From Closterium sp. NIES-65 (lineage: Eukaryota > Streptophyta > Zygnematophyceae > Desmidiales > Closteriaceae): a DNA stretch of 64,000 nucleotides. Location of the stretch: contig CANXME010002185.1 of assembly GCA_948144175.1 (NCBI GenBank), positions 330,926 through 394,925 on the forward strand, given 5' to 3'. The notes beneath the pieces are model-generated. The model worked only from the letters and a program-made list of their open reading frames with translations. It was not told the origin of the DNA and made no database searches. The position numbers were made by a program, and so were the translations under genes. This document shows, in pieces, positions 1 to 64,000 of the stretch. Numbering within the stretch: position 1 is the first letter of the stretch; the number at the start of each line of letters is the position of its first letter.

Positions 1-1716
1 TCCGTCAGGGGTGAGTGTGCCCTTGGCACGGACGTCCTTGAGGACAGGCAGGAGGAGTTCCACTGCTTGGCCGCTGCTTCACCTCATCTCGTGTCCGTAC
101 TGCTTACCCCTGAGGGAGACCCGGATGCACTTGACATCCCGACTCCGCGCTCTTACGCGGAGGCGATAGAGGGTCCCTACTCCTCTCAGTGGCAGGCAGC
201 TATGGACGCAGAGATGGCTTCCTGGAAGTCCACAGGCACCTACGTTGACGCCGTTCCCCCTCCTGGGGCGAACATCGTCAGTGGCATGTGGATTTTCAGG
301 GTGAAGCGGCCGCCGGATTCTCCACCTGTCTTTAAGGCGCGTTACGTGGCTCGTGGCTTCAGCCAGCGGCAGGGAGTTGACTACTTTCAGACCTTCTCTC
401 CCACCCCGAAGATGACCAATCTTCGGGTGCTGCTGCACATAGCCGCTCAGCGCGACTACGAGCTTCACTCTCTTGACTTCAGCACTGCTTTCTTGCAGGG
501 CAGCCTGCACGAGGAGATCTGGCTGCGCCGCCCACTTGGCTTCACTGGGACTTTTCCTCCTGGCACCCAGTGGAGCCTCCGCCGGCCAGTCTACGGTCTT
601 CGCCAGGCACCGCGTGAGTGGCACGACACACTGAGGACTACACTTGCGGCTCTTGGGTTTGCTCCCTCTACTGCCGACCCGTCGCTGTTTCTGCGCACCG
701 ACACTTCTTTGCCGCCGTTCTACATCCTCGTGTACGTCGACGACTTGGTCTTTGCCACAGCTGACACTGCTGGACTCGCCCACGTGAAGTCCGAGCTGCA
801 GAAGAGACACACGTGCACTGACTTGGGTGAACTGCGCAGCTACCTTGGCTTGCAGATCACTCGGGACAGTGCACGCCGCACCATTACCCTGACTCAGTCA
901 CACATGGTGCAGCAGGTCCTTCAGTGCTTCGGCTTCACGTACTCCTCGCCCCAGGCCACTCCTCTGCCTACTCGCCACTCGCTCTCAGCTCTGCCTTCGG
1001 ATGAGTCCGTAGAGTCGAGTGGCCCATACCCAGAGCTTGTTGGCTGCCTCATGTACCTGATGACCTGCACACGATCTGACCTTGCATACCCTCTTAGCAT
1101 TCTCGCACGCTATGTTGCTCCTGGGAGACACCGACCAGAGCACATGGCTGCAGCGAAGAGGGTGTTGCGCTACTTGTGCAGTACGTCGGGCATGGGGCTA
1201 GTGCTTGGAGGGCGCAGTCCAGTGGTCCTCACTGGGCACGCAGACGCTTCTTGGGCTGACGACCAGGCTACGCAGTGGTCGTCACAGGGTTACACCTTCA
1301 GCCTTGGTTCCGGCTCTGTCTCGTGGCGGGCTACCCGCTCGTCTTCTGTTCTCGGCTCCAGTTGTGAGGGTGAGATCTACGCTGGAGCCATGGCCGCACA
1401 GGAGCTTCGCTGGCTCACCTACCTGCTGACTGGCCTCGGAGAGCCGCCTCGTTCTCCTCCAGTACTGTACGTAGACAACAAGGCCATGCTGGCCTTGTGT
1501 CGAGAGCAGCGACCGGAGCACAGAACAAAGCACATTGCTCTCCGCTACTTCCTTGCTCGTGAGCTACAGCAGCGTGGACAGTTGCGGCTTGCGTACGTGG
1601 GCTCTGAGGCCAACACTGCTGATGTTTTCACCAAGGCACTTCCGCCTTGTGATCATCAGCGCTTCTGCACTCAGTTGGGTCTTGTCCCTGTCTTGCCTCA
1701 CTTGCTCACCTCTTGA
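1..1716 (+). CDS. Copia polyprotein, C-terminal reverse transcriptase-RNase H (5' partial)
   Basis: The reading frame is open from the first base and lacks its N-terminal gag-protease-integrase part. It starts in the linker before RT. The RT domain (RVT_2 type) carries the palm motifs FSTAFLQG and YVDDLVFA. RNase H follows with DASWADD, a CEGEIYAGA stretch supplying the catalytic Glu, and YVDNKAMLAL, and the protein ends at LPHLLTS. Copies inserted elsewhere in this window read CEAEIYAGA at the RNase H position, so this copy has an Ala-to-Gly change. No stop interrupts the visible part. The product would copy element RNA into cDNA in virus-like particles. Whether the whole element is intact cannot be seen here. 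Confidence 0.9.
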   Translation, partial: SVRGECALGTDVLEDRQEEFHCLAAASPHLVSVLLTPEGDPDALDIPTPRSYAEAIEGPYSSQWQAAMDAEMASWKSTGTYVDAVPPPGANIVSGMWIFRVKRPPDSPPVFKARYVARGFSQRQGVDYFQTFSPTPKMTNLRVLLHIAAQRDYELHSLDFSTAFLQGSLHEEIWLRRPLGFTGTFPPGTQWSLRRPVYGLRQAPREWHDTLRTTLAALGFAPSTADPSLFLRTDTSLPPFYILVYVDDLVFATADTAGLAHVKSELQKRHTCTDLGELRSYLGLQITRDSARRTITLTQSHMVQQVLQCFGFTYSSPQATPLPTRHSLSALPSDESVESSGPYPELVGCLMYLMTCTRSDLAYPLSILARYVAPGRHRPEHMAAAKRVLRYLCSTSGMGLVLGGRSPVVLTGHADASWADDQATQWSSQGYTFSLGSGSVSWRATRSSSVLGSSCEGEIYAGAMAAQELRWLTYLLTGLGEPPRSPPVLYVDNKAMLALCREQRPEHRTKHIALRYFLARELQQRGQLRLAYVGSEANTADVFTKALPPCDHQRFCTQLGLVPVLPHLLTS

Positions 1717-1762
1717 CCTTGCTTGTACTGTTACATATATATACCTGCTCTTGCTTGTCTAG

Positions 1763-1765
<3 letters not shown>

Positions 1766-1804
<39 letters not shown>
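1766..1804. repeat. TA microsatellite in copia 3' untranslated region
   Basis: About 19 TA dinucleotides lie between the pol stop and the 3' LTR. The same position in elements B, C and D also holds a TA run of different length. Confidence 0.95.
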
Positions 1805-1808
<4 letters not shown>

Positions 1809-1953
1809 TCCTGCATGTGAGCTGGCCTTGTGGCCTTGTACTTGTGCGTGGAATGTGTGGTGACTTTGTGATCCACCCTGAGCTTTGCTCTGTTTTGCTT
1901 TGCTTGACTAGTCTTGTGACCCTCTGTTCTCCCCCACTTTGCCTATGGGGGTG

Positions 1954-2085
1954 TGTCAGAACACTATAGCTTATGCTTTTGTGTAGGCTGTAGTGGGGTA
2001 TCCCATAGGGGGTACAACCCAATTAGGGTTAGTACTTGTACCCACTTCATTCATAGTTCACCCATTCTCGTTTCAGTTTTTCTCA
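1954..2085 (+). repeat. 3' LTR of element A
   Basis: The 132-bp repeat starts TGTCAGAACA and ends TTTCTCA, closely matching the 131-bp LTRs of element C. A G-rich tract ending GGGGGTG, probably the polypurine primer, directly precedes it. An inverted repeat GGGTACAA/TTGTACCC at 2010-2043 encloses AATTAGGGTT. Confidence 0.9.
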
Positions 2086-3489
2086 CTGCTCCCTGTATTT
2101 TCCCGTGGATTAGTACTGGGCAATCCGTCGCTGTACCCTCCTTATTCGTCCGAGTTCGATCGATGGCATGAATCGATACTGTGACTCGGTGAGGGTCGGT
2201 GGGGTTGGGCGAGCAGGCAGTCTCGTCAGTAGTTGGCCCGATTCCTACTGACTGCTGGCGTTTCCGTGCCTTGGAGACTCCCTCCTCTGCTCTGCTCCGC
2301 GGCACCTCGGCTCCTCTGGGCATTCATTGTTGCGATGGCCCAACCTATTGCAAGCAAAGCAGCGCCCATTAAAGGGCGCGGCAGCTGCATTCGTAGCAAC
2401 GGCATGTACGGTGGCGTGCTCGATCGGTCCTCGGGGATGATGTTCGTAATAGGACCCCAGTCTCGGACGGCGCAAAATGTCGATTTTCTCGGCGAGCGCG
2501 AGAATCTCGTTGAAGTTCGAGAGCTCGCGTAGCATGATCTCGTGCGAGATGTCCGGCTTCAGCCCTCCGACGTAACGGTCCACCCGCTCCGCTTCGTGCA
2601 TGTAGCCGACTTGCTCGCATAATGCGAGAAAACCACTCGTGTAGTCTTGAACCGATCCGAGCTGCCGCCAAGTACACAGTCTCTAACGCGCCGAAATGGA
2701 AGCCGCGATTGGCTCGAAGTGCGCCCGAAGCCCTACGCACCACGCATCCCACGTGCTGTACTGGGCGGTTTCTCAGAATGAACTCCAGGTGACAGCTGGA
2801 CCCGTGGGCCCTTCCTCTTGCGACGGTGGCTCGTAGTCGCGTGACGACGTCACGATGACTCGCCACCAGTCCATGGCGGGGCCCCTCAGCAGCGAGACGG
2901 CATATCGGATCTTCGCTACGTCCGACTCGACGTAATTCGCGTCGAAGAAGACGTTCATCGTGAAGACCCAAGACTGAACCGTCGGACCTCCACGCTGGCT
3001 CGGGTCGAAGCAGGGCGGGTGTTGCGGCTTGAGTGGCATTGGTGCCATAATGGCCTGTTCGCCACTTGTCGCCGCAAATTCCTCGTGCCGATGGGCTTCA
3101 CGAGGCACCCACGGGCTTGGTGCGACCCTGTTTCCCCCCATGCTAGGCATCGGTTGGGCGGCGCCATCACTGGCTGCACCTGAGCGCTGTCCCACGCTGT
3201 CGTGTTGTGTTGGTGTGCCGCACGAAATGACGATCGGCTCGTCCGATTGTGCAGATGCATTTGTTGGTGCGTGTGGTGGTGCTGGGGTATTCATCGTGGA
3301 TTGCTGGCGCGCGGAGTCACGTTCCGCCGTGAGCGTCGCAATTTCGAGCGCCGATTCTTCAACTTGGCGCACCAGACGGTCAAGTTGTTCCTGCGTCAAC
3401 GTCGCGAGCGTGAATTCGGCCATGGCGGGGGTGTCGGGCAAGCTCAGCGAGAGCCTCTGTCGTGGCCGTGCGTGCTTACGAGAGAGCAC
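2086..3489 (-). pseudogene. Ty3/gypsy gag (capsid-nucleocapsid), decayed
   Basis: Reading leftward, an N-terminal segment (start near 3489, or the inner Met at 3423 giving MAEFTLATLT) holds a coiled region followed by a capsid-like retrotransposon gag block with the segment AMDWWR. The frame is lost near 2775 with a further stop, then recovers in another frame to give DRYVGGLKPDI and the zinc knuckle CFACNRLGHRNNEC (CX2CX4HX4C) near 2370. Past the knuckle the frame reaches a VLIHGKIQG stretch, typical of the approach to a gypsy protease, and stops at element A. Non-functional. Confidence 0.75.
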
Positions 3490-3588
3490 TACGAGCGGCG
3501 GTGCTGTGTCGCTGAGAGACGTCTACCCCCCCAAAAATTGAGATAGTGGGGAAGCGAAGGTGTGGGTGCGGTCCGAGAAGAGATCGTA

Positions 3589-3601
3589 GGCTCTGATACT
3601 A
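3589..3601 (-). other. Primer-binding site of the gypsy element
   Basis: On the minus strand this reads TAGTATCAGAGCC, one mismatch from the tRNA-iMet complement TGGTATCAGAGCC. It lies ~100 bp before gag. A TATATA run at 3683-3690, upstream in the gypsy direction, would fit the LTR promoter. Confidence 0.65.
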
Positions 3602-3788
3602 AGCGTTACGAGTGCGATTGAGTGATCGAACGAGGATTGCACTATCGAAGCAAGGGTACAATGAACGAAGGCATGAACGAAGAATATATAGCGAAACTAT
3701 AGTGGTAACGGTAATGGACTGTGGTTGTCGCGCGTCGGGCCTGGGACTGAGGTTTGGGAAAATGTCGAAGCGGAGGCCCGGAGCGCGG

Positions 3789-3917
3789 TGTCAGATTTAT
3801 ATGACATATTTGCTGTAGGCTATAGTGGGGTAGCACATATGGGGTACAGGGTTTCTAGGGTTGCATTTGTACCCAATCTTTCCTTAGTCAATTCATTCCT
3901 GTTTTCCTTACTTCACC
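3789..3917 (+). repeat. 5' LTR of element B
   Basis: It starts TGTCAGATTTATATGACA and ends ACTTCACC. The 3' copy ends ACTTCACA, so the last base here is probably mutated. The stem GGGTACA/TGTACCC at 3842-3874 is conserved among the LTRs in this window. Confidence 0.93.
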
Positions 3918-3931
3918 TGGTATAGAGCGGG
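3918..3931 (+). other. Primer-binding site of element B
   Basis: TGGTATAGAGCGGG directly abuts the LTR and resembles the initiator-tRNA complement TGGTATCAGAGC with one base missing. Confidence 0.75.
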
Positions 3932-3944
3932 TCCTGCCTTAGGA

Positions 3945-4865
3945 CCGTTTTTTTAGGGCCCACCGAAGCGCGCCCCGAGGCGCGCCCCCTTTTTTTTAGC
4001 GACCCCTCGGGTCGCCTTTTCCCTTGACGCGGCCCCGCCGCCTCCCTTGACGCGGCCCTGCCGCCTCCCTTGACGCGGCCCCGCCGCCTCCCTTGACACG
4101 GCCCCGCCGCCTCCCCAGACGCGGCTCCGCCGCCTCCCCTGACGCGGCCCCGCCGCCTCCCTTGACGCGGCCCCGCCGCCTCCCCTGACGCGGCCACCCC
4201 GCCTCCCCTGACGCGGCCCCGCCTCTACTGCCGCGGCCCCGCCGCCGCCTCTGACGGCCCCGCCGCTGCACTCTACGGCCCGCCGCTGCACCCTACGGCC
4301 CGCCGCTGATCCTGCCGGCCCGCCACCTCATCTGACGGCCCCGCCGCTGCTCCTGCCGGCCCGCCGCTGCTCCTGCCGGCCCGCCGCTGCACCCGCCGGC
4401 CCGCCGCTGCACCCAGCGGCCCGCCGCCTCTGACGGCCTCGCCGCTGCACCAACCGGCCCGCCGCTGCACCGTACGGCCCGCCGCTGCACCCTACGGCCC
4501 GCCGCCTGCACCTGCCGGCCCGCCGCTGCACCTGCCGGCCCGCCGCTGCACCTGCCGGCCCGCCGCTGCACCTGCCGGCCCGCCACTGCACCGGTCGACC
4601 CACCGCTGCACCTGACGGCCCCGCCCCTGCATCTCCCGGCCGAGCCGCCCCAGCAGCCGAGCCGCCCGGGACCCGAGCCGCCCTGCCGCCGAGCCGCCCG
4701 GGAGCCGAGCCGCCCTGCACCCGAGCCGCCCACCCGCCGAGCCGCCCGGGAGCCGAGCCGCCCTGCGCCCTAGCCGCCCAGCCGCCGAGCCGCCCGGGAG
4801 CCGAGCCGCTGTGCACCCGAGCCGCCCGGTCGCTGAGCCGCCTTTCTGCATAGCTGCACGACCTG
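3945..4865. repeat. GC-rich tandem-repeat leader of element B
   Basis: Between primer site and gag lie three runs of short GC-rich words. The first is built on GACGCGGCCCCGCCGCCTCC (~4025-4240), the second on CTGCACCTGCCGGCCCGCCG (~4260-4620), the third on GAGCCGCCCGGGAGCCGAG (~4640-4850). Long antisense Gly/Arg/Ala-rich frames across them are compositional artefacts. Confidence 0.85.
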
Positions 4866-4941
4866 CCCTACCTGGTGAGCACAGTCCCACTGACACTGCG
4901 AGCTCTTTCCCTACTGCTTGCACTGCGTCGCTGTCGTCGCC

Positions 4942-7900
4942 ATGGCTACCCCTAGTGTCCTAGCTTTTGACGCTGAGGGTCGCGCCATTGATTTTGAGGT
5001 CTGGTTAGACGACCTGCAGCTGTTCTTACAGTGCGACAGGGCTGACGACCTTTCTCTCTTTGACCTCACCTCTGGCGCCTCTCCTGCTCCTGCTGCTGAT
5101 GCTGATCCCGCTGTTCGCTCTAAGTGGGCCACCCGCGATGCTGCTGCACGTCTTGCTGTGCGTCGCCACCTCCCTACCTCTGAGCGTGCGCACTTTAGTC
5201 AGTACAAGAGTGCTCAGACCTTGTACGACGCTGTAGTTGCGCGCTACTCCTCCCCTGCCACAGCTGCACTGAGCCGTCTCATGCTTCCCTACCTCTTTCC
5301 TGACCTCTCTGCCTTTCCCACTGTCGCTGACCTCATTACGCACCTCCGCACTAGTGACACTCGCTACCGCGCCGCCCTTCCTGCTGAGTTCTGTGCTAAG
5401 AACCCCCCCCCCATGTACATCGCTCTCTACTACGTAGTCGCGCGCCTCCCTGACTCCCTTCGCGTCGTCAGGGACCACTTTCTCGCAGTCTGTCCCACCA
5501 CCCTCACCGTCGACCTCCTCGAGAAGGCCCTCCTCGCAGCGGAGAAGAGCATAGTCGCTGTAGGTGCTTCTCGTGGTGACCCTCGCACCCCCATCTTTGA
5601 GGGGTGCTCTCCTTCCCCCTTGCTGCCCTCTGTTGCCTCTGCTGCTGCTGCCGACCTGCTTGGTCTTGAGTCGGTCGGCGCGGCGTCTGCCCCTAGTGGG
5701 AGACGTCGCTCCAGCAAGGGCAAGGGGGGCAAGGGCGCGGGTGGAGCTGGAGGGGGCGGTGGCGGTGGCGGCGGTGACGGCGGAGGGAGTGGGGGTGGCG
5801 GCGGGACTAGTGGTGGAAGTGGTGGTGGTGGTGGAAGCAGTGGCGGAGACGGTGGTGGTGGTGCCAGCGGTGGTGGTGGAGGCAGCGGCGGTGGTGGAGG
5901 CGGCGGAGGTGGAGGCGGTGGAGGCGGCAGCGGTGGAGGCGGTGGTGGTGGAGGAGGTGGAGCTAGTCGAAGTGGTACCCAGCAGCGTAGCGGCGGTGGT
6001 GGTGGCCAGCGCTCGCAGCGGCAGCAGCAGCAGCGCTCGCGGGACATCCCTCCGCCTCAGCAGCTTCGTGAGTGGTACGCTGGGCGTCAGAGGGGTGGGG
6101 GTACTGGTCCCTGCACCTACGTTCTTCGTTCCGGCGACCGCGCGGGTGAGCAGTGTGGGGGTGCCCACGCCACCCAGCGCTGCTTTGGCCGCCTGACGGA
6201 CGCCTGGCGTCGGCAGTTCCCTGGGGCTAGTGAGATCCCTCGCTGGGATGAGCTTCTCAGGGCTGGTGTAGCGATCTTTGATCTTGATTTTGATGCTATC
6301 CTTGCTGCTATGTATGTTGTGGATTATAGTGAGGAGAATGAGGGTTACCGGTGTTTCCAGCCCGACCCGGGCATTCGTACTGCTGCGCTAGGTGCTTGTG
6401 AGGCTGCTGCTCTAGGTGCCAGTGCGTCTGTGCTCTCAGGTACTGGTGAGACTGCGCTCTCAGGTACTGCGTCGTCCTCGTCCTCCCTCACTTTCACACT
6501 TGACTCCGGAGCTTCTCGCTCCTTCTTTCGAGACCGCACTACCCTTACGCCGCTCGGCCGGCCGGTTGCGGTCTCCCTTGCTGACCCCTCTGGGGGTCCT
6601 GTCCTGTCTCACTTCTCCACTGTCCTCCCGTGTCCGGCTGCCCCTTCGGGCACCCTGTCGGGTCTGTACCTTCCCTCGTTCTCTACGAACTTGGTGAGTG
6701 GAGCGGACCTGCAGGATGTGGGGGTTCACCAGTTCACTCCTGCGAGTCAGCGGGTGACCCACTGCACGGAGGCACGCACAGGCCGACACCTGGCCACGTT
6801 CTCGCGTCGACCAGGGTCGAGTCTCTACACCCTGACCGTTGAGTCTCCTCCTGTCCCTGCGTCTAGTCAGGTGGCTGCGTTGGGTCAGGTGCTTGCTGCT
6901 GCGTCCCGGTCGGGTCCTGAGTCTGCCCCCTGTTCTTGTCGCCTCCTGTCTCACGAGACTCTCCTGTGGCACCACCGTCTTGGCCACCCCTCCTTGCCCC
7001 GTCTTCGGAGCATGGCTTCCCGTGTCCTTGTCTCTGGTCTTCCCCAGTCTCTCCCTCCTCTCCCCTCCGGGCCAGGACCTTCCTGTGTCCCCTGTGTCGA
7101 GGGTCGCCTCCGGGCTACTCCTCACTCCTCCCACTTCCCCCCGACAGAGGCTCCCCTGCAGACGCTTCACATGGATGTGTGGGGCCCAGCCCCCGTCCGT
7201 GGGCAGGGTTACGAGCGCTACTTCCTGTTGGTGGTTGACGACTACTCGCGTTACACCACAGTCCTCCCCTTGCGCAGCAAGGGTGCGGTCACTGAGGTGC
7301 TGATCAACTGGATCCGCGAGGCTCGTCTCCAGCTCAGGAAGAGCTTCGGCTCGGACTTTCCTGTTCTGCGTCTGCACTCTGACAGAGGCGGAGAGTTCTC
7401 TTCTCGCCTTCTGCGGGACTACTGTCGTGCACGGGGGATCCGCCAGACCTTCACGCTTCCGGACTCACCACAGCAAAATGGGATTGCTGAGCGCCGCATT
7501 GGTATGGTCATGGATGTCGCTCGTACGTCCATGATGCATGCGGCTGCCCCCCATTTTCTGTGTCCGTTTGCGGTGAGGTACGCGGCGCATCAGCTCAACC
7601 TTCACCCCCGGGTCTCTCGGCCTGCGATGTCCCCAGCCTTGCTGTGGACGGGGAAGGTTGGCGATGCGTCTGTGTTCCGTGTCTGGGGATCTCGGGCGTT
7701 TGTCCGCGACTTGTCTGCGGACAAGCTGTCCCCTCGTGCTGCTCCCTGTGTCTTCCTTGGCTTCCCCACTGACGCCCCAGGGTGGCAGTTTTACCACCCC
7801 TCCTCTCGTCGTGTTCTGTCCTCCCAGGACGTCACGTTCGACGAGTCGGTCCCCTTCTACCGTCTCTTCCCCTACCGCACTCCTTCCCTCCCCCCTCCCC

Positions 7901-8686
7901 CGGACTTCCTTGTGCCGGTTCCCCCCCCGGTAGACCCCCTCCCCCCTCAGGTTCCTGCCCCCTCAGGTGTGTCCCAGGTAGACGCCGTTGACCCGGTCGA
8001 GGTTACTGGTGACTCTGGTGCTGCTGCGGGTGCTGAGCCTGGGGGTGCTGACTCTAGGGGTGCTGTGCGCGGGGGTGCTGGGCCTGAGGGTGCTACTGCG
8101 GAGGGTGCGGAGCCTGGGGGTGCTGAGCCGGGGGTTGCTGAGCCGGGGGGTGCTGTGCCTGGAGGTGCTGGGTCTGGGGGTGCTGAGCTGGGAGCTGCTG
8201 AGCCTGGGGGTGCTGCGTCTGGAGCTGCTGAGCCTGGGGTTTCTCCTGCTGCTGCGTCTCGCCGGGAGCCCCTCTCTCCACAGGAGCTGCGCGAGTGGTT
8301 CGCTCGCCGCTGGAGGCGTGCTGCTGAGTCTGGAGGTTCTGCTGGAGCTGGAGCTGGAGCTTCTTCGACCGTCGAGGGTGCGGGTGCTGCCGGTCCCGGA
8401 GCTGCTGGACCTGCGGGTCCTCCTGGAGCTGGAGCTGCTGAGGGCGCTGGTGCTGAGCCTACTGCTGTTGGTCCTGCCGCTGGAGGTGTGGGTGGCACTG
8501 GTGCTGTCGCTGAGGGTGCTGGTGCTGTCCCTGCTGCGTCTAGAGCTGCCGCGAGGCCTCGGCCGTACTTTGTTCCGCTCCTGCAGCAGGTTCTTGGTCT
8601 TTCTCCTTCAGTAGAGGGTCCACCGCCTGTCCAGTCGCAGTCACTGCTGGAGCCTTCCTCTCCACTGCCAGCTCCCTCTCCTTACC
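4942..8686 (+). CDS. Copia gag-protease-integrase of element B (frameshifted before RT)
   Basis: I chose the ATG giving MATPSVLAFDAEGRAI because elements C and D start at the matching codon; the frame is open further upstream. A UBN2-type gag domain comes first. A Gly-rich tract (~5740-5970) follows, then a Cys-His cluster C-x13-C-x3-H-x4-C near 6110-6185 in place of an ordinary zinc knuckle. Next come the protease motif DSGAS (~6503), the integrase zinc-binding HHRLGH...CVPC, and the catalytic core with MDVWGP, LHSDRGGEF and QQNGIAER as the D-D-E residues. A Gly/Ala/Glu/Pro repeat region leads toward RT. Compared with C and D, one base is missing near 8686, which throws the frame out; the wrong frame runs to 8997. 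Confidence 0.88.
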
Positions 8687-10742
8687 AGGTCCTACTGGAG
8701 GTCTTGCTGAGCGTCGTGAGCCTGCGTCTCGTCCAGCGTCGCCTGTTCCCACTGCTCGCGCTAGTGGTCGCAGTTCGCGTCAGCGTCCTCCTCCTGTCCC
8801 TGGCACGCACCGGATGTCTTTGCGTCCGTCCACTGCTCCTCTGCGTGCCCCTTTGCCTTCTCCTCCTGAGTCCTCTCTTCCTGCGCTTGCCGACCCTGAG
8901 TCGGACTCTCTTCGTGCTGCCAGTCCTACTGTCACGCGTCTGCTTGCTACTGTCGTCACTGACCCCTCTTTTGAGTCCACTGCTGCGTCTGCTCTAGTCG
9001 CTGAGCTCGTCGACTTTGCTGCTCGCTGTCGTCTCGACTACGCTGCTCGTCTTGTTGCTGAGTCTGCGTCTGTCTGTCCTCCGTCCGTCGGGGATGAGTG
9101 TGCTCTTGGCACGGACGTCCTAGAGGACAGGCAGGAGGAGTTACAGTGTCTAGCGGCTGCTTCACCTCATCTCGCGTCTGTACTACTTGCCCCTGAGGGA
9201 GACCCGGATGCACTAGACATCCCGACTCCGCGTTCTTACGCGGAGGCCGTAGAGGGTCCCTACTCCTCTCAGTGGCAGGCAGCTATGGATGCAGAGATGG
9301 CTTCCTGGAAGTCCACAGGCACCTACGTTGACGCGGTTCCCCCTCCTGGGGCGAACATCGTCAGTGGCATGTGGATCTTCAGGGTGAAGCGGCCGCCGGG
9401 CTCTCCACCTGTCTTCAAGGCACGGTACCTTGCTCGTGGCTTCAGTCAGCGGCAGGGAGTTGACTACTTTCAGACCTTCTCTCCCACCCCGAAGATGACT
9501 ACTCTTCGGGTGCTGCTGCACATAGCCGCTCAGCGCGACTACGAGCTTCACTCTCTTGACTTCAGCACTGCGTTCTTGCAGGGTAGCCTGCACGAGGAGA
9601 TCTGGCTTCGCCGTCCACCTGGCTTCACTGGGACTTTCCCTCCTGGCACCCAGTGGAGCCTCCGTCGGCCAGTCTACGGTCTCCGCCAGGCACCGCGTGA
9701 GTGGCACGACACACTGAGGACTACGCTTGCGGCTCTTGGGTTTGCTCCTTCTACTGCTGACCCGTCGCTGTTTCTTCGCACCGACACTTCCCTGCCGCCG
9801 TTCTACATCCTCGTGTACGTCGACGACTTGGTCTTTGCCGCAGCAGACACTCCTGGACTCGCCTACTTGAAGTCCGAGCTGCTGAAGAGACACACGTGCA
9901 CAGACCTGGGTGAACTGCGCAGCTACCTTGGCTTGCAGATCACTCGGGACAGAGCACGCCGCACCATTACCTTGACTCAGTCACACATGGTGCAGCAGGT
10001 CCTTCAGCGCTTCGGCTTCACGTACTCCTCGCCTCAGGCCACTCCTCTGCCTACTCGCCACTCACTCTCAGCTCTGCCTTCGGATGAGTCCGTAGAGTCG
10101 AGTGGTCCGTATGCAGAGCTTGTTGGCTGCCTCATGTACCTGATGACCTGCACACGACCTGACCTTGCATACCCTCTGAGCATTCTTGCTCGCTATGTTG
10201 CTCCTGGGAGACACAGACCGGAGCACATGGCTGCAGCGAAGAGGGTATTGCGCTACCTGTGCAGCACGTCGGGCATGGGGCTAGTGCTTGGAGGGCGGAG
10301 TCCAGTGGTCCTTACCGGCCACGCGGACGCTTCTTGGGCTGACGACCAGGCTACGCAGCGGTCGTCACAGGGTTACACCTTCAGCCTTGGTTCCGGCTCT
10401 GTCTCGTGGCGGTCTACTCGCTCGTCTTCGGTTCTCGGCTCCAGTTGTGAGGCTGAGATCTACGCCGGGGCCATGGCTGCACAGGAGCTTCGCTGGCTCA
10501 CCTACCTGCTGACTGACCTTGGAGAGCCGCCTCGTTCTCCTCCAGTGCTGTACGTAGACAACAAGGCCATGCTGGCCTTGTGTCGAGAGCAGCGCTTGGA
10601 GCACAGAACGAAGCACATTGCTTTCCGCTACTTCCTTGCTCGTGAGCTGCAGCAGCGTGGTCAGTTGCGACTTGCGTACGTGGCCTCTGAGGCCAACACT
10701 GCTGATGTGTTCACCAAGGCACTCGCGCCTTGTGACCATTAG
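8687..10742 (+). CDS. Copia RT-RNase H of element B (second frame)
   Basis: This continues the polyprotein in the next frame after the 1-nt deletion. RT shows FSTAFLQG and YVDDLVFA; RNase H shows DASWADD, CEAEIYAGA and YVDNKAM. The frame ends at ALAPCDH because a CAG codon has become TAG. The other copies continue about 17 residues to LPHLLTS, so the C-terminus is slightly truncated. With the frameshift upstream, no full Gag-Pol could be made from this copy. Confidence 0.88.
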
Positions 10743-11010
10743 CGCTTTTGCACCCAGCTGGGTCTTGTGCCTGTCTTGCCTCACTTGCTCTCCTCTTGAC
10801 TTTACTTGTACTGTGACATATATATACTTGCTCTTGCTTGTCTAGTTTTATATATATATGTCTGTACTCCTGCATGTGAACTGGCCTCTGGCCCTGCTCT
10901 TGTGCTCGGACTGTGTGGTGACGTTGTGATCCACCCTGAGCTTGCTCTGCTTTGCTTTACTTGACTGGTCTTGTGACCCCTTGTTCTCCCCCACTTTGCC
11001 TATGGGGGTG

Positions 11011-11139
11011 TGTCAGATTTATATGACATATTTGCTGTAGGCTATAGTGGGGTAGCACATATGGGGTACAGGGTTTCTAGGGTTGCATTTGTACCCAATC
11101 TTTCCTTAGTGAATTCATTCCTGTTTTCCTTACTTCACA
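11011..11139 (+). repeat. 3' LTR of element B
   Basis: 129 bp, preceded by the tract TATGGGGGTG and followed by target duplication CGCGG. It differs from the 5' LTR at two positions. Confidence 0.93.
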
Positions 11140-11144
11140 CGCGG

Positions 11145-12334
11145 GTTACCCGCCGAGCCGTGAGGTTGGGGTGCGACGTGCGAAGGTGGCGGGAGGATTG
11201 TCGATGCAAGGGTTTGTGAGTGGTAACCGTGCTGACTATGGTGCTACAGTGGTGTACGCGCTGAGCGGGGACGCGAAGTAAGGAAAAGGGATTTTCCTTG
11301 CACTTGTCCATCATTGTTTTTCCAATGATGTGCTGCACTCAAGTGCGATGAATAGCATGTTACTTCTCTGTGGTAATGTTTTCTTCTGAGTTTTGGAGCT
11401 TGGGTTGATAGCCCTTTGTTTGCTCTTTGTTGGGGGGCAAGCGGAACTTTATTATAAAGCGTATGAAACATCTGCTAAAATCCGCGTTCAGACAAACATA
11501 TGGGACACGCCATACAACACAATCAAAAACGAATTCCACAGGAAAGTGTCTGAAACAGGAGGGCAAAGTTTGACAGTGACAAGAAAAGCTGACGGCCGCG
11601 AGCTTCATGCTGACTTGTTTGCGCGGACCAATCTCGAGAAGGAATCAACTGAAGGGAATATTCCCGTGAACCAATGAGCGTAATCTTGCGCACGTAACAA
11701 GGCGGCGCGGTGGGGCCATCCCGAACCGCAGTCATCGAGAATGGACGACATCTATCCGTCCAGGGACATCGTCGGATAGTTTCAGGTCAGATCAGACTCC
11801 TTTCAGGCAAACAAGCCCCAGAAAACCATCCTTGCACTTCGCACGTTTCTTGGAAAGCCCTTCAAATCCATTGCAGACGATCTCTAAGCTAATGCTGTCG
11901 AGAAATCAATCGCGCATACAGTCATGCGGTCAGCTCGTCGAAACCGTCCTTCTGCCCATGTGGCTCCTCTGTTCAAGGGTCAGCAACCAATCTCGAGGAG
12001 CACCGACGAACCTATCCGCGTTGTCCCCGACATGACAAGGAGTAATGGAAAATCCCATCATCTATGGCTGCTTGGAATCGAGGCCTTGGGAACACTTGGT
12101 GGTCCCTGACGATTTCTGCTTGTGGTGGGAGCTGTCATTTCAGCCGAAGGGTTGTGTGTTTGTTCTCCCAGCTGCCTCGCGTTTCAGGCATCGTCGCAGC
12201 CGTATATAACATCACCAAGGCAACATATTCCTCGGTCGTTAGCTGCTGCTCTTTGGTCGTAGTATTTTGTGAACATCAAAGAACAGGCTTACTAGGACCG
12301 TAGGTTTAAGCTTAGAACAGCTCACCGCGGCGCA
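11145..12334. other. Rest of interrupted gypsy LTR, then intergenic DNA
   Basis: The first ~150 bp should be the continuation of the gypsy LTR cut by element B. The rest up to the transporter start has no convincing coding region; the short open frames show no family resemblance. I identified no clear promoter motif. The last ~200 bp should contain the transporter's promoter and 5' UTR. Confidence 0.5.
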
Positions 12335-14732
12335 ATGGTTTCCCGCGCGTGCTCCACCGCGCCGCCGGGCCTGGCTCTCATTCGTCGCTTCCGGCCAAAG
12401 GATTTCTCTTTCGCGACGCACCAGATCTTCGTCCTTGTTCTCACCTTTATCGCATACGCGTTATATCACGCCTCGCGAAAGCCTCCCAGCATTGTCAAGG
12501 GCGTGCTCGACCCTCTCGATACAGGCAACTCCGTTACAAGCAATCCCTGGACTTTCTACCTCCAGCGGCTGGAAAGCCACCCAGAAAACTCTCTTCTGCG
12601 GGCAGAACAAAAAGCCGGATGGGCTCCTTTCAACGGTAAATCCGGGAAATCTCTTCTCGGGGAACTCGATATCGCGTTTCTGGGATGCTACGCGATCGGC
12701 ATGTATATCGCTGGCCATGTTGGCGACCGAATCGACCTCCGCGTCTTCCTCTCCGTGGGGATGTTCGGCAGCGGCTTATTCGTATCCCTCTTCGGCATGG
12801 GGTATTTCTGGAATATACACTCGTTAAACTACTTCGCAGCGGTGCAAATGGCCGCAGGGTTCCTCCAGGCGACCGGCTGGCCGAGCGTCGTCGCGATTAT
12901 GGCCAGCTGGTACGGAAAAAAAAGGCCGCGGGTTGATTCTTGGCGTGTGGAACGCACACACTTCCGTCGGCAACATTCTCGGATCGCTCATCGCGTCGTC
13001 CGCGCTTGCAAGCGGATGGGGCTGGGCGTTTCTCATCCCCGGATTCAGTATCATGGCGGGAGCGCTGGTCATGTTTCTGTTTCTTGCGCCGGAACCGGAA
13101 ACCATAGGGCTGGAGTCGCCGCATTCGTTGCTGCTGTCGGAGTCGTCTAGTGAGGCGGGCGGGAGCGTGCACGGGGAGGGGGACGAGGAGTCGGGGCTTG
13201 AAGCTGTCGAATGCGCTGACATGGCTGCTGACGTGGCGGCTGGTTTCGATGCTGCCCTATTAGCTCCGAAAGAGGCTGCTTATGCTTCAGTATCGGAGCA
13301 GCTTACGGTGCCGCTTTTACAGGGGAAGGATGATGCGGGGCCGGGAGCGGAGGGTCGGATTGTGATAACAGAGGATGTGCTTAAAGCGGGAATGGAAGGG
13401 AGCGGCGGGGAGCACGAGGCGATCAGTTTCTGGGACGCATGTCAAATTCCTGGTGTTGCGGCGTACGCGTTATGCCTGTTCTTCGCTAAGCTTGTGGCGT
13501 ACACGTTCCTGTACTGGCTCCCGTTCTACATCAAGCGCACAGGTGAGACGAATACCGCCTACAGACTCCCGTACGAGAAGCACTGAAATGTACTCCGTCA
13601 AAAGGAAAAATGTGGAACAAACTTGTAACTATGCACCGACGCGTGTTCGGGCGAATGGACAGTTTTTGACTTTGTGGGGGGAGGGGAAGGAGGGAGGGGG
13701 GGTGGGTGCTGGGGAGGATAGTAGCGGGGCATCTTTCCGACCACACAGATATCTTGCTCCCTTTCTCACTTCTCCCTCCCCTTCCTCGCTCTCTCCCCAC
13801 CTTCCCAAGCAGAGATAGCGGGCCATCATCTGACTGACGCGTTTGCTGGAGTAACGTCGACAGTCTTCGATTTAGGGGGGGTGCTGGGGGGGATAGTGGC
13901 AGGCCATCTTTCCGACCATACGGGCGCCCACGCCACCGTGTCCGCTTCCTTCATGCTCCTAGCTGTCCCCGCTCTCCTCCTCTACTCCTTTCTGGGCGGA
14001 ATTTCCCTCTCTGTGCACATAGGGCTGCTTTCACTGGTGGGATTCTTTGTGAATGGGCCCTACGCGCTTATCACTTGTGCCGTGTCCGCTGATCTGGGGC
14101 AGCACGCGTCGCTCCGAGGGAATTCCAAGGGGTTGGCTACGGTTACTGCGATCATTGATGGTACGGGCTCGCTAGGGGCTGCTCTGGGTCCGTTTCTAAC
14201 GGGGATAGTGGCAGAGATTGGGGGAGGAGGCGGGGGGAAGGGAGCAGGAGACCTGGGGTGGAGGCTGGTGTTTGGAATGCTTATTTCGGCTGCACTGGCT
14301 GCAGTGTTGTGCATACTGCGGTTAGTTATTGGCGAGTTTAAAGCAGCAGCAGAAACCTCAGCAGCGTTAGACGCCTTCTTAGAGGCCGAGAGGCAGCAGC
14401 AGGAGCAGGGAAGAGAAGGAGAGCAAGGGAGGGGCAGTGGAGTGCCAGCGGGGGAGCAGCTGGGAGGAGAGAGGGGCGAACAAACGGGGGAGCAGAGGGG
14501 GACACAACGCGTTACGAAGTGCAAGAGCAGGAGGGTGTGGCACCACTGGTGGCGGAAGGGAGGAGGATACTGCTCCACGTGCTGCTGCTGCTGTGTGGTT
14601 GCCCGCTGTTGCAGCTGCCCTCCCCCTGCCAAGGTTCATAGTCACCACCATCAACACCACCCAGATCAGCCGCAGCAGCAGCAGCAAGAGCAGCAGCACC
14701 AGCAAGAGCAGCAGCAGCAGCAACACCACTAG
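12335..14732 (+). CDS. SLC37-type major-facilitator transporter (glycerol-3-phosphate transporter-like), two exons
   Basis: The protein is a 12-helix major-facilitator carrier of the plant glycerol-3-phosphate permease/SLC37 family, which exchanges organic phosphates for phosphate. Exon 1 carries [26 protein letters not shown]-type helix 2, [16 protein letters not shown] and, in the next frame, [15 protein letters not shown], all landmarks of the family. A run of eight A (12916-12923) shifts the frame; one A fewer would keep it open, so this is either a sequencing error or a real break. The central loop is long and acidic. The intron 13543-13812 (GTGAGA...CAG) joins KRT to [11 protein letters not shown] in phase. 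Exon 2 gives [20 protein letters not shown] and the C-terminal helices. A Gln/His-rich tail after ~14365 is low-complexity and may partly reflect repeat invasion. Confidence 0.85.
13543..13812 (+). other. Intron of the transporter gene, containing an echo of exon 2
   Basis: Donor AG|GTGAGA and acceptor AAGCAG keep the frame (codon split g|ag). At ~13705-13750 the intron holds a diverged copy of the exon-2 segment encoding [14 protein letters not shown], 160-170 bp upstream of the real one. Confidence 0.8.
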
Positions 14733-15300
14733 CAGCAGGAAAGGGGAGAGGGGGGGGGGAGTGGGGTCAACAGGGTAATGAGCTCAGTGCAAGAGCAGGA
14801 GGGTGTGACAACCACTGGTGGCGGAAGGGCGGAGGATACTGCTCCACGTGCTGCTGCTGCTGTGTGGTTGCTCGGTGCTGCAGCTGCCCTCCACCTGCCA
14901 AGGTGCACAGTCACCACCACCAACACCACCCACAGGAGCCGCAGCAGCAGCAGCAAGAACAGCAAGAGCAGCAGCAGCAGCAGCAACACTAGCAGCAGCA
15001 GGAAGGGGGAGGGGGAGGGTAGCAGGGACAGGACAATTAGCTCAGTGCAAGGGCAGGTGGTTGTATTGATGGCACCACTAGTGGTGGAAGGGCGGAGGTT
15101 ACTGCTCCACATGCTGCTGCTGCTGTGTGGTTGCCAGGTGCTGCAACTGCCCTCCACCTGCCAAGTTACCCTGCTACCATCACCAACATCACGCACAGCA
15201 GCCACAGCCCCAGCAGCAAGAGTAGCAGCAAGAACAGCAGCAGCAGGAGCAGCAGCATCAGCAAGAGGAGAAACAACAGGAGCAGCAGCGGCAGAGCTAA
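14519..15300. repeat. Three tandem copies of a ~265-bp segment
   Basis: Copies begin near 14519, 14788 and 15046, each opening with GTGCAAGAGCAGGAGG or a close variant and containing a CTGCTCCA...TGCTGCTGCTG block and a CAGCAG-rich end. The first copy overlaps the 3' end of the transporter frame. The others may lie in its 3' UTR or beyond. Confidence 0.85.
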
Positions 15301-15950
15301 GATGTAACATCAACCTTCATCGTTATACTTGGTTTGCAAAATTCGTACCCTTCTCGTTTGGTTTGTAAATGTCACCGTAATCAGACTTCCAGGTTAGAGT
15401 AGGGACACCAAGGTTGCTACTCAACCAACATGCGTCTGCACTGCATATTATCTTGATTTGTAAATAGATTTGCTACAAGTTTTGAGTTTGTGCCATGTAG
15501 AGTCTGCTGAGCTCATAAAGGCTCATACGAACAAAAGGACGGGAATCAATTACAACCTAGGACGTGAAATGAATGTTCTTGTAAGGATAAGGACTGCTGG
15601 AACCTTGCAAGCAATTTGAGATGGCGACTAAATACCTTGCTGAAGGTACCAACCTAGCAAGGTTTATTAGATATGCCTTCACTTACGTATGGCAAAATAG
15701 ATTACTTTAATACTACAACCTGCACTACCATAGGAATGGACCACAGCCAGAAGAACCCACGCATTTCTTTCGCAAGTTTCATCTTACTACACCCTGAATT
15801 TGGCCCGCTTAAGCTGGGTGCATTGCCCTGATTGCCCTGTTTGTTTAGGGTGGAAGAGAAGACCACCCTCAGACAAAAAAAAGTGTCCAAGTGACAAGCT
15901 CACCATGCTGAAGCTTCATCACTGCTTATATCAGCAACAAGCTACTATAC
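15301..15950. other. Intergenic, nothing recognised
   Basis: A moderately AT-rich stretch with no family-like open frame. It should contain the transporter's 3' end and the intergenic boundary between two convergent genes. Confidence 0.5.
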
Positions 15951-16113
15951 CAGCAGCGGCACCTGACTCACCAGCACCAGCACCTGATCTACCAGCAGCA
16001 GCACCTGACCCACCAGCACCAGCACCTGACCCACCAGCACCAGCACCAGATCTACCAGCAGCAGCACCTGACCCACCAGCACTAGCACCTGATCTACCAG
16101 CAGCAGCACAGCA
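15951..16113. repeat. Minisatellite of 18/36-bp units
   Basis: Repeats of GCACCTGACCCACCAGCACC and CTACCAGCAGCA-type words. Translated on either strand it gives only Pro/Ala or Gly/Ala repeats. Confidence 0.8.
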
Positions 16114-16388
16114 GGCATAGACTAGAGCACTCGACAGCCAGCATTGCCTCAGCAGAAACAGAACCAGCTGCAGCACTACACCTCTCTTCCTCCCACTGTA
16201 AGCGCGGCCACTGTCGAGTTTCAAACCCGGCTTCACGTCAAGGATCCGGTCTACATCCACAGTCGCAGGTAGTCACCTACCCCCCCATTTTCAGCCCGTA
16301 CCAGCAGCAGCAGCAGCAGGGGCAGCATCGGCAGTTGTGAAGTGCACTACACCAGCCTCCCTCCCAGTCTAGGCGCAGCCACACTGGT

Positions 16389-16790
16389 GAGGTCCAGATC
16401 AGGCTTCACGTCGTGAATCCTGTCTACATCCACCGTTGCAGGGGTCATTGGTAGGAACCTCTGAGGCGCTACAAAAATCGACCCTCCTCCGCTGCTACAC
16501 CAGTCTGCCTCCCAGTCTAGGCGCAGCCACACTGGTGAGGTCCAGATCAGGCTTCACGTCGTGAATCCTGTCTACATCCACCGTTGCAGGGGTCATTGGT
16601 AGGAACCTCTGAGGCGCTACAAAAATCGACCCTCCTCCGCTGCTACACCAGTCTGCCTCCCAGTCTAGGCGCAGCCACACTGGTGAGGTCCAGATCAGGC
16701 TTCACGTCGTGGATTCGATCCACATCCACCGTTGCAGGAGTCATCGGTAAGAACCTCTGAGGCGCCACAAATATCGACCCTCCTCCCCCA
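16389..16790 (-). repeat. 148-bp tandem copies of the PSI gene's 3' coding end
   Basis: Copies start at 16389, 16537 and 16685, an exact period of 148 bp. Each encodes the same end on the minus strand (SIFVAPQRFLPMTP ... PRLGGRLV stop). Translation entering from upstream ends at the first stop at 16643-16645, so the further copies are downstream, probably 3' UTR. A weaker copy lies near 16200-16270. Confidence 0.88.
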
Positions 16791-18437
16791 GTGCTGCTGC
16801 TGCCCGCAGCACCACCACCCACTGCTTCCTCCGCCTCCATTCGCCTCAGCAGGCTGTATCTGCTTAGGGACTTTGTGAAGAACCGAGGGTTAGGCTCGGG
16901 CCGAGCCGCCATGGCAAACGTGTGGCTCCTGCTTCGGCCGTACGTGGCTTCTCGCATTGCCTCCATCATCTCTTCCGAAGCTGCGCCTCGGGCCGCCGGA
17001 CCAAAGCCCTGGCTCATGGTCATTGCTGCTAGCAGCGCTTCGCCCGCCAACGGCGGCCCCGAGCCTGCTGCCGAGCCTGGCAGCTTGCCTCGGTCGAGCG
17101 GGCTTCCAAAATCTCCGGCGGCGTCCACAGGGCGTTTCCCAGCATTACCCCCCATGCGAAGGGCGTTTTCTAAACTCTTCCGGCTGGTGCCCATGCCACT
17201 AGCTAGCGCCCTACGAGCAGCGGCAGCAGGAGATTCGGCATTCTCTGCTGTGGAAGCAGAAGTACCAGCAGCGCCAGCAGCAGCAGCGGTGGCAGCAGCG
17301 ACAGCTGGGATAAGCTTTCCACTGCTGCTAGAAGGACGACTCCCACCACCTCCTCCAGCCTTAGACGCCAGAGGAGCCAACAAATCGTCCTTCTCTTTCT
17401 TATGCAGCTCCTCCTCTTCCTCCTCTCCTTCCTCTCGCTCTCCCTTCTCCCCCTCTCCCTCCTCTTCTCCCTCGCCCTCTCCCTCCTCCCCTTCCATCAC
17501 CTCCACCTCAGGTACCGGCTCCAGGGATACTTCAGTAAGAGACGCCTGCCGGACCTGCCGCCACACCGGAGGCTCGGCCGAGCCTGCCGCATCCACCGCA
17601 CCAGCTTCAAGCCCAGCCGATCGAGGCCGACCGGTTTCCCCACCGCCCAACCCCTCTGCTGCGGCAGAATCCGAGGCCCCTTCTTCTGCGCGTGCCTTCT
17701 CCTCCTCCTCCATTGCTGCAATGCGCCGGGGGAGGGTTTCCCAATCGCCCACCGTTGGGACGCTCTCTGAGAGGCTGCGACGGGCGCGGGAGAGAGATAT
17801 GGGCGGCACAACTGCCAACTCTGCTTCCTTGCCTCCCCCTCCTCCTGCTGCTCCTCCTGCTGCTTCTCCTGCTGCTGCAGAAGCTCCTTCAGCTGCCCCC
17901 TGTGACTCCACAGAAGTGGACTTAGGCAACGGGAACCGGAAATCCTCTGGAATAGACGCAACTGCCTCATCAGACCCAGCCGAAAGAGCAGCAGCAGGAG
18001 CACCGTCTGACTCTGCAAGAGCAGTACCAACGGCAACAGCACCCGCGCTGGCAGAGGCTGTTACTACAGCAGTTATTTTCTCTTCCATCTCTCCAGTCTT
18101 CTCCCCATTAGCACGTACCACCATTCCCTCTAATTCACCCGCAGCAGCAGCCGTTTCAGCAGGAATATCATCACCAGCAGCACCAGCAGAACCAGCAGCG
18201 GCAGCAGCAGAAGAGCCGCCACGATCAGGAGACATGACCCTAGGGGAATACACCGGTGCAAGCACGGCCCCGCGGGGAACAGGGCTCCAGTCATTGTCCG
18301 CGCTGCGGCTGGCGAGGTGCTGAAGCCCCACGAGCAGCAGCAGCACGAGGCGTTCCATCTTGAGATGATCCACATGCTGCAGCGTCTGTAGGAGCGTTAG
18401 GTCCGTGTGCCCCTGCACCCTGCTGTCTAGCCCGAAC
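16643..18437 (-). CDS. PSI gene last exon (end of DUF668 and long tail)
   Basis: Acceptor CACCCAG. It starts with the family's late motif (LLQTLQHVDHLKMERLVLLL). About 500 residues of low-complexity sequence follow, rich in Ala, Gly, Ser and acidic runs (EGEGEEEGEGEKGE), with a basic/aromatic patch RSRSHTFAMAAR ... FFTKSLSRYSLLRRM near the end. Stop at 16,643. Confidence 0.83.
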
Positions 18438-18981
18438 CTGGGTGGGGGGAAAGAGTGAAGAGGGAGAATGAGAGCAAGGGAGATGGCAGGAGGAGAACTG
18501 GGAAAGAACGTGATGGGGAGCTGAAGCAGCGTCTGCAGGAGCGTCAGGTCCGTGTGCCCCTGCACTGCACCCTGCTGTCTAGCCCGAACCTGGGTGAGGA
18601 ATGAGGAAGGTGGAAGGGAGAGATAAGAGAATGAGAGAAGGAGTTGGCAGGGGGAGGATACAGAACAAGGTGACGGGGAGCTGAAGCAGCGTCTGCAGGA
18701 GCGTCAGGTCCGTGTGCCCCTGCACTGCACCCTGCTGTCTAGCCCGAACCTGGGAATGGGGATAGGCGGAACGAGGGAGGAAAAGGACAAAAACGGGAGG
18801 TGGTGGTTGGGAGGGTATGTGGGTGGCTGGGTGGGTGGGTTGACGGGGGTTGGAAGCAGAAGGGGTGCTACAGCCGAAGCAGCAGCGCTTCTTGTGCATG
18901 GGAAGCAGGGGAAACAGGGGCAGCAGGGGCAGGAGAGGTAGCGGAGGGGAGGGAGCGGCGGGTAGATGGTGCAAGCGCACG

Positions 18982-19012
<31 letters not shown>

Positions 19013-22000
19013 GCAGCAGAAATCTCAAGACGCAATGATCAAATTATCCATTCACGGAATGAGAACTCCAGAATAAGCATACCAAATGGTGTTGTCTCCT
19101 CCAAGACAAGTTCACCAGGCAGCCTCCAGTCCAGCACCGCCTCCATCTGCTGCTGCAAGCTGAGCAGCCTGTCTCTCTTTACAAGGCATGGCATGAACTG
19201 CAGGCTTTTGAGACGTCTCAAGAGCTGAGCAGCCTGTCTCTCTTTACAAGGCATGGCATGAACTGCAGGCTCGCTGTGGTCGAAACTCTTCCATTTCTTG
19301 TACGAGGCGTGAACCCAGTCATTCAAAGTGAACGCAGAGAGAAAAGTTGAGCAACGGTGTACAGAATGGTGCTTAGCTGAACGAACCGAATTGTGTTCTC
19401 TGCCATGGTAACCAGCCAGTCCAGCACCGCCTCCATCTTCTGCTGCAAGCCGCCTTGCTTTCTTTGTTATTCTGAAGTGACTTTAGTTTTGAGTCGACTC
19501 AAAAGTCACCTCTGTGTCGAGCACCTACGTACCGAATTGTGTTCTCTGCCATGGTAACCAGCCAGTCCAGCACCGCCTCCATCTTCTGCCGAATGCTCTC
19601 CGTGCTCTCCTGCAGAAAGGGGGTTGGCATGGCATGTGTGCGTGAGTATGTGTTACATGTGTGCACAGTGCGGGTATGTGTGTGGGCGCGTACAACCAGC
19701 CAATCCAGAACCGCCTCCATCTTCTGCCGAATGCTCTCCGTGCTCTCCTGCATGGAGAGAGCGGGAATGTGTGTGGGGGGGTGGAGAGGGGGGGATGGGA
19801 TGTGTGTACAAGTCAGTCCCTACACGACCAGCCAGCCAGTCCAGCACCGCTTCCATCTTTTGCCGGATGCTCTCCGTGCTCTCCTGTGGGGAAAGGGGGT
19901 TGGAATGAGTGAGTACGTGCCGAATGAGTATGCGTGTGTGTGTGGGCGCGTACAAGTGTGTATTAGTCTAATACAAGTGTGCAAGATTATTTCTGAAGCG
20001 ACCAGCCCTTCAGTCCAGCACCGCTTCCATCTTCTGCAGGATGCTCTCCGCGCTCTCCTGGAGAGGCGAGTGGGAGGGAGGAAAGGTTGAGGGGCGGAGT
20101 AGTTTCTCTAAGCTTGTGAATGCATGTGTAAGTATGGACGGTTCATCTTATCGACCAGACCAGTCCTGCACCGCTTCCAGCTTCTGCCGGATGCTCTCCG
20201 CGCTCTCCTGCAGAGGAGGTAAGAAGGAAGGTGGGGCAGCATGTGCGCGTGTGAGAGTTTGTGATGGGGTGTGTATGGGTAACCTTGTTATCGAAAAGTC
20301 CAGCACCGCCCCCAGCTTCTGCCGGATGCTCTCCGCGCTCTCCTGGAGAGGGAGAGGAGGGAAGGGGGTGTGCAGCTGAATGGATGTGTGTAATGTGTGT
20401 GGTGGTCAAGTCATTGCAGATACGACCAGCACAGTCCAGCACCGCCGTCAATACACCACACCACACCACACCACGCCGAACCGCACCACATCTCACCACA
20501 CCACACCCCACCCCACCGTACTGCACCCACCTGCTCTATGTCTTGTGACTGAGGCAGCGTGCGTTTCAACCGACCACACTGACAGAAGCAGGCAGAGCAG
20601 TGAAGGCATGGCGACCCCTCGATACCACACTACACCACATCACATCACACCGCACCGAACCGCACCACAACACACTGCACCACACCAAACCGCATCATAC
20701 ATAGCACACCCCACCCACCTGCTCTATGTCTTGGCGACTGCAGCAGCATGCGCTTTAACCAGCCATAGACAGAAGCAGGCAGAGCAGAGAAAGCATGGTG
20801 ACCCATGGTTACCACACCACACCGCATGGCACCGCACTGCACCCCACCCCACCCACCTGCTCTATGTCTTGCGACTGGAGCAGCGTGCGTTTCAACCGCC
20901 CACAGACAGAAGCAGGAAGAGCAGAGAAAAGCGCCTCCCTCTGAGTCTCCACGCATGCTGGGCGCATCACCTGAAGGGAAAAAGAAAGGGAGCACGCAAG
21001 AGGAGAGGGAAACCATGACATAGGGAACACTTTTGAGGCGCCTCAAAAGACATAGGGAACATTGGCTGGGCTGGGGAGGATGAGCACACAGACAGTAGCA
21101 GGTAGAGCAGAGAAAAGCGCCTCCCTCTGAGTCTCCACACATGCTGGGCGCATCACCTGGTAGCAGGGAGAGAGAAAGAAAAAGAAAGAGCAGGCGAGGA
21201 TGAAGACACAGAGGAGGATGAGCCTCCGTCTGAGTCTCCACACACGCTGGGCGCATCACCTGATGATAGGGAGGGGGCGGGGATAGGAAGTAGAGGGGAG
21301 GGATGAGATCAAGGCCCATGGGCTTACACACACCAGCCACACAATCGGCCAGAAGGGTCACCTTGGAAAAAAATAAGTGAAATGGAAAGGTACGGGAGAG
21401 AAAAGGGTAGGGTAGGCATACCATTGTGTTGATCATGTTCACAATGTTGGTGTATTGCAGCGCCATGCCGTTCACTCCGAGCTCATTACTCATTGCTACC
21501 ACCCGCAAGAAGGGAAATGAGAGCAGCACATAACGCGGCGCCGCAGATCAGGAAGGGAAAGCGAATGGGAGATGTACCATGGTGTCAATCATGCTGACAA
21601 TGTTGACGTACTGCAGCGCCATGCCGTTCACCCCACCCACCCACACACACGGTGTACTAGCAGGCTCACCAGGTCCCACCAGCACCAAGGAGAAGGGAGA
21701 GAGAGCAACACATATCATACCATGGTGTCAATCATGTTGACTGTGTTGGCGTACTGCAGCGCCATGCTAGCAAGCAATGCCAGCGTACCATCATGGCATG
21801 GGGAAGGAAGAGAGAGAGCATCGCATACCATCGTGCCGATCATGTTGACAATGTTGGCGTACTGCAGCGCCATGCCGTTCACTCCGAGCAGATTGCGGAG
21901 TGTTACTACCAGCATGAAGGGAAAGAGGGAGCAACACATACCATGGCGCCATTGATCATGAAGGGGAAGGGAGCGAGAGTAACACATAACTCACCATGGT

Positions 22001-25000
22001 GTCGATCATATTGACAATGTTGGCGTACTGCAGCGCCATGCCGTTCACTCCGAGCTGATTGCTACCACCAGCCAAGGGAAAAGGAGAGCCGCACATACCA
22101 AAGAGAGCAGCACATAACTCACCATGGTGTCAATCATGTTGACAATGTTGGCGTACTGCAGCGCCATGCCGTTCACTCCGAACAGATTGCGGAGTGTTAC
22201 TACCAGCATGAAGGGAAAGAGGGAGCAGCATATACCATGGCGCCATTGATCATGAAGGGGAAGGGAGCGAGAGTAACACATAACTCACCATGGTGTCGAT
22301 CATGTTGACAATGTTGGCGTACTGCAGCGCCATGCCGTTCACTCCGAGCTTCCTCAGATCAGCAGCCGAGGGCGGCGTGCCGGACATGAGGCGCCCCACC
22401 TTCACCACTGCAGGGGGCAAGGGGAAGGAGGAGACATAGTGGGGTTGGATAGATAAGAAGGAAGAGGGGTGCATGGGCAGCATGGATGGGGCAGGCAGAT
22501 CCGGGGAGGCGTGCCCGGCATGAGGCGCCCCACCTTCACCACTGCAGTGGCTGGGGGAAGGGGGAAGCTTCGAGTCGACTCAAAAGGGGAAGGGGGAAAA
22601 GGTGGGGTTGGATTAGGGTTGAGCAAAAAAACGAACACCTGCACGTTCGAGGCGAACTGAACAGGTATTTTTTTTTGGCTTAAAATGTTCGCCGAACAGT
22701 GTTCGATGTTCGCCCGAACACGTTCGTGTTCGGGCCGCTGCTGCAATTTGCCCGCGACGAACACGAACAGTGTTCGAGGTTCGCCCGAACACGCCTTCAC
22801 AGGCGAACGGCGAACACCATTTTTTGCTCAAAGTGTTCGCCGAACCGAACAGTGTTCGGTTCGGCAAACGAAGGTGTTCGTGTAGGGGCGAACACGAACA
22901 CGTTCGTGTTCGCCACTTAGGATAGATACGCCGGGAAAACGGTGCATGAGCGGCATGGATGGGAGGCGGATCAGCAGCTGTGGGAGGCGTGCCGGACATG
23001 AGGTGACCCACCTTCAACACTGTAGGGGGAAAGGGGAAGGAGGAAGGGTGTATGAGCGGCATGGATGGGAGGCATGCCGGACATGAGGCGCCCTTCACCA
23101 CAGAAATCGGTGGGTGAGATTACGATGCAGGTAAGGGTAGAAATGGAGGGGAGGGGGTACAAAGAAAGGAGATGGGATGGGTAGAGAGGAGGGGGAAATG
23201 AGCAGAAGATGGGCTTGCTTCCTCAAATCAACAGCTCATCGGGTGAATGTATGGAAGCAGCAATGACCTTTCTGCACTCACCATCGACCCCAAACACGTC
23301 TACGATCTGGTCGTGCAGGAATACGACCACTAGAATCACTCAGTTGTGGCAGGCACGTGGCAGCACAAGGCATGTACACGGAAACACTCACCATCGGCCC
23401 CAAACACGTCCACAATCTGGTCGTGCAGGAATATGACCACCTGAACTAGCTTCTCCACCACCTGCCGTTCAGCGCAGACAGGTAAGCAGGCAGGCAGGCA
23501 GGCAGGCAGTGCAGACAGGTAAGCAAGTAGGCAGTGCAGACAGGTAAGCAAGCAGGCAGTGCAGACAGGTAAGCAGGTAGGCAGGCAGTGCAGACAGGTA
23601 AGCAAGCAGGCAGTGCAGACAGGTAAGCAAGCAGGCAGTGCAAACAAAGGGGTTTTGGAGGAGAGGACCAAGGTACCAAAGTGGTGACCACCTGTAGCGC
23701 AGTGCAGTGCAGAAAGGTAGGCAGGCACTCACACCAGCTCACCTCACTTGCACTCCCTCACACCACACCAACGCACCTCGTCCATGGTTTTGGACCAGAG
23801 CCCTTTCTTCTTCATCGTTTTCACTACCTTCATAGCAACAAGTATCACCCATACAGGATGCACGAGCTCACACCAGCTCACACCAGCTCACACCAGCTCA
23901 CACCAGCTCACACCAGCTCACACCAGCTCACACCAGCTCACACCAGCTCACACGCACGCACACCAGCTCACACCAGCTCACACCAGCTCACACGCACGCA
24001 CACCAGCTCACACCAGCTCACACGCACGCACACGAACTCACACGCACGCACACCAGCTCACACCAGCTCACACCAGCTCACACGCACGCACACCAGCTCA
24101 CACCAGCTCACACCAGCTCACACGCACACGAACTCACACGCACGCACACCAGCTCACACCAGCTCACACCAGCTCACACGCACGCACACGAACTCACTCC
24201 ACCTCACACCAGCTCACACCAGCTCACACCAGCAGACCAGCCCACCTCATCCATGGTCTTCGACCAAAGCCCTTTCTTCTTCATCGTCTTCACTATCTTC
24301 TCCTGTGCCTTCATCTCTGCCCGCATCTGCGCTATCAGCTCTGCAAGAAAGGGGTGGGTTGGGTTCGGTTGGGAAGAGTTGGGATTGATTGGGTTGGGTT
24401 GGAATGGGTTTGGTGGGTTGCAATGCGATGGGATGGGAATGGAGGGTGAGAAGGGGCCACCTTCACTATCTTCTCCTGTACCTTCATCTCGGCCCGCATC
24501 TGCGCTATCAGCTCTGCAGGGACGGGGTGGGTTGAGTTCGGTTGGGACAGGTTGGGACAGGTTGGGTAAGTTGCAGTGCGATGGGAATGGAAGGTGAGAG
24601 TGTGCCACCTTCACTATTTCCACCTGCGCTTTCATCTCTGCTCTGCTTGCATCTGCTACCAGCCCTTCACCTCTGTGGGGAACCAATTGACTTTTGAGTC
24701 AACTCAAAAGACACCTCTGCTCGCATCTGCTGCCAGCCCTTCACCTCTGTGGGGAACCAATTGACTTTTGAGTCAACTCAAAAGACACCTCTGCTCGCAT
24801 CTCCTGCCAGCCCATCACCTCTGTGGGGAACCAATTGACTTTTGAGTCAACTCAAAAGACACCTCTGCTCGCATCTCCTGCCAGCCCATCACCTCTGTGT
24901 GGAACCAATTTGGAATGGAAAACAAGGGAAGCAGCAGCATACCTCTGTTGACTGCAGAGTCCGAGTCCTGCTTCACCCGTCTGTCCAGTGACTGCTGCAG

Positions 25001-28000
25001 CACTCCCTCTTCATGTTAAACAATGCCACCATTCCACCCACCCACCCACCACACACTCACCTCTGTTGACTGCAGAGACCGAGTCCTGCTTCACCCGTCT
25101 GTCCAGTAATTGCTGTAACTACTGCTCCAAACCTGCCAACTCCTTGTGTTCAGAAGTCAAGACCAAGGCAGTAACTCCCTTCTGTGCGTGAAAACATGGG
25201 AAGCAGCAGCATACCTCTGTTGACAGCGGAATCCGAGTCCTGCTTCATCCGTCTGTCCAACGACTGCTGCAGCACTCCCTCCTTGGTTCGTGTTCGTGCT
25301 AAGCAACGCCAACGTCCCACCACCGGCCCACCCGTCCCACCACACACTCACCTCTGTTTACAGCGGAGTCGGAGTCCTGCTTCACCCGTCTGTCCAACGA
25401 CTGCTGCAGCTGCTCCAGATTCGCCAACTCGTGGTACAGCTCCTGGTGGGGTGGAAGGGGGAAAAGACAAGAGTATTGGGGTGGGGGAGAACAGGGGGGA
25501 AGAGGGGAATGTGAATAACCGCAACACCTGCTGCAGCTGCTCCAGATTGGCCAACTCGTGGTACAGCTCCTGGTGGGGGAAAAGGGGGGGGGGAGGAGGA
25601 GGGGAAGGAGGAGGACAGGGGGGAGAAAGAGATACGTGAATCACCACAGAGACTGCTGCAGCTGCTCCGGATTGGCCAACTCGTGGTACAGCTCCTGGTG
25701 GGGGAAAAGGGGGGGGAGGAGGAGGAGGGGAAGGAGGAGGACAGGGGGGAGAAAGAGATACGTGAATCACCACAGAGACTGCTGCAGCTGCTCCGGATTG
25801 GTCAACTCGGGGTACAGCTCGTGATGGGGGGAATGGGGGGGGGAGGAGGATGGGGGGGAGAGGATGGGGGGTTGGCCAACTCATGGCACAATACGCTGCT
25901 ATGGAGGTTGCAACCCATGGCCCCCGAAAGTCAACACAGTATCCACCCACCCACTCACCGTTGTGATCTGCGCCTGCCCCTCCAGCGCCCGCAGCTCCCC
26001 CTCCCCCTCTGCTGCGATGCAAGTTGCATTGCAACCCATGGCCCCCAAGAGTCAACACAGAACCCACCCACTCACCGCTGTGATCTGCGCCTGCCCCTCC
26101 AGCGCCCGCAGCTCCCCCTCCACCTCCCCCCCCTCCACTTCTCCCTCAGCCTCAACCTTTGATGCTATGCAAGCCGCTGGAGACTCCACACCACTCACCG
26201 CTGTGATCTGCGCCTGCCCTTCCAAAGCTCGCAGCTCCCCCTCCACCTCCACTGATGTCATTCGGCCCTTGGGTCCATCCATGGTGCCGAGACTGGTGGG
26301 GGGAGCAAGGAAGAGAAGAGAGGAAGAGAGGAGTTGGGAAAAAAGGGGGGGGGGGGGGGGGGGGAGACAGGGACACAGGAGAGGGGGATTGAAGGAGAAA
26401 GGGAGAAAGTAGCCGAGTGGCAGGGTCAAGGCTTATGCTGATGTCATTCGGCCCTTGGGGCCATCTATGGTGCCAAGGCTGGTGAGGGGGAGAGCGAGAA
26501 GAGAGGGGGCAAGGGGGTAAGCAGCGCAGGTAAGGCGGGCTCGTGCGCTCCGACTTTTGATTCGACTCAAAAGTTGGCGAGGCTGGTGAGGGGGAGAGCG
26601 AGAAGAGAGGGGGCAAGGGGGTAAGCAGCGCAGGTAAGGCGGGCTCGTGCGCTCCGACTTTTGAGTCGACTCAAAAGTTGGCGAGGCTGGTGAGGGGGAG
26701 AGCGAGAAGAGAGGGGGCAAGGGGGTAAGCAGCGCAGGTAAGGCGGGCTCGTGCGCTCCGACTTTTGAGTCGACTCAAAAGTCACTTTTGAGTCGACTCA
26801 AAAGTTGGCGAGGCTGGTGAGGGGGAGAGCGAGAAGAGAGAGGGGGCAAGGGGGTAAGCAAGCAGCGCAGGTAAGGTGGGCTCGTGCGCTCTGCTGATGC
26901 CATTCGGCCCTTGGGGCCGTCCATGGTGCCGCCGAGACAGGTGGAGGGGAGAAATTGAAGGAGAGAAAGAAAAGAATTGGAGAGAGGGGGTAGGAAGGAA
27001 ATGGATCATGTAGGCATGGGGCGGATTCATGGCTTCCGCTGATGTCATTCGGCCTTTGGGACCGTCCGTGGTGCCGAGGCTGGTGGGGGCAAAGGGGGGG
27101 GTGTGGTTGGAGTTGACAGAGAAAGCGAGTGAGGGGTCAAGGAGCAGGGTCGTGGATTTGCTGGTATCATTCGGCCCTTACGTCCATCCATGGTGCCGAG
27201 GCTGGTGGGGAGGAGGAGTCATGACTTCTGCTGGCGACGATCCCAACGTTAAGGCCCAACGGAAGGAAGTCACACTTTTCGGTGCCGAAATTCACACCTG
27301 GACTGGAACGCAGGTGCGTGTGGACCTCCAAGCACCATCTCTGCTCTGCATCCATGGCTGTTGTCTTGTCAATTGAGAGACCAAGGGACCCGTGATTGCC
27401 TGAGCGTAGGTCAAACAGCCACTGTATGAAGAAGTGTTTTGAGACGTCTCAAAACACTTCTTCATACACGAGATTGCCTGAGCATAGGTCAAACGGCCAC
27501 CGCCCCACTCACGCACACATCAAACCCCATCCTTCACTAGTCGAGCCCCCATCGCTCAAGTGACAGATGTGCATAACACCCCACTCACGCACACATCAAA
27601 CCCCATCCTTCACTAGTCAAGCCCCCATCGCTCAAGTGACAGATGCGCATAACAGCCCACTCACGCGTCGAAGGCCTGTGTGAGCGAATGCAATGCCGGG
27701 TCCAGACATTGCTTGCCCAGCCGTGCCACATCCCTCGCCACTGCTCTCAACTCGCCCCTGTGTGCAGTGCAGTGCATGAGATGACGGAGGGAGAAGTGTG
27801 AGGAACAGAGGAAAGATGGTGGAGGGAGGAAGAAAGACGGGTCAAGTCAAGACATTGCTTGCCCAGCCGTGCCACATCCCTCGCCACTGCTCTCAACTCG
27901 CCCCTGTGTGCGTGAGAAAAGACGGTGGGGAGGGGAGGGGGAAGGGAGAAGAGTGAGGAACAGGAAACAGGGCAGAAAAGGTGAAGAGGAGGAAAAGCAA

Positions 28001-31000
28001 GGACGCCAGCCAGTTCCGAATCCCTGAAGCTCGTCAAAGCAGATCAAGGCTTTTCAAAACCTTCATGTACAGTACAGCAATCAGTCTTCATGTGTTGTGC
28101 TGTGCTGTGTGAAGTCAGCAGCACCACCGGTCCCTGATGATCTCATGATCTCTAATAATGCCATCCACCTGCCCACAAACCTGGTCTTTCTCTCCCACGC
28201 ACGCACCGCTTGTCCTCGGCAGCAATGCACCAGCATCCTTATGCCCTCCCACGCCACCACCTCCGCCCTCAGACCCTCTATGTCCCTCTCCCACACTCAC
28301 CGGCCCTACCACCCGTCCCAGCCCCACCCATCCTAGCCCTACCACCCGTCCCAGACCCACCACCTGTGTCCCACGCACCGCTTGTCCTCGGCAGCAATGC
28401 ACCAGGCGTGGTACAAGTCGTCTGACACCAGCATCCTTATGCCCTCCGATGCCAGCACCTCCGCCCGCAGGTCCTCTATATCCCGCTCCCGCACTCACCG
28501 GCCCTACCACCCATCCCAGCCAAACCACCCGTGTGCCACGCACCGACCGGCCCTACCATCCGGCCCGGCCCTACCACCCGTCCCACCCTCTCCCACGCAC
28601 CGCTTGTCCTCGGCAGCGATGCACCACACGTGGTAGAAGTCGTCTGACACCAGCATCCTTATGCCCTCCGATGCCAGCAACTCCGCCCGCAAGTCCTCTA
28701 TAGCCCGCTCCCATACTCACCACACCAGCCCTATCATCACCTGTCCCAGCCTGTCCTCACCGCTTGTCCTCGGCAGCAATGCACCACACGTGGTAGAAAT
28801 CATCCGAGACCAGCATCCTTATGCCCTCCGATGCCAGCACCTCCGCCCGAAGGTCCTCTATATCCCGCTCTAGCAGCGACTGGCGCAGGTTGATTGCCCT
28901 GACGATCACGTTTGCCACTTCAAACCCCATGATCTCAATTCTGAGACCAAGGAGGGGAAACGGGGAAGGGAAGCCGAGGGGGGAAGGGGAAGGGGGGGAG
29001 AGAGGGGAGGAGGGGGAGGAGAATGCGATTGAACACTTGGTACTCATTTTCCTTCGCGTGAATGAATGTCTTAGAACGAGGGTGGGGTTGGGGGGGGGGA
29101 CAACGGGGTGAGGTGCTTCAGAAGCATGCTACTTATGGAACCTGCACGGACCTGCACGGACCTGCACGGACCTGCATGTACCTGCACGGACCTGCACGGA
29201 CCTGCATGTACCTGCACGGACCTGCACGGACCTGCACGGACTGAACCTCTGCCACTCACTTTCCCTTGGAGCGGATGAGCTTTGGGCCAACAGGGGTGGT
29301 CGCCTCCTCTGCTGCAGGCGCTTCCCTGCTAGTCAAAAGCAGGGACATGCCAAAAGAACAGAATGGGGAAAAGAGAGGGGCAGAGGAGACAAGACAGCAG
29401 AGAGCGTTTTGGCATCTTTGGGCCCAGTTCCGGGGCTAGGGCTTAATCAAAGGGCAAGCTGGATCCAAACCTGAACACCGAAGTCTATTTTTGAGGCGCC
29501 TCATAAATAGACCCTGTTCCGAGGCTAAGACTTAATCAAAGGGCAAACTGGATCCAGCATGCGTGCATTTTTGAGGCGCCTCAAAAGGCATCCGACTTTT
29601 GAGACGCCTCAAGAAACGAATTTTGTTTAAGGCGCCTCAAAAGGCATCTGTAGCGTTGAGCTTTCGGCCCCGTCTCTGGGCTTAGGTTTATTCAAAGGGC
29701 AAACTGGCTCCGACTCAAAACACCAAAGTGCATGCATGCATGCATTTTAGAGACTAAGATCATGGTCTGGTCGAATGAAGGATAAATGCAGGTTTGGCGA
29801 CTCAGGATCATGCGGTGCAGTGCGGTTCAAACAGCTTTTGCGGCTCTTCACAAGAGGCCGGTTGTGCCTGGTCGCATGAATGAAGATACGCGCAGTGTGT
29901 AAGTTTAGCGACTCACCCTCGCGTGGGTGACGCAGTTGGTGCGGCAGCAGCGCCTGCTGGTGAGGCTGAGGATTGTGAGGACTGTTTGGGGGGGGAAAGG
30001 GCAACGGAGGAGAGGAGAGGAGAGGAGAGGAGAGGACTGCTGGTGAGGGCAGAGAAGCAGTGGGTGGAACGATGAAAGAAAATATAGAATGGCGGAGTCA
30101 CAAAACTAGTCCCTGCTGCTGGTGTGGCTGAGAATTGCGAAGACTGCTTTGAGGATGGAGGGGGCATCAGAGAATAAATAACGGCGTTTGGAGACGTCAG
30201 AAAACTAGCGCCTGCTGGTGAAGCCGAGGATTGAGTTGAGAGGACTGTTTGAAAGGGGACAGCGGACAGAAGGGCAACATACAGACAGACACAGAGGGAA
30301 CGGAGTCACTGACGCATTGAATTAGGCAAACAGGGGCCACAGTGAAACTAGAAGTGACATTGGTGGAAAGGCGACAGCCGTGTGTCGGTGTGACAACAGC
30401 TTAAATGTCTGACCCCGCAGCAGCAGAACCGGAGAGAAAAACGAATACAGGAGGCGGGGTGGGGGTTGGGGGGCTGGGAAGAGGGGAAGAGGGGGGGGAG
30501 GGCAGGGGGAGGATGGGGAGAAAACGGGGGAAAGGACAAGGGGGGAGAGGGAGGGACTGGGGAGGCGGGGTGGGCGGGAGGGGTCCTCAATGTCTTGATG
30601 TCAGTACAAAATCGCTGTGAGATTGCGAGTAGCAACAGCTGAAGTGCCAAAAAAGAAGAAAAAAAAGGGTAGTTACTCCTACGCTAATAGTACAACTCTA
30701 ACTCCATAATTTCTCGTACGACCTACGCTACTAGTACTACTCTACTCCATAATATCTCGACAATAGTACCTTGAATCCGCGGACGCCCCCCGTTGGCAAA
30801 CAGTGGATGCCCGTCGCTTCCCGCGGCGACGACTCCACGCCTTTGTCGTCGCCGTTGTCCGTGCTGTCGCCCTGGTCATCCCTGCGACGGCTTTTACTGA
30901 AAAGCGACGGCAGGCGACCCGAAGCCGATTTCCCAGCTGTCGCATCGTCAACGCTGCGACCCGACGCTACCTTGGCTTGCGATTGCAATGTTTCGTCAAT

Positions 31001-31081
31001 TTTCGTCAATCCACTTTCATCTTCGCTGACTCGGTCTGGTAACAGGTCCTTGACAGCCGGTTTGGACTGTATACACCCCAT
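16643..31081 (-). CDS. PSI family protein (DUF3475-DUF668, PSK SIMULATOR-like), about 14 exons
   Basis: Members of this plant family are N-myristoylated scaffold proteins linked to peptide-hormone and growth signalling. The start gives MGCIQSKP, a myristoylation (Gly2) and palmitoylation (Cys3) signal. The N-terminal DUF3475 block includes GFEVANVIVRA and ASEGIRMLVSDDFY. The C-terminal DUF668 block includes GVNGMALQYANIV, LFSALPASVCGRLKR, EAVLDWLVTMAENTI and the late LLQTLQHVDHL. Exons from 29,328 to 16,643 join in consistent splice phase: 2,2,2,0,1,0,1,0,0,0,2 at successive junctions. The last exon adds a ~500-residue Ala/Glu/Ser-rich tail, longer than usual for the family. The join from exon 1 to exon 3 is not settled. 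Introns are packed with copies of exon edges, so alternative splicing or mis-annotation is likely. Confidence 0.85.
18380..18760 (-). repeat. Echo copies of the last PSI exon's start
   Basis: Two further copies of the acceptor plus VQGHTDLTLLQTL coding sequence lie upstream in gene direction, near 18,530-18,600 and 18,680-18,755. Each carries the same CAGGTTCGGGCTAGACAGCA start. Confidence 0.85.
18761..19040. other. Low-complexity intron part
   Basis: G-rich then CAG/AGC-rich sequence inside the last PSI intron; no coding signal. Confidence 0.5.
19206..19223. repeat. Palindrome, TTTTGAG/CTCAAAA family (ACGT core)
   Basis: Reads TTTTGAGACGTCTCAAGA, with two changes in the right arm. It sits exactly between two ~47-bp direct copies. 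Confidence 0.85.
19487..19504. repeat. Perfect palindrome, TCGA core
   Basis: TTTTGAGTCGACTCAAAA lies between direct copies starting at 19,385 and 19,531 (echoes of exon 13). Confidence 0.95.
19533..19609 (-). CDS. PSI gene exon 13
   Basis: 77 nt encoding ESTESIRQKMEAVLDWLVTM and AENTIR, the family's EMEKSLQWLVPFAENTT block. Acceptor CTGCAG, donor CG|GTACGT. Joins the last exon in phase as R|FGLDSRVQ. Confidence 0.88.
20857..20970 (-). CDS. PSI gene exon 12
   Basis: 114 nt encoding VMRPACVETQREALFSALPA and SVCGRLKRTLLQSQDIEQ, matching DUF668's LYNALPATVKTALR segment. Acceptor TTCAG, donor CAG|GTGGGT. Confidence 0.88.
21031..21048. repeat. Perfect palindrome, GCGC core
   Basis: TTTTGAGGCGCCTCAAAA is bracketed by a 13-bp direct repeat GACATAGGGAACA (21,017-21,029 and 21,049-21,061). 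Confidence 0.95.
21332..21361 (-). CDS. PSI gene exon 11 (micro-exon)
   Basis: 30 nt encoding VTLLADCVAG between acceptor CCAAG and a weak donor GTGTGT. It keeps phase 0 between exons 10 and 12. It might instead be skipped, which also keeps frame. Confidence 0.6.
21420..22288 (-). repeat. Echo array of PSI exon 10, 3' end
   Basis: Seven downstream copies encode GMALQYANIVNMI with donor ATG|GTGAG or a variant, near 21,425-21,480, 21,585-21,640, 21,720-21,765, 21,830-21,890, 21,995-22,050, 22,120-22,180. Copies differ by scattered substitutions and spacer length. Confidence 0.9.
22289..22407 (-). CDS. PSI gene exon 10 (start of DUF668)
   Basis: 119 nt encoding VVKVGRLMSGTPPSAADLRK and LGVNGMALQYANIVNMIDTM. 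This is the conserved Ala-Leu-x-Tyr-Ala-Asn motif that opens DUF668. Acceptor CTGCAG, donor ATG|GTGAGT. Confidence 0.9.
22569..22585. repeat. Degenerate palindrome, TCGA core
   Basis: TTCGAGTCGACTCAAAA in the intron before PSI exon 10. Confidence 0.75.
22617..22920. repeat. GTTCG/CGAAC-rich element inside a PSI intron
   Basis: About 300 bp in which CGAAC and GTTCG words recur more than twenty times and form short palindromes such as GAACACGTTCGTGTTC. It interrupts an echo array. It could be a small foldback or MITE-type element; I see no clear target duplication. Confidence 0.6.
23280..23330 (-). repeat. Echo copy of PSI exon 9, 3' end
   Basis: Encodes FLHDQIVDVFGVDG followed by GTGAG, ~110 bp downstream of the real exon end. 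Confidence 0.8.
23392..23461 (-). CDS. PSI gene exon 9
   Basis: 70 nt encoding VVEKLVQVVIFLHDQIVDVF and GAD(G), matching the family's EKLVDVV...IVEVFG segment. Donor GATG|GTGAGTG. Confidence 0.87.
23465..23645. repeat. 24-28-bp minisatellite
   Basis: About six repeats of AGCAGGCAGTGCAGACAGGT-type units in the intron between PSI exons 8 and 9. Confidence 0.85.
23775..23845 (-). repeat. Echo copy of PSI exon 8, 3' end
   Basis: Encodes VVKTMKKKGLWSKTMDE with a following GTGCGT-like donor, on the far side of the decamer minisatellite from the real exon. Confidence 0.8.
23865..24236. repeat. 10-bp minisatellite ACACCAGCTC
   Basis: Roughly 37 near-identical decamers, interspersed with ACACGCACGC variants, between PSI exon 8 and an echo of its end. 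Confidence 0.95.
24246..24340 (-). CDS. PSI gene exon 8
   Basis: 95 nt encoding ELIAQMRAEMKAQEKIVKTM and KKKGLWSKTMDE, the family's KKLVKSLQKKSLWS-type block. Acceptor TTGCAG, donor GAG|GTGGGC. Confidence 0.88.
24455..24665 (-). repeat. Echo copies of PSI exon 8, 5' end
   Basis: Two copies (near 24,460-24,520 and 24,600-24,660) of the acceptor and the start encoding AEMKAQ, upstream in gene direction. Confidence 0.82.
24636..24910. repeat. 74-bp tandem block separated by imperfect palindromes
   Basis: Four copies of a ~53-bp block alternate with three copies of TTTTGAGTCAACTCAAAA at 24692, 24766 and 24840. Period exactly 74 bp. The 5' end of the array overlaps an echo of exon 8. Confidence 0.92.
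24945..25265 (-). repeat. Echo copies of PSI exon 7, 3' end
   Basis: Three downstream copies encode SLDRRVKQDSDSAVNRG, ending with AG|GT-type donors, near 24,950-25,000, 25,065-25,120 and 25,210-25,275. Confidence 0.87.
25352..25442 (-). CDS. PSI gene exon 7
   Basis: 91 nt encoding ELYHELANLEQLQQSLDRR and VKQDSDSAVNR, which corresponds to the family's ELYHELQALDRFEQ region. Acceptor CCACCAG, donor AGAG|GTGAGT. Confidence 0.88.
25500..25885 (-). repeat. Echo copies of PSI exon 7, 5' end
   Basis: Three or four upstream copies of CCACCAG plus the start encoding ELYHELANLEQLQQ, near 25,525-25,575, 25,650-25,700, 25,775-25,825 and a short one near 25,875. Confidence 0.87.
25955..26135 (-). repeat. 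Echo copies of PSI exon 6, 3' end
   Basis: Two downstream copies encode ALEGQAQITA followed by GTGAGTGG. Confidence 0.85.
26199..26292 (-). CDS. PSI gene exon 6
   Basis: 94 nt encoding LGTMDGPKGRMTSVEVEGEL and RALEGQAQITA, with acceptor CCAG|TCTCGG and donor GCG|GTGAGTGG. In phase with exons 5 and 7, leading into the conserved ELYHEL. Confidence 0.85.
26440..27210 (-). repeat. Echo copies of PSI exon 6, 5' end
   Basis: Four upstream copies with acceptor ACCAG and coding GTMDGPKGRM lie near 26,440-26,480, 26,890-26,935, 27,035-27,080 and 27,165-27,205. The first is embedded in a 104-bp block (next entry). Confidence 0.86.
26475..26890. repeat. 104-bp tandem block separated by palindromes
   Basis: Four copies of an ~85-bp block alternate with palindromes at 26555, 26659, 26763 and 26786, the last two adjacent. 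The first three palindromes are exactly 104 bp apart. Confidence 0.92.
27423..27468. repeat. 46-bp perfect palindrome with ACGT core
   Basis: The TTTTGAGACGTCTCAAAA centre (27,437-27,454) is extended to 23 complementary bases per arm. It lies between two 29-bp direct repeats (27,394-27,422 and 27,472-27,500) with two mismatches. Confidence 0.95.
27520..27660. repeat. Direct repeat of ~85 bp
   Basis: CCCCACTCACGCACACATCA...CAAGTGACAGATG occurs twice in tandem downstream of PSI exon 5. Its start copies the exon-5 donor region. Confidence 0.8.
27665..27757 (-). CDS. PSI gene exon 5
   Basis: 93 nt, CACACAG|...|GTGAGTGG, encoding GELRAVARDVARLGKQCLD and PALHSLTQAFDA. This matches the family segment after the AASDKREE region and joins exon 4 through the split Arg codon. 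Confidence 0.88.
27845..27905 (-). repeat. Echo copy of PSI exon 5, 5' end
   Basis: Acceptor CACACAG and GELRAVARDVARLGKQCLD are repeated with very few differences upstream of the real exon. Confidence 0.88.
28200..28712 (-). repeat. Echo copies of PSI exon 4, 3' end
   Basis: Three downstream copies encode ASEGIRMLVSDD ... IAAEDKR or shortened variants with GCG|GTGCGTGG donors, near 28,210-28,300, 28,380-28,490 and 28,605-28,712. Confidence 0.9.
28761..28940 (-). CDS. PSI gene exon 4 (DUF3475 core)
   Basis: Acceptor TCTCAG, donor AAGCG|GTGAGG. Encodes IEIMGFEVANVIVRAINLR, then LLERDIEDLRAEVLASEGIR and MLVSDDFYHVWCIAAEDKR, the hallmark of the family N-terminal domain. Ends in phase 2. Confidence 0.9.
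29138..29241. repeat. 10-bp minisatellite CCTGCACGGA
   Basis: About ten decamers with CCTGCATGTA variants in the intron before PSI exon 4. Confidence 0.92.
29260..29328 (-). CDS. PSI gene exon 3
   Basis: Encodes REAPAAEEATTPVGPKLIRS and KGK with donor GGAAA|GTGAGT. It joins the next exon as K|IEIMGFEVAN, the start of DUF3475. The acceptor is either of two nearby AGs (start 29,328 or 29,325). Confidence 0.75.
29425..29715. repeat. Three copies of a ~40-bp block separated by palindromes
   Basis: Blocks containing CTTAATCAAAGGGCAA or close variants occur near 29,430, 29,516 and 29,667. Palindromes lie between them (29,489-29,506, 29,569-29,586, 29,597-29,614, 29,626-29,642). Confidence 0.88.
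29917..29953 (-). CDS. PSI gene candidate small exon 2
   Basis: 37 nt between acceptor CAGCAG and donor GTGAGTCG. Read as AAAAPTASPTR it would supply phase 2 to the next exon but needs phase 1 from the exon before. Diverged copies of its start with acceptor lie near 30,110-30,130 and 30,205-30,235. Confidence 0.45.
30770..31081 (-). CDS. PSI gene exon 1 (N-terminal, acylation signal)
   Basis: 104 codons from MGCIQSKP to VRGFK with donor AAG|GTACTA. A polar, Ser/Asp/Arg-rich linker follows the acylation signal. The start fits because Gly at position 2 is required for myristoylation. It ends in phase 0, which does not directly fit the exon at 29,917-29,953. Confidence 0.8.
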
Positions 31082-33117
31082 AAGTCGCTGGCTAGGGTTA
31101 GGAGGCTAATACCGCGAAGCTCAATAACGCGGCATTGTCGATTGTCGCACTCGGTCAAACGTAGAGAAGGGCATTGGTGGATATCTACCAACTGGAATAG
31201 CGCAGCAAACCTCGAGGTCTAGGAGAAAGAATATCGGAGAAATAAACAAAACAAAATACCTACGAAATAAATACGATCGGGTATGATATTGGAGGCGCTA
31301 AAAACAGAAACAGAACTACCACGAAATATATACGATCGCGTATGTCGCGTCAAGCCACTAGCCAATGTAGCGTCTTTAGGACAAACTCCTACTTCGGGTC
31401 ACTACTAGGCGGCAAACAAGAGCACCAAGGTAACATGCCAACACCAACGAACGTGCCGACACTAACGAACGAGCCAACAATAACGAACTCAACACTAACG
31501 GGTGTGCAGGAAGGCGGGAGCGACGCGAAGGTCGATCTTTGGGACGGGAAGTCCGGCAACCTAGGCTGTCATGGCTATTGATGGCAGCACTTCCTAACCC
31601 CACAGCCTGCTGGTTGCTGACTGTGGGTCTGAGGTCACTCTTATTTCACTGACAGGACGCACGCTCTTCATGTCACGACTCACTACTACAAGCGGTAGAG
31701 TGGTTTGAGAGGTGATAAATCAGCTGGCTGGAGCTGTGGCTCGTGGAGATGACGAGGGGATGTCAAACAACAGTTCTCGGTAATACGGTAATATGCGTTT
31801 ATAGGCGGCTAATTTACATATCAAAACGATCAGGTATGGTAGGCTTTGAGAAGGAAGCTAGTGTAACCGTCCCAGTGTTCCGTACGAACGACACAAGCAG
31901 CAGTTTCCCGAGAGGTGTCACATGGAACTCTTCACCAGCCTGGACAGTCCTTGACCACATTTGGAACCACCACTCACCACCATCAAGCCAGCTCCACCCC
32001 GCACGCACCCGAACTGAAACAAGGATTTTGCACGAACTGTAGCATATTGTACAGGTCCGGGCCCATTCCATCTACAGTATACTGGCGTGGTCATTTTAAA
32101 TAACAAGCAATGTTGTATGGTTTGGCAAAAAAAAGAACAAGAGGCGACGATATCGTCTTAGGGTTGCGAAGCTTTTTACGTAACTGTAAGTACACATTTT
32201 TCTACAATTTATTGATCTGTACATAATACTGTAGTATGACACTGACATGGTGTTTTTTTCCTACGTTCCAAGATTCCGAAAAAACATACTCAGGATTTGT
32301 ACCCCGCACCTCTTGATTATAGGCTGTCCTTCAACAACTGCGGTACCACTACTCTAACTTTCGTAAGTCGTAAAAGTGTCTTCACGTTTAGTTTGCGACG
32401 AATCTGACCCTTCCTTAGGGTTTCCCTTTTCTCCCTCCTTCCTCTCGCTGGTTGAGCTCCCCGCTAGTCACGCTCGACCTAGTAGTTCCTACTAAGGTGA
32501 GAACCCTAACCTATCAAGCAGAATTAAGTTAGATGATTGCTAGCTATACTAACATATTTTATACTCTAGTGCTGACCGCGTTTAGAAGATGTCAGTTGAT
32601 TAAGCTTAGGTTTTAGACTTTAGGTCAGGTCTTTAATAAGCCTGCACAGTTCTTTTGTAGATCGTTCCCTTTTCTCTGTTGAATTCTTATTGCCTCGTAT
32701 TTGCAAATTTTCTCTGACTTTCTCACTTCCTTACTTCTATTCTACTAGGTAGTTAAACTAGTCTGCCGTTTTCATATGTCTAGGTGCATCTTAGCTTGCT
32801 GAACTTCGATTTACGTATGTTTTCATGTCGTTTTCTTACTTGTCGTTTTCCATTTTCCTGTTTTTCCGTTTTCCTTACTCCTCCCATTCTTTCTCTTATC
32901 TTCATTCCAGCCACTGAATCCGAGCTGAGATCGAAGCCATTGTGCTACCGACGCCGTAAGTTATTGCGTCGTGCTTTAATTGATCGTTTTGCAAATTCAA
33001 AATGTACCTTAGGGTTTCCTGATTATTTGTCGCTGCTTTCTCTTCCAACGCTACCCAAAGCACTAGCGCCACTCACGCCTAGTGTAGCTACTCGCCACTA
33101 CGTCACCATAGCTCCTT
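31082..33117. other. Intergenic DNA upstream of the PSI gene
   Basis: No family-like coding region. It should hold the PSI promoter near 31,090-31,400. A short AACGAAC/CCAACA repeat lies at ~31,431-31,505. On the plus strand there are splice-like joints (ACTAAG|GTGAGA near 32,490; TTCCAG|CCACTG...GACGCC|GTAAGT at ~32,911-32,957) that could be non-coding exons. Confidence 0.45.
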
Positions 33118-33122
33118 AAGGT

Positions 33123-33253
33123 TGAGAAAATGAGAACGAGAATGGATGAACTATGAATGAAGTGAGTACAAGTACTAACCCTAATTGGGTTGTACCCCTT
33201 GTAGGCTACCCCACTATAGCCTACACAATATGCAAAAGCTATATGTTCTGACA
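33123..33253 (-). repeat. 3' LTR of element C
   Basis: On the minus strand it starts TGTCAGAACA and ends TTTTCTCA. A CTATGGGGGTG tract precedes it in element direction. Confidence 0.93.
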
Positions 33254-33400
33254 CACCCCCATAGGCAAAGTGGGGGAGAACAAGGGGTCACAAGACCAGT
33301 CAAGCAAAGCAAAGCAAAGCAAGCTCAGGGTGGATCACAAAGTCACCACACAGTCCGAGCACAAGGTCAAGGCCACAAGGCCAGTTCACATGCAGGGGTA

Positions 33401-33403
<3 letters not shown>

Positions 33404-33440
<37 letters not shown>
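33404..33440. repeat. TA microsatellite in element C
   Basis: About 18 TA units between pol stop and 3' LTR. Confidence 0.93.
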
Positions 33441-33443
<3 letters not shown>

Positions 33444-33493
33444 CTAAACAAGCAAGAGCAGGTATATATACATATGCAAGAGTACAAGCAAGG

Positions 33494-36400
33494 TCAAGAG
33501 GTGAGCAAGTGAGGCAAGACCGGGACAAGTCCCAGCTGAGTGCAGAAGCGCTGATGATCACAAGGCGCAAGTGCCTTGGTGAAAACATCAGCACTGTTGG
33601 CCTCAGAGGCTACGTATGCAAGTCGCAACTGACCACACTGCTGCAGCTCATGAGCAAGAAAGTAGCAGAGAGCAATGTGCTTTGTTCTGTGCTCCAGGCG
33701 CTGCTTTCGACACAAGGCCAGCATGGCCTTGTTGTCTACGTACAACACTCGAGGAGAACGAGGCGACTCTCCAAGGTCGCTCAGCAGGTAGGTGAGCCAG
33801 CGAAGCTCCTGTGCAGCCATGGCCCCTGCGTAGATCTCAGCCTCACAACTGGAGCCGAGAACAGAGGACGAGCGAGTAGCCCGCCACGAAACAGAGCCGG
33901 AACCAAGACTGAAGGTGTAACCCTCGGACGACCGCTGAGTAGCCTGGTCGTCAGCCCAAGAAGCGTCCGCGTGCCCAGTGGGGACCACTGGACTCCGCCC
34001 TCCAAGCACTAGCCCCATGCCCGAAGTACTGCACAAGTAGCGCAACACCCTCTTCGCTGCAGCCATGTTCTCTGGTCTGTGTCTCCCAGGAGCAACATAG
34101 CGTGCAAGAATACTAAGAGGGTATGCAAGGTCAGGTCGTGTGCAGGTCATCAGGTACATGAGGCAGCCAACAAGCTCTGGGTACGGGCCACTCGACTCTA
34201 CGGACTCATCCGAAGGCAGAGCTGAGAGCGAGTGGCGAGTAGACAGAGGAGTGGCCTAAGGCGAGGAGTACGTGAAGCCGAAGCGCTGAAGGACCTGCTG
34301 CACCATGTGTGACTAAGTCAAGGTAATGGTGCGGTGTGCTCTGTCCCGGGTGATCTGCAAGCCAAGGTAGCTGCGCAGTTCACCCAGGTCTGTGCACGTG
34401 AGTCTCTTCTGCAGCTCCGACTTCACGTAGGCGAGTCCAGCAGTGTCAGCTGTGGCAAAGACCAAGTCGTCGAAGTACACGAGGATGTAGAACGGCGGCA
34501 GAGAGGTGTCGGTGCGCAGGAACAACGACGGGTCAGCAGTAGAGGGAGCAAACCCAAGAGCCACAAGCGTAGTCCTCAGTGTGTCGTGCCACTCACGTGG
34601 TGCCTGGCGAAGACCGTAGACTGGCCGTCGGAGGCTCCACTGGGTGCCAGGAGGGAAAGTCCCAGTGAAGCCAGGTGGACGGCGCAGCCAGATCTCCTCG
34701 TGCAGGCTACCCTGCAAGAAAGCAGTGCTGAAGTCAAGAGAGTGAAGCTCGTAGTCGCGCTGAGCGGCTATGTGCAGTAGCACCCGAAGAGTGGTCATCT
34801 TCGAGGTGGGAGAGAAGGTCTGAAAGTAGTCAACTCCCTGCCGCTGACTGAAACCACGAGCGACGTACCGCGCCTTGAAGACAAGTGGAGAGCCCGGCGG
34901 CCGCTTCACCCTGAAGATCCACATGCCACTGACGATGTTCGCCCCAGGAGGGGGAACCGCGTCAACGTAGGTGCCTGTGGACTTCCAGAAAGCCATCTCT
35001 GCATCCATAGCTGCCTGCCACTGAGAGGAGTAGGGACCCTCTACGGCCTCCGCGTAAGAGCGCGGAGTCGGGATGTCTAGTGCATCCGGGTCTCCCTCAG
35101 GGGTAAGCAGTACGGACGCGAGATGAGGTGAAGCAGCAGCCAGACACTGGAACTCCTCGTGCCTGTCCTCAAGGACGTCCGTGCCAAGAGCACACTCACC
35201 CCCGACGGACGGAGGACAGACAGACGCAGACCCAGCAACAAGGCAAGCAGCGTAGTCTAGACGACAGCGAGCAGCAAAGTCGACGAGCTAGGCAACAAGA
35301 GCAGACGCAGCAGTGGAATCAAAAGAGGGGTCAGTGACGAGAGTAGCAAGGAGACGCATGAGAGTAGGACTGGCAGCATGAAGAGTGTCCGACTCCAGGT
35401 CGGCCAGCGCAGGGAGAGAGGACTCAGGAGGAGAAGGCAAAGGGGCATGCAGAGGAGCAGTGGACGGACGCAGAGACATCCGGTGCGTGCCAGGGACAGG
35501 AGGAGGACGGTGACGGGAACCGCGACCACTAGCACGAGCAGCACGAACAGGCGACGCGGGACGAGACGCAGGCTCACGACGCTCAGCAAGACCTCCAGTA
35601 GGACCAGTGTAAGGAGAGGGAGCAGGCAGAGGGGAGGCGGGCTCTAACTGTGACTGAGACAGGACAGGCGGTGGACACTCTACAGGAGGAGAAAGACCAA
35701 GAACCTGCTGTAGGAGCGGAACGAAGTACGGCCGAGGCCGCGCGGTAACTCTAGACACAGCAGGGACAGCACCAGCACCCTCAGCGGCAGCACCAGCGCC
35801 AACAGCACCTCCACTCCAGCAGCACCCGCAGCAGGACCACCGCCAAGACGGACAGCAGTAGTCTCAGCACCAACACCCTCAGCAGCTCTAGCTCCAGTCG
35901 GACCCGCAGGCTCAGCAGCTCCGGGACTGGCGGCACCAGCACCCTCAGCGGCCGAAGAAGCTCCAGCTCCAGCAGTACGGCTCTAGCGGCGAGTAAACCA
36001 CTCGCGCAGCTCCTCTGGAGAGAGGGGCTCCCGCCGAGACAAAGCACCCGGAGAACCTCCAGACTCAGCACCGCCAGACGCCACAAGGGGAGGTCTAGCG
36101 ATCGCAGGCTCCGCACCTCTAGGCTCACCAGCTCCAGACGCAGCACCCCCTGGCTCAGCACTCCCAGGCTCAGCACCCCCAGGCTCAGCACCCCCAGGCT
36201 CAGCACCCCCAGTCGCAGTACCCCCAGGCTGAGCACCCCCAGTCGCAGCACCCCCAGACTCAGCACCCCCAGGCTCAGCTCCCACGCGCGCAGCACCCCC
36301 AAAGTCAGCACCCCCAGGCTCAGCACCCGCAGCAGTACCTGAGTCACCAGCAACCTCGACCGGCTCGACTGCGTCTACCTGGGACACACCTGAAGGGGCA

Positions 36401-39400
36401 GGACCCTGAGGGGGAAGGGGGTCTACCGGGGGGGGACCTGGCACGAGGAAGTGCGGTGGCGGGGGGAGGGAAGCAGTGCGGTAGGGGAAGAGGCGGTAGA
36501 AGGGGACTGACTCGTCGAAAGTGACGTCCTGGGAGGACAGAACACGACGAGAGGTGGGGTGGTAGAACTGCCACCCTGGTGCGTCAGGGGGGAAGCCAAG
36601 GAAGACACAGGGAGCAGCACGGGGGGACAGCTTGTCCGCAGACAAGTCGCGGACAAACGCCCGAGATCCCCAGACACGGAACGCAGACGCATCGCCGACC
36701 TTCCCAGTCCACAGCACAGCCGAGGAGGTACGGACCTTCCCCGGCCGGGAAACCCTGGGGTGAAGGTTGATCTGATGCGCCGCGTACCGAACCGCAAACG
36801 GCCACAGAAAATGGGGGGAAGCCGCATGCATCATGGACGTACGAGCGACGTCCATGACCATGCCAATGCGGCGCTCAGCAAACCCATTTTGCTGCGGAGA
36901 ATCCAGAAGCGTAAAGGTCTGGCGGATGCCCCGTGCAAGACAGTACGCTCGCAGAAGGCTAGAGGAGAACTCTCCGCCTCGGTCAGAGTGCAGATGCAGA
37001 ACAGGAAAGTCCGAGCCGAAGCTCCTCCTGAGCTGGAGACGAGCTGCGCGGATCCAGTCGATCAACACCTCAGTGACATCACCCTTGCTGCGCAAGGGGA
37101 AGACTGTGGTGTAATGCGAGTAGTCGTCAACCACCAGCAGGAAGTAGCGCTCGTGACCCTGTCCACGGACGCGGGCCGGGCCCCACACGTCCATGTGAAG
37201 CGTCTGCAGGGGAGCCTCTGTCGGAGGAAACTAAGAGAAGTGGGGGGCAGCCCGGAGGTGCCCCTCGACACAAGGGACACAGGAAGGTCCTGGCCCCGAA
37301 GGAAGGGGAGGGAGAGACCGGGGAAGACCAGAGACAAGGACACGTGAAGCCAAGGAAGACACAGGGAGCAGCACGAGGGGACAGCTTGTCCGCAGACAAG
37401 TCGCGGACAAACGCCCGAGATCCCCAGACACGGAACGCAGACGCATCGCCGACCTTTCCCATCCACAGTAGAGCTGGGGAGGTCTCCGGCCGGGAGACCG
37501 TGGGGTGAAGGTTGATCTGATGCGCCGCGTACCGAACCGCAAACGGCCACAGAAAATGGGGGGCAGCCGCATGCATCATGGACGTACGAGCGACGTCCAT
37601 GACCATGCCAATGCGGCGCTCAGCAATCCCATTTTGCTGTGGAGAGTCCGGAAGCGTGAAGGTCTGGCGGATACCTCGCGCACGACAGTAGGCTCGCAGA
37701 AGGCCAGAGGAGAACTCTCCGCCTCGGTCAGAGTGCAGATGCAGAACAGGAAAGTCTGAGCCGAAGCTCCTCCTGAGCTGGAGACGAGCTGCGCGGATCC
37801 AGTCGATCAACACTGCAGTGACATCACCCTTGCTGCGCAAGGGGAAGACTGTGGTGTAACGCGAGTAGTCGTCAACCACCAGCAGGAAGTAGCGCTCGTG
37901 ACCCTGTCCACGGACGCGGGCCGGGCCCCACACGTCCAAGTGAAGCGTCTGCAGCGGGGCCTCTATCGGGGGAAACTGAGAGGAGTGAGGGGCAGCCCGG
38001 AGCCGCCCCTCGACACAGGGAACACAGGAAGGACCAGGCCCTGGAGGAAGGGGAGGGAGGGTCCGGGGGAGACCAGAGACAAGGACACGGGAGGCCATGC
38101 CCCGAAGACGAGGCAGGGAGGGGTGACCAAGACGGTGGTGCCATAGGAGAGTGTCGTGAGACAGGAGGCGGCACGAGCAGGGGGCAGACTCAGGACCAAA
38201 CCTGGACGCAGCAGCAAACACCTGACGCGACGCAGCTACCTGGATAGACGTAGAGACAGGAAGAGACGCAGTGGTCAGGGTGTAGAGACTCGACCCCGGC
38301 CTGCGTGAAAACGTGGCCAGGTGTCGGCCTGTGCGGGCATCCGAGCAGTGGGTCACCGGCTGACTCGCAGGAGTGAACTAGTGAACCCCCGCATCCAGCA
38401 GGTCAGCACCACTCACAAGGTTCGTCGAGAACGAGGGGAGGTACAGACCAGACAAGGTGCCCGAGGGGGCAGCCGGACACGGGAGGACTGTGGAGAAGTG
38501 AGAGAGGACAGGACCACCAGAGGGATCAGCCAGGGAGACTGCAACCGGCCGACCAAGCGGCGTGAGTGTGGTGTGGTCTCGAAAGAAGGAGCGAGAAGCC
38601 CCCGAGTCAAGCGTGAAGGTAAGGGAGGCCGAAGCCAACGCGGTACCTGAGAGCGCAGCCTCACCAGTACCTGAGGGCGCAGACGCGCTGGCACCCAGAG
38701 CAGCAGCCTCACAAGCACCTAGCGTAGCAGTACCTATGCCCGGGTCGGGCGGGAAACACCAGTAACAGTCACCCTCATCACTAATAGTCAGAGCATACAT
38801 GGCAGCAAGGATAGCATCAAAGTCAAGATCAAAGATCGCTACGCCTGCCCTAGACAGCTCTCCCTAGCGGGGGATCTCACTAGCCTTGGGGAACTGCTGA
38901 CGCCAAGCGTCCGTCAGGCAGCCAAAGCAGCGCTGGGTGGGGTGGGCACCCCCACAGTGCTCTCCCGCGCGGTCGCCGGAGCGAAGGACGTAGGTGCACA
39001 GACCAAAACCCCCACCACGCTAACGCTGCGTGTACCAGTCACGGAGCTGCTGAGGGGGGGGGATGTCCCGAGAACGCTGCTGCTGCTGCTGCTGCTGCTA
39101 GTGGCGCTAACCACCATCAGAGCCGCTCCGCTGCGAGGCACCACCCCGACCAGCCCCACCTCCTCCGCCACCGTCGCCTCCACCGCCGCCACCACCGCCA
39201 CCTCCGCTCCCACCGCTACCGCCGCCGCCGCCTCCGCCTCCACTGCCGCCACCACCACCACCTCCACCCCCGCCACCACTCCCACTGCCACCCCCACTCC
39301 CTCCGCCGCCTCCACCGCCACCTCCACCACCCCCGCTAGCTCCACCCGCGCCCTTGACCCCCTTGCCCTTGCCAGAGCGGCGTCTCCCGCTAGGGGCAGA

Positions 39401-40144
39401 CGCCGCACCGACCGACTCAAGACCAAGTAGGTCGGCCGCAGCAGCAGAGGCGACAGAGGGCAACAGGGGGGAAGGGGAACACCCCTCAAAGATGGGGGTG
39501 CGAGGGTCACCAGGAAAGGCTCCTACAGCGACTATGATCTTCTCCGCTGCTAGGAGGGCCTTATCTAGGAGGTCAACAGTGAGAGTGGCGGGACAGACTG
39601 AGAGAAAGTGGTCCTTGACCACGCGAAGGGAGTCAGGGAGGCGGGTGACTATGTAATAGAGAGTGATGTACATGGGGGGGGGGTTCTTGGCGCAGAATTC
39701 AGCAGGCAGCGCGGCGCGGTAGCGAGTGTCACTAGTGCGGAGGTACGTAATGAGGTCAGCAACTGTGGGAAATGCAGCAAGGTCAGGGAAGAGGTACGGT
39801 AGCATGAGGCGGCTCAGTGCAGCAGTGGCAGGGGAAGAGTAGCGCGCAACTTCAGCGTCGTACAAGGTCTGAGCACTCTTGTACTGACTAAAGTGCGCGC
39901 GCTCAGTGGTAGGCAGGTGGCGACGCACAGCAAGACGTGCAGCAGCATCGCGGGTGGCCCACTAAGAGCGAACACTGGGGTCAGCATCAGCAGCAGGGGT
40001 AGGAGAGGCGCCAGAGGTGAGGTCAAAGAGAGAAAGACCGTCCGCCCTATCGCACTGTAAGAACAGCTGCAGGTCGTCGACCCAGACCTCAAAGTCAATG
40101 GCTCGACCCTCAGCGTCAAAAGCGAGGACACTAGAGGTAGCCAT
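33494..40144 (-). pseudogene. Copia gag-pol of element C, decayed and internally duplicated
   Basis: Starts MATSSVLAFDAEGRAI and ends LPHLLTS. Domains run as in element B: UBN2 gag, Gly-rich tract, widened Cys-His knuckle, protease DSGAS, integrase, RT, RNase H. In-frame stops occur near 39,960, 38,865, 38,380, 37,230, 35,983, 35,288, 34,257 and 34,315, with frameshifts near 35,760 and elsewhere. At RT the catalytic motif reads YFDDLVF instead of YVDDLVF. The integrase core appears twice (~37,920 and ~37,190). It cannot encode a functional polyprotein. Confidence 0.9.
36592..38099 (-). repeat. Duplicated ~750-bp integrase segment in element C
   Basis: Two diverged copies, 745 and 754 bp, run from the ASRVLVSG region to the FLGF region of integrase. 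They join at 37,346-37,352, where GAAGCCA is shared by both original ends. The copies differ by substitutions and small indels. Confidence 0.88.
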
Positions 40145-41240
40145 GACGACGGTAGACTAGCAGTGCAAGCAGTAGGGGAAGGGCACGCAGTGACAGAGAG
40201 GCTGTGCTCACCGGACAGGGCTGCTCGGGCGGCTCAAGTGTAGGGTGGCTCGGCGGCTGGGCAGCTCGGCTGCTGGGCGGCTCGGCGGCTCGGCTGCAGG
40301 GCGGCTCGGCTGCTGGGCGGCTCGGCGGCTGGGCGGCTCGGCGGCTCGGCGGCTGGGCGGCTCGGCTGCACGGCGGCTCGGCTGGTGGGCGGCCGGGCGG
40401 CTCGGCGGCAGGGCGACTCGGCTCCTCTGGTACAGGGCGGCGCGGAGGTCGGCGGCTCGGGCGCGTTGTTGCAGGAGGGGAGAGCGGCGGGGCCGCAGTA
40501 GACGGGCGGCGGGGCCCGTTGACGTAGGGCAGCGGGGCCGGTGAAGTAGGGCGGCGGGGCCCTTGAAGTAGGGCGGCGGGGCCCTTAAAGTAGGGTGGCG
40601 GGGCCGCAGGTGTAGGGCGGCGGGGCCGCAGCAGACGGGCGGCGGGGCCGCAGACGTAGGGCGGCGGGGCCGCTGAAGTAGGGCGGCGGGGCCCGTTGAA
40701 GTAGGGCGGCGGGGCCGCGAGGTGGGGCGGCGGGGCCGCGAAGTGGGGCGGCGGGGCCGCAGCAGACGGGCGGCGGGGCCGCTGAAGAAGGGCGGCGGGG
40801 CCGCAAAGTGGGGCGGCGGGGCCGCAGCAGACGGGCGGCGGGGCCGCTGAAGCAGGGCGGCGGGGCCGCGAAGTGGGGCGGCGGGGCCGCGAAGTGGGGC
40901 GGCGGGGCCGCTGAACAGGGCGGCGGGGCCGCGACGTAGGGCGGTGGGGCCGCGAAGTAGGGCGGAGGGGCCGCAGGAGTAGGGCGGTGAGGCCGCAGTT
41001 AGGGCGGCGGGGTCGCGACGTAGGGCGGCGGGGCCGCGAATGCGGGTGGCGGGGCCACGCTAGTAGGTGGCGGGGTCGCACGAACAGGCGACGGGGCCGC
41101 TAAGGTAGGGAGGGCCGCTAGGGCATAGGGGCCACTAGGGCGGCTCGACGAGGTGAGAGCGCGACTCGGGCAGAGCGCGCTTCGGGCAGGAAAAAAATTT
41201 CGAAATTTTGTGGGCCCTAGGCACAGTTCCCACAGAGGAA
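40145..41240. repeat. GC-rich tandem-repeat leader of element C
   Basis: Runs of GGCGGCTCGGCTG words, then GGGCGGCGGGGCCGC-type words, lie between primer site and gag. Long Pro/Arg-rich frames on both strands are compositional. Confidence 0.87.
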
Positions 41241-41254
41241 CCTGCTCGATACCA
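41241..41254 (-). other. Primer-binding site of element C
   Basis: Minus strand TGGTATCGAGCAGG directly after the 5' LTR, resembling the initiator-tRNA complement. Confidence 0.8.
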
Positions 41255-41385
41255 TGAGAGAATGAGAACGAGAATGGATGAACTATGAATGAAGTGAGTA
41301 CAAGTACTAACCCTAATTGGGTTGTACCCCTTGTGGGCTACCCCACTATAGCCTACACAATATGCAAAAGCTATATGTTCTAACA
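41255..41385 (-). repeat. 5' LTR of element C
   Basis: 131 bp, TGTTAGAACA...TCTCTCA on the minus strand, 3 mismatches to the 3' LTR. Confidence 0.93.
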
Positions 41386-41390
41386 AAGGT

Positions 41391-42173
41391 CTTGTTCTTC
41401 CCTTTCGTCTCTCTTCCGTCCACTCGCCCGTGCAACTTATCTCTTCTTGGTTCCTATGCACACACATGCGCACACTCACAGGTAGGTCGTTTTACAGCCT
41501 AGATGCACTTTAGCCACCTACGTCCTCATTTAAGTAGATGTAAGTATGTCGTTTTCTGTATGGATTCCTTCCCTTTCTTTATCACGTTCTGCCACTTCTC
41601 CCCTGATCGTATTTCCCCCTCCCCTCTCGTTACCTTCTTATTTCCAGCCTACTAGTAGTATGTTTTTGTTCTACATTTTCTCCTTTGTTCCTACTTTCCG
41701 TGTTCTTTACGCGTCCTTAATCTCTGTGGCTTCTTCTATTTCTTACGTTCGTTCATTTGTTCTCTGCTTCTTTGCATTTTTGCTTCGTTTTTCTCCTTTG
41801 CTCTACAAACGACTTGAGTTTTATGCCAATATTATTTGTTCGCCGTTTGAAGTACCTAATCTGAAATAACTAGAATTCTTCTCCGTATTTCTGATTGTGA
41901 CAGCAGCCGCATCACCGGCGCTTGTGCTTGTGTCGTTTGGAACGATCAGACACGCGGAATCGCTCTCCTGGTGAGAGGTATGTGATCGTCAGTACATGCA
42001 AGCATGAGCTTGCATACGATCCGGGACTGCGTGAATAACAAAGCATGAGATTTCGCGATCTCTTAGTTGAAGAAGTCAAAATTCGTTCATTAATTCAGTC
42101 ACGTCATAATGGTGTTACTTCTATTTTAAGAAGTAAATGAACTAACACATAGCTGCAGTGAATCAGTTTGTAT
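41391..42173. other. Non-coding DNA between elements C and D
   Basis: Before the insertions this adjoined 33,117 and 49,665. No coding region is recognised. A plus-strand splice-bounded segment (GTGACAG|CAGCCGCATC...CTCTCCTG|GTGAGA, ~41,902-41,971) could be a small exon of an unidentified transcript. Confidence 0.4.
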
Positions 42174-42178
42174 GTGTG

Positions 42179-42302
42179 TGAGGAAATTAGAACGAGAATG
42201 AGGAATGACTATGGAATAAAAGTGATACAAATATGCAACCCTAGAAATGTGTACCCCATATGGGATACCCCACTAAAGCCTAGACAACATTATAATTTGA
42301 CA
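42179..42302 (-). repeat. 3' LTR of element D
   Basis: Minus strand TGTCAAATTATAATG...TTTCCTCA. It shares the GGGTAC/TAGGGTT core with the other LTRs but is otherwise distinct. Confidence 0.93.
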
Positions 42303-42446
42303 CACCCCCATAGGCAAAGTGGGGGAGAACAAGGGGTCACAAGACCAGTCAAGCAAAGCAAAGCAAAGCTCAGGGTGGATCACAAAGTCACCACGCATTC
42401 GGAGCACAAGTTCAAGGCCAGAAGGCCAGTTCACATGCAGGAGCAC

Positions 42447-42469
42447 ATATATATATATATATATATATA
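42447..42469. repeat. TA microsatellite in element D
   Basis: About 11 AT units at the same relative position as in A, B and C. Confidence 0.9.
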
Positions 42470-42526
42470 CATAAGAGGCTAAGCCAACAAGAGCAGGTGT
42501 ATATATATGTGACAGTACAAGCAAGG

Positions 42527-45500
42527 TCAAGAAGTGGGCAAGTGAGGCAAGACAGGCACAAGACCAAGCTGAGTACAGAAGCGCTGATGATCACAAGGCG
42601 CAAGTGCCTTGGTGAAAACATCAGCAGTGTTGGCCTCAGAGGCGACGTACGCAAGCCGCAACTGACCACGCTGCTGTAGCTCACGAGCAAGGAAGTAGCG
42701 AAGAGCAATGTGCTTTGTTCTGTGCTCCAATCTCTGCTCTCAACACAAGGCCAGCATGGCCTTGTTGTCTACGTACAGGACTGGAGGAGAACGAGGCGGC
42801 TCTCCAAGGTCGCTCAGCAGGTAGGTGAGCCAGCGAAGCTCCTGTGCAGCCATGGCCCCGGCGTAGATCTCGGCCTCACAACTGGAGCCGAGAACAGAAG
42901 ACGAGCGAGTAGCCCGCCACGAAACAGAGCCGGAACCAAGGCTAAAGGTGTAACCCTGTGACGACCGCTGCGTAGCCTGGTCGTCAGCCCAAGAAGCGTC
43001 CGCGTGCCCAGTGAGGACCACTGGACTCTGCCCTCCAAGCACTAGCCCCATGCCCGACGTACTGCACAAGTAGCGCAACACCCTCTTCGCTGCAGCCATG
43101 TGCTCTGGTCTGTGTCTCCCAGGGGCAACATAGCGTGCAAGAATGCTAAGAGGGTATGCAAGGTCAGGTCGTGTGCAGGTCATCAGGTACATGAGGCAGC
43201 CAACAAGCACTGGGTACAGGCCACTCGACTCTACGGACTCATCCGAAGGCAGAGCTGAGAGCGAGTGGCGAGTAGGCAGAGGAGTGGCCTGCGGCGAGGA
43301 GTACGTGAAGCCGAAGCGCTGAAGGACCTGCTGCACCATGTGTGACTGAGTCAGGGTAATGGTGCGGCGTGCTCTGTCTCGGGTGATCTGCAAGCCAAGG
43401 TAGCTGCGCAGTTCACCCAGGTCTGTGCACGTGTGTCTCTTCTGCAGCTCGGACTTCACGTGGGCGAGTCCAGCAGTGTCAGCAGTGGCAAAGACCAAGT
43501 CGTCGACGTACACGAGAATGTAGAACGGCGGCAAAGAGGTGTCGGTGCGTAGAAACAGCGACGGGTCAGCAGTAGAGGGAGCAAACCCAAGAGTCGTAAG
43601 CGTAGTCCTCAGTGTGTCGTGCCACTCGCGCGGTGCCTGGCGGAGACCGTAGACTGGCCGTCGGAGGCTCCACTGGGTGCCAGGAGGGAAATTCCCAGTG
43701 AAGCCAGGTAGATGGCGCAGCCAGATCTCCTCGTGCAGGCTACCCTGCAGGAAAGCAGTGCTAAAGTCAAGGGAGTGAAGCTCGTAGTCACGCTGAGCGG
43801 CTATGTGTAGCAGCACCTGAAGAGTGGTCATCTTCGGGGTGGGAGAGAAGGTTTGAAAGTAGTCAACTCCCTGCCGCTGACTGAAGCCACGAGCCACGTA
43901 CCGCGCCTTGAAGACAGGCGGAGAGCCCGGCGGCCGCTTCACCCTGAAGATCCACATGCCACTGACGATGTTCGCCCCAGGTGGGGGAACCGCGTCAACG
44001 TAGGTGCCTGTGGACTTCTAGGAAGCCATCTCTGCATCCATAGCTGCCTGCCACTGAGAGGAGTAGGGACCCTCTACGGCCTCCGCGTAAGAGCGCGGAG
44101 TCGGGATGTCAAGTGCATTCGGGTCTCTCTCAAGGGTAAGCAGTACGGACACGAGATGAGGTGAAGCAGCAGCCAGACACTGGAACTCCTCCTGCCTGTC
44201 CTCAAGGACGTCCGTGCCAAGAGCACACTCACCCCTGACGGACGGAGGACAGACAGACGCAGACTCAGCAACGAGACTAGCAGCGTAGTCTAGACGACAG
44301 CGAGCAGCAAAGTTGACGAGCTCAGCAACAAGAGCAGACGCGACAGTGGAATCAAAAGAGGGGTCAGTGACGACAGTAGCAAGGAGACGCGTGACAGTAG
44401 GACTGGCAGCACGAAGAGAGTCCGACTCCGGGTCGGCAAGGGCAGGAAGAGAGGACTTAGGAGGAGAAGGCAAAGGGGCACGCAGAGGAGCAGTGGACGG
44501 ACGCAGAGACATCCGGTGCGTGCCAGGGACAGGAGGAGGACGGTGACGCGAACCGCGACCACTAGCGCGAGCAGCACGAACAGGCGACGCAGGACGAGAC
44601 GCAGGCTCACGACGCTCAGCAAGACCTCCAGTAGGACCACTGTAGGGAGAAGGAGCCGGCAGTGGGGAGGCCGGCGGTAACTGTGACTGTGACTGGACAG
44701 GCGGTGGACACTCTAAGAGAAGGAAGACCAAGAACCTGTTGAAGGAGCGGAACAAAGTACAGCCGAGGCCGCGCGACGACTCCAGACATAGCAGGGACAG
44801 CACCAGCACCCCCAGTGGCAGCACCAGTGCCAACAGCACCTCCAGCTCCAATACCTCCAGCAGCACCAATAGCACCCACAGTAGGACCGCCGCTAGGACT
44901 GACAGCAGTAGCCTCAGCGCCAACACCCTCAGCAGCTCCGACTCCAGTCGCACTCGCAGGCCCAGCAGCTCCATCACTCCCAGGGCTAGCACCTCCGAGA
45001 CCAGCTGCATTAGCACCCTCAGCAGCCGAAGAAGCACCAGCTCCAGCAGTACGCCTCCAGCGCCGGGCAAACCACTCGCGCAGCTCCTGTGGAGAGAGTG
45101 GCTCCCGCCGAGACGAAGCACCCGGAGAACCACCAGGCCCAGGACCGCCAGACGCCACACGAGCAGGTCCAGGGGCTGCGGGCTCCGCACCCCCAGGCTC
45201 AGCAGCTCCTGACGCACAACCCCCAGGCGAAGGACCCCCAGGCTCAGCACCCTCAGTCGTAGCACCCCCAGGCTCAGTACCCCCAGGCTCAGCACCCACT
45301 CGCGCAGCACCCCCAGAGTCAGCACCCCCAGGCTCAGCACCCGCCGCAGTACCAGAGTCACCAGCAACCTCGACCGGCTCGACTGCGTCTACCTGGGACA
45401 CACCTGAAGGGGCAGGACCCTGAGGGGGGAGAGGGTCTACCTGGGGGGGACCTGGCACAAGGAAGTGCGGCGGCGGGGGGAGGGAAGGAGTGCGGTAGGG

Positions 45501-48373
45501 GAAGAGACGGTAGTAGGGGACCGACTCGTCAAACGTGACGTCTTGGGAGGAAAGAACACGACGAGAGGAGGGGTGGTAGAACTGCCACCCTGGTGCGTCA
45601 GGGGGGAAGCCAAGGAAGACACAAGGAGCAGCACGAGTTGACAGTTTGTCCGCAGACAAGTCGCGGACAAACGCCCGAGATCCCCAGACACGGAACGCAG
45701 ACGCATCGCCTACCTTCCCCGTCCACAGCTTAGCTGTGGAGGTCTCCGGCATGGAGACCCTGGGGTGAAGGTTGATCTGATGCGCCGCGTACCAAACCGC
45801 AAACGGCCATAGAAAATGGGGGGCAACGAGCGACGTCCATGACCATGCCAATGCGGCGCTCAGCAATCCCATTTTGCTGTGGAGAGTCCGGAAGCGTAAA
45901 GGTCTGGCGGATGCCTCGCGCACGGCAGTAGGCTCGCAGAAGGCCAGAGGAGAACTCTCCGCCTCGGTCAGAGTGTAGACGCAGAACAGGAAAGTCCGAG
46001 CCGGAGCTCCTCCTGAGCTAGAGACGAGCTGCGCGGATCCAGTCGATCAACACCTCAGTGACATCACCCTTGCTGCGCAAGGGGAAGACTGAGGTGTAAC
46101 GTGAGTAGTCGTCAACCACCAGCAGGAAGTAGCGCTCGTGACCCTGTCCACGGACGCGGGCCGGGCCCCACACGTCCATGTGAAGCGTCTGCAGCGGGGC
46201 CTCTATCGAGGGAAACTGAGAGGAGTGAGGGGCAGCCCAGAGCCGCCCCTCGACACAGGGAACACAGGAAGGACCAGGCCCTGGAGGAAGGGGAGGGAGG
46301 GTCCGGGGGAGACCAGAGACAAGGACACGGGAAGACATGCCTCGGAGACGAGGCAGGGAGGGGTGACCAAGACGGTGGTGCCACAGGAGAGTCTCGTGAG
46401 ACAGGAGGCGACACGAGCAGGGGGCAGACTCAGGACCAGACCTGGACGCTGCAGCAAACACCTGACCCGACGCAGCTACCTTGCTAGACGCAGGGAGAGG
46501 AGGAGACCCAGTGGTCAGGGTGTAGAGGCTCGACCCCGGCCGACGCGTAAACGTGGCCAGGTGTCGGCCTGTGCGAGCGTCCGAGCAGTGGGTCACCCGC
46601 TGACTTGCAGGAGTAAACTGGTGAACCCCCGTATCCTGCAGGTCAGCACCACTCACCAAGTTCGTAGAGAACGAGGGGAGGTAAAGACCAGATAAGGTGC
46701 CAGAGGGGGCAGCCGGACACGGGAGGACAGTGGAGAAGTGAGAGAGGACAGGACCCCCAGAGGGGTCTGCCAGGGAGACTGCAACCGGCCGACCAAGCGG
46801 CTTGAGTGTGGTGCGGTCTCGAAAGAAGGAGCGAGAAGCCCCTGAGTCAAGTGTGAAGGTGAGGGAGGCCGAAGCCGACGTGGTACCTGAGAGCGCAGAC
46901 TCACCAGCACCTGAGGGCGCAGACGCACTGGCACCTAGAGCAGCAGCCTCACCAGCACCTACAGCAGCAGTACCAATGCCCGGGTCGGGCGGGAAACACC
47001 GGTAACAGTCACCCTCATCACTAATAGTCACAGCATACATGGCAGCAAGGATAGCATAAAAGTCAAGATCATAGATAGCTACGCCTGCCCTAGAAAGCTC
47101 TCCCCAGCGGGGGATCTCACTGGCCTCCGGGAACTGCTGACGCCAAGCGTCTGTCAGGCGGCCAAAGCAGCGCTGGGTGGGGTGGGCACCCCCACACTGC
47201 TCACCCGCGCGGTCGCTGGAGCGAAGAACGTAGGTGCACGGACCAAACCCCCCACCACGCTGACGCTGCGCGTACCACTCACGGAGCTGCTGAGGTGGGG
47301 GAATGTCCCGAGAAAGCTGCTGCTGCTGCTGTTGGCGCTGACCACCACCAGGGCTGCTCCGCTGCGAAGCGCCACCCCGACCACCGCCACCTCCTCCACC
47401 ACCGCCTCCTCCACCTCCGCCACCACCGCCGCCTCCGCTAGCACCGCCGCCGCCTCCGCCGCCTCCGCCTCCACTACGGCCACCAACACCTCCACCCCCG
47501 CCACCACTCCCACCGCCACCCCCACTCCCTCCACCGCCTCCACCGCCACCTCCACCGCCCCCGCTAGCTCCACCCGCGCCCTTGCCCCCCTTGCTCTTGC
47601 CAGAGCAGCGTCTCCCGCTAGGGGCAGACGCCGCACCGACCGACTCAAGACCAACGAGGTCGGCTGCAGCGGCAGAGGCGACAGAGGGCAAAAGGGGGGA
47701 AGGAGAACACCCCTCAAAGATGGGGGTGCGAGGGTCACCACAAGAGGCTCCTAAAGCGACTATGCTCTTCTCCGCTGCTAGGAGGGCCTTCTCTAAGAGG
47801 TCAACACTGAGAGTGGTGGGACAGACTGAGAGGAAGTGGTCCCTGACTACACGAAGGGAGTCAGGGAGGCGGGTGACTATATAATAGAGAGTGATGTACA
47901 TGGGGGGGGGGGTGCTTGGCGCAGAACTCAGTAGGAAGCGCGGCGCGGTAGCGAGTGTCACTAGTGCGGAGGTGCGTAATGAGGTCCGGGACTGTGGGAA
48001 AGGCAGCAAGGTCAAAGAAGAGGTACGGTAGCATGAGGCGGCTCAGTGCAGTAGTGGCAGGGGAAGAGTAGCGCGCAACTACAGCGTTGTACAAGGTCTG
48101 AGCACTCTTGTACTGACTAAAGTGCGCGCGCTCAGTGGTAGGCAGGTGGCGACGCACAGCAAGACGTGCAGCAGCGTCGCGCGTGGCCCACTGGGAGCGA
48201 ACAGTGGGGTCAGCATCAGCAGCAGGGGTAGGAGAGGCGCCAGAGGTGAGGTCAAAGAGAGAGAGACCGTCTGCCCTATCGCACTGTAAGAACAACTGCA
48301 GGTCGTCGACCCAGACCTCAAAGTCAATGGCTCAACCCTCAGCGTCAAATGCAAGGACACTAGGGGTAGCCAT
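42527..48373 (-). pseudogene. Copia gag-pol of element D, decayed
   Basis: Starts MATPSVLAFDAEG and then has a TGA (CGA in the other copies) near 48,332. An 11-base C run near 47,900 shifts the frame; B and C have ten. Further damage: TAG at 46,018, loss of ~25 bp near 45,825 in integrase, a frameshift near 45,370 and 44,700, TAG at 44,018 before RT and TAG near 42,738 in RNase H. RT (YVDDLVFATAD) and RNase H (DASWADD, CEAEIYAGA, YVDNKAM) are otherwise well kept between 42,740 and 43,957. Confidence 0.9.
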
Positions 48374-49526
48374 GACAACAGTAGACTAGCAGTACCAACT
48401 GTAAGACAGGGGCAGTGTAGTGACAGAAGCGCTGCTCTCACCAGACAGGGCGGTTCGGGCAGCTTAGTAGCACAGCAACACGGCAACACAGCTGTTCGGA
48501 CGGCTCAGTAGCAACTGCGGCTCCGCGGCACCAGCGGCTCGGCTCCTCAGGCGGCTCGGGCGGCTCGGGCGGGTTGGGCGGCTCGGGCGGTTCGGCTCCT
48601 CAGCGGCTCAGGCGGCTCGGGCGGCTCGGGCAGGTCGAGCGGCTCGGGCTGCTTGGGCGGCTCGGCTCCTCAGCGGCTCAGGCGGCTCGGGCGGCTCGGG
48701 CGGCTCGGGCGGCTCGGGCGGCTCGGGCGGCGCGGGCGGTGTAGGGCGGTAGGGCCGCTGGTAGGGCGGCGGGGCCGCAAGGTAGGTGGCGGGGCCGTAG
48801 TGGGAGGGGCGGCGGGGCCGGAGTGAAGGGCGGCGGGGCCGCTGTGAAGGGCGGCGGGGCCGCTGAGAAGGGCGGCGGGGCCGCAATGAGAGAGGCGGCG
48901 GGGCCGAAGAGAAGGGCGGCGGGGCCGCTGAGAAGGGCGGCGGGGCCGAAGCGAGAGAGGCGGCGGGGCCACAGCGAAGGGCGGCGGGGCCGCTGAGACG
49001 GGCGGCGGGGCTGCAACGAAGGGCGGTGGGGCCTTAGTGTGAGGCGGCGGGGCCGCAGGGAAGGGCGGCGGGGCTGCAATGTGAGGCGGCAGGGCCTCAG
49101 CGAAGGGCGGCGTGGCCGCAGCGAAGGGCGGCGGGGCCGCTGAGACGGGCGGCGGGGCCGCAGCGAAGGGCGGCGGGGCCGCTGAGAAGGGCGGCGGAGC
49201 CGCAGCGAGAGAGGTGGCGGGGCCGCAGCAAAGGGCGGCGGAGCCGCTGAGACGGGCGGCGGGGCCGCTGTGAAGGGCGGCGGGGCCGCAGTGAAGGGCG
49301 GCGGAGCCGCAGTGAAGTGCTGCGGGGCCGCAGCGAAGGGCGGCGGAGCCGCAGCGAAGGGGGGCGGGGCCGCAGCGAAGGGCGGTGGGGCCGAATCGAC
49401 GGGCTGCGGGGCCGCTAGGGCGGCTCGACGAAGTGAGAGCCCGGAGCGCGACTCGGGCTGAGCGCGCTTCGGGCAGGAAAAAAAAACTCGATGTGGTGGG
49501 CCCTAGTCACAGTTCCCACGGGGGAA
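48374..49526. repeat. GC-rich tandem-repeat leader of element D
   Basis: GGCTCGGGCGGCTCGGGCGG runs (~48,550-48,735) then GGGCGGCGGGGCCGCAGCGA-type units (~48,740-49,420). The words differ from those in the B leader. Confidence 0.87.
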
Positions 49527-49540
49527 CTTGCTCGATACCA
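49527..49540 (-). other. Primer-binding site of element D
   Basis: Minus strand TGGTATCGAGCAAG directly after the 5' LTR. Confidence 0.8.
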
Positions 49541-49664
49541 TGAGGAAATTATAACGAGAATGAGGAATGACTATGGAATGAAAGTGATACAAATATGCAA
49601 CCCTAGAAATGTGTACCCCATATGGGATACCCCACTAAAGCCTAGACAACATTATAATTTGACA
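49541..49664 (-). repeat. 5' LTR of element D
   Basis: 124 bp, 2 mismatches to the 3' LTR. Confidence 0.93.
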
Positions 49665-49669
49665 GTGTG

Positions 49670-50829
49670 TCGTAGTAGTGACATAGATTGGATGTATCAA
49701 ATCAGTTCAGCACGTGAATATGTATTGTGTCATTGCTATGAATCTTTGCGTTTTGTCGTACAATTATGCATCTTATTCCCATTGTTCCATATTTGTCTTG
49801 CTTGTTTCTTTCTGTTGCTGATGCTTTCCTAACAGGCCTTGTTGTTTTCTTCAGGAACTGAAGGTTAATCTGGATGGTGCAAAGATACAGATTGTTCTGT
49901 GTAGGGTTATATGTATATTGCTAATGTATAATTTTGCTCCTAGGTTTTTTTTCTAAACAGTTGATGCATTGAGCGTTTTTAGTTTGTGTGAATGTGTGGG
50001 AATATGTGTATGTGTTTGTATGTGTCTATGTGCGTGTGTGTATTCGTTATGTTGTGTGCGCATGTGCTTTCATTCATGCTTCCATTGCATTAATAACACA
50101 TGTCTGTGTGTTTTAAAAAAATGGATCAAACTATCATTTCCGAGAAGGTTCTTTGCGCACTCAGTGAGTGTGTCCATTCGAATTGGATTTGATAGAGTTG
50201 ACCTTTTTTTAGATTGCACAGATTGTGTTGTTTCATGTAACAGCTGGTTGATTCAGGAACTATGCTATTGAGCTCCCCCCCATGCTAGACAGGGGATGCG
50301 GTAGCATAGGGTCTGGATCAATTAACTGTGACGCATTTTCATCATGCTATGCATTCATTTCATTACCACAGTCGTATATGCAGCATAATTATGCATTCTT
50401 CATTCAATATTTAGTTCATCATATCATCATTATGCTTCATCTATGCATAACATCATCCGGCATATGCATTACGGAATTAACCGTCACATGTGTCATAGTA
50501 CACATAATTTCGGCAAAGGCGAACCAAGAAATGAGAAGGAATTTGGTACGGCACGTGCTAAATACGACTGTCAAGTCACTTAGTTACCGACACTACGGTA
50601 GATTTTTTTCATCCTTATTTTTTCAATGCACAGAGGATGAAAAAAAAATTGTACATAACGATCGTAATAGGTTGCTTCGCAACCCAAAAAAAAAGGAGAA
50701 GCTGTGTATTGCTATATCCTGCCCAGCTAGATGGCATCTCAGTGTGGTACATAATGAAATATGGGAGAACTAAAAAATTCAGTTCTCTATGCATATGGTT
50801 TTCGAAAGCCAACATGTCAATGCGTAGAC
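49670..50829. other. AT-rich non-coding DNA
   Basis: No recognised gene. A TTTCTTCAG acceptor-like site at ~49,847-49,855 precedes a short open segment. TGTGTG-rich and CATCAT-rich stretches occur. It is markedly more AT-rich than the host genes and elements. Confidence 0.45.
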
Positions 50830-50834
50830 ATTGG

Positions 50835-50964
50835 TGTCAAATGTCATTATCTGTTATAGGTTGTGGTGAGGTGCTCCTTGGTGAGTACAACTCAGTTAGG
50901 GTTTCACATTTGTATTACCTTGCTTTCCTAGTCTCACCATTCCGCTACGCATCACTCTTGAGAT
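50835..50964 (+). repeat. Left LTR of element E
   Basis: TGTCAAATGTCATTATC...CTCTTGAGA, followed by TGGTATCATGGC, a tRNA-iMet-like primer site, and a GGGTTCGAACCCCC palindrome. Confidence 0.85.
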
Positions 50965-51122
50965 GGTATCATGGCAAAGATCTCGGGTTCGAACCCCCAT
51001 GCGTGCACATGCTGGCGGTGACGTTGTAGGGCATCCCTGTGCAAGGGGATGTCTAAAAACCAACACTGGGGATGCCCGATTGATCATAGGGAAGGGTTAG
51101 AGGATCGCTGGCCTGTTGGGTT

Positions 51123-52090
51123 ATGGCTGCACTGACCCGCTACTTAACAAGCCCTACTACACCCGGTACCCCTGTCGAGGTCTTCCGGTTCCCCCTCCCC
51201 CCCTCTTCCTCGCACCCTCTCTCCCCCCTGCTTCCGCTCCTCCGGTACCCCCACCCCCCTCTGGTCCTCCCCCGTCAGGTGTGTCTCACGCTACCCCTCT
51301 ACCCTCGGTCGCGCGTTAGGTAGCGTCTCCCTCCCCGCATTCCTCACAGTCTTCTCAGCAGCCTTCGGCACTTCCGCGACAGGTTACTGTGGACTCGGTT
51401 GGTGTTGGAGCTGGAGGTGCAGCCACTGGCGGTACTCGGTCTGGGGATGCTCGTTCGAGGGGTGCTGAAGCTGGAGGTGCTGGAGCAGGTGGCACTAGCT
51501 CTGGGGGTGCTGGAGCTGGAGGTGCTGGCACATGAGGTGCTAGTTCTGGGGGTGCTGGTGCTGGAGGTATTGGTACTGGAGGTACTAGTTCTGGGGGTGC
51601 TGGAGCTGGAGGTGCTGACACTGGCGTTGCTAGTTCCGCTACTCTTCGGGTGTTACTGCACGTAGCAGCACAACGAGACTACGAGCTGCACTCCCTTGAC
51701 TTCTCCACTGCGTTTCTCCGGGGTTGTCTACACGAGGAGATCTGGCTGCGCCCTCTTCCTAGCTTCACTAACACCTTCCCACCTGGGACCTAGTGGAGCC
51801 TGAGGCGGCCAGTCTACGGTTTCCGCCAGTCGCCTTGTGAGTGGCACGACACTCTTCGCTCCACGCTTCGTGACCTTGTGTTTCATCCTTCCTCTGCCGA
51901 CCCGTCGCTGTTTCTTTGCACTGGTTCCACTCCTTTCTTTATACTAGTGTACGTCGACGACTTGGTCTTTGCTACAGCAGACAGGGCAGCTCTGACTGAG
52001 GTGAAATCCGAACTGCAGAAGAGACACAAGTGCACAGACCTCGGTGAATTGCAGCGCTACCTTAGCCTGCAGATCACCAGGGACAGGGCA
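51123..52090 (+). pseudogene. Copia gag and RT remnants of element E
   Basis: A gag-like start MAALTRYLTSP runs into Pro-rich sequence, then a Gly/Ala-rich region with stops, and directly into RT from ATLRVLLHVAAQRDYELHSL. RT has FSTAFLRG and YVDDLVFATAD and ends abruptly at LQITRDRA, where the LTR stub begins. Most of gag, all of protease and integrase, and RNase H are missing. Several stops confirm decay. Confidence 0.85.
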
Positions 52091-52107
52091 TCACTCTTGA
52101 GAATTGG

Positions 52108-52727
52108 TACAACAATGAGTGCTATCATAGCTTAATGGAGAAAACTACTGCAGCAAGTTCTGTCATGTAATGTTAATTATGGAGTCGCAAATCACAAATA
52201 CTCACATGACTGCTCATAAAGTACGGCTAGGCAAAATGCGAATCGTGCCCTTGAACTGAATGGATCTTCCAATATGTTCAGTTTTCAGAAATTGCCTGAT
52301 TTTAAGCCCTTTTTGTCTACTGAATTGGATTGAGCTACTCCCCTCAGCTCCGCTCTCTTCCATCCCCCTCCCTCCCTCGCTTCCCTCCCCTCTTCTTCCC
52401 AACTCTTTCATAAGGAAATACTGGGCCACCTCAAACCTGAACATGTAGCAGCAAGGTGTGCACCTTGTGCATGTCATCCACCACAATCAGCTACAATTAT
52501 GACCCACGATCGGCTACGATCAAAATGCATTAGTTCAGAGTAGATTATGAATACGGCTACCCCTGAATTAGAGACGCCAGAAACACTGTCTTACTGCTTT
52601 TCACTCTGTTGCATCCTCACTTGCTCATTCAACTTTAGCTAGCCCTTGCACATTGAGTCGCAACCATTTTCCCTCCACGCTGACTGGATATCTGTTTTCT
52701 CCTTTTCTGCAAGTCCTTGAGCTCACC
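52108..52727. other. Intergenic DNA
   Basis: No recognisable gene. Lies between element E and the 3' end of the exonuclease gene, so it should include that gene's 3' UTR and terminator on the minus strand. Confidence 0.45.
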
Positions 52728-54002
52728 CTACTCCGCTTCCTCCTCTTCCTCCCTATTTTTCCTTCCTTTCTTCTTCCTGTTATTCCTCCTCTTCCTCCCC
52801 TTCCTCCTGCTCCTCACCCTCCTCGTCTTCCTCTTCTTCCTCCTCTTCGTCCTCCTCTTCCTCCTCCTCTTCTCTCTCCTCTTCCTCCTCTTCCTCCTCT
52901 TCCTCCTCTTCCTCCTCTTCCTCCTCTCTCCTCCTCCTCCTCCTCCTCCTCCTCCTCCTCCTCCTCCTCCTCCTCCTCCTCCTCCTCCTCCTCCTCCTCC
53001 TCCTCCTCCTCCTCCTCCTCCTCCTCCTCCTCCTCCCCCCTCCCCCACCCCCTCCATCTCCTCCCCCACCCCCTCAATCTCCAACCCATTCCCCACCCCC
53101 ACTCCTCCCTCCTCTCTCTCAAAATCCTCCTCTAACTCATACTCCATCTCATCTTCTCCCTCCTCTCCCTCCTCCTCCTCCCCCTCCTCTCCCCACAGTC
53201 TATGCCCCAGGAACATAACCATCCTCTGCAAAACCTCAACCTCCATCTCCCTATGCGCTAGCCTCCTTCTCAACTCCCCCAAATCAGCACCATCACGCAT
53301 CCTTCCATCAACCTGCCCTTGAGCCAACTTTCCCTGCTGCTGCCGCCGCTGCTGCTGCTGCTGCTGCTGCTGTTGCAGAAGCTCCTGTTTCCTCTGCAGC
53401 CGCAAGATCAGCTCTCTAATCGCCCGCTCCATCCCCTCCTCTCCAACCTGCACCTCCACCTCCCCTTCCTTCCCTCCCCCACCCTCCCCTCTCGCCCTCT
53501 CCACTGCAGCCACCGCATCATAATAACTGCTTCTTAAAAGACTCTCAACTAAGCACTCGTCGGTCTCATCCATAGCAAGCATCTGCTTCCACTTGGCCTT
53601 CATGTCCGCTCTCGCCTTCGCCATAATCTCATCTCTCACCCGCGTCTGCTCCAACTGCCTCTCCTCCTGCCCTGCCTCCAGCTGCTTCACCTCCTCCTCC
53701 TCCTCCTCCTCCTCCTCCTCCTCCCCATCCTTCTCTTCCCTCCCTACTAGCACATCCCATACATCATCAGCATCCTCACACACAAGTGTCAGTTGATCCC
53801 CCATGGCTCTGAGCATCTTCGCCCCAACCCCGTGGATCATGCGGTTACCATCGCCGCCACACGCCACCACCACCTCTGTCGCAGGCCGGTAGACAGGGAT
53901 ACCGCTGTTACCACCTGCGCCTCTGGGGTATTCGATATAATAGATGTGCTTCTGCAGGTGCTCTGGTACTGGAATCTTCTTTTTCCACCGCCCCCAGGGG
54001 TC
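52728..54002 (-). CDS. Exonuclease gene, last exon
   Basis: Acceptor ATCAG. Encodes DPWGRWKKKIPVPEHLQKHI, then VYRPATEVVVACGGDGNRMI and a coiled, Glu-rich region, and ends in a Gly run and Arg/Lys repeats created by CTC/TCC microsatellites. The repeat-derived tail makes the stop position doubtful. Confidence 0.65.
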   Translation of the reverse strand, partial: DPWGRWKKKIPVPEHLQKHIYYIEYPRGAGGNSGIPVYRPATEVVVACGGDGNRMIHGVGAKMLRAMGDQLTLVCEDADDVWDVLVGREEKDGEEEEEEEEEEEVKQLEAGQEERQLEQTRVRDEIMAKARADMKAKWKQMLAMDETDECLVESLLRSSYYDAVAAVERARGEGGGGKEGEVEVQVGEEGMERAIRELILRLQRKQELLQQQQQQQQQRRQQQGKLAQGQVDGRMRDGADLGELRRRLAHREMEVEVLQRMVMFLGHRLWGEEGEEEEGEEGEDEMEYELEEDFEREEGGVGVGNGLEIEGVGEEMEGVGEGGGGGGGGGGGGGGGGGGGGGGGGGGGGGGGGGGGGGERRKRRKRRKRRKRRKRREKRRRKRRTKRRKKRKTRRVRSRRKGRKRRNNRKKKGRKNREEEEEAE

Positions 54003-57000
54003 CTGATAAGCAGCAAGGGGCAAGAGCAGGCACAAGAAAGAAATGCATTACTGCTGGTACTGCTGCTACTGCCTGTGCCCCTGGGGTATTCAATACAATA
54101 GATGTGCTTTTGCAGGTGCTCTGGTACTGGAATCCTCTTCTTCCACCGCCCCCAGGGGTCCTTGGAATGAGGGGAGGGAGGGAAAACAGTAAAGACGGCG
54201 AAGGTGCAAGTCAGCTTCTTGCTTACCACTTCACTTTCTCCTCCAGCAAAAAGTATCGTGACTCCCCAAACGTTTTAAGGCACCTCAAAAGTAGTCAGCT
54301 AAGCGTATTGCCTCATATTTCTTTCTCCAGCATAGGGTCAAACGGTGTGAGAGGAACCAAGATAAAGGATTACGTGTATATTTTATCCACTTGGACTTGC
54401 TTACCGCTTCAATCTCCCCTGGAAGAGAGTGGAAGAGAGCGAGAGCGGACGAAGGGAAGGGGTAGTGCACACGAGCGAAGCAACCATCACCTCTGCCGCT
54501 GGGTCGAGGTTTCTGGGAGAGAGGAGAGGGGGAGTGGAGAGGAGTGGGAGGAGAAAAAAGAGGGTGAGTTTGCACGAGGGGAAGAGAGGACCGGGATGGG
54601 GAGTGCAGGAGGGAAGGGTTAGTGCACACGAGCGAAGCAGCCATCACCCCTGCCTTTGAGTCGAGGTTTTTTATGGAGAGAAAGGAGGGGGAGAGGAGAA
54701 GGGAATAAGGCCAAGGCAGGGTGAAAGTGGAGGATGGGAAGCGGCAGTGCACGCGAGCGAAGCAGCCATCACCCCTGTGGTTGGGTCAGGATTTCTGGGG
54801 TAGAAAAGAGAGAGGGAAGAGCAGTCGGGGAGAGGAGTGGTAGGTGAAGAAAAAGCGTGAGTTTGCACAAGGGGAAGAGTCAAAAAGGGAAGGAGCAGAG
54901 CTGAGGAAAACCCAGAAGAGGAAGGGCAAGTATACATGGGATAACCAAGACAAGGCTCATGAGGGGAGAACCCAGAAGAGGAGGAGAGGGGACATAAGAG
55001 AATGGGATCACCTCTGAGGCGCCTCTAAATCTGTTTAAAAATGACATCTCTTTTCTGATGCGCCTCCGATTCGAGAATTCTCAAAATTGACAGTTCAGAG
55101 AATGAGAGCACTTTCTGAGGCGCCTCAAATTTGTTCAAAGGATGAGGTTACCCGTGACCAAGTGGTGGATGTTGGATGGATGACTTGACCCAACCCAACC
55201 ATCATTGGGATATCTTCCAATGAGCAGCACCATCACTCTCCCACCATCCCGTCAGACCATCACATCACCACATACCAGCACCCATGCAATCATGTCATCT
55301 TTCATCGTCCTTCTGCCCCATAACCCAAGTACTCAGACCCCCATGCCCCAATGCCCTCATGCTATGTCCCTACAATATCCCATCGTCCCATCCATCATGC
55401 TATCACACCACCTACCGTCACCCATGGCATCATGTCATCCTCATCCTTCTGCTGCCCGAAAACTTATATTATTATTTCGCGTGTGGTCTCATGCTCTCAT
55501 ACCCTCATGCCTCATGCCATCGCCTCACCACCTACCGTCACCCATGGCATCATGTCATCTTCGTCCTTCTGCTGCCCCAGAATCCAAGTACTCATACCCC
55601 CATGCCCCCCTATGCCCTCATGTCCCCAACCCTCATGTCTCTGCCATGCAACTACAACATCCCATCATCAAAACCTACCGTCACCCATGGCATCATGCCA
55701 TCACCCTCATCCCTCAGCTGCCCCGGAACTCAAGTACCCATGCCCTCATGCCCCGCTATGCCCTCATGCCATCATGCCATGCAACTACAATATCCCATCA
55801 CATCACCACCTACCGTCACCCATGGCATCATGCCATCATCCTCATCCTTCTGCTGCCCCAAAACCCAGATTAGTATTGTTCACGCCCGCGTGCCCCCACA
55901 CACCATGCCACTACATTTTATCCCATCAATCCATCATCACAACCTACCATCAGTCACCCATGGCATCATGTCATCTTCATCCTTCTGCTGCCCCGGAAGG
56001 AACCCAAGTACTCATACCCCCATGGCCCCCTATGCCCCCCATCGCATCACCACCTACCGGCACCCATCGCCACCTACCGTAACCCATGGCATCATGTCAT
56101 CCTCATCCTTCTGCTGCCCCGGAACCCAGATTCTTGTCTCATCCTCCTCCTCATTCTCCTTTTCTTTCTCCCCTTCCTCGTCCCCTTTTTTCTTCCCCTC
56201 CCCCTCTCTCTCCCCCTTTTTCCCCTTCTTGACCATCTTCCCTTTCTTCCCCTTCTTTCCCTTCCCTTCCCCCTCCTCCGGCCCCTCCTGCCCCTCGCTT
56301 GTCCCCTTCTCTTCCTCCTCCCCTCTCTTCGCTTCCATCCTCCTCCTCTCGTAATGCGCCAGCAAGGCAAGGATCATCTCTGGAGTAGTGCCACGTGGCA
56401 GGCTGTCAACGGTCAGTTCCCTCATCAGATAGTTTCCAACCTAGCAGGGATCGAGAGAGTGGAGTGAGAGGATTGAGAGGAGTGAGAATGGGTGAGTAGG
56501 GTGAGAATGGGTGAGTAGGGGTGAAAAGGGCGAGAGAAGGGTGAGAGTGGATGTGAGAGAAGGTGAGATGGAGTGGAGTGGCAATGGTCAGCTCGTGCAT
56601 CAGATAGTTGCCAACCTAGCAGGGAGAGAGGGTGAAGTGCAACGAGTGAGAGGATTGAGAGGGAGTGAGAATGGGTGAGAACGGTGTGGAAGGGGTGAGA
56701 GGCGGTGAGATGGAGTGGAGTGGCAATGGTCAGCTCCCGCATCAACTACTTGCCAACCTAGCAGCGAGAGAGGGTGGAGTAGGGAGGGGAGTGGGTGAGA
56801 GGGAGGGGAGTGAAAGGAGAGAGCCAAGAGGAGTGAGATGGAGTGAGTTGGAGGTGAGAGGGTGAGGGAAGGAAAATGGAGTGAAACGAGTGAGGCAAGA
56901 GGAGCGAGGTGAAGTGAGTGGGAGTGATGGGGGGAGTGGAGTGAAACGAGTGTGGCAAGAGGAGTGAGATGGAGCGGTTGGGAGTGAGGGGGAGTGGAGT

Positions 57001-60000
57001 GAAACGAGTGAGCCAGGCAAACACCTCACTTGGAAGGCTGATAGGACTCGATCGATAGCACAGCCGTGCCCGGGTGGGAAATCGGATAGCACAGCGGTTG
57101 GGCCTCTCTCAGGCTTATGTTCGATATGCATTGATAGAGTGTGAGGTGGTGGTTGGGACTTGACAATGGCGGAGAGCGGCTGGATGGGCGTGGGGAGCAG
57201 TGCAGAAGTGCCGACGGCCGTCTGGACCAGCCGAACGGGAATCAAGGAGTCTTCCACACTGTCGTGGTGTGATTGACACAGGTGGGTGGGACTTACAATG
57301 GCGGAGAGCGGCTGGATGGGCGTGGGGAGGAGAGCGTCAGAGGCAACAGCCGTCTGAACCAGTCGGACGGGAACCCAGTGAGTCCTCCACACTGTCGTGG
57401 TGGGACGTGTCGCCCTGCCGCATCTTGTAGCCCATGTCACGCTGCAAGGAAAGGGAGGGGAGGGGTTGAGGAGGGGGAGAGAGAAGGTTGGTATTATGTT
57501 GATGCCGGCAGCCTTCTGAACCAGTCGGACTGGGAACCAGTGAGTCTTCCACACTGTCGTGGTGCGATGTGGTCGCCTTGCCGCATCTTGAAGGACCATG
57601 TCACTCTGGATGGGAGGCGGATGAATGTGGAAGTGCGGGGGATGGGCGACGGGGGAGGGCTGAGAGAAGGCTTACTGGTGGTCGTGAGAGAAGGCTACTG
57701 GTGGTCGTGAGAGAAGGCTACTGGTGGTCGTGAGAGAAGGCTACTGGTGGTCGTGAGAGAAGGCTACTGGTGGTCGTGAGAGAAGGCTACTGGTGGGTCG
57801 TGAGAGAAGGCTACTGGTGGTCCGTGAGAGAAGGCTACTGGTGGTCGTGAGAGAAGGCTACTGGTGGTCGTGAGAGAAGGCTACTGGTGGTCGTGAGAGA
57901 AGGCTACTGGTGGTCGTGAGAGAAGGCTACTGGTGGTCGTGAGAGAAGGCTACTGGTGGTCGTGAGAGAAGGCTACTGGTGGTCGTGAGAGAAGGCTACT
58001 GGTGGTCGGAACTGGTGGTGAAGAAGGCTACTGGTGGTCGTGAGAGAAGGCTACTGGTGGTCGTGAGAGAAGGCTACTGGTGGTCGTGAGAGAAGGCTAC
58101 TGGTGGTCGTGAGAGAAGGCTACTGGTGGTCGTGAGAGAAGGCTACTGGTGGTCGTGACTAGGGCGGGAATGAGTGAGTTCTCCACACTGTCGTGGTGGG
58201 ACGTGTCGCCCTGCCTCATCTTGTAACCCATATCGCGCTGCAAGGGGGGAGCAGGGAGGAGAGGGTGTGGGAATGGAACAGGAACTCAAGAGGCACTTGG
58301 ACGGGGATTAGACAGCCTTCCCCACTGTCGTGGTGGGACGTGTCTCCCTGCCGCATCTTGTAGCCCATGTCACGCTGCAACAGTGGGGAGGTGGGAGATG
58401 GTGAAAGGGGAGACAAAATCGCTTGAAGTGCTCGGACAGGAGTCAACGAGTCCTCCCCACTGTTGTGGTGGGATGTGTCTCCCTGCCGGCATCTTGTAGC
58501 CATGTCACGCTGCAATGCATGAGGGGGGGACGGGGGAGGAAGGGCAGCGCAGCACATCCCAGCACGGCAGTGTGGAGGGCTCGTTTAAGTGCCTCAACAA
58601 CATACCAACCTTCTCTTAAGGGGGGGACGGGGGAGGAAGGGTGGGACGAAGGGGAGAGAGAAGGTTGGTATGTTGTTGAGGCACTTAAACGAGCCCTCCA
58701 CACTGCCGTGCTGGGATGTGCTGCCCTGCCTGCCACATCTTGAACCCAGGGTTAGCTGAACAGTAGACATGTTGGAATCCATGGATGGACAGCGGAAGAG
58801 AGATGGGTTGCACTCGAGTTGGGGTTGAATGGCATGCAGTGCAGTGATTGACGCACCAGAGCAACGAGGGCCAGGGGTAGCTGAACAGTAGACATGTTGG
58901 AATCCATGGATGGACAGCGGAAGAGAGATGGGTTGCACTCGAGTTGGGGTTGAATGGCATGCAGTGCAGTGATTGACGCACCAGAGCAACGAGAGCCAGG
59001 GGTAGCTGAACAGTAGACATGTTGGAATCCATGGATGGACAGCGGAAGAGAGATGGGTTGCACTCGAGTTGGGGTTGAATAGCATGCAGTGCAGTGATTG
59101 ACGCACCAGAGCAACGAGAGCCAGGGTAGCTGAACAGTAGACATGTTGGAATCCATTGATGAGTAGCGGAAGAGAGACGGCTGGGGGAGGAAATGACTAC
59201 CCAATCCCATGCAGTGGCAATGCAATGTTATGCGCGCACGACTCACCAGAGCAACGAGGGCCAGGGGTAGCTGAACGGTAGACATGTTGGAATCCATTGA
59301 AGAGTAGCGGAAGAGAGACGGCTGGGGGAGGAACTGACTACCCAATCCCATGCAGTGCCAATGCAATGTTATGCGCGCACGACTCACCAGAGCAACGAGA
59401 GCCAGGGGTAGCTGAACGGTGGACATGTTGGAGTCCATTGATGAGTAGCGGAAGAGAGACGGCTGGGGGAGGAACTGACTACCCAATCCCATGCAGTGCC
59501 AATGCAATGTTATGCGCGCACGACTCACCAGAGCAACGAGAGCCAGGGGTAGCTGAACGGTGGACATGTTGGAGTCCATTGATGAGTAGCGGAAGAGAGA
59601 CGGCTGGGGGAGGAACTGACTACCCAATCCCATGCAGTGCCAATGCAATGTTATGCGCGCACGACTCACCAGAGCAACGAGAGCCAGGGGTAGCTGAACG
59701 GTGGACATGTTGGAGTCCATTGATGAGTAGCGGAAGAGAGACGGCTGGGGAGGAACTGACTACCCAATCCCATGCAGTGCCAATGCAATGTTATGCGCGC
59801 ACGGACTCACCAGAGCAACGAGAGCCAGGGGTAGCTGAACGGTGGACATGTTGGAGTCCATTGATGAGTAGCGGAAGAGAGACGGCTGGGGGAGGAACTG
59901 ACTACCCAATCCCATGCAGTGCCAATGCAATGTTATGCCGCGCACGACTCCACCAGAGCAACGAGAGCCAGGGGTAGCTGAACGGTGGACATGTTGGAGT

Positions 60001-63000
60001 CCATTGATGAGTAGCGGAAGAAGCAGTGATGTGTCGATGACCAACCCAAGGCCATGCTGTGCCAGTGCAATGCCATGCAGTGAGTGAGGTGCACTCACCA
60101 GAGCAACGAGAGCCAGGGGTAGCTGAACGGTAGACATATTGGAGTCCTTTGATGAGTAGCGGAAGAGCAGCGATGTGTCGATGACCAATGGATGGTCTAT
60201 CTTCAGCACTGCATGGGATGGCATAGCATGGGATGGGACGGGATGGCATGGGATGAGATGGTACGGCAAGGCTTTGAGGCGCCTCAGGTTGAGGCATAGC
60301 GGAAGAGCAGCGATGTGTCGATGGCCAATGGACGGTCTATCTTGAGCACTGCATGGGATGGGATGACATGACATGGTTGCATGGATGCACCATGTATATG
60401 TGTCAACATGTGCATGCATGCATGCATGTGGCACAAGAGAACACACAAAGGCTCAGCCTCTCAGGTGAGGTCAGCCTCTCAGGTGAGGTCAAGACGGGAA
60501 AGTGGTGAGGCATGGTAAGAAAAACAGCAGCCACAGACAGAAGGGCAAACTATCGCAAGTGGCAAATAGCAGATAGTTGATACTTTTTTCACAACCGAGA
60601 TGTCAGAAATGGGATGGAGCCGTGTTTTGAGTCGATGACTCAAACACGGCAAATAGAACATGATTGATACTCGTTCACAACCGAGATGACTTTTGAGTCG
60701 ACTCAAAAAAGCCATCACATTCAATCCTCGTCCACAACCTTTGAGAATTCTCAAAAGTCGCACCAATAGAGACTGCAAACACTCAAAAGCCATCAATCCT
60801 CGTCCACAACCGAGATGTCAGAAATGGGACGGATAGGTGAGGGCATGAAGAGTGCCGTGCAGCTTGGACACATCCACATGCCATGCAGCATGTGTTCGTC
60901 CACGTCAGCAGGCTCACCATCCATGTCACCAGGACACGTGGTGCCCCACCAGCACTGTGTTGGGTGTCAGCAGTGCCGCCACGTCACGCTGGCATGCCAC
61001 GTCAGACAGAGTAGGAGGAAAAGAGGGGGAGTGGCGGGAGGGCAGGAAAGGCAGGAAGTGAGAACTTGGAAGCGATTAGCAATACTTTAGACATGTGCTC
61101 ATCACCATGTATGTCACATGTTGCCCAACCAGCAATAGTAGAGAATCTTGTTTTGAGTCGACTCAAAACTCGACTTGTCACACACCATATATGTCACTAG
61201 TCACATGCTGCCCAACCAGCAATAGTAGAGAATCTTGAAAAAATCACCTGTCCCTCCCCCTCCACCCCCCTCCACTTCTCCTCTCCCCCTTTCCTCCTCG
61301 TCCCTCCACACATACAAACCTGTGCATCCTCTAACCCACGAGTATGCGACCTTCTCAAATCCCCCCCCTTTAACCCTGTGATCTCTCTAGTGACTTGTGA
61401 ATCAGCTCACAAGTCACCTTATGTGTGCAGCAACCACACACACTCCCCCTTAGCACATGTCACACACACATCGCACTTGTGCATCCTCCCACCCACATGT
61501 ATGTGACCTTCTCAGATCCCTCTTATTATTGTTATTTTTTTCTCAAAAAACACATAATTTTTTCTCAAAAAACACATCGCACCTGTGCATCCTCCCACCC
61601 ACGTGTATGTGACCTTCTCAAATCCTCTCCCTTCAACCCAATGATTTCTCAAGTGACTTGTGAATCAACCCACGAGTCACTTCGTGTGCAGTGGTAACCA
61701 CACAAACTCACGACTAGCACATGTCATGTCATGTCACACGCACACACCTGTGCGTCCTCCCACGTGTATTTGACCTTTTTAAAATCCTCCTCCTTCAATC
61801 AACCCTGTGATCTCTCAAGTGACTTGTGAATCGACAAGCACTTATCACACACACACACAGAACGCACCTGTGCGTCCTCCAATGTGTCCCTGACCTTCTT
61901 GAAATCCTCGTCCTTCAGCCCGGTGATCTCATCCAGTGACTCTTGAATTGGCTCACGAGTCACCTTGTGTGTGTGGCAACCATGCACACTCACGCCAAGC
62001 ATGTGTTAGACACGCACAACGCACCTGTGCGTCCTCCCACGTGTATTGGACCGTCTTGAAATTCTCCTCCTTTAGGCCGGTGATCTCAGTCACATACGAC
62101 TTCACTTCCCTCTGTGGCTTCACCAGCCGATCCAACAGCACCTGTAAGGGACGACGAAGGAAGAAGGAGAAAGGGAAGAGAAGAGGAAGAAAAGAGTGTT
62201 GAACAAGAAATTGAACTGCCGTCCTGAAACCCGCCTCCTTCAACCCCGTGATCTCAGTCACATTCGTTGATGTTACTTTTGTGAATTCTCGAAAGAAACA
62301 TCAGTCACATACCACTTCAGTCAATCCAAAAGAGTTGCTGCCACGTATTGAAACCATGGCACCTACTTGGTGCTCTATTGAAATCTCAAAAGTACATCAC
62401 TCACATACTACTTCACCCCCCTCTTGTGGCTTCACCAACCGATCAGCCAAAAAAAAAATTACACTCCATCACCAACAACAACCTCACTTGCCATTCGCAT
62501 CTTACCATTTGCACTGCACATCACCACACAGCACCATACCACACCGCACTGCACCGCATCTCGCCCTGCCCTGCCCTTGCAATCCACCACACAGACCCGT
62601 GAGCTCCACGGGTTCTTCATCGTCCCACCAACCTCAGCTTCTCCCACCATCCCCATCTCACCCAACCACATTGCACCGCACTCCACCGCACTCCACCACG
62701 TCTCACCTTGCCCTTGTCGCCGTCCACCACAGAGACGCGTGTCAGCTTCATGGGCTCTTCATCGTCCCACGTCTCACACATCCATCCCCACCACCAACCA
62801 GCCTTGCCACTCACAGCTCACCAATGCACCGCACTTCACCGCGCTGCACCACATCTCACCTTGCCCTTGTCGTCCACCACAGAGACCCGTGTGAGCTCCA
62901 TGGATTCTTCATCATCCCACGTCTCACACATCTCACAGTCCATCCCCACCAGCCTCAGCTTCTCCCTCCCCTCCTTCGCCTTCCCCTTCTCCTTCCCCTT

Positions 63001-63126
63001 CTCCTTCCCCTTCTCCTTCCCCTTCCTCTTCTCCTTCCCTCCCTCTGCTTCCTTCCCTCTATCTGCCTTCTCATCCTCTTCCTTCTCCACCTTGCTCTCT
63101 GCATTTTGATCAGTGCAGACCCAACC
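52728..63126 (-). CDS. REX1/SDN-like DEDDh 3'-5' exonuclease, multi-exon, 5' end not resolved
   Basis: The family trims 3' ends of small and structural RNAs. ExoI is seen as MDCEMC (62,943-62,926) followed by ELTRVSVVD. The next exon continues in phase with VLLDRLVKPQREVK and TEITGLKEENFKTVQYTWED, the conserved ITG...TLEDAQ region. An ExoII-like LLTPNTVLVGHHV lies near 60,990-60,935, but the acidic residue normally a few positions later is not visible. The segment LKIDHPLVIDTSLLFRY (60,208-) and an ExoIII-like HHDSVEDS (several copies, 57,215-58,510) complete the DEDDh set. C-terminal exons (56,441-56,078; 54,002-52,728) are acidic/basic and not recognised. Echo copies make it unclear which exon copies are used between 61,000 and 54,200, and the start is not found. 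Confidence 0.7.
52860..53040. repeat. TCC/CTC microsatellite
   Basis: An interrupted CTCCTCTTC run leads into ~36 uninterrupted CTC triplets (52,926-53,035). Depending on frame it reads as poly-Gly or poly-Glu on the minus strand. Confidence 0.95.
54080..54160 (-). repeat. Echo copy of last exonuclease exon, 5' end
   Basis: KDPWGRWKKRIPVPEHLQ and following coding sequence are repeated ~150 bp upstream of the real exon with few changes. Confidence 0.88.
54440..54810 (-). repeat. Three copies of a candidate exon
   Basis: Copies near 54,450-54,517, 54,610-54,670 and 54,740-54,800 each carry CCAGAAA..CGACCC, then a GGTGATGG/GCTTCGCTCGTGTGCAC core. Which, if any, is spliced is unknown. Confidence 0.75.
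55250..56077 (-). repeat. Echo array of the charged exon's 3' end
   Basis: Six or seven downstream copies encode DEDDMMPWVT with donor ACG|GTAGGTGG or a variant, near 55,410, 55,530, 55,680, 55,815, 55,955 and 56,040. Spacers start with CATGCCCTCATGC-type filler. Confidence 0.88.
56078..56441 (-). CDS. Exonuclease gene, C-terminal exon (charged)
   Basis: 364 nt, acceptor TGCTAG, donor ACG|GTAGGT. Starts VGNYLMRELTVDSLPRG and continues through a long Lys/Glu-rich run to DEDDMMPWVTVGG if read past the donor. Not recognised outside this gene. Confidence 0.7.
56570..57030 (-). repeat. Echo copies of the charged exon's 5' end
   Basis: Upstream copies with CTAG|GTTGGCAACTATCTGATG and variants lie near 56,560-56,615 and 56,715-56,760. 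GAGTGAGA-rich filler separates them. Confidence 0.82.
57210..58740 (-). repeat. Array of ExoIII-exon copies
   Basis: Seven or eight copies containing GACACGTCCCACCACGACAG or variants (HHDSVEDS) lie near 57,215-57,290, 57,345-57,440, 57,510-57,605, 58,170-58,240, 58,300-58,380, 58,430-58,515 and 58,690-58,740. Upstream ones keep the CGTGACATGGGCTACAAGAT start. The real exon copy is not determined. Confidence 0.85.
57668..58158. repeat. 23-bp minisatellite
   Basis: About 21 copies of GTGAGAGAAGGCTACTGGTG + GTC, nearly identical apart from one disrupted unit at ~58,008-58,022. Sits inside the ExoIII-exon array. Confidence 0.95.
58744..60030 (-). repeat. Echo array of the STVQLPLALVAL exon end
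   Basis: Around ten downstream copies. Three ~120-bp units (58,744-59,105) share a GTTGCACTCGAGTTGGGGTT spacer; six or more ~140-bp units (59,106-60,030) share a TTATGCGCGCACGACTCACC spacer. Each repeats MDSNMSTVQLPLALVAL with donor CTG|GTGAGT or a variant. Confidence 0.92.
60099..60208 (-). CDS. Exonuclease exon between ExoII and ExoIII
   Basis: 110 nt, acceptor ATGCAG, donor CTG|GTGAGT. Encodes LKIDHPLVIDTSLLFRYSS and a STVQLPLALVAL end, matching the family's LKxxHxLVIDTAxLY then LKxL segment. Confidence 0.8.
60290..60345 (-). repeat. Echo copy of the LKID exon's 5' end
   Basis: Acceptor ATGCAG and LKIDRPLAIDTSLLFRY are repeated upstream of the real exon. A degenerate TTTGAGGCGCCTCAGG palindrome at 60,273-60,288 separates the two copies. 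Confidence 0.85.
60691..60708. repeat. Perfect palindrome, TCGA core
   Basis: TTTTGAGTCGACTCAAAA. An interrupted relative lies at 60,620-60,649 and an AATT-core version at 60,740-60,755. Flanking blocks containing TTCACAACCGAGATG are duplicated. Confidence 0.93.
60935..60986 (-). CDS. Candidate ExoII exon
   Basis: Acceptor ATGCCAG then RDVAALLTPNTVLVGHHV. Fits the family's ExoII strand, but the next residues run into a stop unless spliced at TCCTG|GTGACA, and no partner exon in the right phase is seen. Confidence 0.55.
61151..61168. repeat. Perfect palindrome, TCGA core
   Basis: TTTTGAGTCGACTCAAAA between two ~45-bp direct copies, each containing CAACCAGCAATAGTAGAG. Confidence 0.95.
61320..61945 (-). 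repeat. Echo array of the ITGLK exon's 3' end
   Basis: Four or five downstream copies encode GLKDEDFKKVRDTLEDAQ or decayed forms followed by CAG|GTGCG, near 61,869-61,936, 61,750-61,800, 61,575-61,640 and 61,325-61,500. Confidence 0.87.
61390..61417. repeat. 28-bp palindrome of a second family
   Basis: Arms GTGACTTGTGA and TCACAAGTCAC around ATCAGC. Related, more decayed copies lie at 61,653-61,680, 61,819-61,850 and 61,936-61,963, between echo copies. Confidence 0.85.
62025..62141 (-). CDS. Exonuclease exon after ExoI
   Basis: 117 nt, acceptor TTACAG, donor CAG|GTGCGT, phase 0 to 0. Encodes VLLDRLVKPQREVKSYVTE and ITGLKEENFKTVQYTWEDAQ, standard for the family. Confidence 0.85.
62560..62775 (-). 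repeat. Echo copies of the ExoI exon's 3' end
   Basis: Two downstream copies encode WDDEEPMKLTRVSVVD and a decayed form, near 62,700-62,770 and 62,570-62,640, the first with AAG|GTGAGA donor. Confidence 0.88.
62860..63126 (-). CDS. Exonuclease exon with ExoI motif
   Basis: 267 nt, acceptor CCCCCAG, donor AAG|GTGAGA, phase 0 to 0. A Lys/Glu-rich stretch (KGKEKGKEKGK) precedes EKLRLVGMDCEMCETWDDEE and the Exo I strand ELTRVSVVDDKGK. Confidence 0.87.
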
Positions 63127-63231
63127 CTGGGGGGCGGAAGGGTAATCACAGAAGGAGCAGCAAAACACGGGGTGTAAAAGAGTAATTATAGACACATGAA
63201 CAAGTAAATATGGGGCGAATAACAGGATGAC

Positions 63232-63249
63232 TTTTGAGGCGCCTCAAAA
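63232..63249. repeat. Perfect palindrome, GCGC core
   Basis: TTTTGAGGCGCCTCAAAA between two direct copies of a TAATTATAGACACATGAACA-like segment (63,183- and 63,286-). Confidence 0.95.
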
Positions 63250-63589
63250 GGCGACTTTTATCCCGCAATTTTACAGGCGCCCTCAATAATTATAGACATA
63301 TGAACAAGTGCAATCCTTCCAGTAGTGACAAGGTTGCGCTTAAGGTTGATATAGTACAAAAAAACTATGCTTTTTATGAAGAGCTTCACGTAAAGATTTA
63401 CTACTTGGTTACACTGAAAGTCTTAAGTCGATTACAAGGATGAACATACACTTTTGAAAGTAAAAACCAAGCTGAATAAACAACAACTTACCTCCATGAA
63501 TGGTGAATGTGGGAATGTGAACGCCTTCTTGTAGCGGCAGTGGGCGCGCGTGCAGCGAAGCAGCCACTAGAGGGGATACAGGGACGGCA

Positions 63590-63852
63590 GGATTGCAATG
63601 GTGGGATGGGAGGATTGCAATGGTGGGATGGGAGGATTGCAATGGTGGGATGGGAGGATTGCAATGGTGGGATGGGAGGATTGCAATGGGTGGTGGGATG
63701 GATTGCAATGGTGGGATGGGATGATTGCAATGGTGGGATGGGAGGATTGCAATGGTGGGATGGGAGGATTGCAATGGTGGGATGGGAGGATTGCAATGGT
63801 GGGATGGAGGATTTGCAATGGTGGGATGGGAGGATTGCAATGGTGGGATGGG
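63590..63852. repeat. 22-bp minisatellite
   Basis: About twelve copies of GATTGCAATGGTGGGATGGG + AG with occasional indels. Confidence 0.95.
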
Positions 63853-63992
63853 ACATGTGATAGCGAAATGAACACAACACGGGTAGGGATGTAGTACACT
63901 CACATCCAAATCTACTTGCTCCTGAACCGCGACAATGGAGAATTCTAAAAGAATCTACCCGCTCTTGAACCAAGACAATGGAGTGAGTTGAC

Positions 63993-64000
63993 TTTTGAGT
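63993..64000. repeat. Left half of another palindrome at window end
   Basis: The window ends in TTTTGAGT. The preceding ~50 bp contain a duplicated block (AATCTAC...GACAATGGAG) around a GGAGAATTCT core. Confidence 0.6.

What the first reader, a model, noticed from the sequence alone, without database searches (positions are those of the whole stretch)
18380..30240. Exon-edge echo arrays: PSI introns consist largely of outward copies of neighbouring exon ends
Seen directly: for exons 4-10, 12, 13 and 14 of the PSI gene, the upstream intron holds diverged copies of the exon start with its acceptor and the downstream intron holds copies of the exon end with its donor. Copies of starts are not seen downstream, nor ends upstream. 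Copy number per edge ranges from 1 to about 7. A simple neutral reading is that short tandem duplications happen everywhere and survive only when they span a splice junction and leave one intact exon. Alternatively the repeated splice sites may act as decoys or buffers, or introns may have grown by this route.
Basis: partly seen in the sequence, partly recalled or inferred. Interest (0 to 1): 0.95.

Follow-up and report, generated by a model that had tools for sequence, protein, structure and literature searches.

The report
Introns lengthened by duplicated exon edges
In a single-celled green alga, the introns of one gene are full of decaying copies of the neighbouring exon ends, best explained by repeated tandem duplications of about 150 DNA letters that survive only where they leave one exon intact.

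Summary
In a Closterium PSK-SIMULATOR-like gene (minus strand, 31081-16643), blastn finds 46 exon-copy hits in the introns: 22 exon starts upstream, 18 exon ends downstream, 1 whole exon, 5 interior; none on the wrong side, in another intron or on the other strand. Shuffled introns gave 1 hit in 50 sets. The E4 array recurs in two other contigs, the E12 array in one.

Changes private to copies hit all codon positions alike; splice dinucleotides are lost at the neutral rate (3 of 41; 3.2 expected); against a near-identical locus echoes mutate no slower than spacers (4/996, 2/1966; exons 0/310); a paralogue shows no arrays. A neutral simulation gives the observed share only if introns began at 150-250 bp. 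A decoy function finds no support.

Unexplained: spacers are less alike than the echoes they separate, and exons carry more synonymous changes than expected. Single junction-spanning duplications are known (potato RdRp); recurrence on this scale with a common unit near 150 bp is a new variant.

The parts
16643..31081 (-). PSI1-like gene (DUF3475 + DUF668), 13 exons: E1 31081-30770, E2 29981-29917, E3 29328-29260, E4 28940-28761, E5 27757-27665, E6 26292-26199, E7 25442-25352, E8 24340-24246, E9 23461-23392, E10 22407-22289, E11 20970-20857, E12 19609-19533, E14 18437-16643
   Evidence: frame-continuous model; Pfam; NIES-54/NIES-64 proteins
30116..30233 (-). E2 start echo 30143-30116 and an interior piece 30233-30207, upstream intron
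28207..28710 (-). E4 end echoes: 28710-28601, 28488-28379, and a third copy with a deletion, found as two hits 28290-28229 and 28232-28207
27846..27903 (-). E5 start echo
26438..27200 (-). E6 start echoes (4): 26477-26438, 26931-26894, 27078-27035, 27200-27161
   Evidence: the copy at about 26932 has lost its AG
25959..26127 (-). E6 end echoes (2): 26127-26076, 26009-25959
25522..25820 (-). E7 start echoes (3): 25569-25522, 25694-25651, 25820-25777
   Evidence: the outermost has lost its AG
24943..25273 (-). E7 end echoes (3): 25273-25215, 25142-25061, 25001-24943
24461..24641 (-). E8 start echo 24513-24461 and an interior piece 24641-24609
23777..23831 (-). E8 end echo
23282..23330 (-). E9 end echo
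22504..23100 (-). E10 start echoes (3): 22541-22504, 23019-22969, 23100-23067
   Evidence: the outermost has lost its AG
21422..22181 (-). E10 end echoes (6): 22181-22123, 22056-21995, 21889-21829, 21767-21721, 21634-21578, 21483-21422
   Evidence: differences from the exon 1, 1, 2, 3 (over 47 nt), 4, 5 going outward
21084..21259 (-). E11 start echoes (2)
20531..20792 (-). E11 end echoes (2)
19694..20446 (-). E12 start echoes (5) and one interior piece (20446-20425)
19126..19462 (-). whole-exon E12 copy 19462-19387 and an interior piece 19161-19126
18526..18749 (-). E14 start echoes (2)

Best explanation
The echoes are by-products of a mutational process. Short tandem duplications, mostly 100-200 bp with a mode near 150 bp, arise along the genome. 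One that falls across a donor leaves exon + donor + copy of exon end + donor; splicing from the first donor keeps the exon intact and puts the copy in the downstream intron. One that falls across an acceptor leaves the copy in the upstream intron, with the last acceptor used. Duplications inside an exon or over a whole exon mostly change the mRNA and are lost. Repetition, including duplication of units already in the array, lengthens the intron outward, so inner copies tend to be younger. The copies then decay as neutral DNA and keep a record of older synonymous states of the exon. Shown: the arrangement, the orientation rule, the unit size, lack of coding constraint in copies, neutral-rate loss of splice sites, no arrays found in a paralogue, recurrence in some other genes. 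Inferred: that the first donor and last acceptor are the ones used (from frame and from one annotated relative; no RNA examined), and the molecular route (break repair with fill-in, or replication slippage).
For: Orientation 40 of 40 among hits carrying a start or end, besides 1 whole and 5 interior. Successive copies 103-222 bp apart in 35 of 38 cases, median 150. Within arrays the outer copy is more diverged in 31 pairs, less in 5, equal in 4 (pairs not independent). 38 of 46 hits aligned: 150 differences in 1,994 positions; changes private to one copy fall 13/18/21 on codon positions 1/2/3. Splice dinucleotides lost in 3 of 41 junction copies, 3.2 expected from the divergence at codon positions 1+2. 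Near-identical locus C2122, 3.5 kb: substitutions exon 0/310, echo 4/996, spacer 2/1966, transposon-like stretch 4/175; the four echo changes lead away from the exon (my comparison with the sequence). Only 3 of 38 echo sites would give an open in-frame extension. No arrays in a self-comparison of the paralogue on C2069. Simulation: echo share 0.28 (0.19-0.41) from 150-bp introns, 0.146 (0.07-0.23) from 250 bp; observed 0.218. Outside the gene, local direct repeats peak at 140-160 bp (89 pairs in 161.6 kb); local inverted pairs number 2 over 26 regions. Glucan synthase and myosin: of 23 overlapping neighbour pairs 12 fit, 9 undecided, 2 labelled contrary.
Against: If each unit carried intron and exon parts together, the spacers should be about as alike as the exon parts. 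Only 13 of 43 adjacent pairs have significantly similar spacers, and in the E7 end array spacers group copies 0+2 and 1+3 while exon parts group 0+1 and 2+3 (my reading). Decay by indels in low-complexity spacers is my explanation (C2122: 2 indels in spacers, 0 in echoes) and is not proven; gene conversion is possible. In 473 nt the exon lineage has 15 changes (all synonymous) against 15 of any kind in the nearest copy; I expect about 3.5. From 350- or 500-bp introns the simulation gives too small a share (0.109, 0.04-0.18; 0.051, 0.00-0.13), and published mean intron lengths are 485-554 bp. It predicts 17-30 pure intron duplications; I read about seven families. The 9 undecided pairs have similar ranges and could be whole-exon copies, which the survival filter should disfavour; the 2 labelled contrary differ by 2-3 residues at each end.
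Confidence: 0.8

Rival explanations
1. Functional echoes: the extra splice sites act as decoys, buffers or regulated alternative sites and are kept by selection.
For: All 19 donor echoes examined keep GT; exon-derived parts are more alike than the abutting spacers.
Against: 3 of 22 acceptor echoes have lost AG; losses overall equal the neutral expectation. No codon-position bias in changes private to copies. 3 of 38 would be open in frame. 4 substitutions in 996 echo bases between near-identical loci against 2 in 1966 spacer bases. No arrays in the paralogue.
Confidence: 0.05
2. Exon-derived parts are kept alike by gene conversion with the exon and with one another, after tandem duplication made them. 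This does not exclude the best explanation.
For: Conflict between the groupings of spacers and exon parts in the E7 end array, and partly in the E12 start array; high identity of exon parts beside unrelated spacers.
Against: Changes private to copies are numerous (52 sites); the four recent changes in echoes all lead away from the exon; outer copies stay more diverged.
Confidence: 0.25
3. Insertion of filler DNA flanked by a long duplicated target, so that each spacer is new rather than copied intron.
For: Spacers not significantly alike in 30 of 43 adjacent pairs; a dispersed palindrome often sits beside direct repeats (10 of 21 against 133 of 2000 random places and 125 of 1000 in this gene).
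Against: 30 of 60 spacers do match another spacer of the same array, and recent units match across exon and intron parts (E7 start copies 1 and 2, E10 end units 0 and 2).
Confidence: 0.1
4. Selection drives exons to change at synonymous sites so that they outcompete their echoes for the spliceosome.
For: 15 exon-lineage changes, all synonymous, where about 3.5 are expected.
Against: Small numbers, nine arrays of one gene; no splicing data; 0 substitutions in 310 exon bases against C2122.
Confidence: 0.04
5. Assembly artefact from noisy long reads.
For: C604 differs from the window mostly by small indels, two of them inside exons, so end-of-contig sequence is imperfect.
Against: The E4 array is in three contigs and the E12 array in two, with traces in the NIES-64 protein; copies differ mainly by substitutions (150 against 26 gap columns); the reads are long (PMC10407611).
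Confidence: 0.02

Closest known systems
[quoted passage not shown] passages incl. most of the abstract seen)
   Same: A tandem duplication crosses an intron-exon boundary, and the copy carries the 3' splice site, polypyrimidine tract and exon start.
   Different: There one event created a new intron by recruiting a cryptic donor. Here many events at both kinds of junction lengthen existing introns.
Rogers/Hellsten AGGT model of intron gain (PMC3443670; passages seen)
   Same: Tandem duplication as a source of intron sequence.
   Different: That model duplicates an exonic AGGT segment and makes a new intron; here the junction itself is duplicated.
Small tandem duplications from break repair (Schimmel et al. 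2021, PMC8355091; abstract and list of sections seen)
   Same: A known route to short tandem duplications through fill-in at breaks with 3' overhangs.
   Different: Its section titles name human and mouse cells; not tested in Closterium, and the unit near 150 bp is not explained by it.
Introner elements (PMC9860276; search listing only)
   Same: Repeated sequences inside introns, removed by splicing.
   Different: Introners are one element copied into many genes; each echo matches only its own neighbouring exon in the window.
Tandem or mutually exclusive exons (recalled)
   Same: Exon copies next to the exon.
   Different: Only 1 of 46 hits is a whole exon, and the copies show no coding constraint.

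Membership tests
[quoted passage not shown]
[quoted passage not shown]
   the exons join in frame and the echoes lie inside introns; ancestral intron positions compared only loosely with the paralogue, no RNA
Junction-spanning tandem duplication (potato RdRp kind of event) | copy carries splice site plus exon edge, beside the original | tested here: met
   40 of 46 hits carry an exon start or end on the expected side; dinucleotides kept in 38 of 41 junction copies examined
Introner elements | same element at many unrelated loci | tested here: not met
   no exon hit outside the adjoining introns in the 64-kb window. A genome search with the E4 region listed three copies of this locus and nothing else; one with the E12 region listed this locus, a diverged paralogue and short pieces I take for the palindrome. 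That search skips very common words. Spacers were not searched in the genome.
Alternative tandem exons | both splice sites and coding constraint in each copy | tested here: not met
   1 whole copy of 46; codon positions 13/18/21; 3 of 38 open in frame
Minisatellite | head-to-tail copies of one unit | tested here: inconclusive
   regular spacing but spacers not significantly alike in 30 of 43 adjacent pairs
Polymerase alpha/CST break-repair duplication | dependence on those enzymes | not testable with these tools
   needs mutants

The most novel reading that the evidence does not exclude
Closterium has a quantised duplication process: tandem duplications of nucleosome-like size (mode near 150 bp, a hint of a second peak near 290 bp), sometimes set off at a dispersed palindrome (TTTTGAGNCGNCTCAAAA), act across its non-transposon DNA. 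Junction-spanning products are a main route by which its introns lengthen, leaving in each intron an outward, dated record of the exon's past synonymous states.
Probability: 0.33. Interest if true: 0.72.

Novelty: new variant of a known kind. Interest (0 to 1): 0.57.

Why it matters
How introns lengthen is usually put down to transposons (general knowledge, not searched). Here growth by local duplication can be read step by step, and the survival filter makes a clear prediction (starts upstream, ends downstream) that can be scored in any genome. The echoes give a neutral yardstick beside each exon, and they warn gene annotators: two NIES-64 protein models translate echoes. My paper searches listed no description of it; they cover open-licence PubMed Central papers only, and I read titles and starts of abstracts, not all hits.

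Tried and rejected
Rejected: constraint on echoes as the cause of their similarity. An exon 13. Using C604 as an allele for rates: its differences are 3 substitutions and mostly small indels. Using the C1724/C2400 pair for rates: 14 mismatches before the alignment end, 3 of them in repeated segments, too few (counted by me). Window gene against the ten DUF668 loci by blastn: one weak hit; tblastn with PSI and two homologues over seven concatenated regions: two matches at E < 0.05. One search used 38 of 46 hits (interior, split, deleted or degenerate copies dropped); one search examined 41 junctions (four interior pieces dropped, two hits of one copy merged); one search used gapless alignments only; one search used nine arrays with at least two copies. 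A plasmid search with E10 found nothing. Not done: further gene families, genome search of spacers, genome-wide palindrome count (one search did not complete).
Full report
WHAT THE LOCUS IS. The window lies at the end of contig C1887 of an 874-Mb assembly. A further copy of the locus lies at the start of contig C604, whose length (1,358,188) is that of the contig of a NIES-65 protein, so I take the strain to be Closterium sp. NIES-65 of the C. psl complex; this is an inference. The gene on the minus strand encodes a PSK-SIMULATOR-like protein (name recalled): DUF3475 and DUF668 are both found. Thirteen exons join in frame across twelve introns. An annotated NIES-54 protein reads through the same joins from E2 to E11, apart from a few substitutions and one residue at the E2/E3 join, so the echo sites are skipped in that independent model.

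THE OBSERVATION. Exons against the whole window, both strands, give 46 non-self hits, every one on the same strand in an adjoining intron. By class: 22 exon starts upstream, 18 exon ends downstream, one whole exon downstream, five interior pieces, none contrary; 50 shuffled intron sets gave one hit in all. The copies fill 21.8% of 11,265 intron bases; introns average 939 bp, against published strain means of 485-554 bp (PMC10407611, table passage). Successive copies lie 103-222 bp apart in 35 of 38 cases, median 150.

HOW THE COPIES EVOLVE. 38 of the 46 hits were aligned to their exons: 150 differences in 1,994 positions, 25, 28 and 97 at codon positions 1, 2 and 3, and 26 gap columns, 20 of them in the two E14 copies. 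The third-position excess comes largely from the exon: where all copies agree and the exon differs, 14 of 15 sites are third positions and all 15 are synonymous; changes private to one copy are spread 13/18/21. Copies thus behave as non-coding records of a coding exon. Outer copies are more diverged than inner ones in 31 array pairs, less in 5, equal in 4. Splice dinucleotides are lost in 3 of 41 junction copies (0 of 19 donors, 3 of 22 acceptors), with 3.2 expected from the divergence at codon positions 1 and 2. Use of an echo site would give an open in-frame extension in 3 of 38 cases.

COMPARISON WITH OTHER LOCI. C2122 carries a near-identical locus. Over 3.5 kb: 0 substitutions in 310 exon bases, 4 in 996 echo bases, 2 in 1,966 spacer bases, and 4 in 175 bases of a transposon-like stretch beside an indel. 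Numbers are small, but echoes are not slower than spacers. All four echo changes lead away from the exon sequence (my comparison). A diverged paralogue on C2069 (about 85% and 82% identical in two exons) has its matches to E4-E14 within about 3.6 kb, though not every exon was found, and a self-comparison at E <= 1e-4 shows only a 28-bp minisatellite and one 26-bp match. From the tblastn positions I estimate its introns at 200-300 bp.

THE WIDER GENOME. Local direct repeats (offset 60-600) occur in 23 of the 26 regions scanned, at a lower density than here; local inverted ones number two; the two retrotransposon-dominated stretches of the window (28 kb) have none (some regions are duplicate contigs). 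Outside this gene 89 pairs in 161.6 kb peak at 140-160 bp, with a hint of a second peak at 280-300. The rule holds in a DUF668 relative on C1724 (two start copies upstream, one end copy downstream), in a major-facilitator-like transporter gene of the window (start copy near 13640-13750), and in a gene near 53.9 kb (start copy 54058-54162); exon borders and gene names there are my reading. In glucan synthase and myosin genes, 150 exon-level matches (in one search only 65 of 259 candidates were scored) hold 23 overlapping neighbour pairs: 12 fit, 9 are undecided because the two ranges are alike, and 2 are labelled contrary by the script but differ by only 2-3 residues at both ends. Some fitting pairs are the same event in duplicate contigs.

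THE NEUTRAL MODEL. A simulation with duplications of 145 +/- 30 bp placed at random, rejected when they alter the mRNA, gives an echo share of 0.28 (range 0.19-0.41) from 150-bp introns, 0.146 (0.07-0.23) from 250, 0.109 (0.04-0.18) from 350 and 0.051 (0.00-0.13) from 500; observed 0.218. So it reproduces the share only from short starting introns, like those of the paralogue, and not from introns of the published mean length. It has no decay, so its shares are upper values. It also predicts 17-30 duplications wholly within introns; I could read only about seven families, which may reflect decay.

WHAT DOES NOT FIT SIMPLY. Next to exon parts about 89% alike, the abutting intron parts are mostly at background (15 of 42 end pairs and 6 of 48 start pairs exceed the 95% level). 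Whole spacers are alike in 13 of 43 adjacent pairs, and 30 of 60 have a relative in the array. Groupings of spacers and exon parts disagree in the E7 end array. Fast indel change of low-complexity spacers may explain the first, gene conversion the second; neither is shown. The exon lineage has 15 synonymous changes where about 3.5 would be expected from the nearest copies (expectation by me).

VERDICT. The finding is real, and its neutral reading is the best supported. Junction-spanning tandem duplication is known as a single event in potato (PMC4974935, passages); the intron-gain review I saw in passages treats duplication as a source of new introns (PMC3443670) rather than of longer ones. 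Recurrence at most exons of a gene, the orientation rule and the common unit near 150 bp make this a new variant. Break repair with fill-in makes short tandem duplications in cells (PMC8355091, abstract); other work on such duplications in plants is recalled and not checked.

Noticed in passing
window 19487, 21030, 24691, 24765, 24839, 26657, 26760, 26784, 27423, 29569, 60691, 60740, 61150, 63231; also L011, L012, L014, L024: A palindrome TTTTGAG-NCGN-CTCAAAA with a variable centre, self-complementary in 16 of 21; 21 in 194 kb, 10 of them abutting direct repeats of 12 bp or more, against 133 of 2000 random places and 125 of 1000 places in the PSI gene.
   Followed up: partly
window 21016-21062 and L048: The near-identical locus C2122 has one extra 32-bp unit of direct repeat plus palindrome here, so this unit changes copy number.
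   Followed up: partly
L011-L014, L019-L026, L029, C2069 (L045, L046) and window 11000-16600, 50000-64000: Local direct repeats have a preferred offset of 140-160 bp, near nucleosome size (size recalled), with a hint of a second peak at 280-300 bp.
   Followed up: partly
exons E4, E6, E7 and others of the PSI gene: The exon lineage has more synonymous changes than neutral decay of its echoes would predict (15 against about 3.5).
   Followed up: partly
window 22620-22920: A GTTCG-rich fold-back-like stretch sits between two E10 start echoes and differs from C2122 by an indel and nearby substitutions.
   Followed up: no
window 23870-24230: A long CACCAGCTCA minisatellite lies in the intron after E8.
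   Followed up: no
window 1-10800 and 33000-49000: Copia-like retrotransposon reading frames (my reading) without local repeats.
   Followed up: no
NIES-64 proteins P0001 and P0006: Published gene models translate echo copies and spacers as coding sequence.
   Followed up: no
L047 (C604:1-5500): A third copy of the locus at a contig start differs from the window by 3 substitutions and mostly small indels, two of them inside exons; probably an unpolished duplicate contig.
   Followed up: partly
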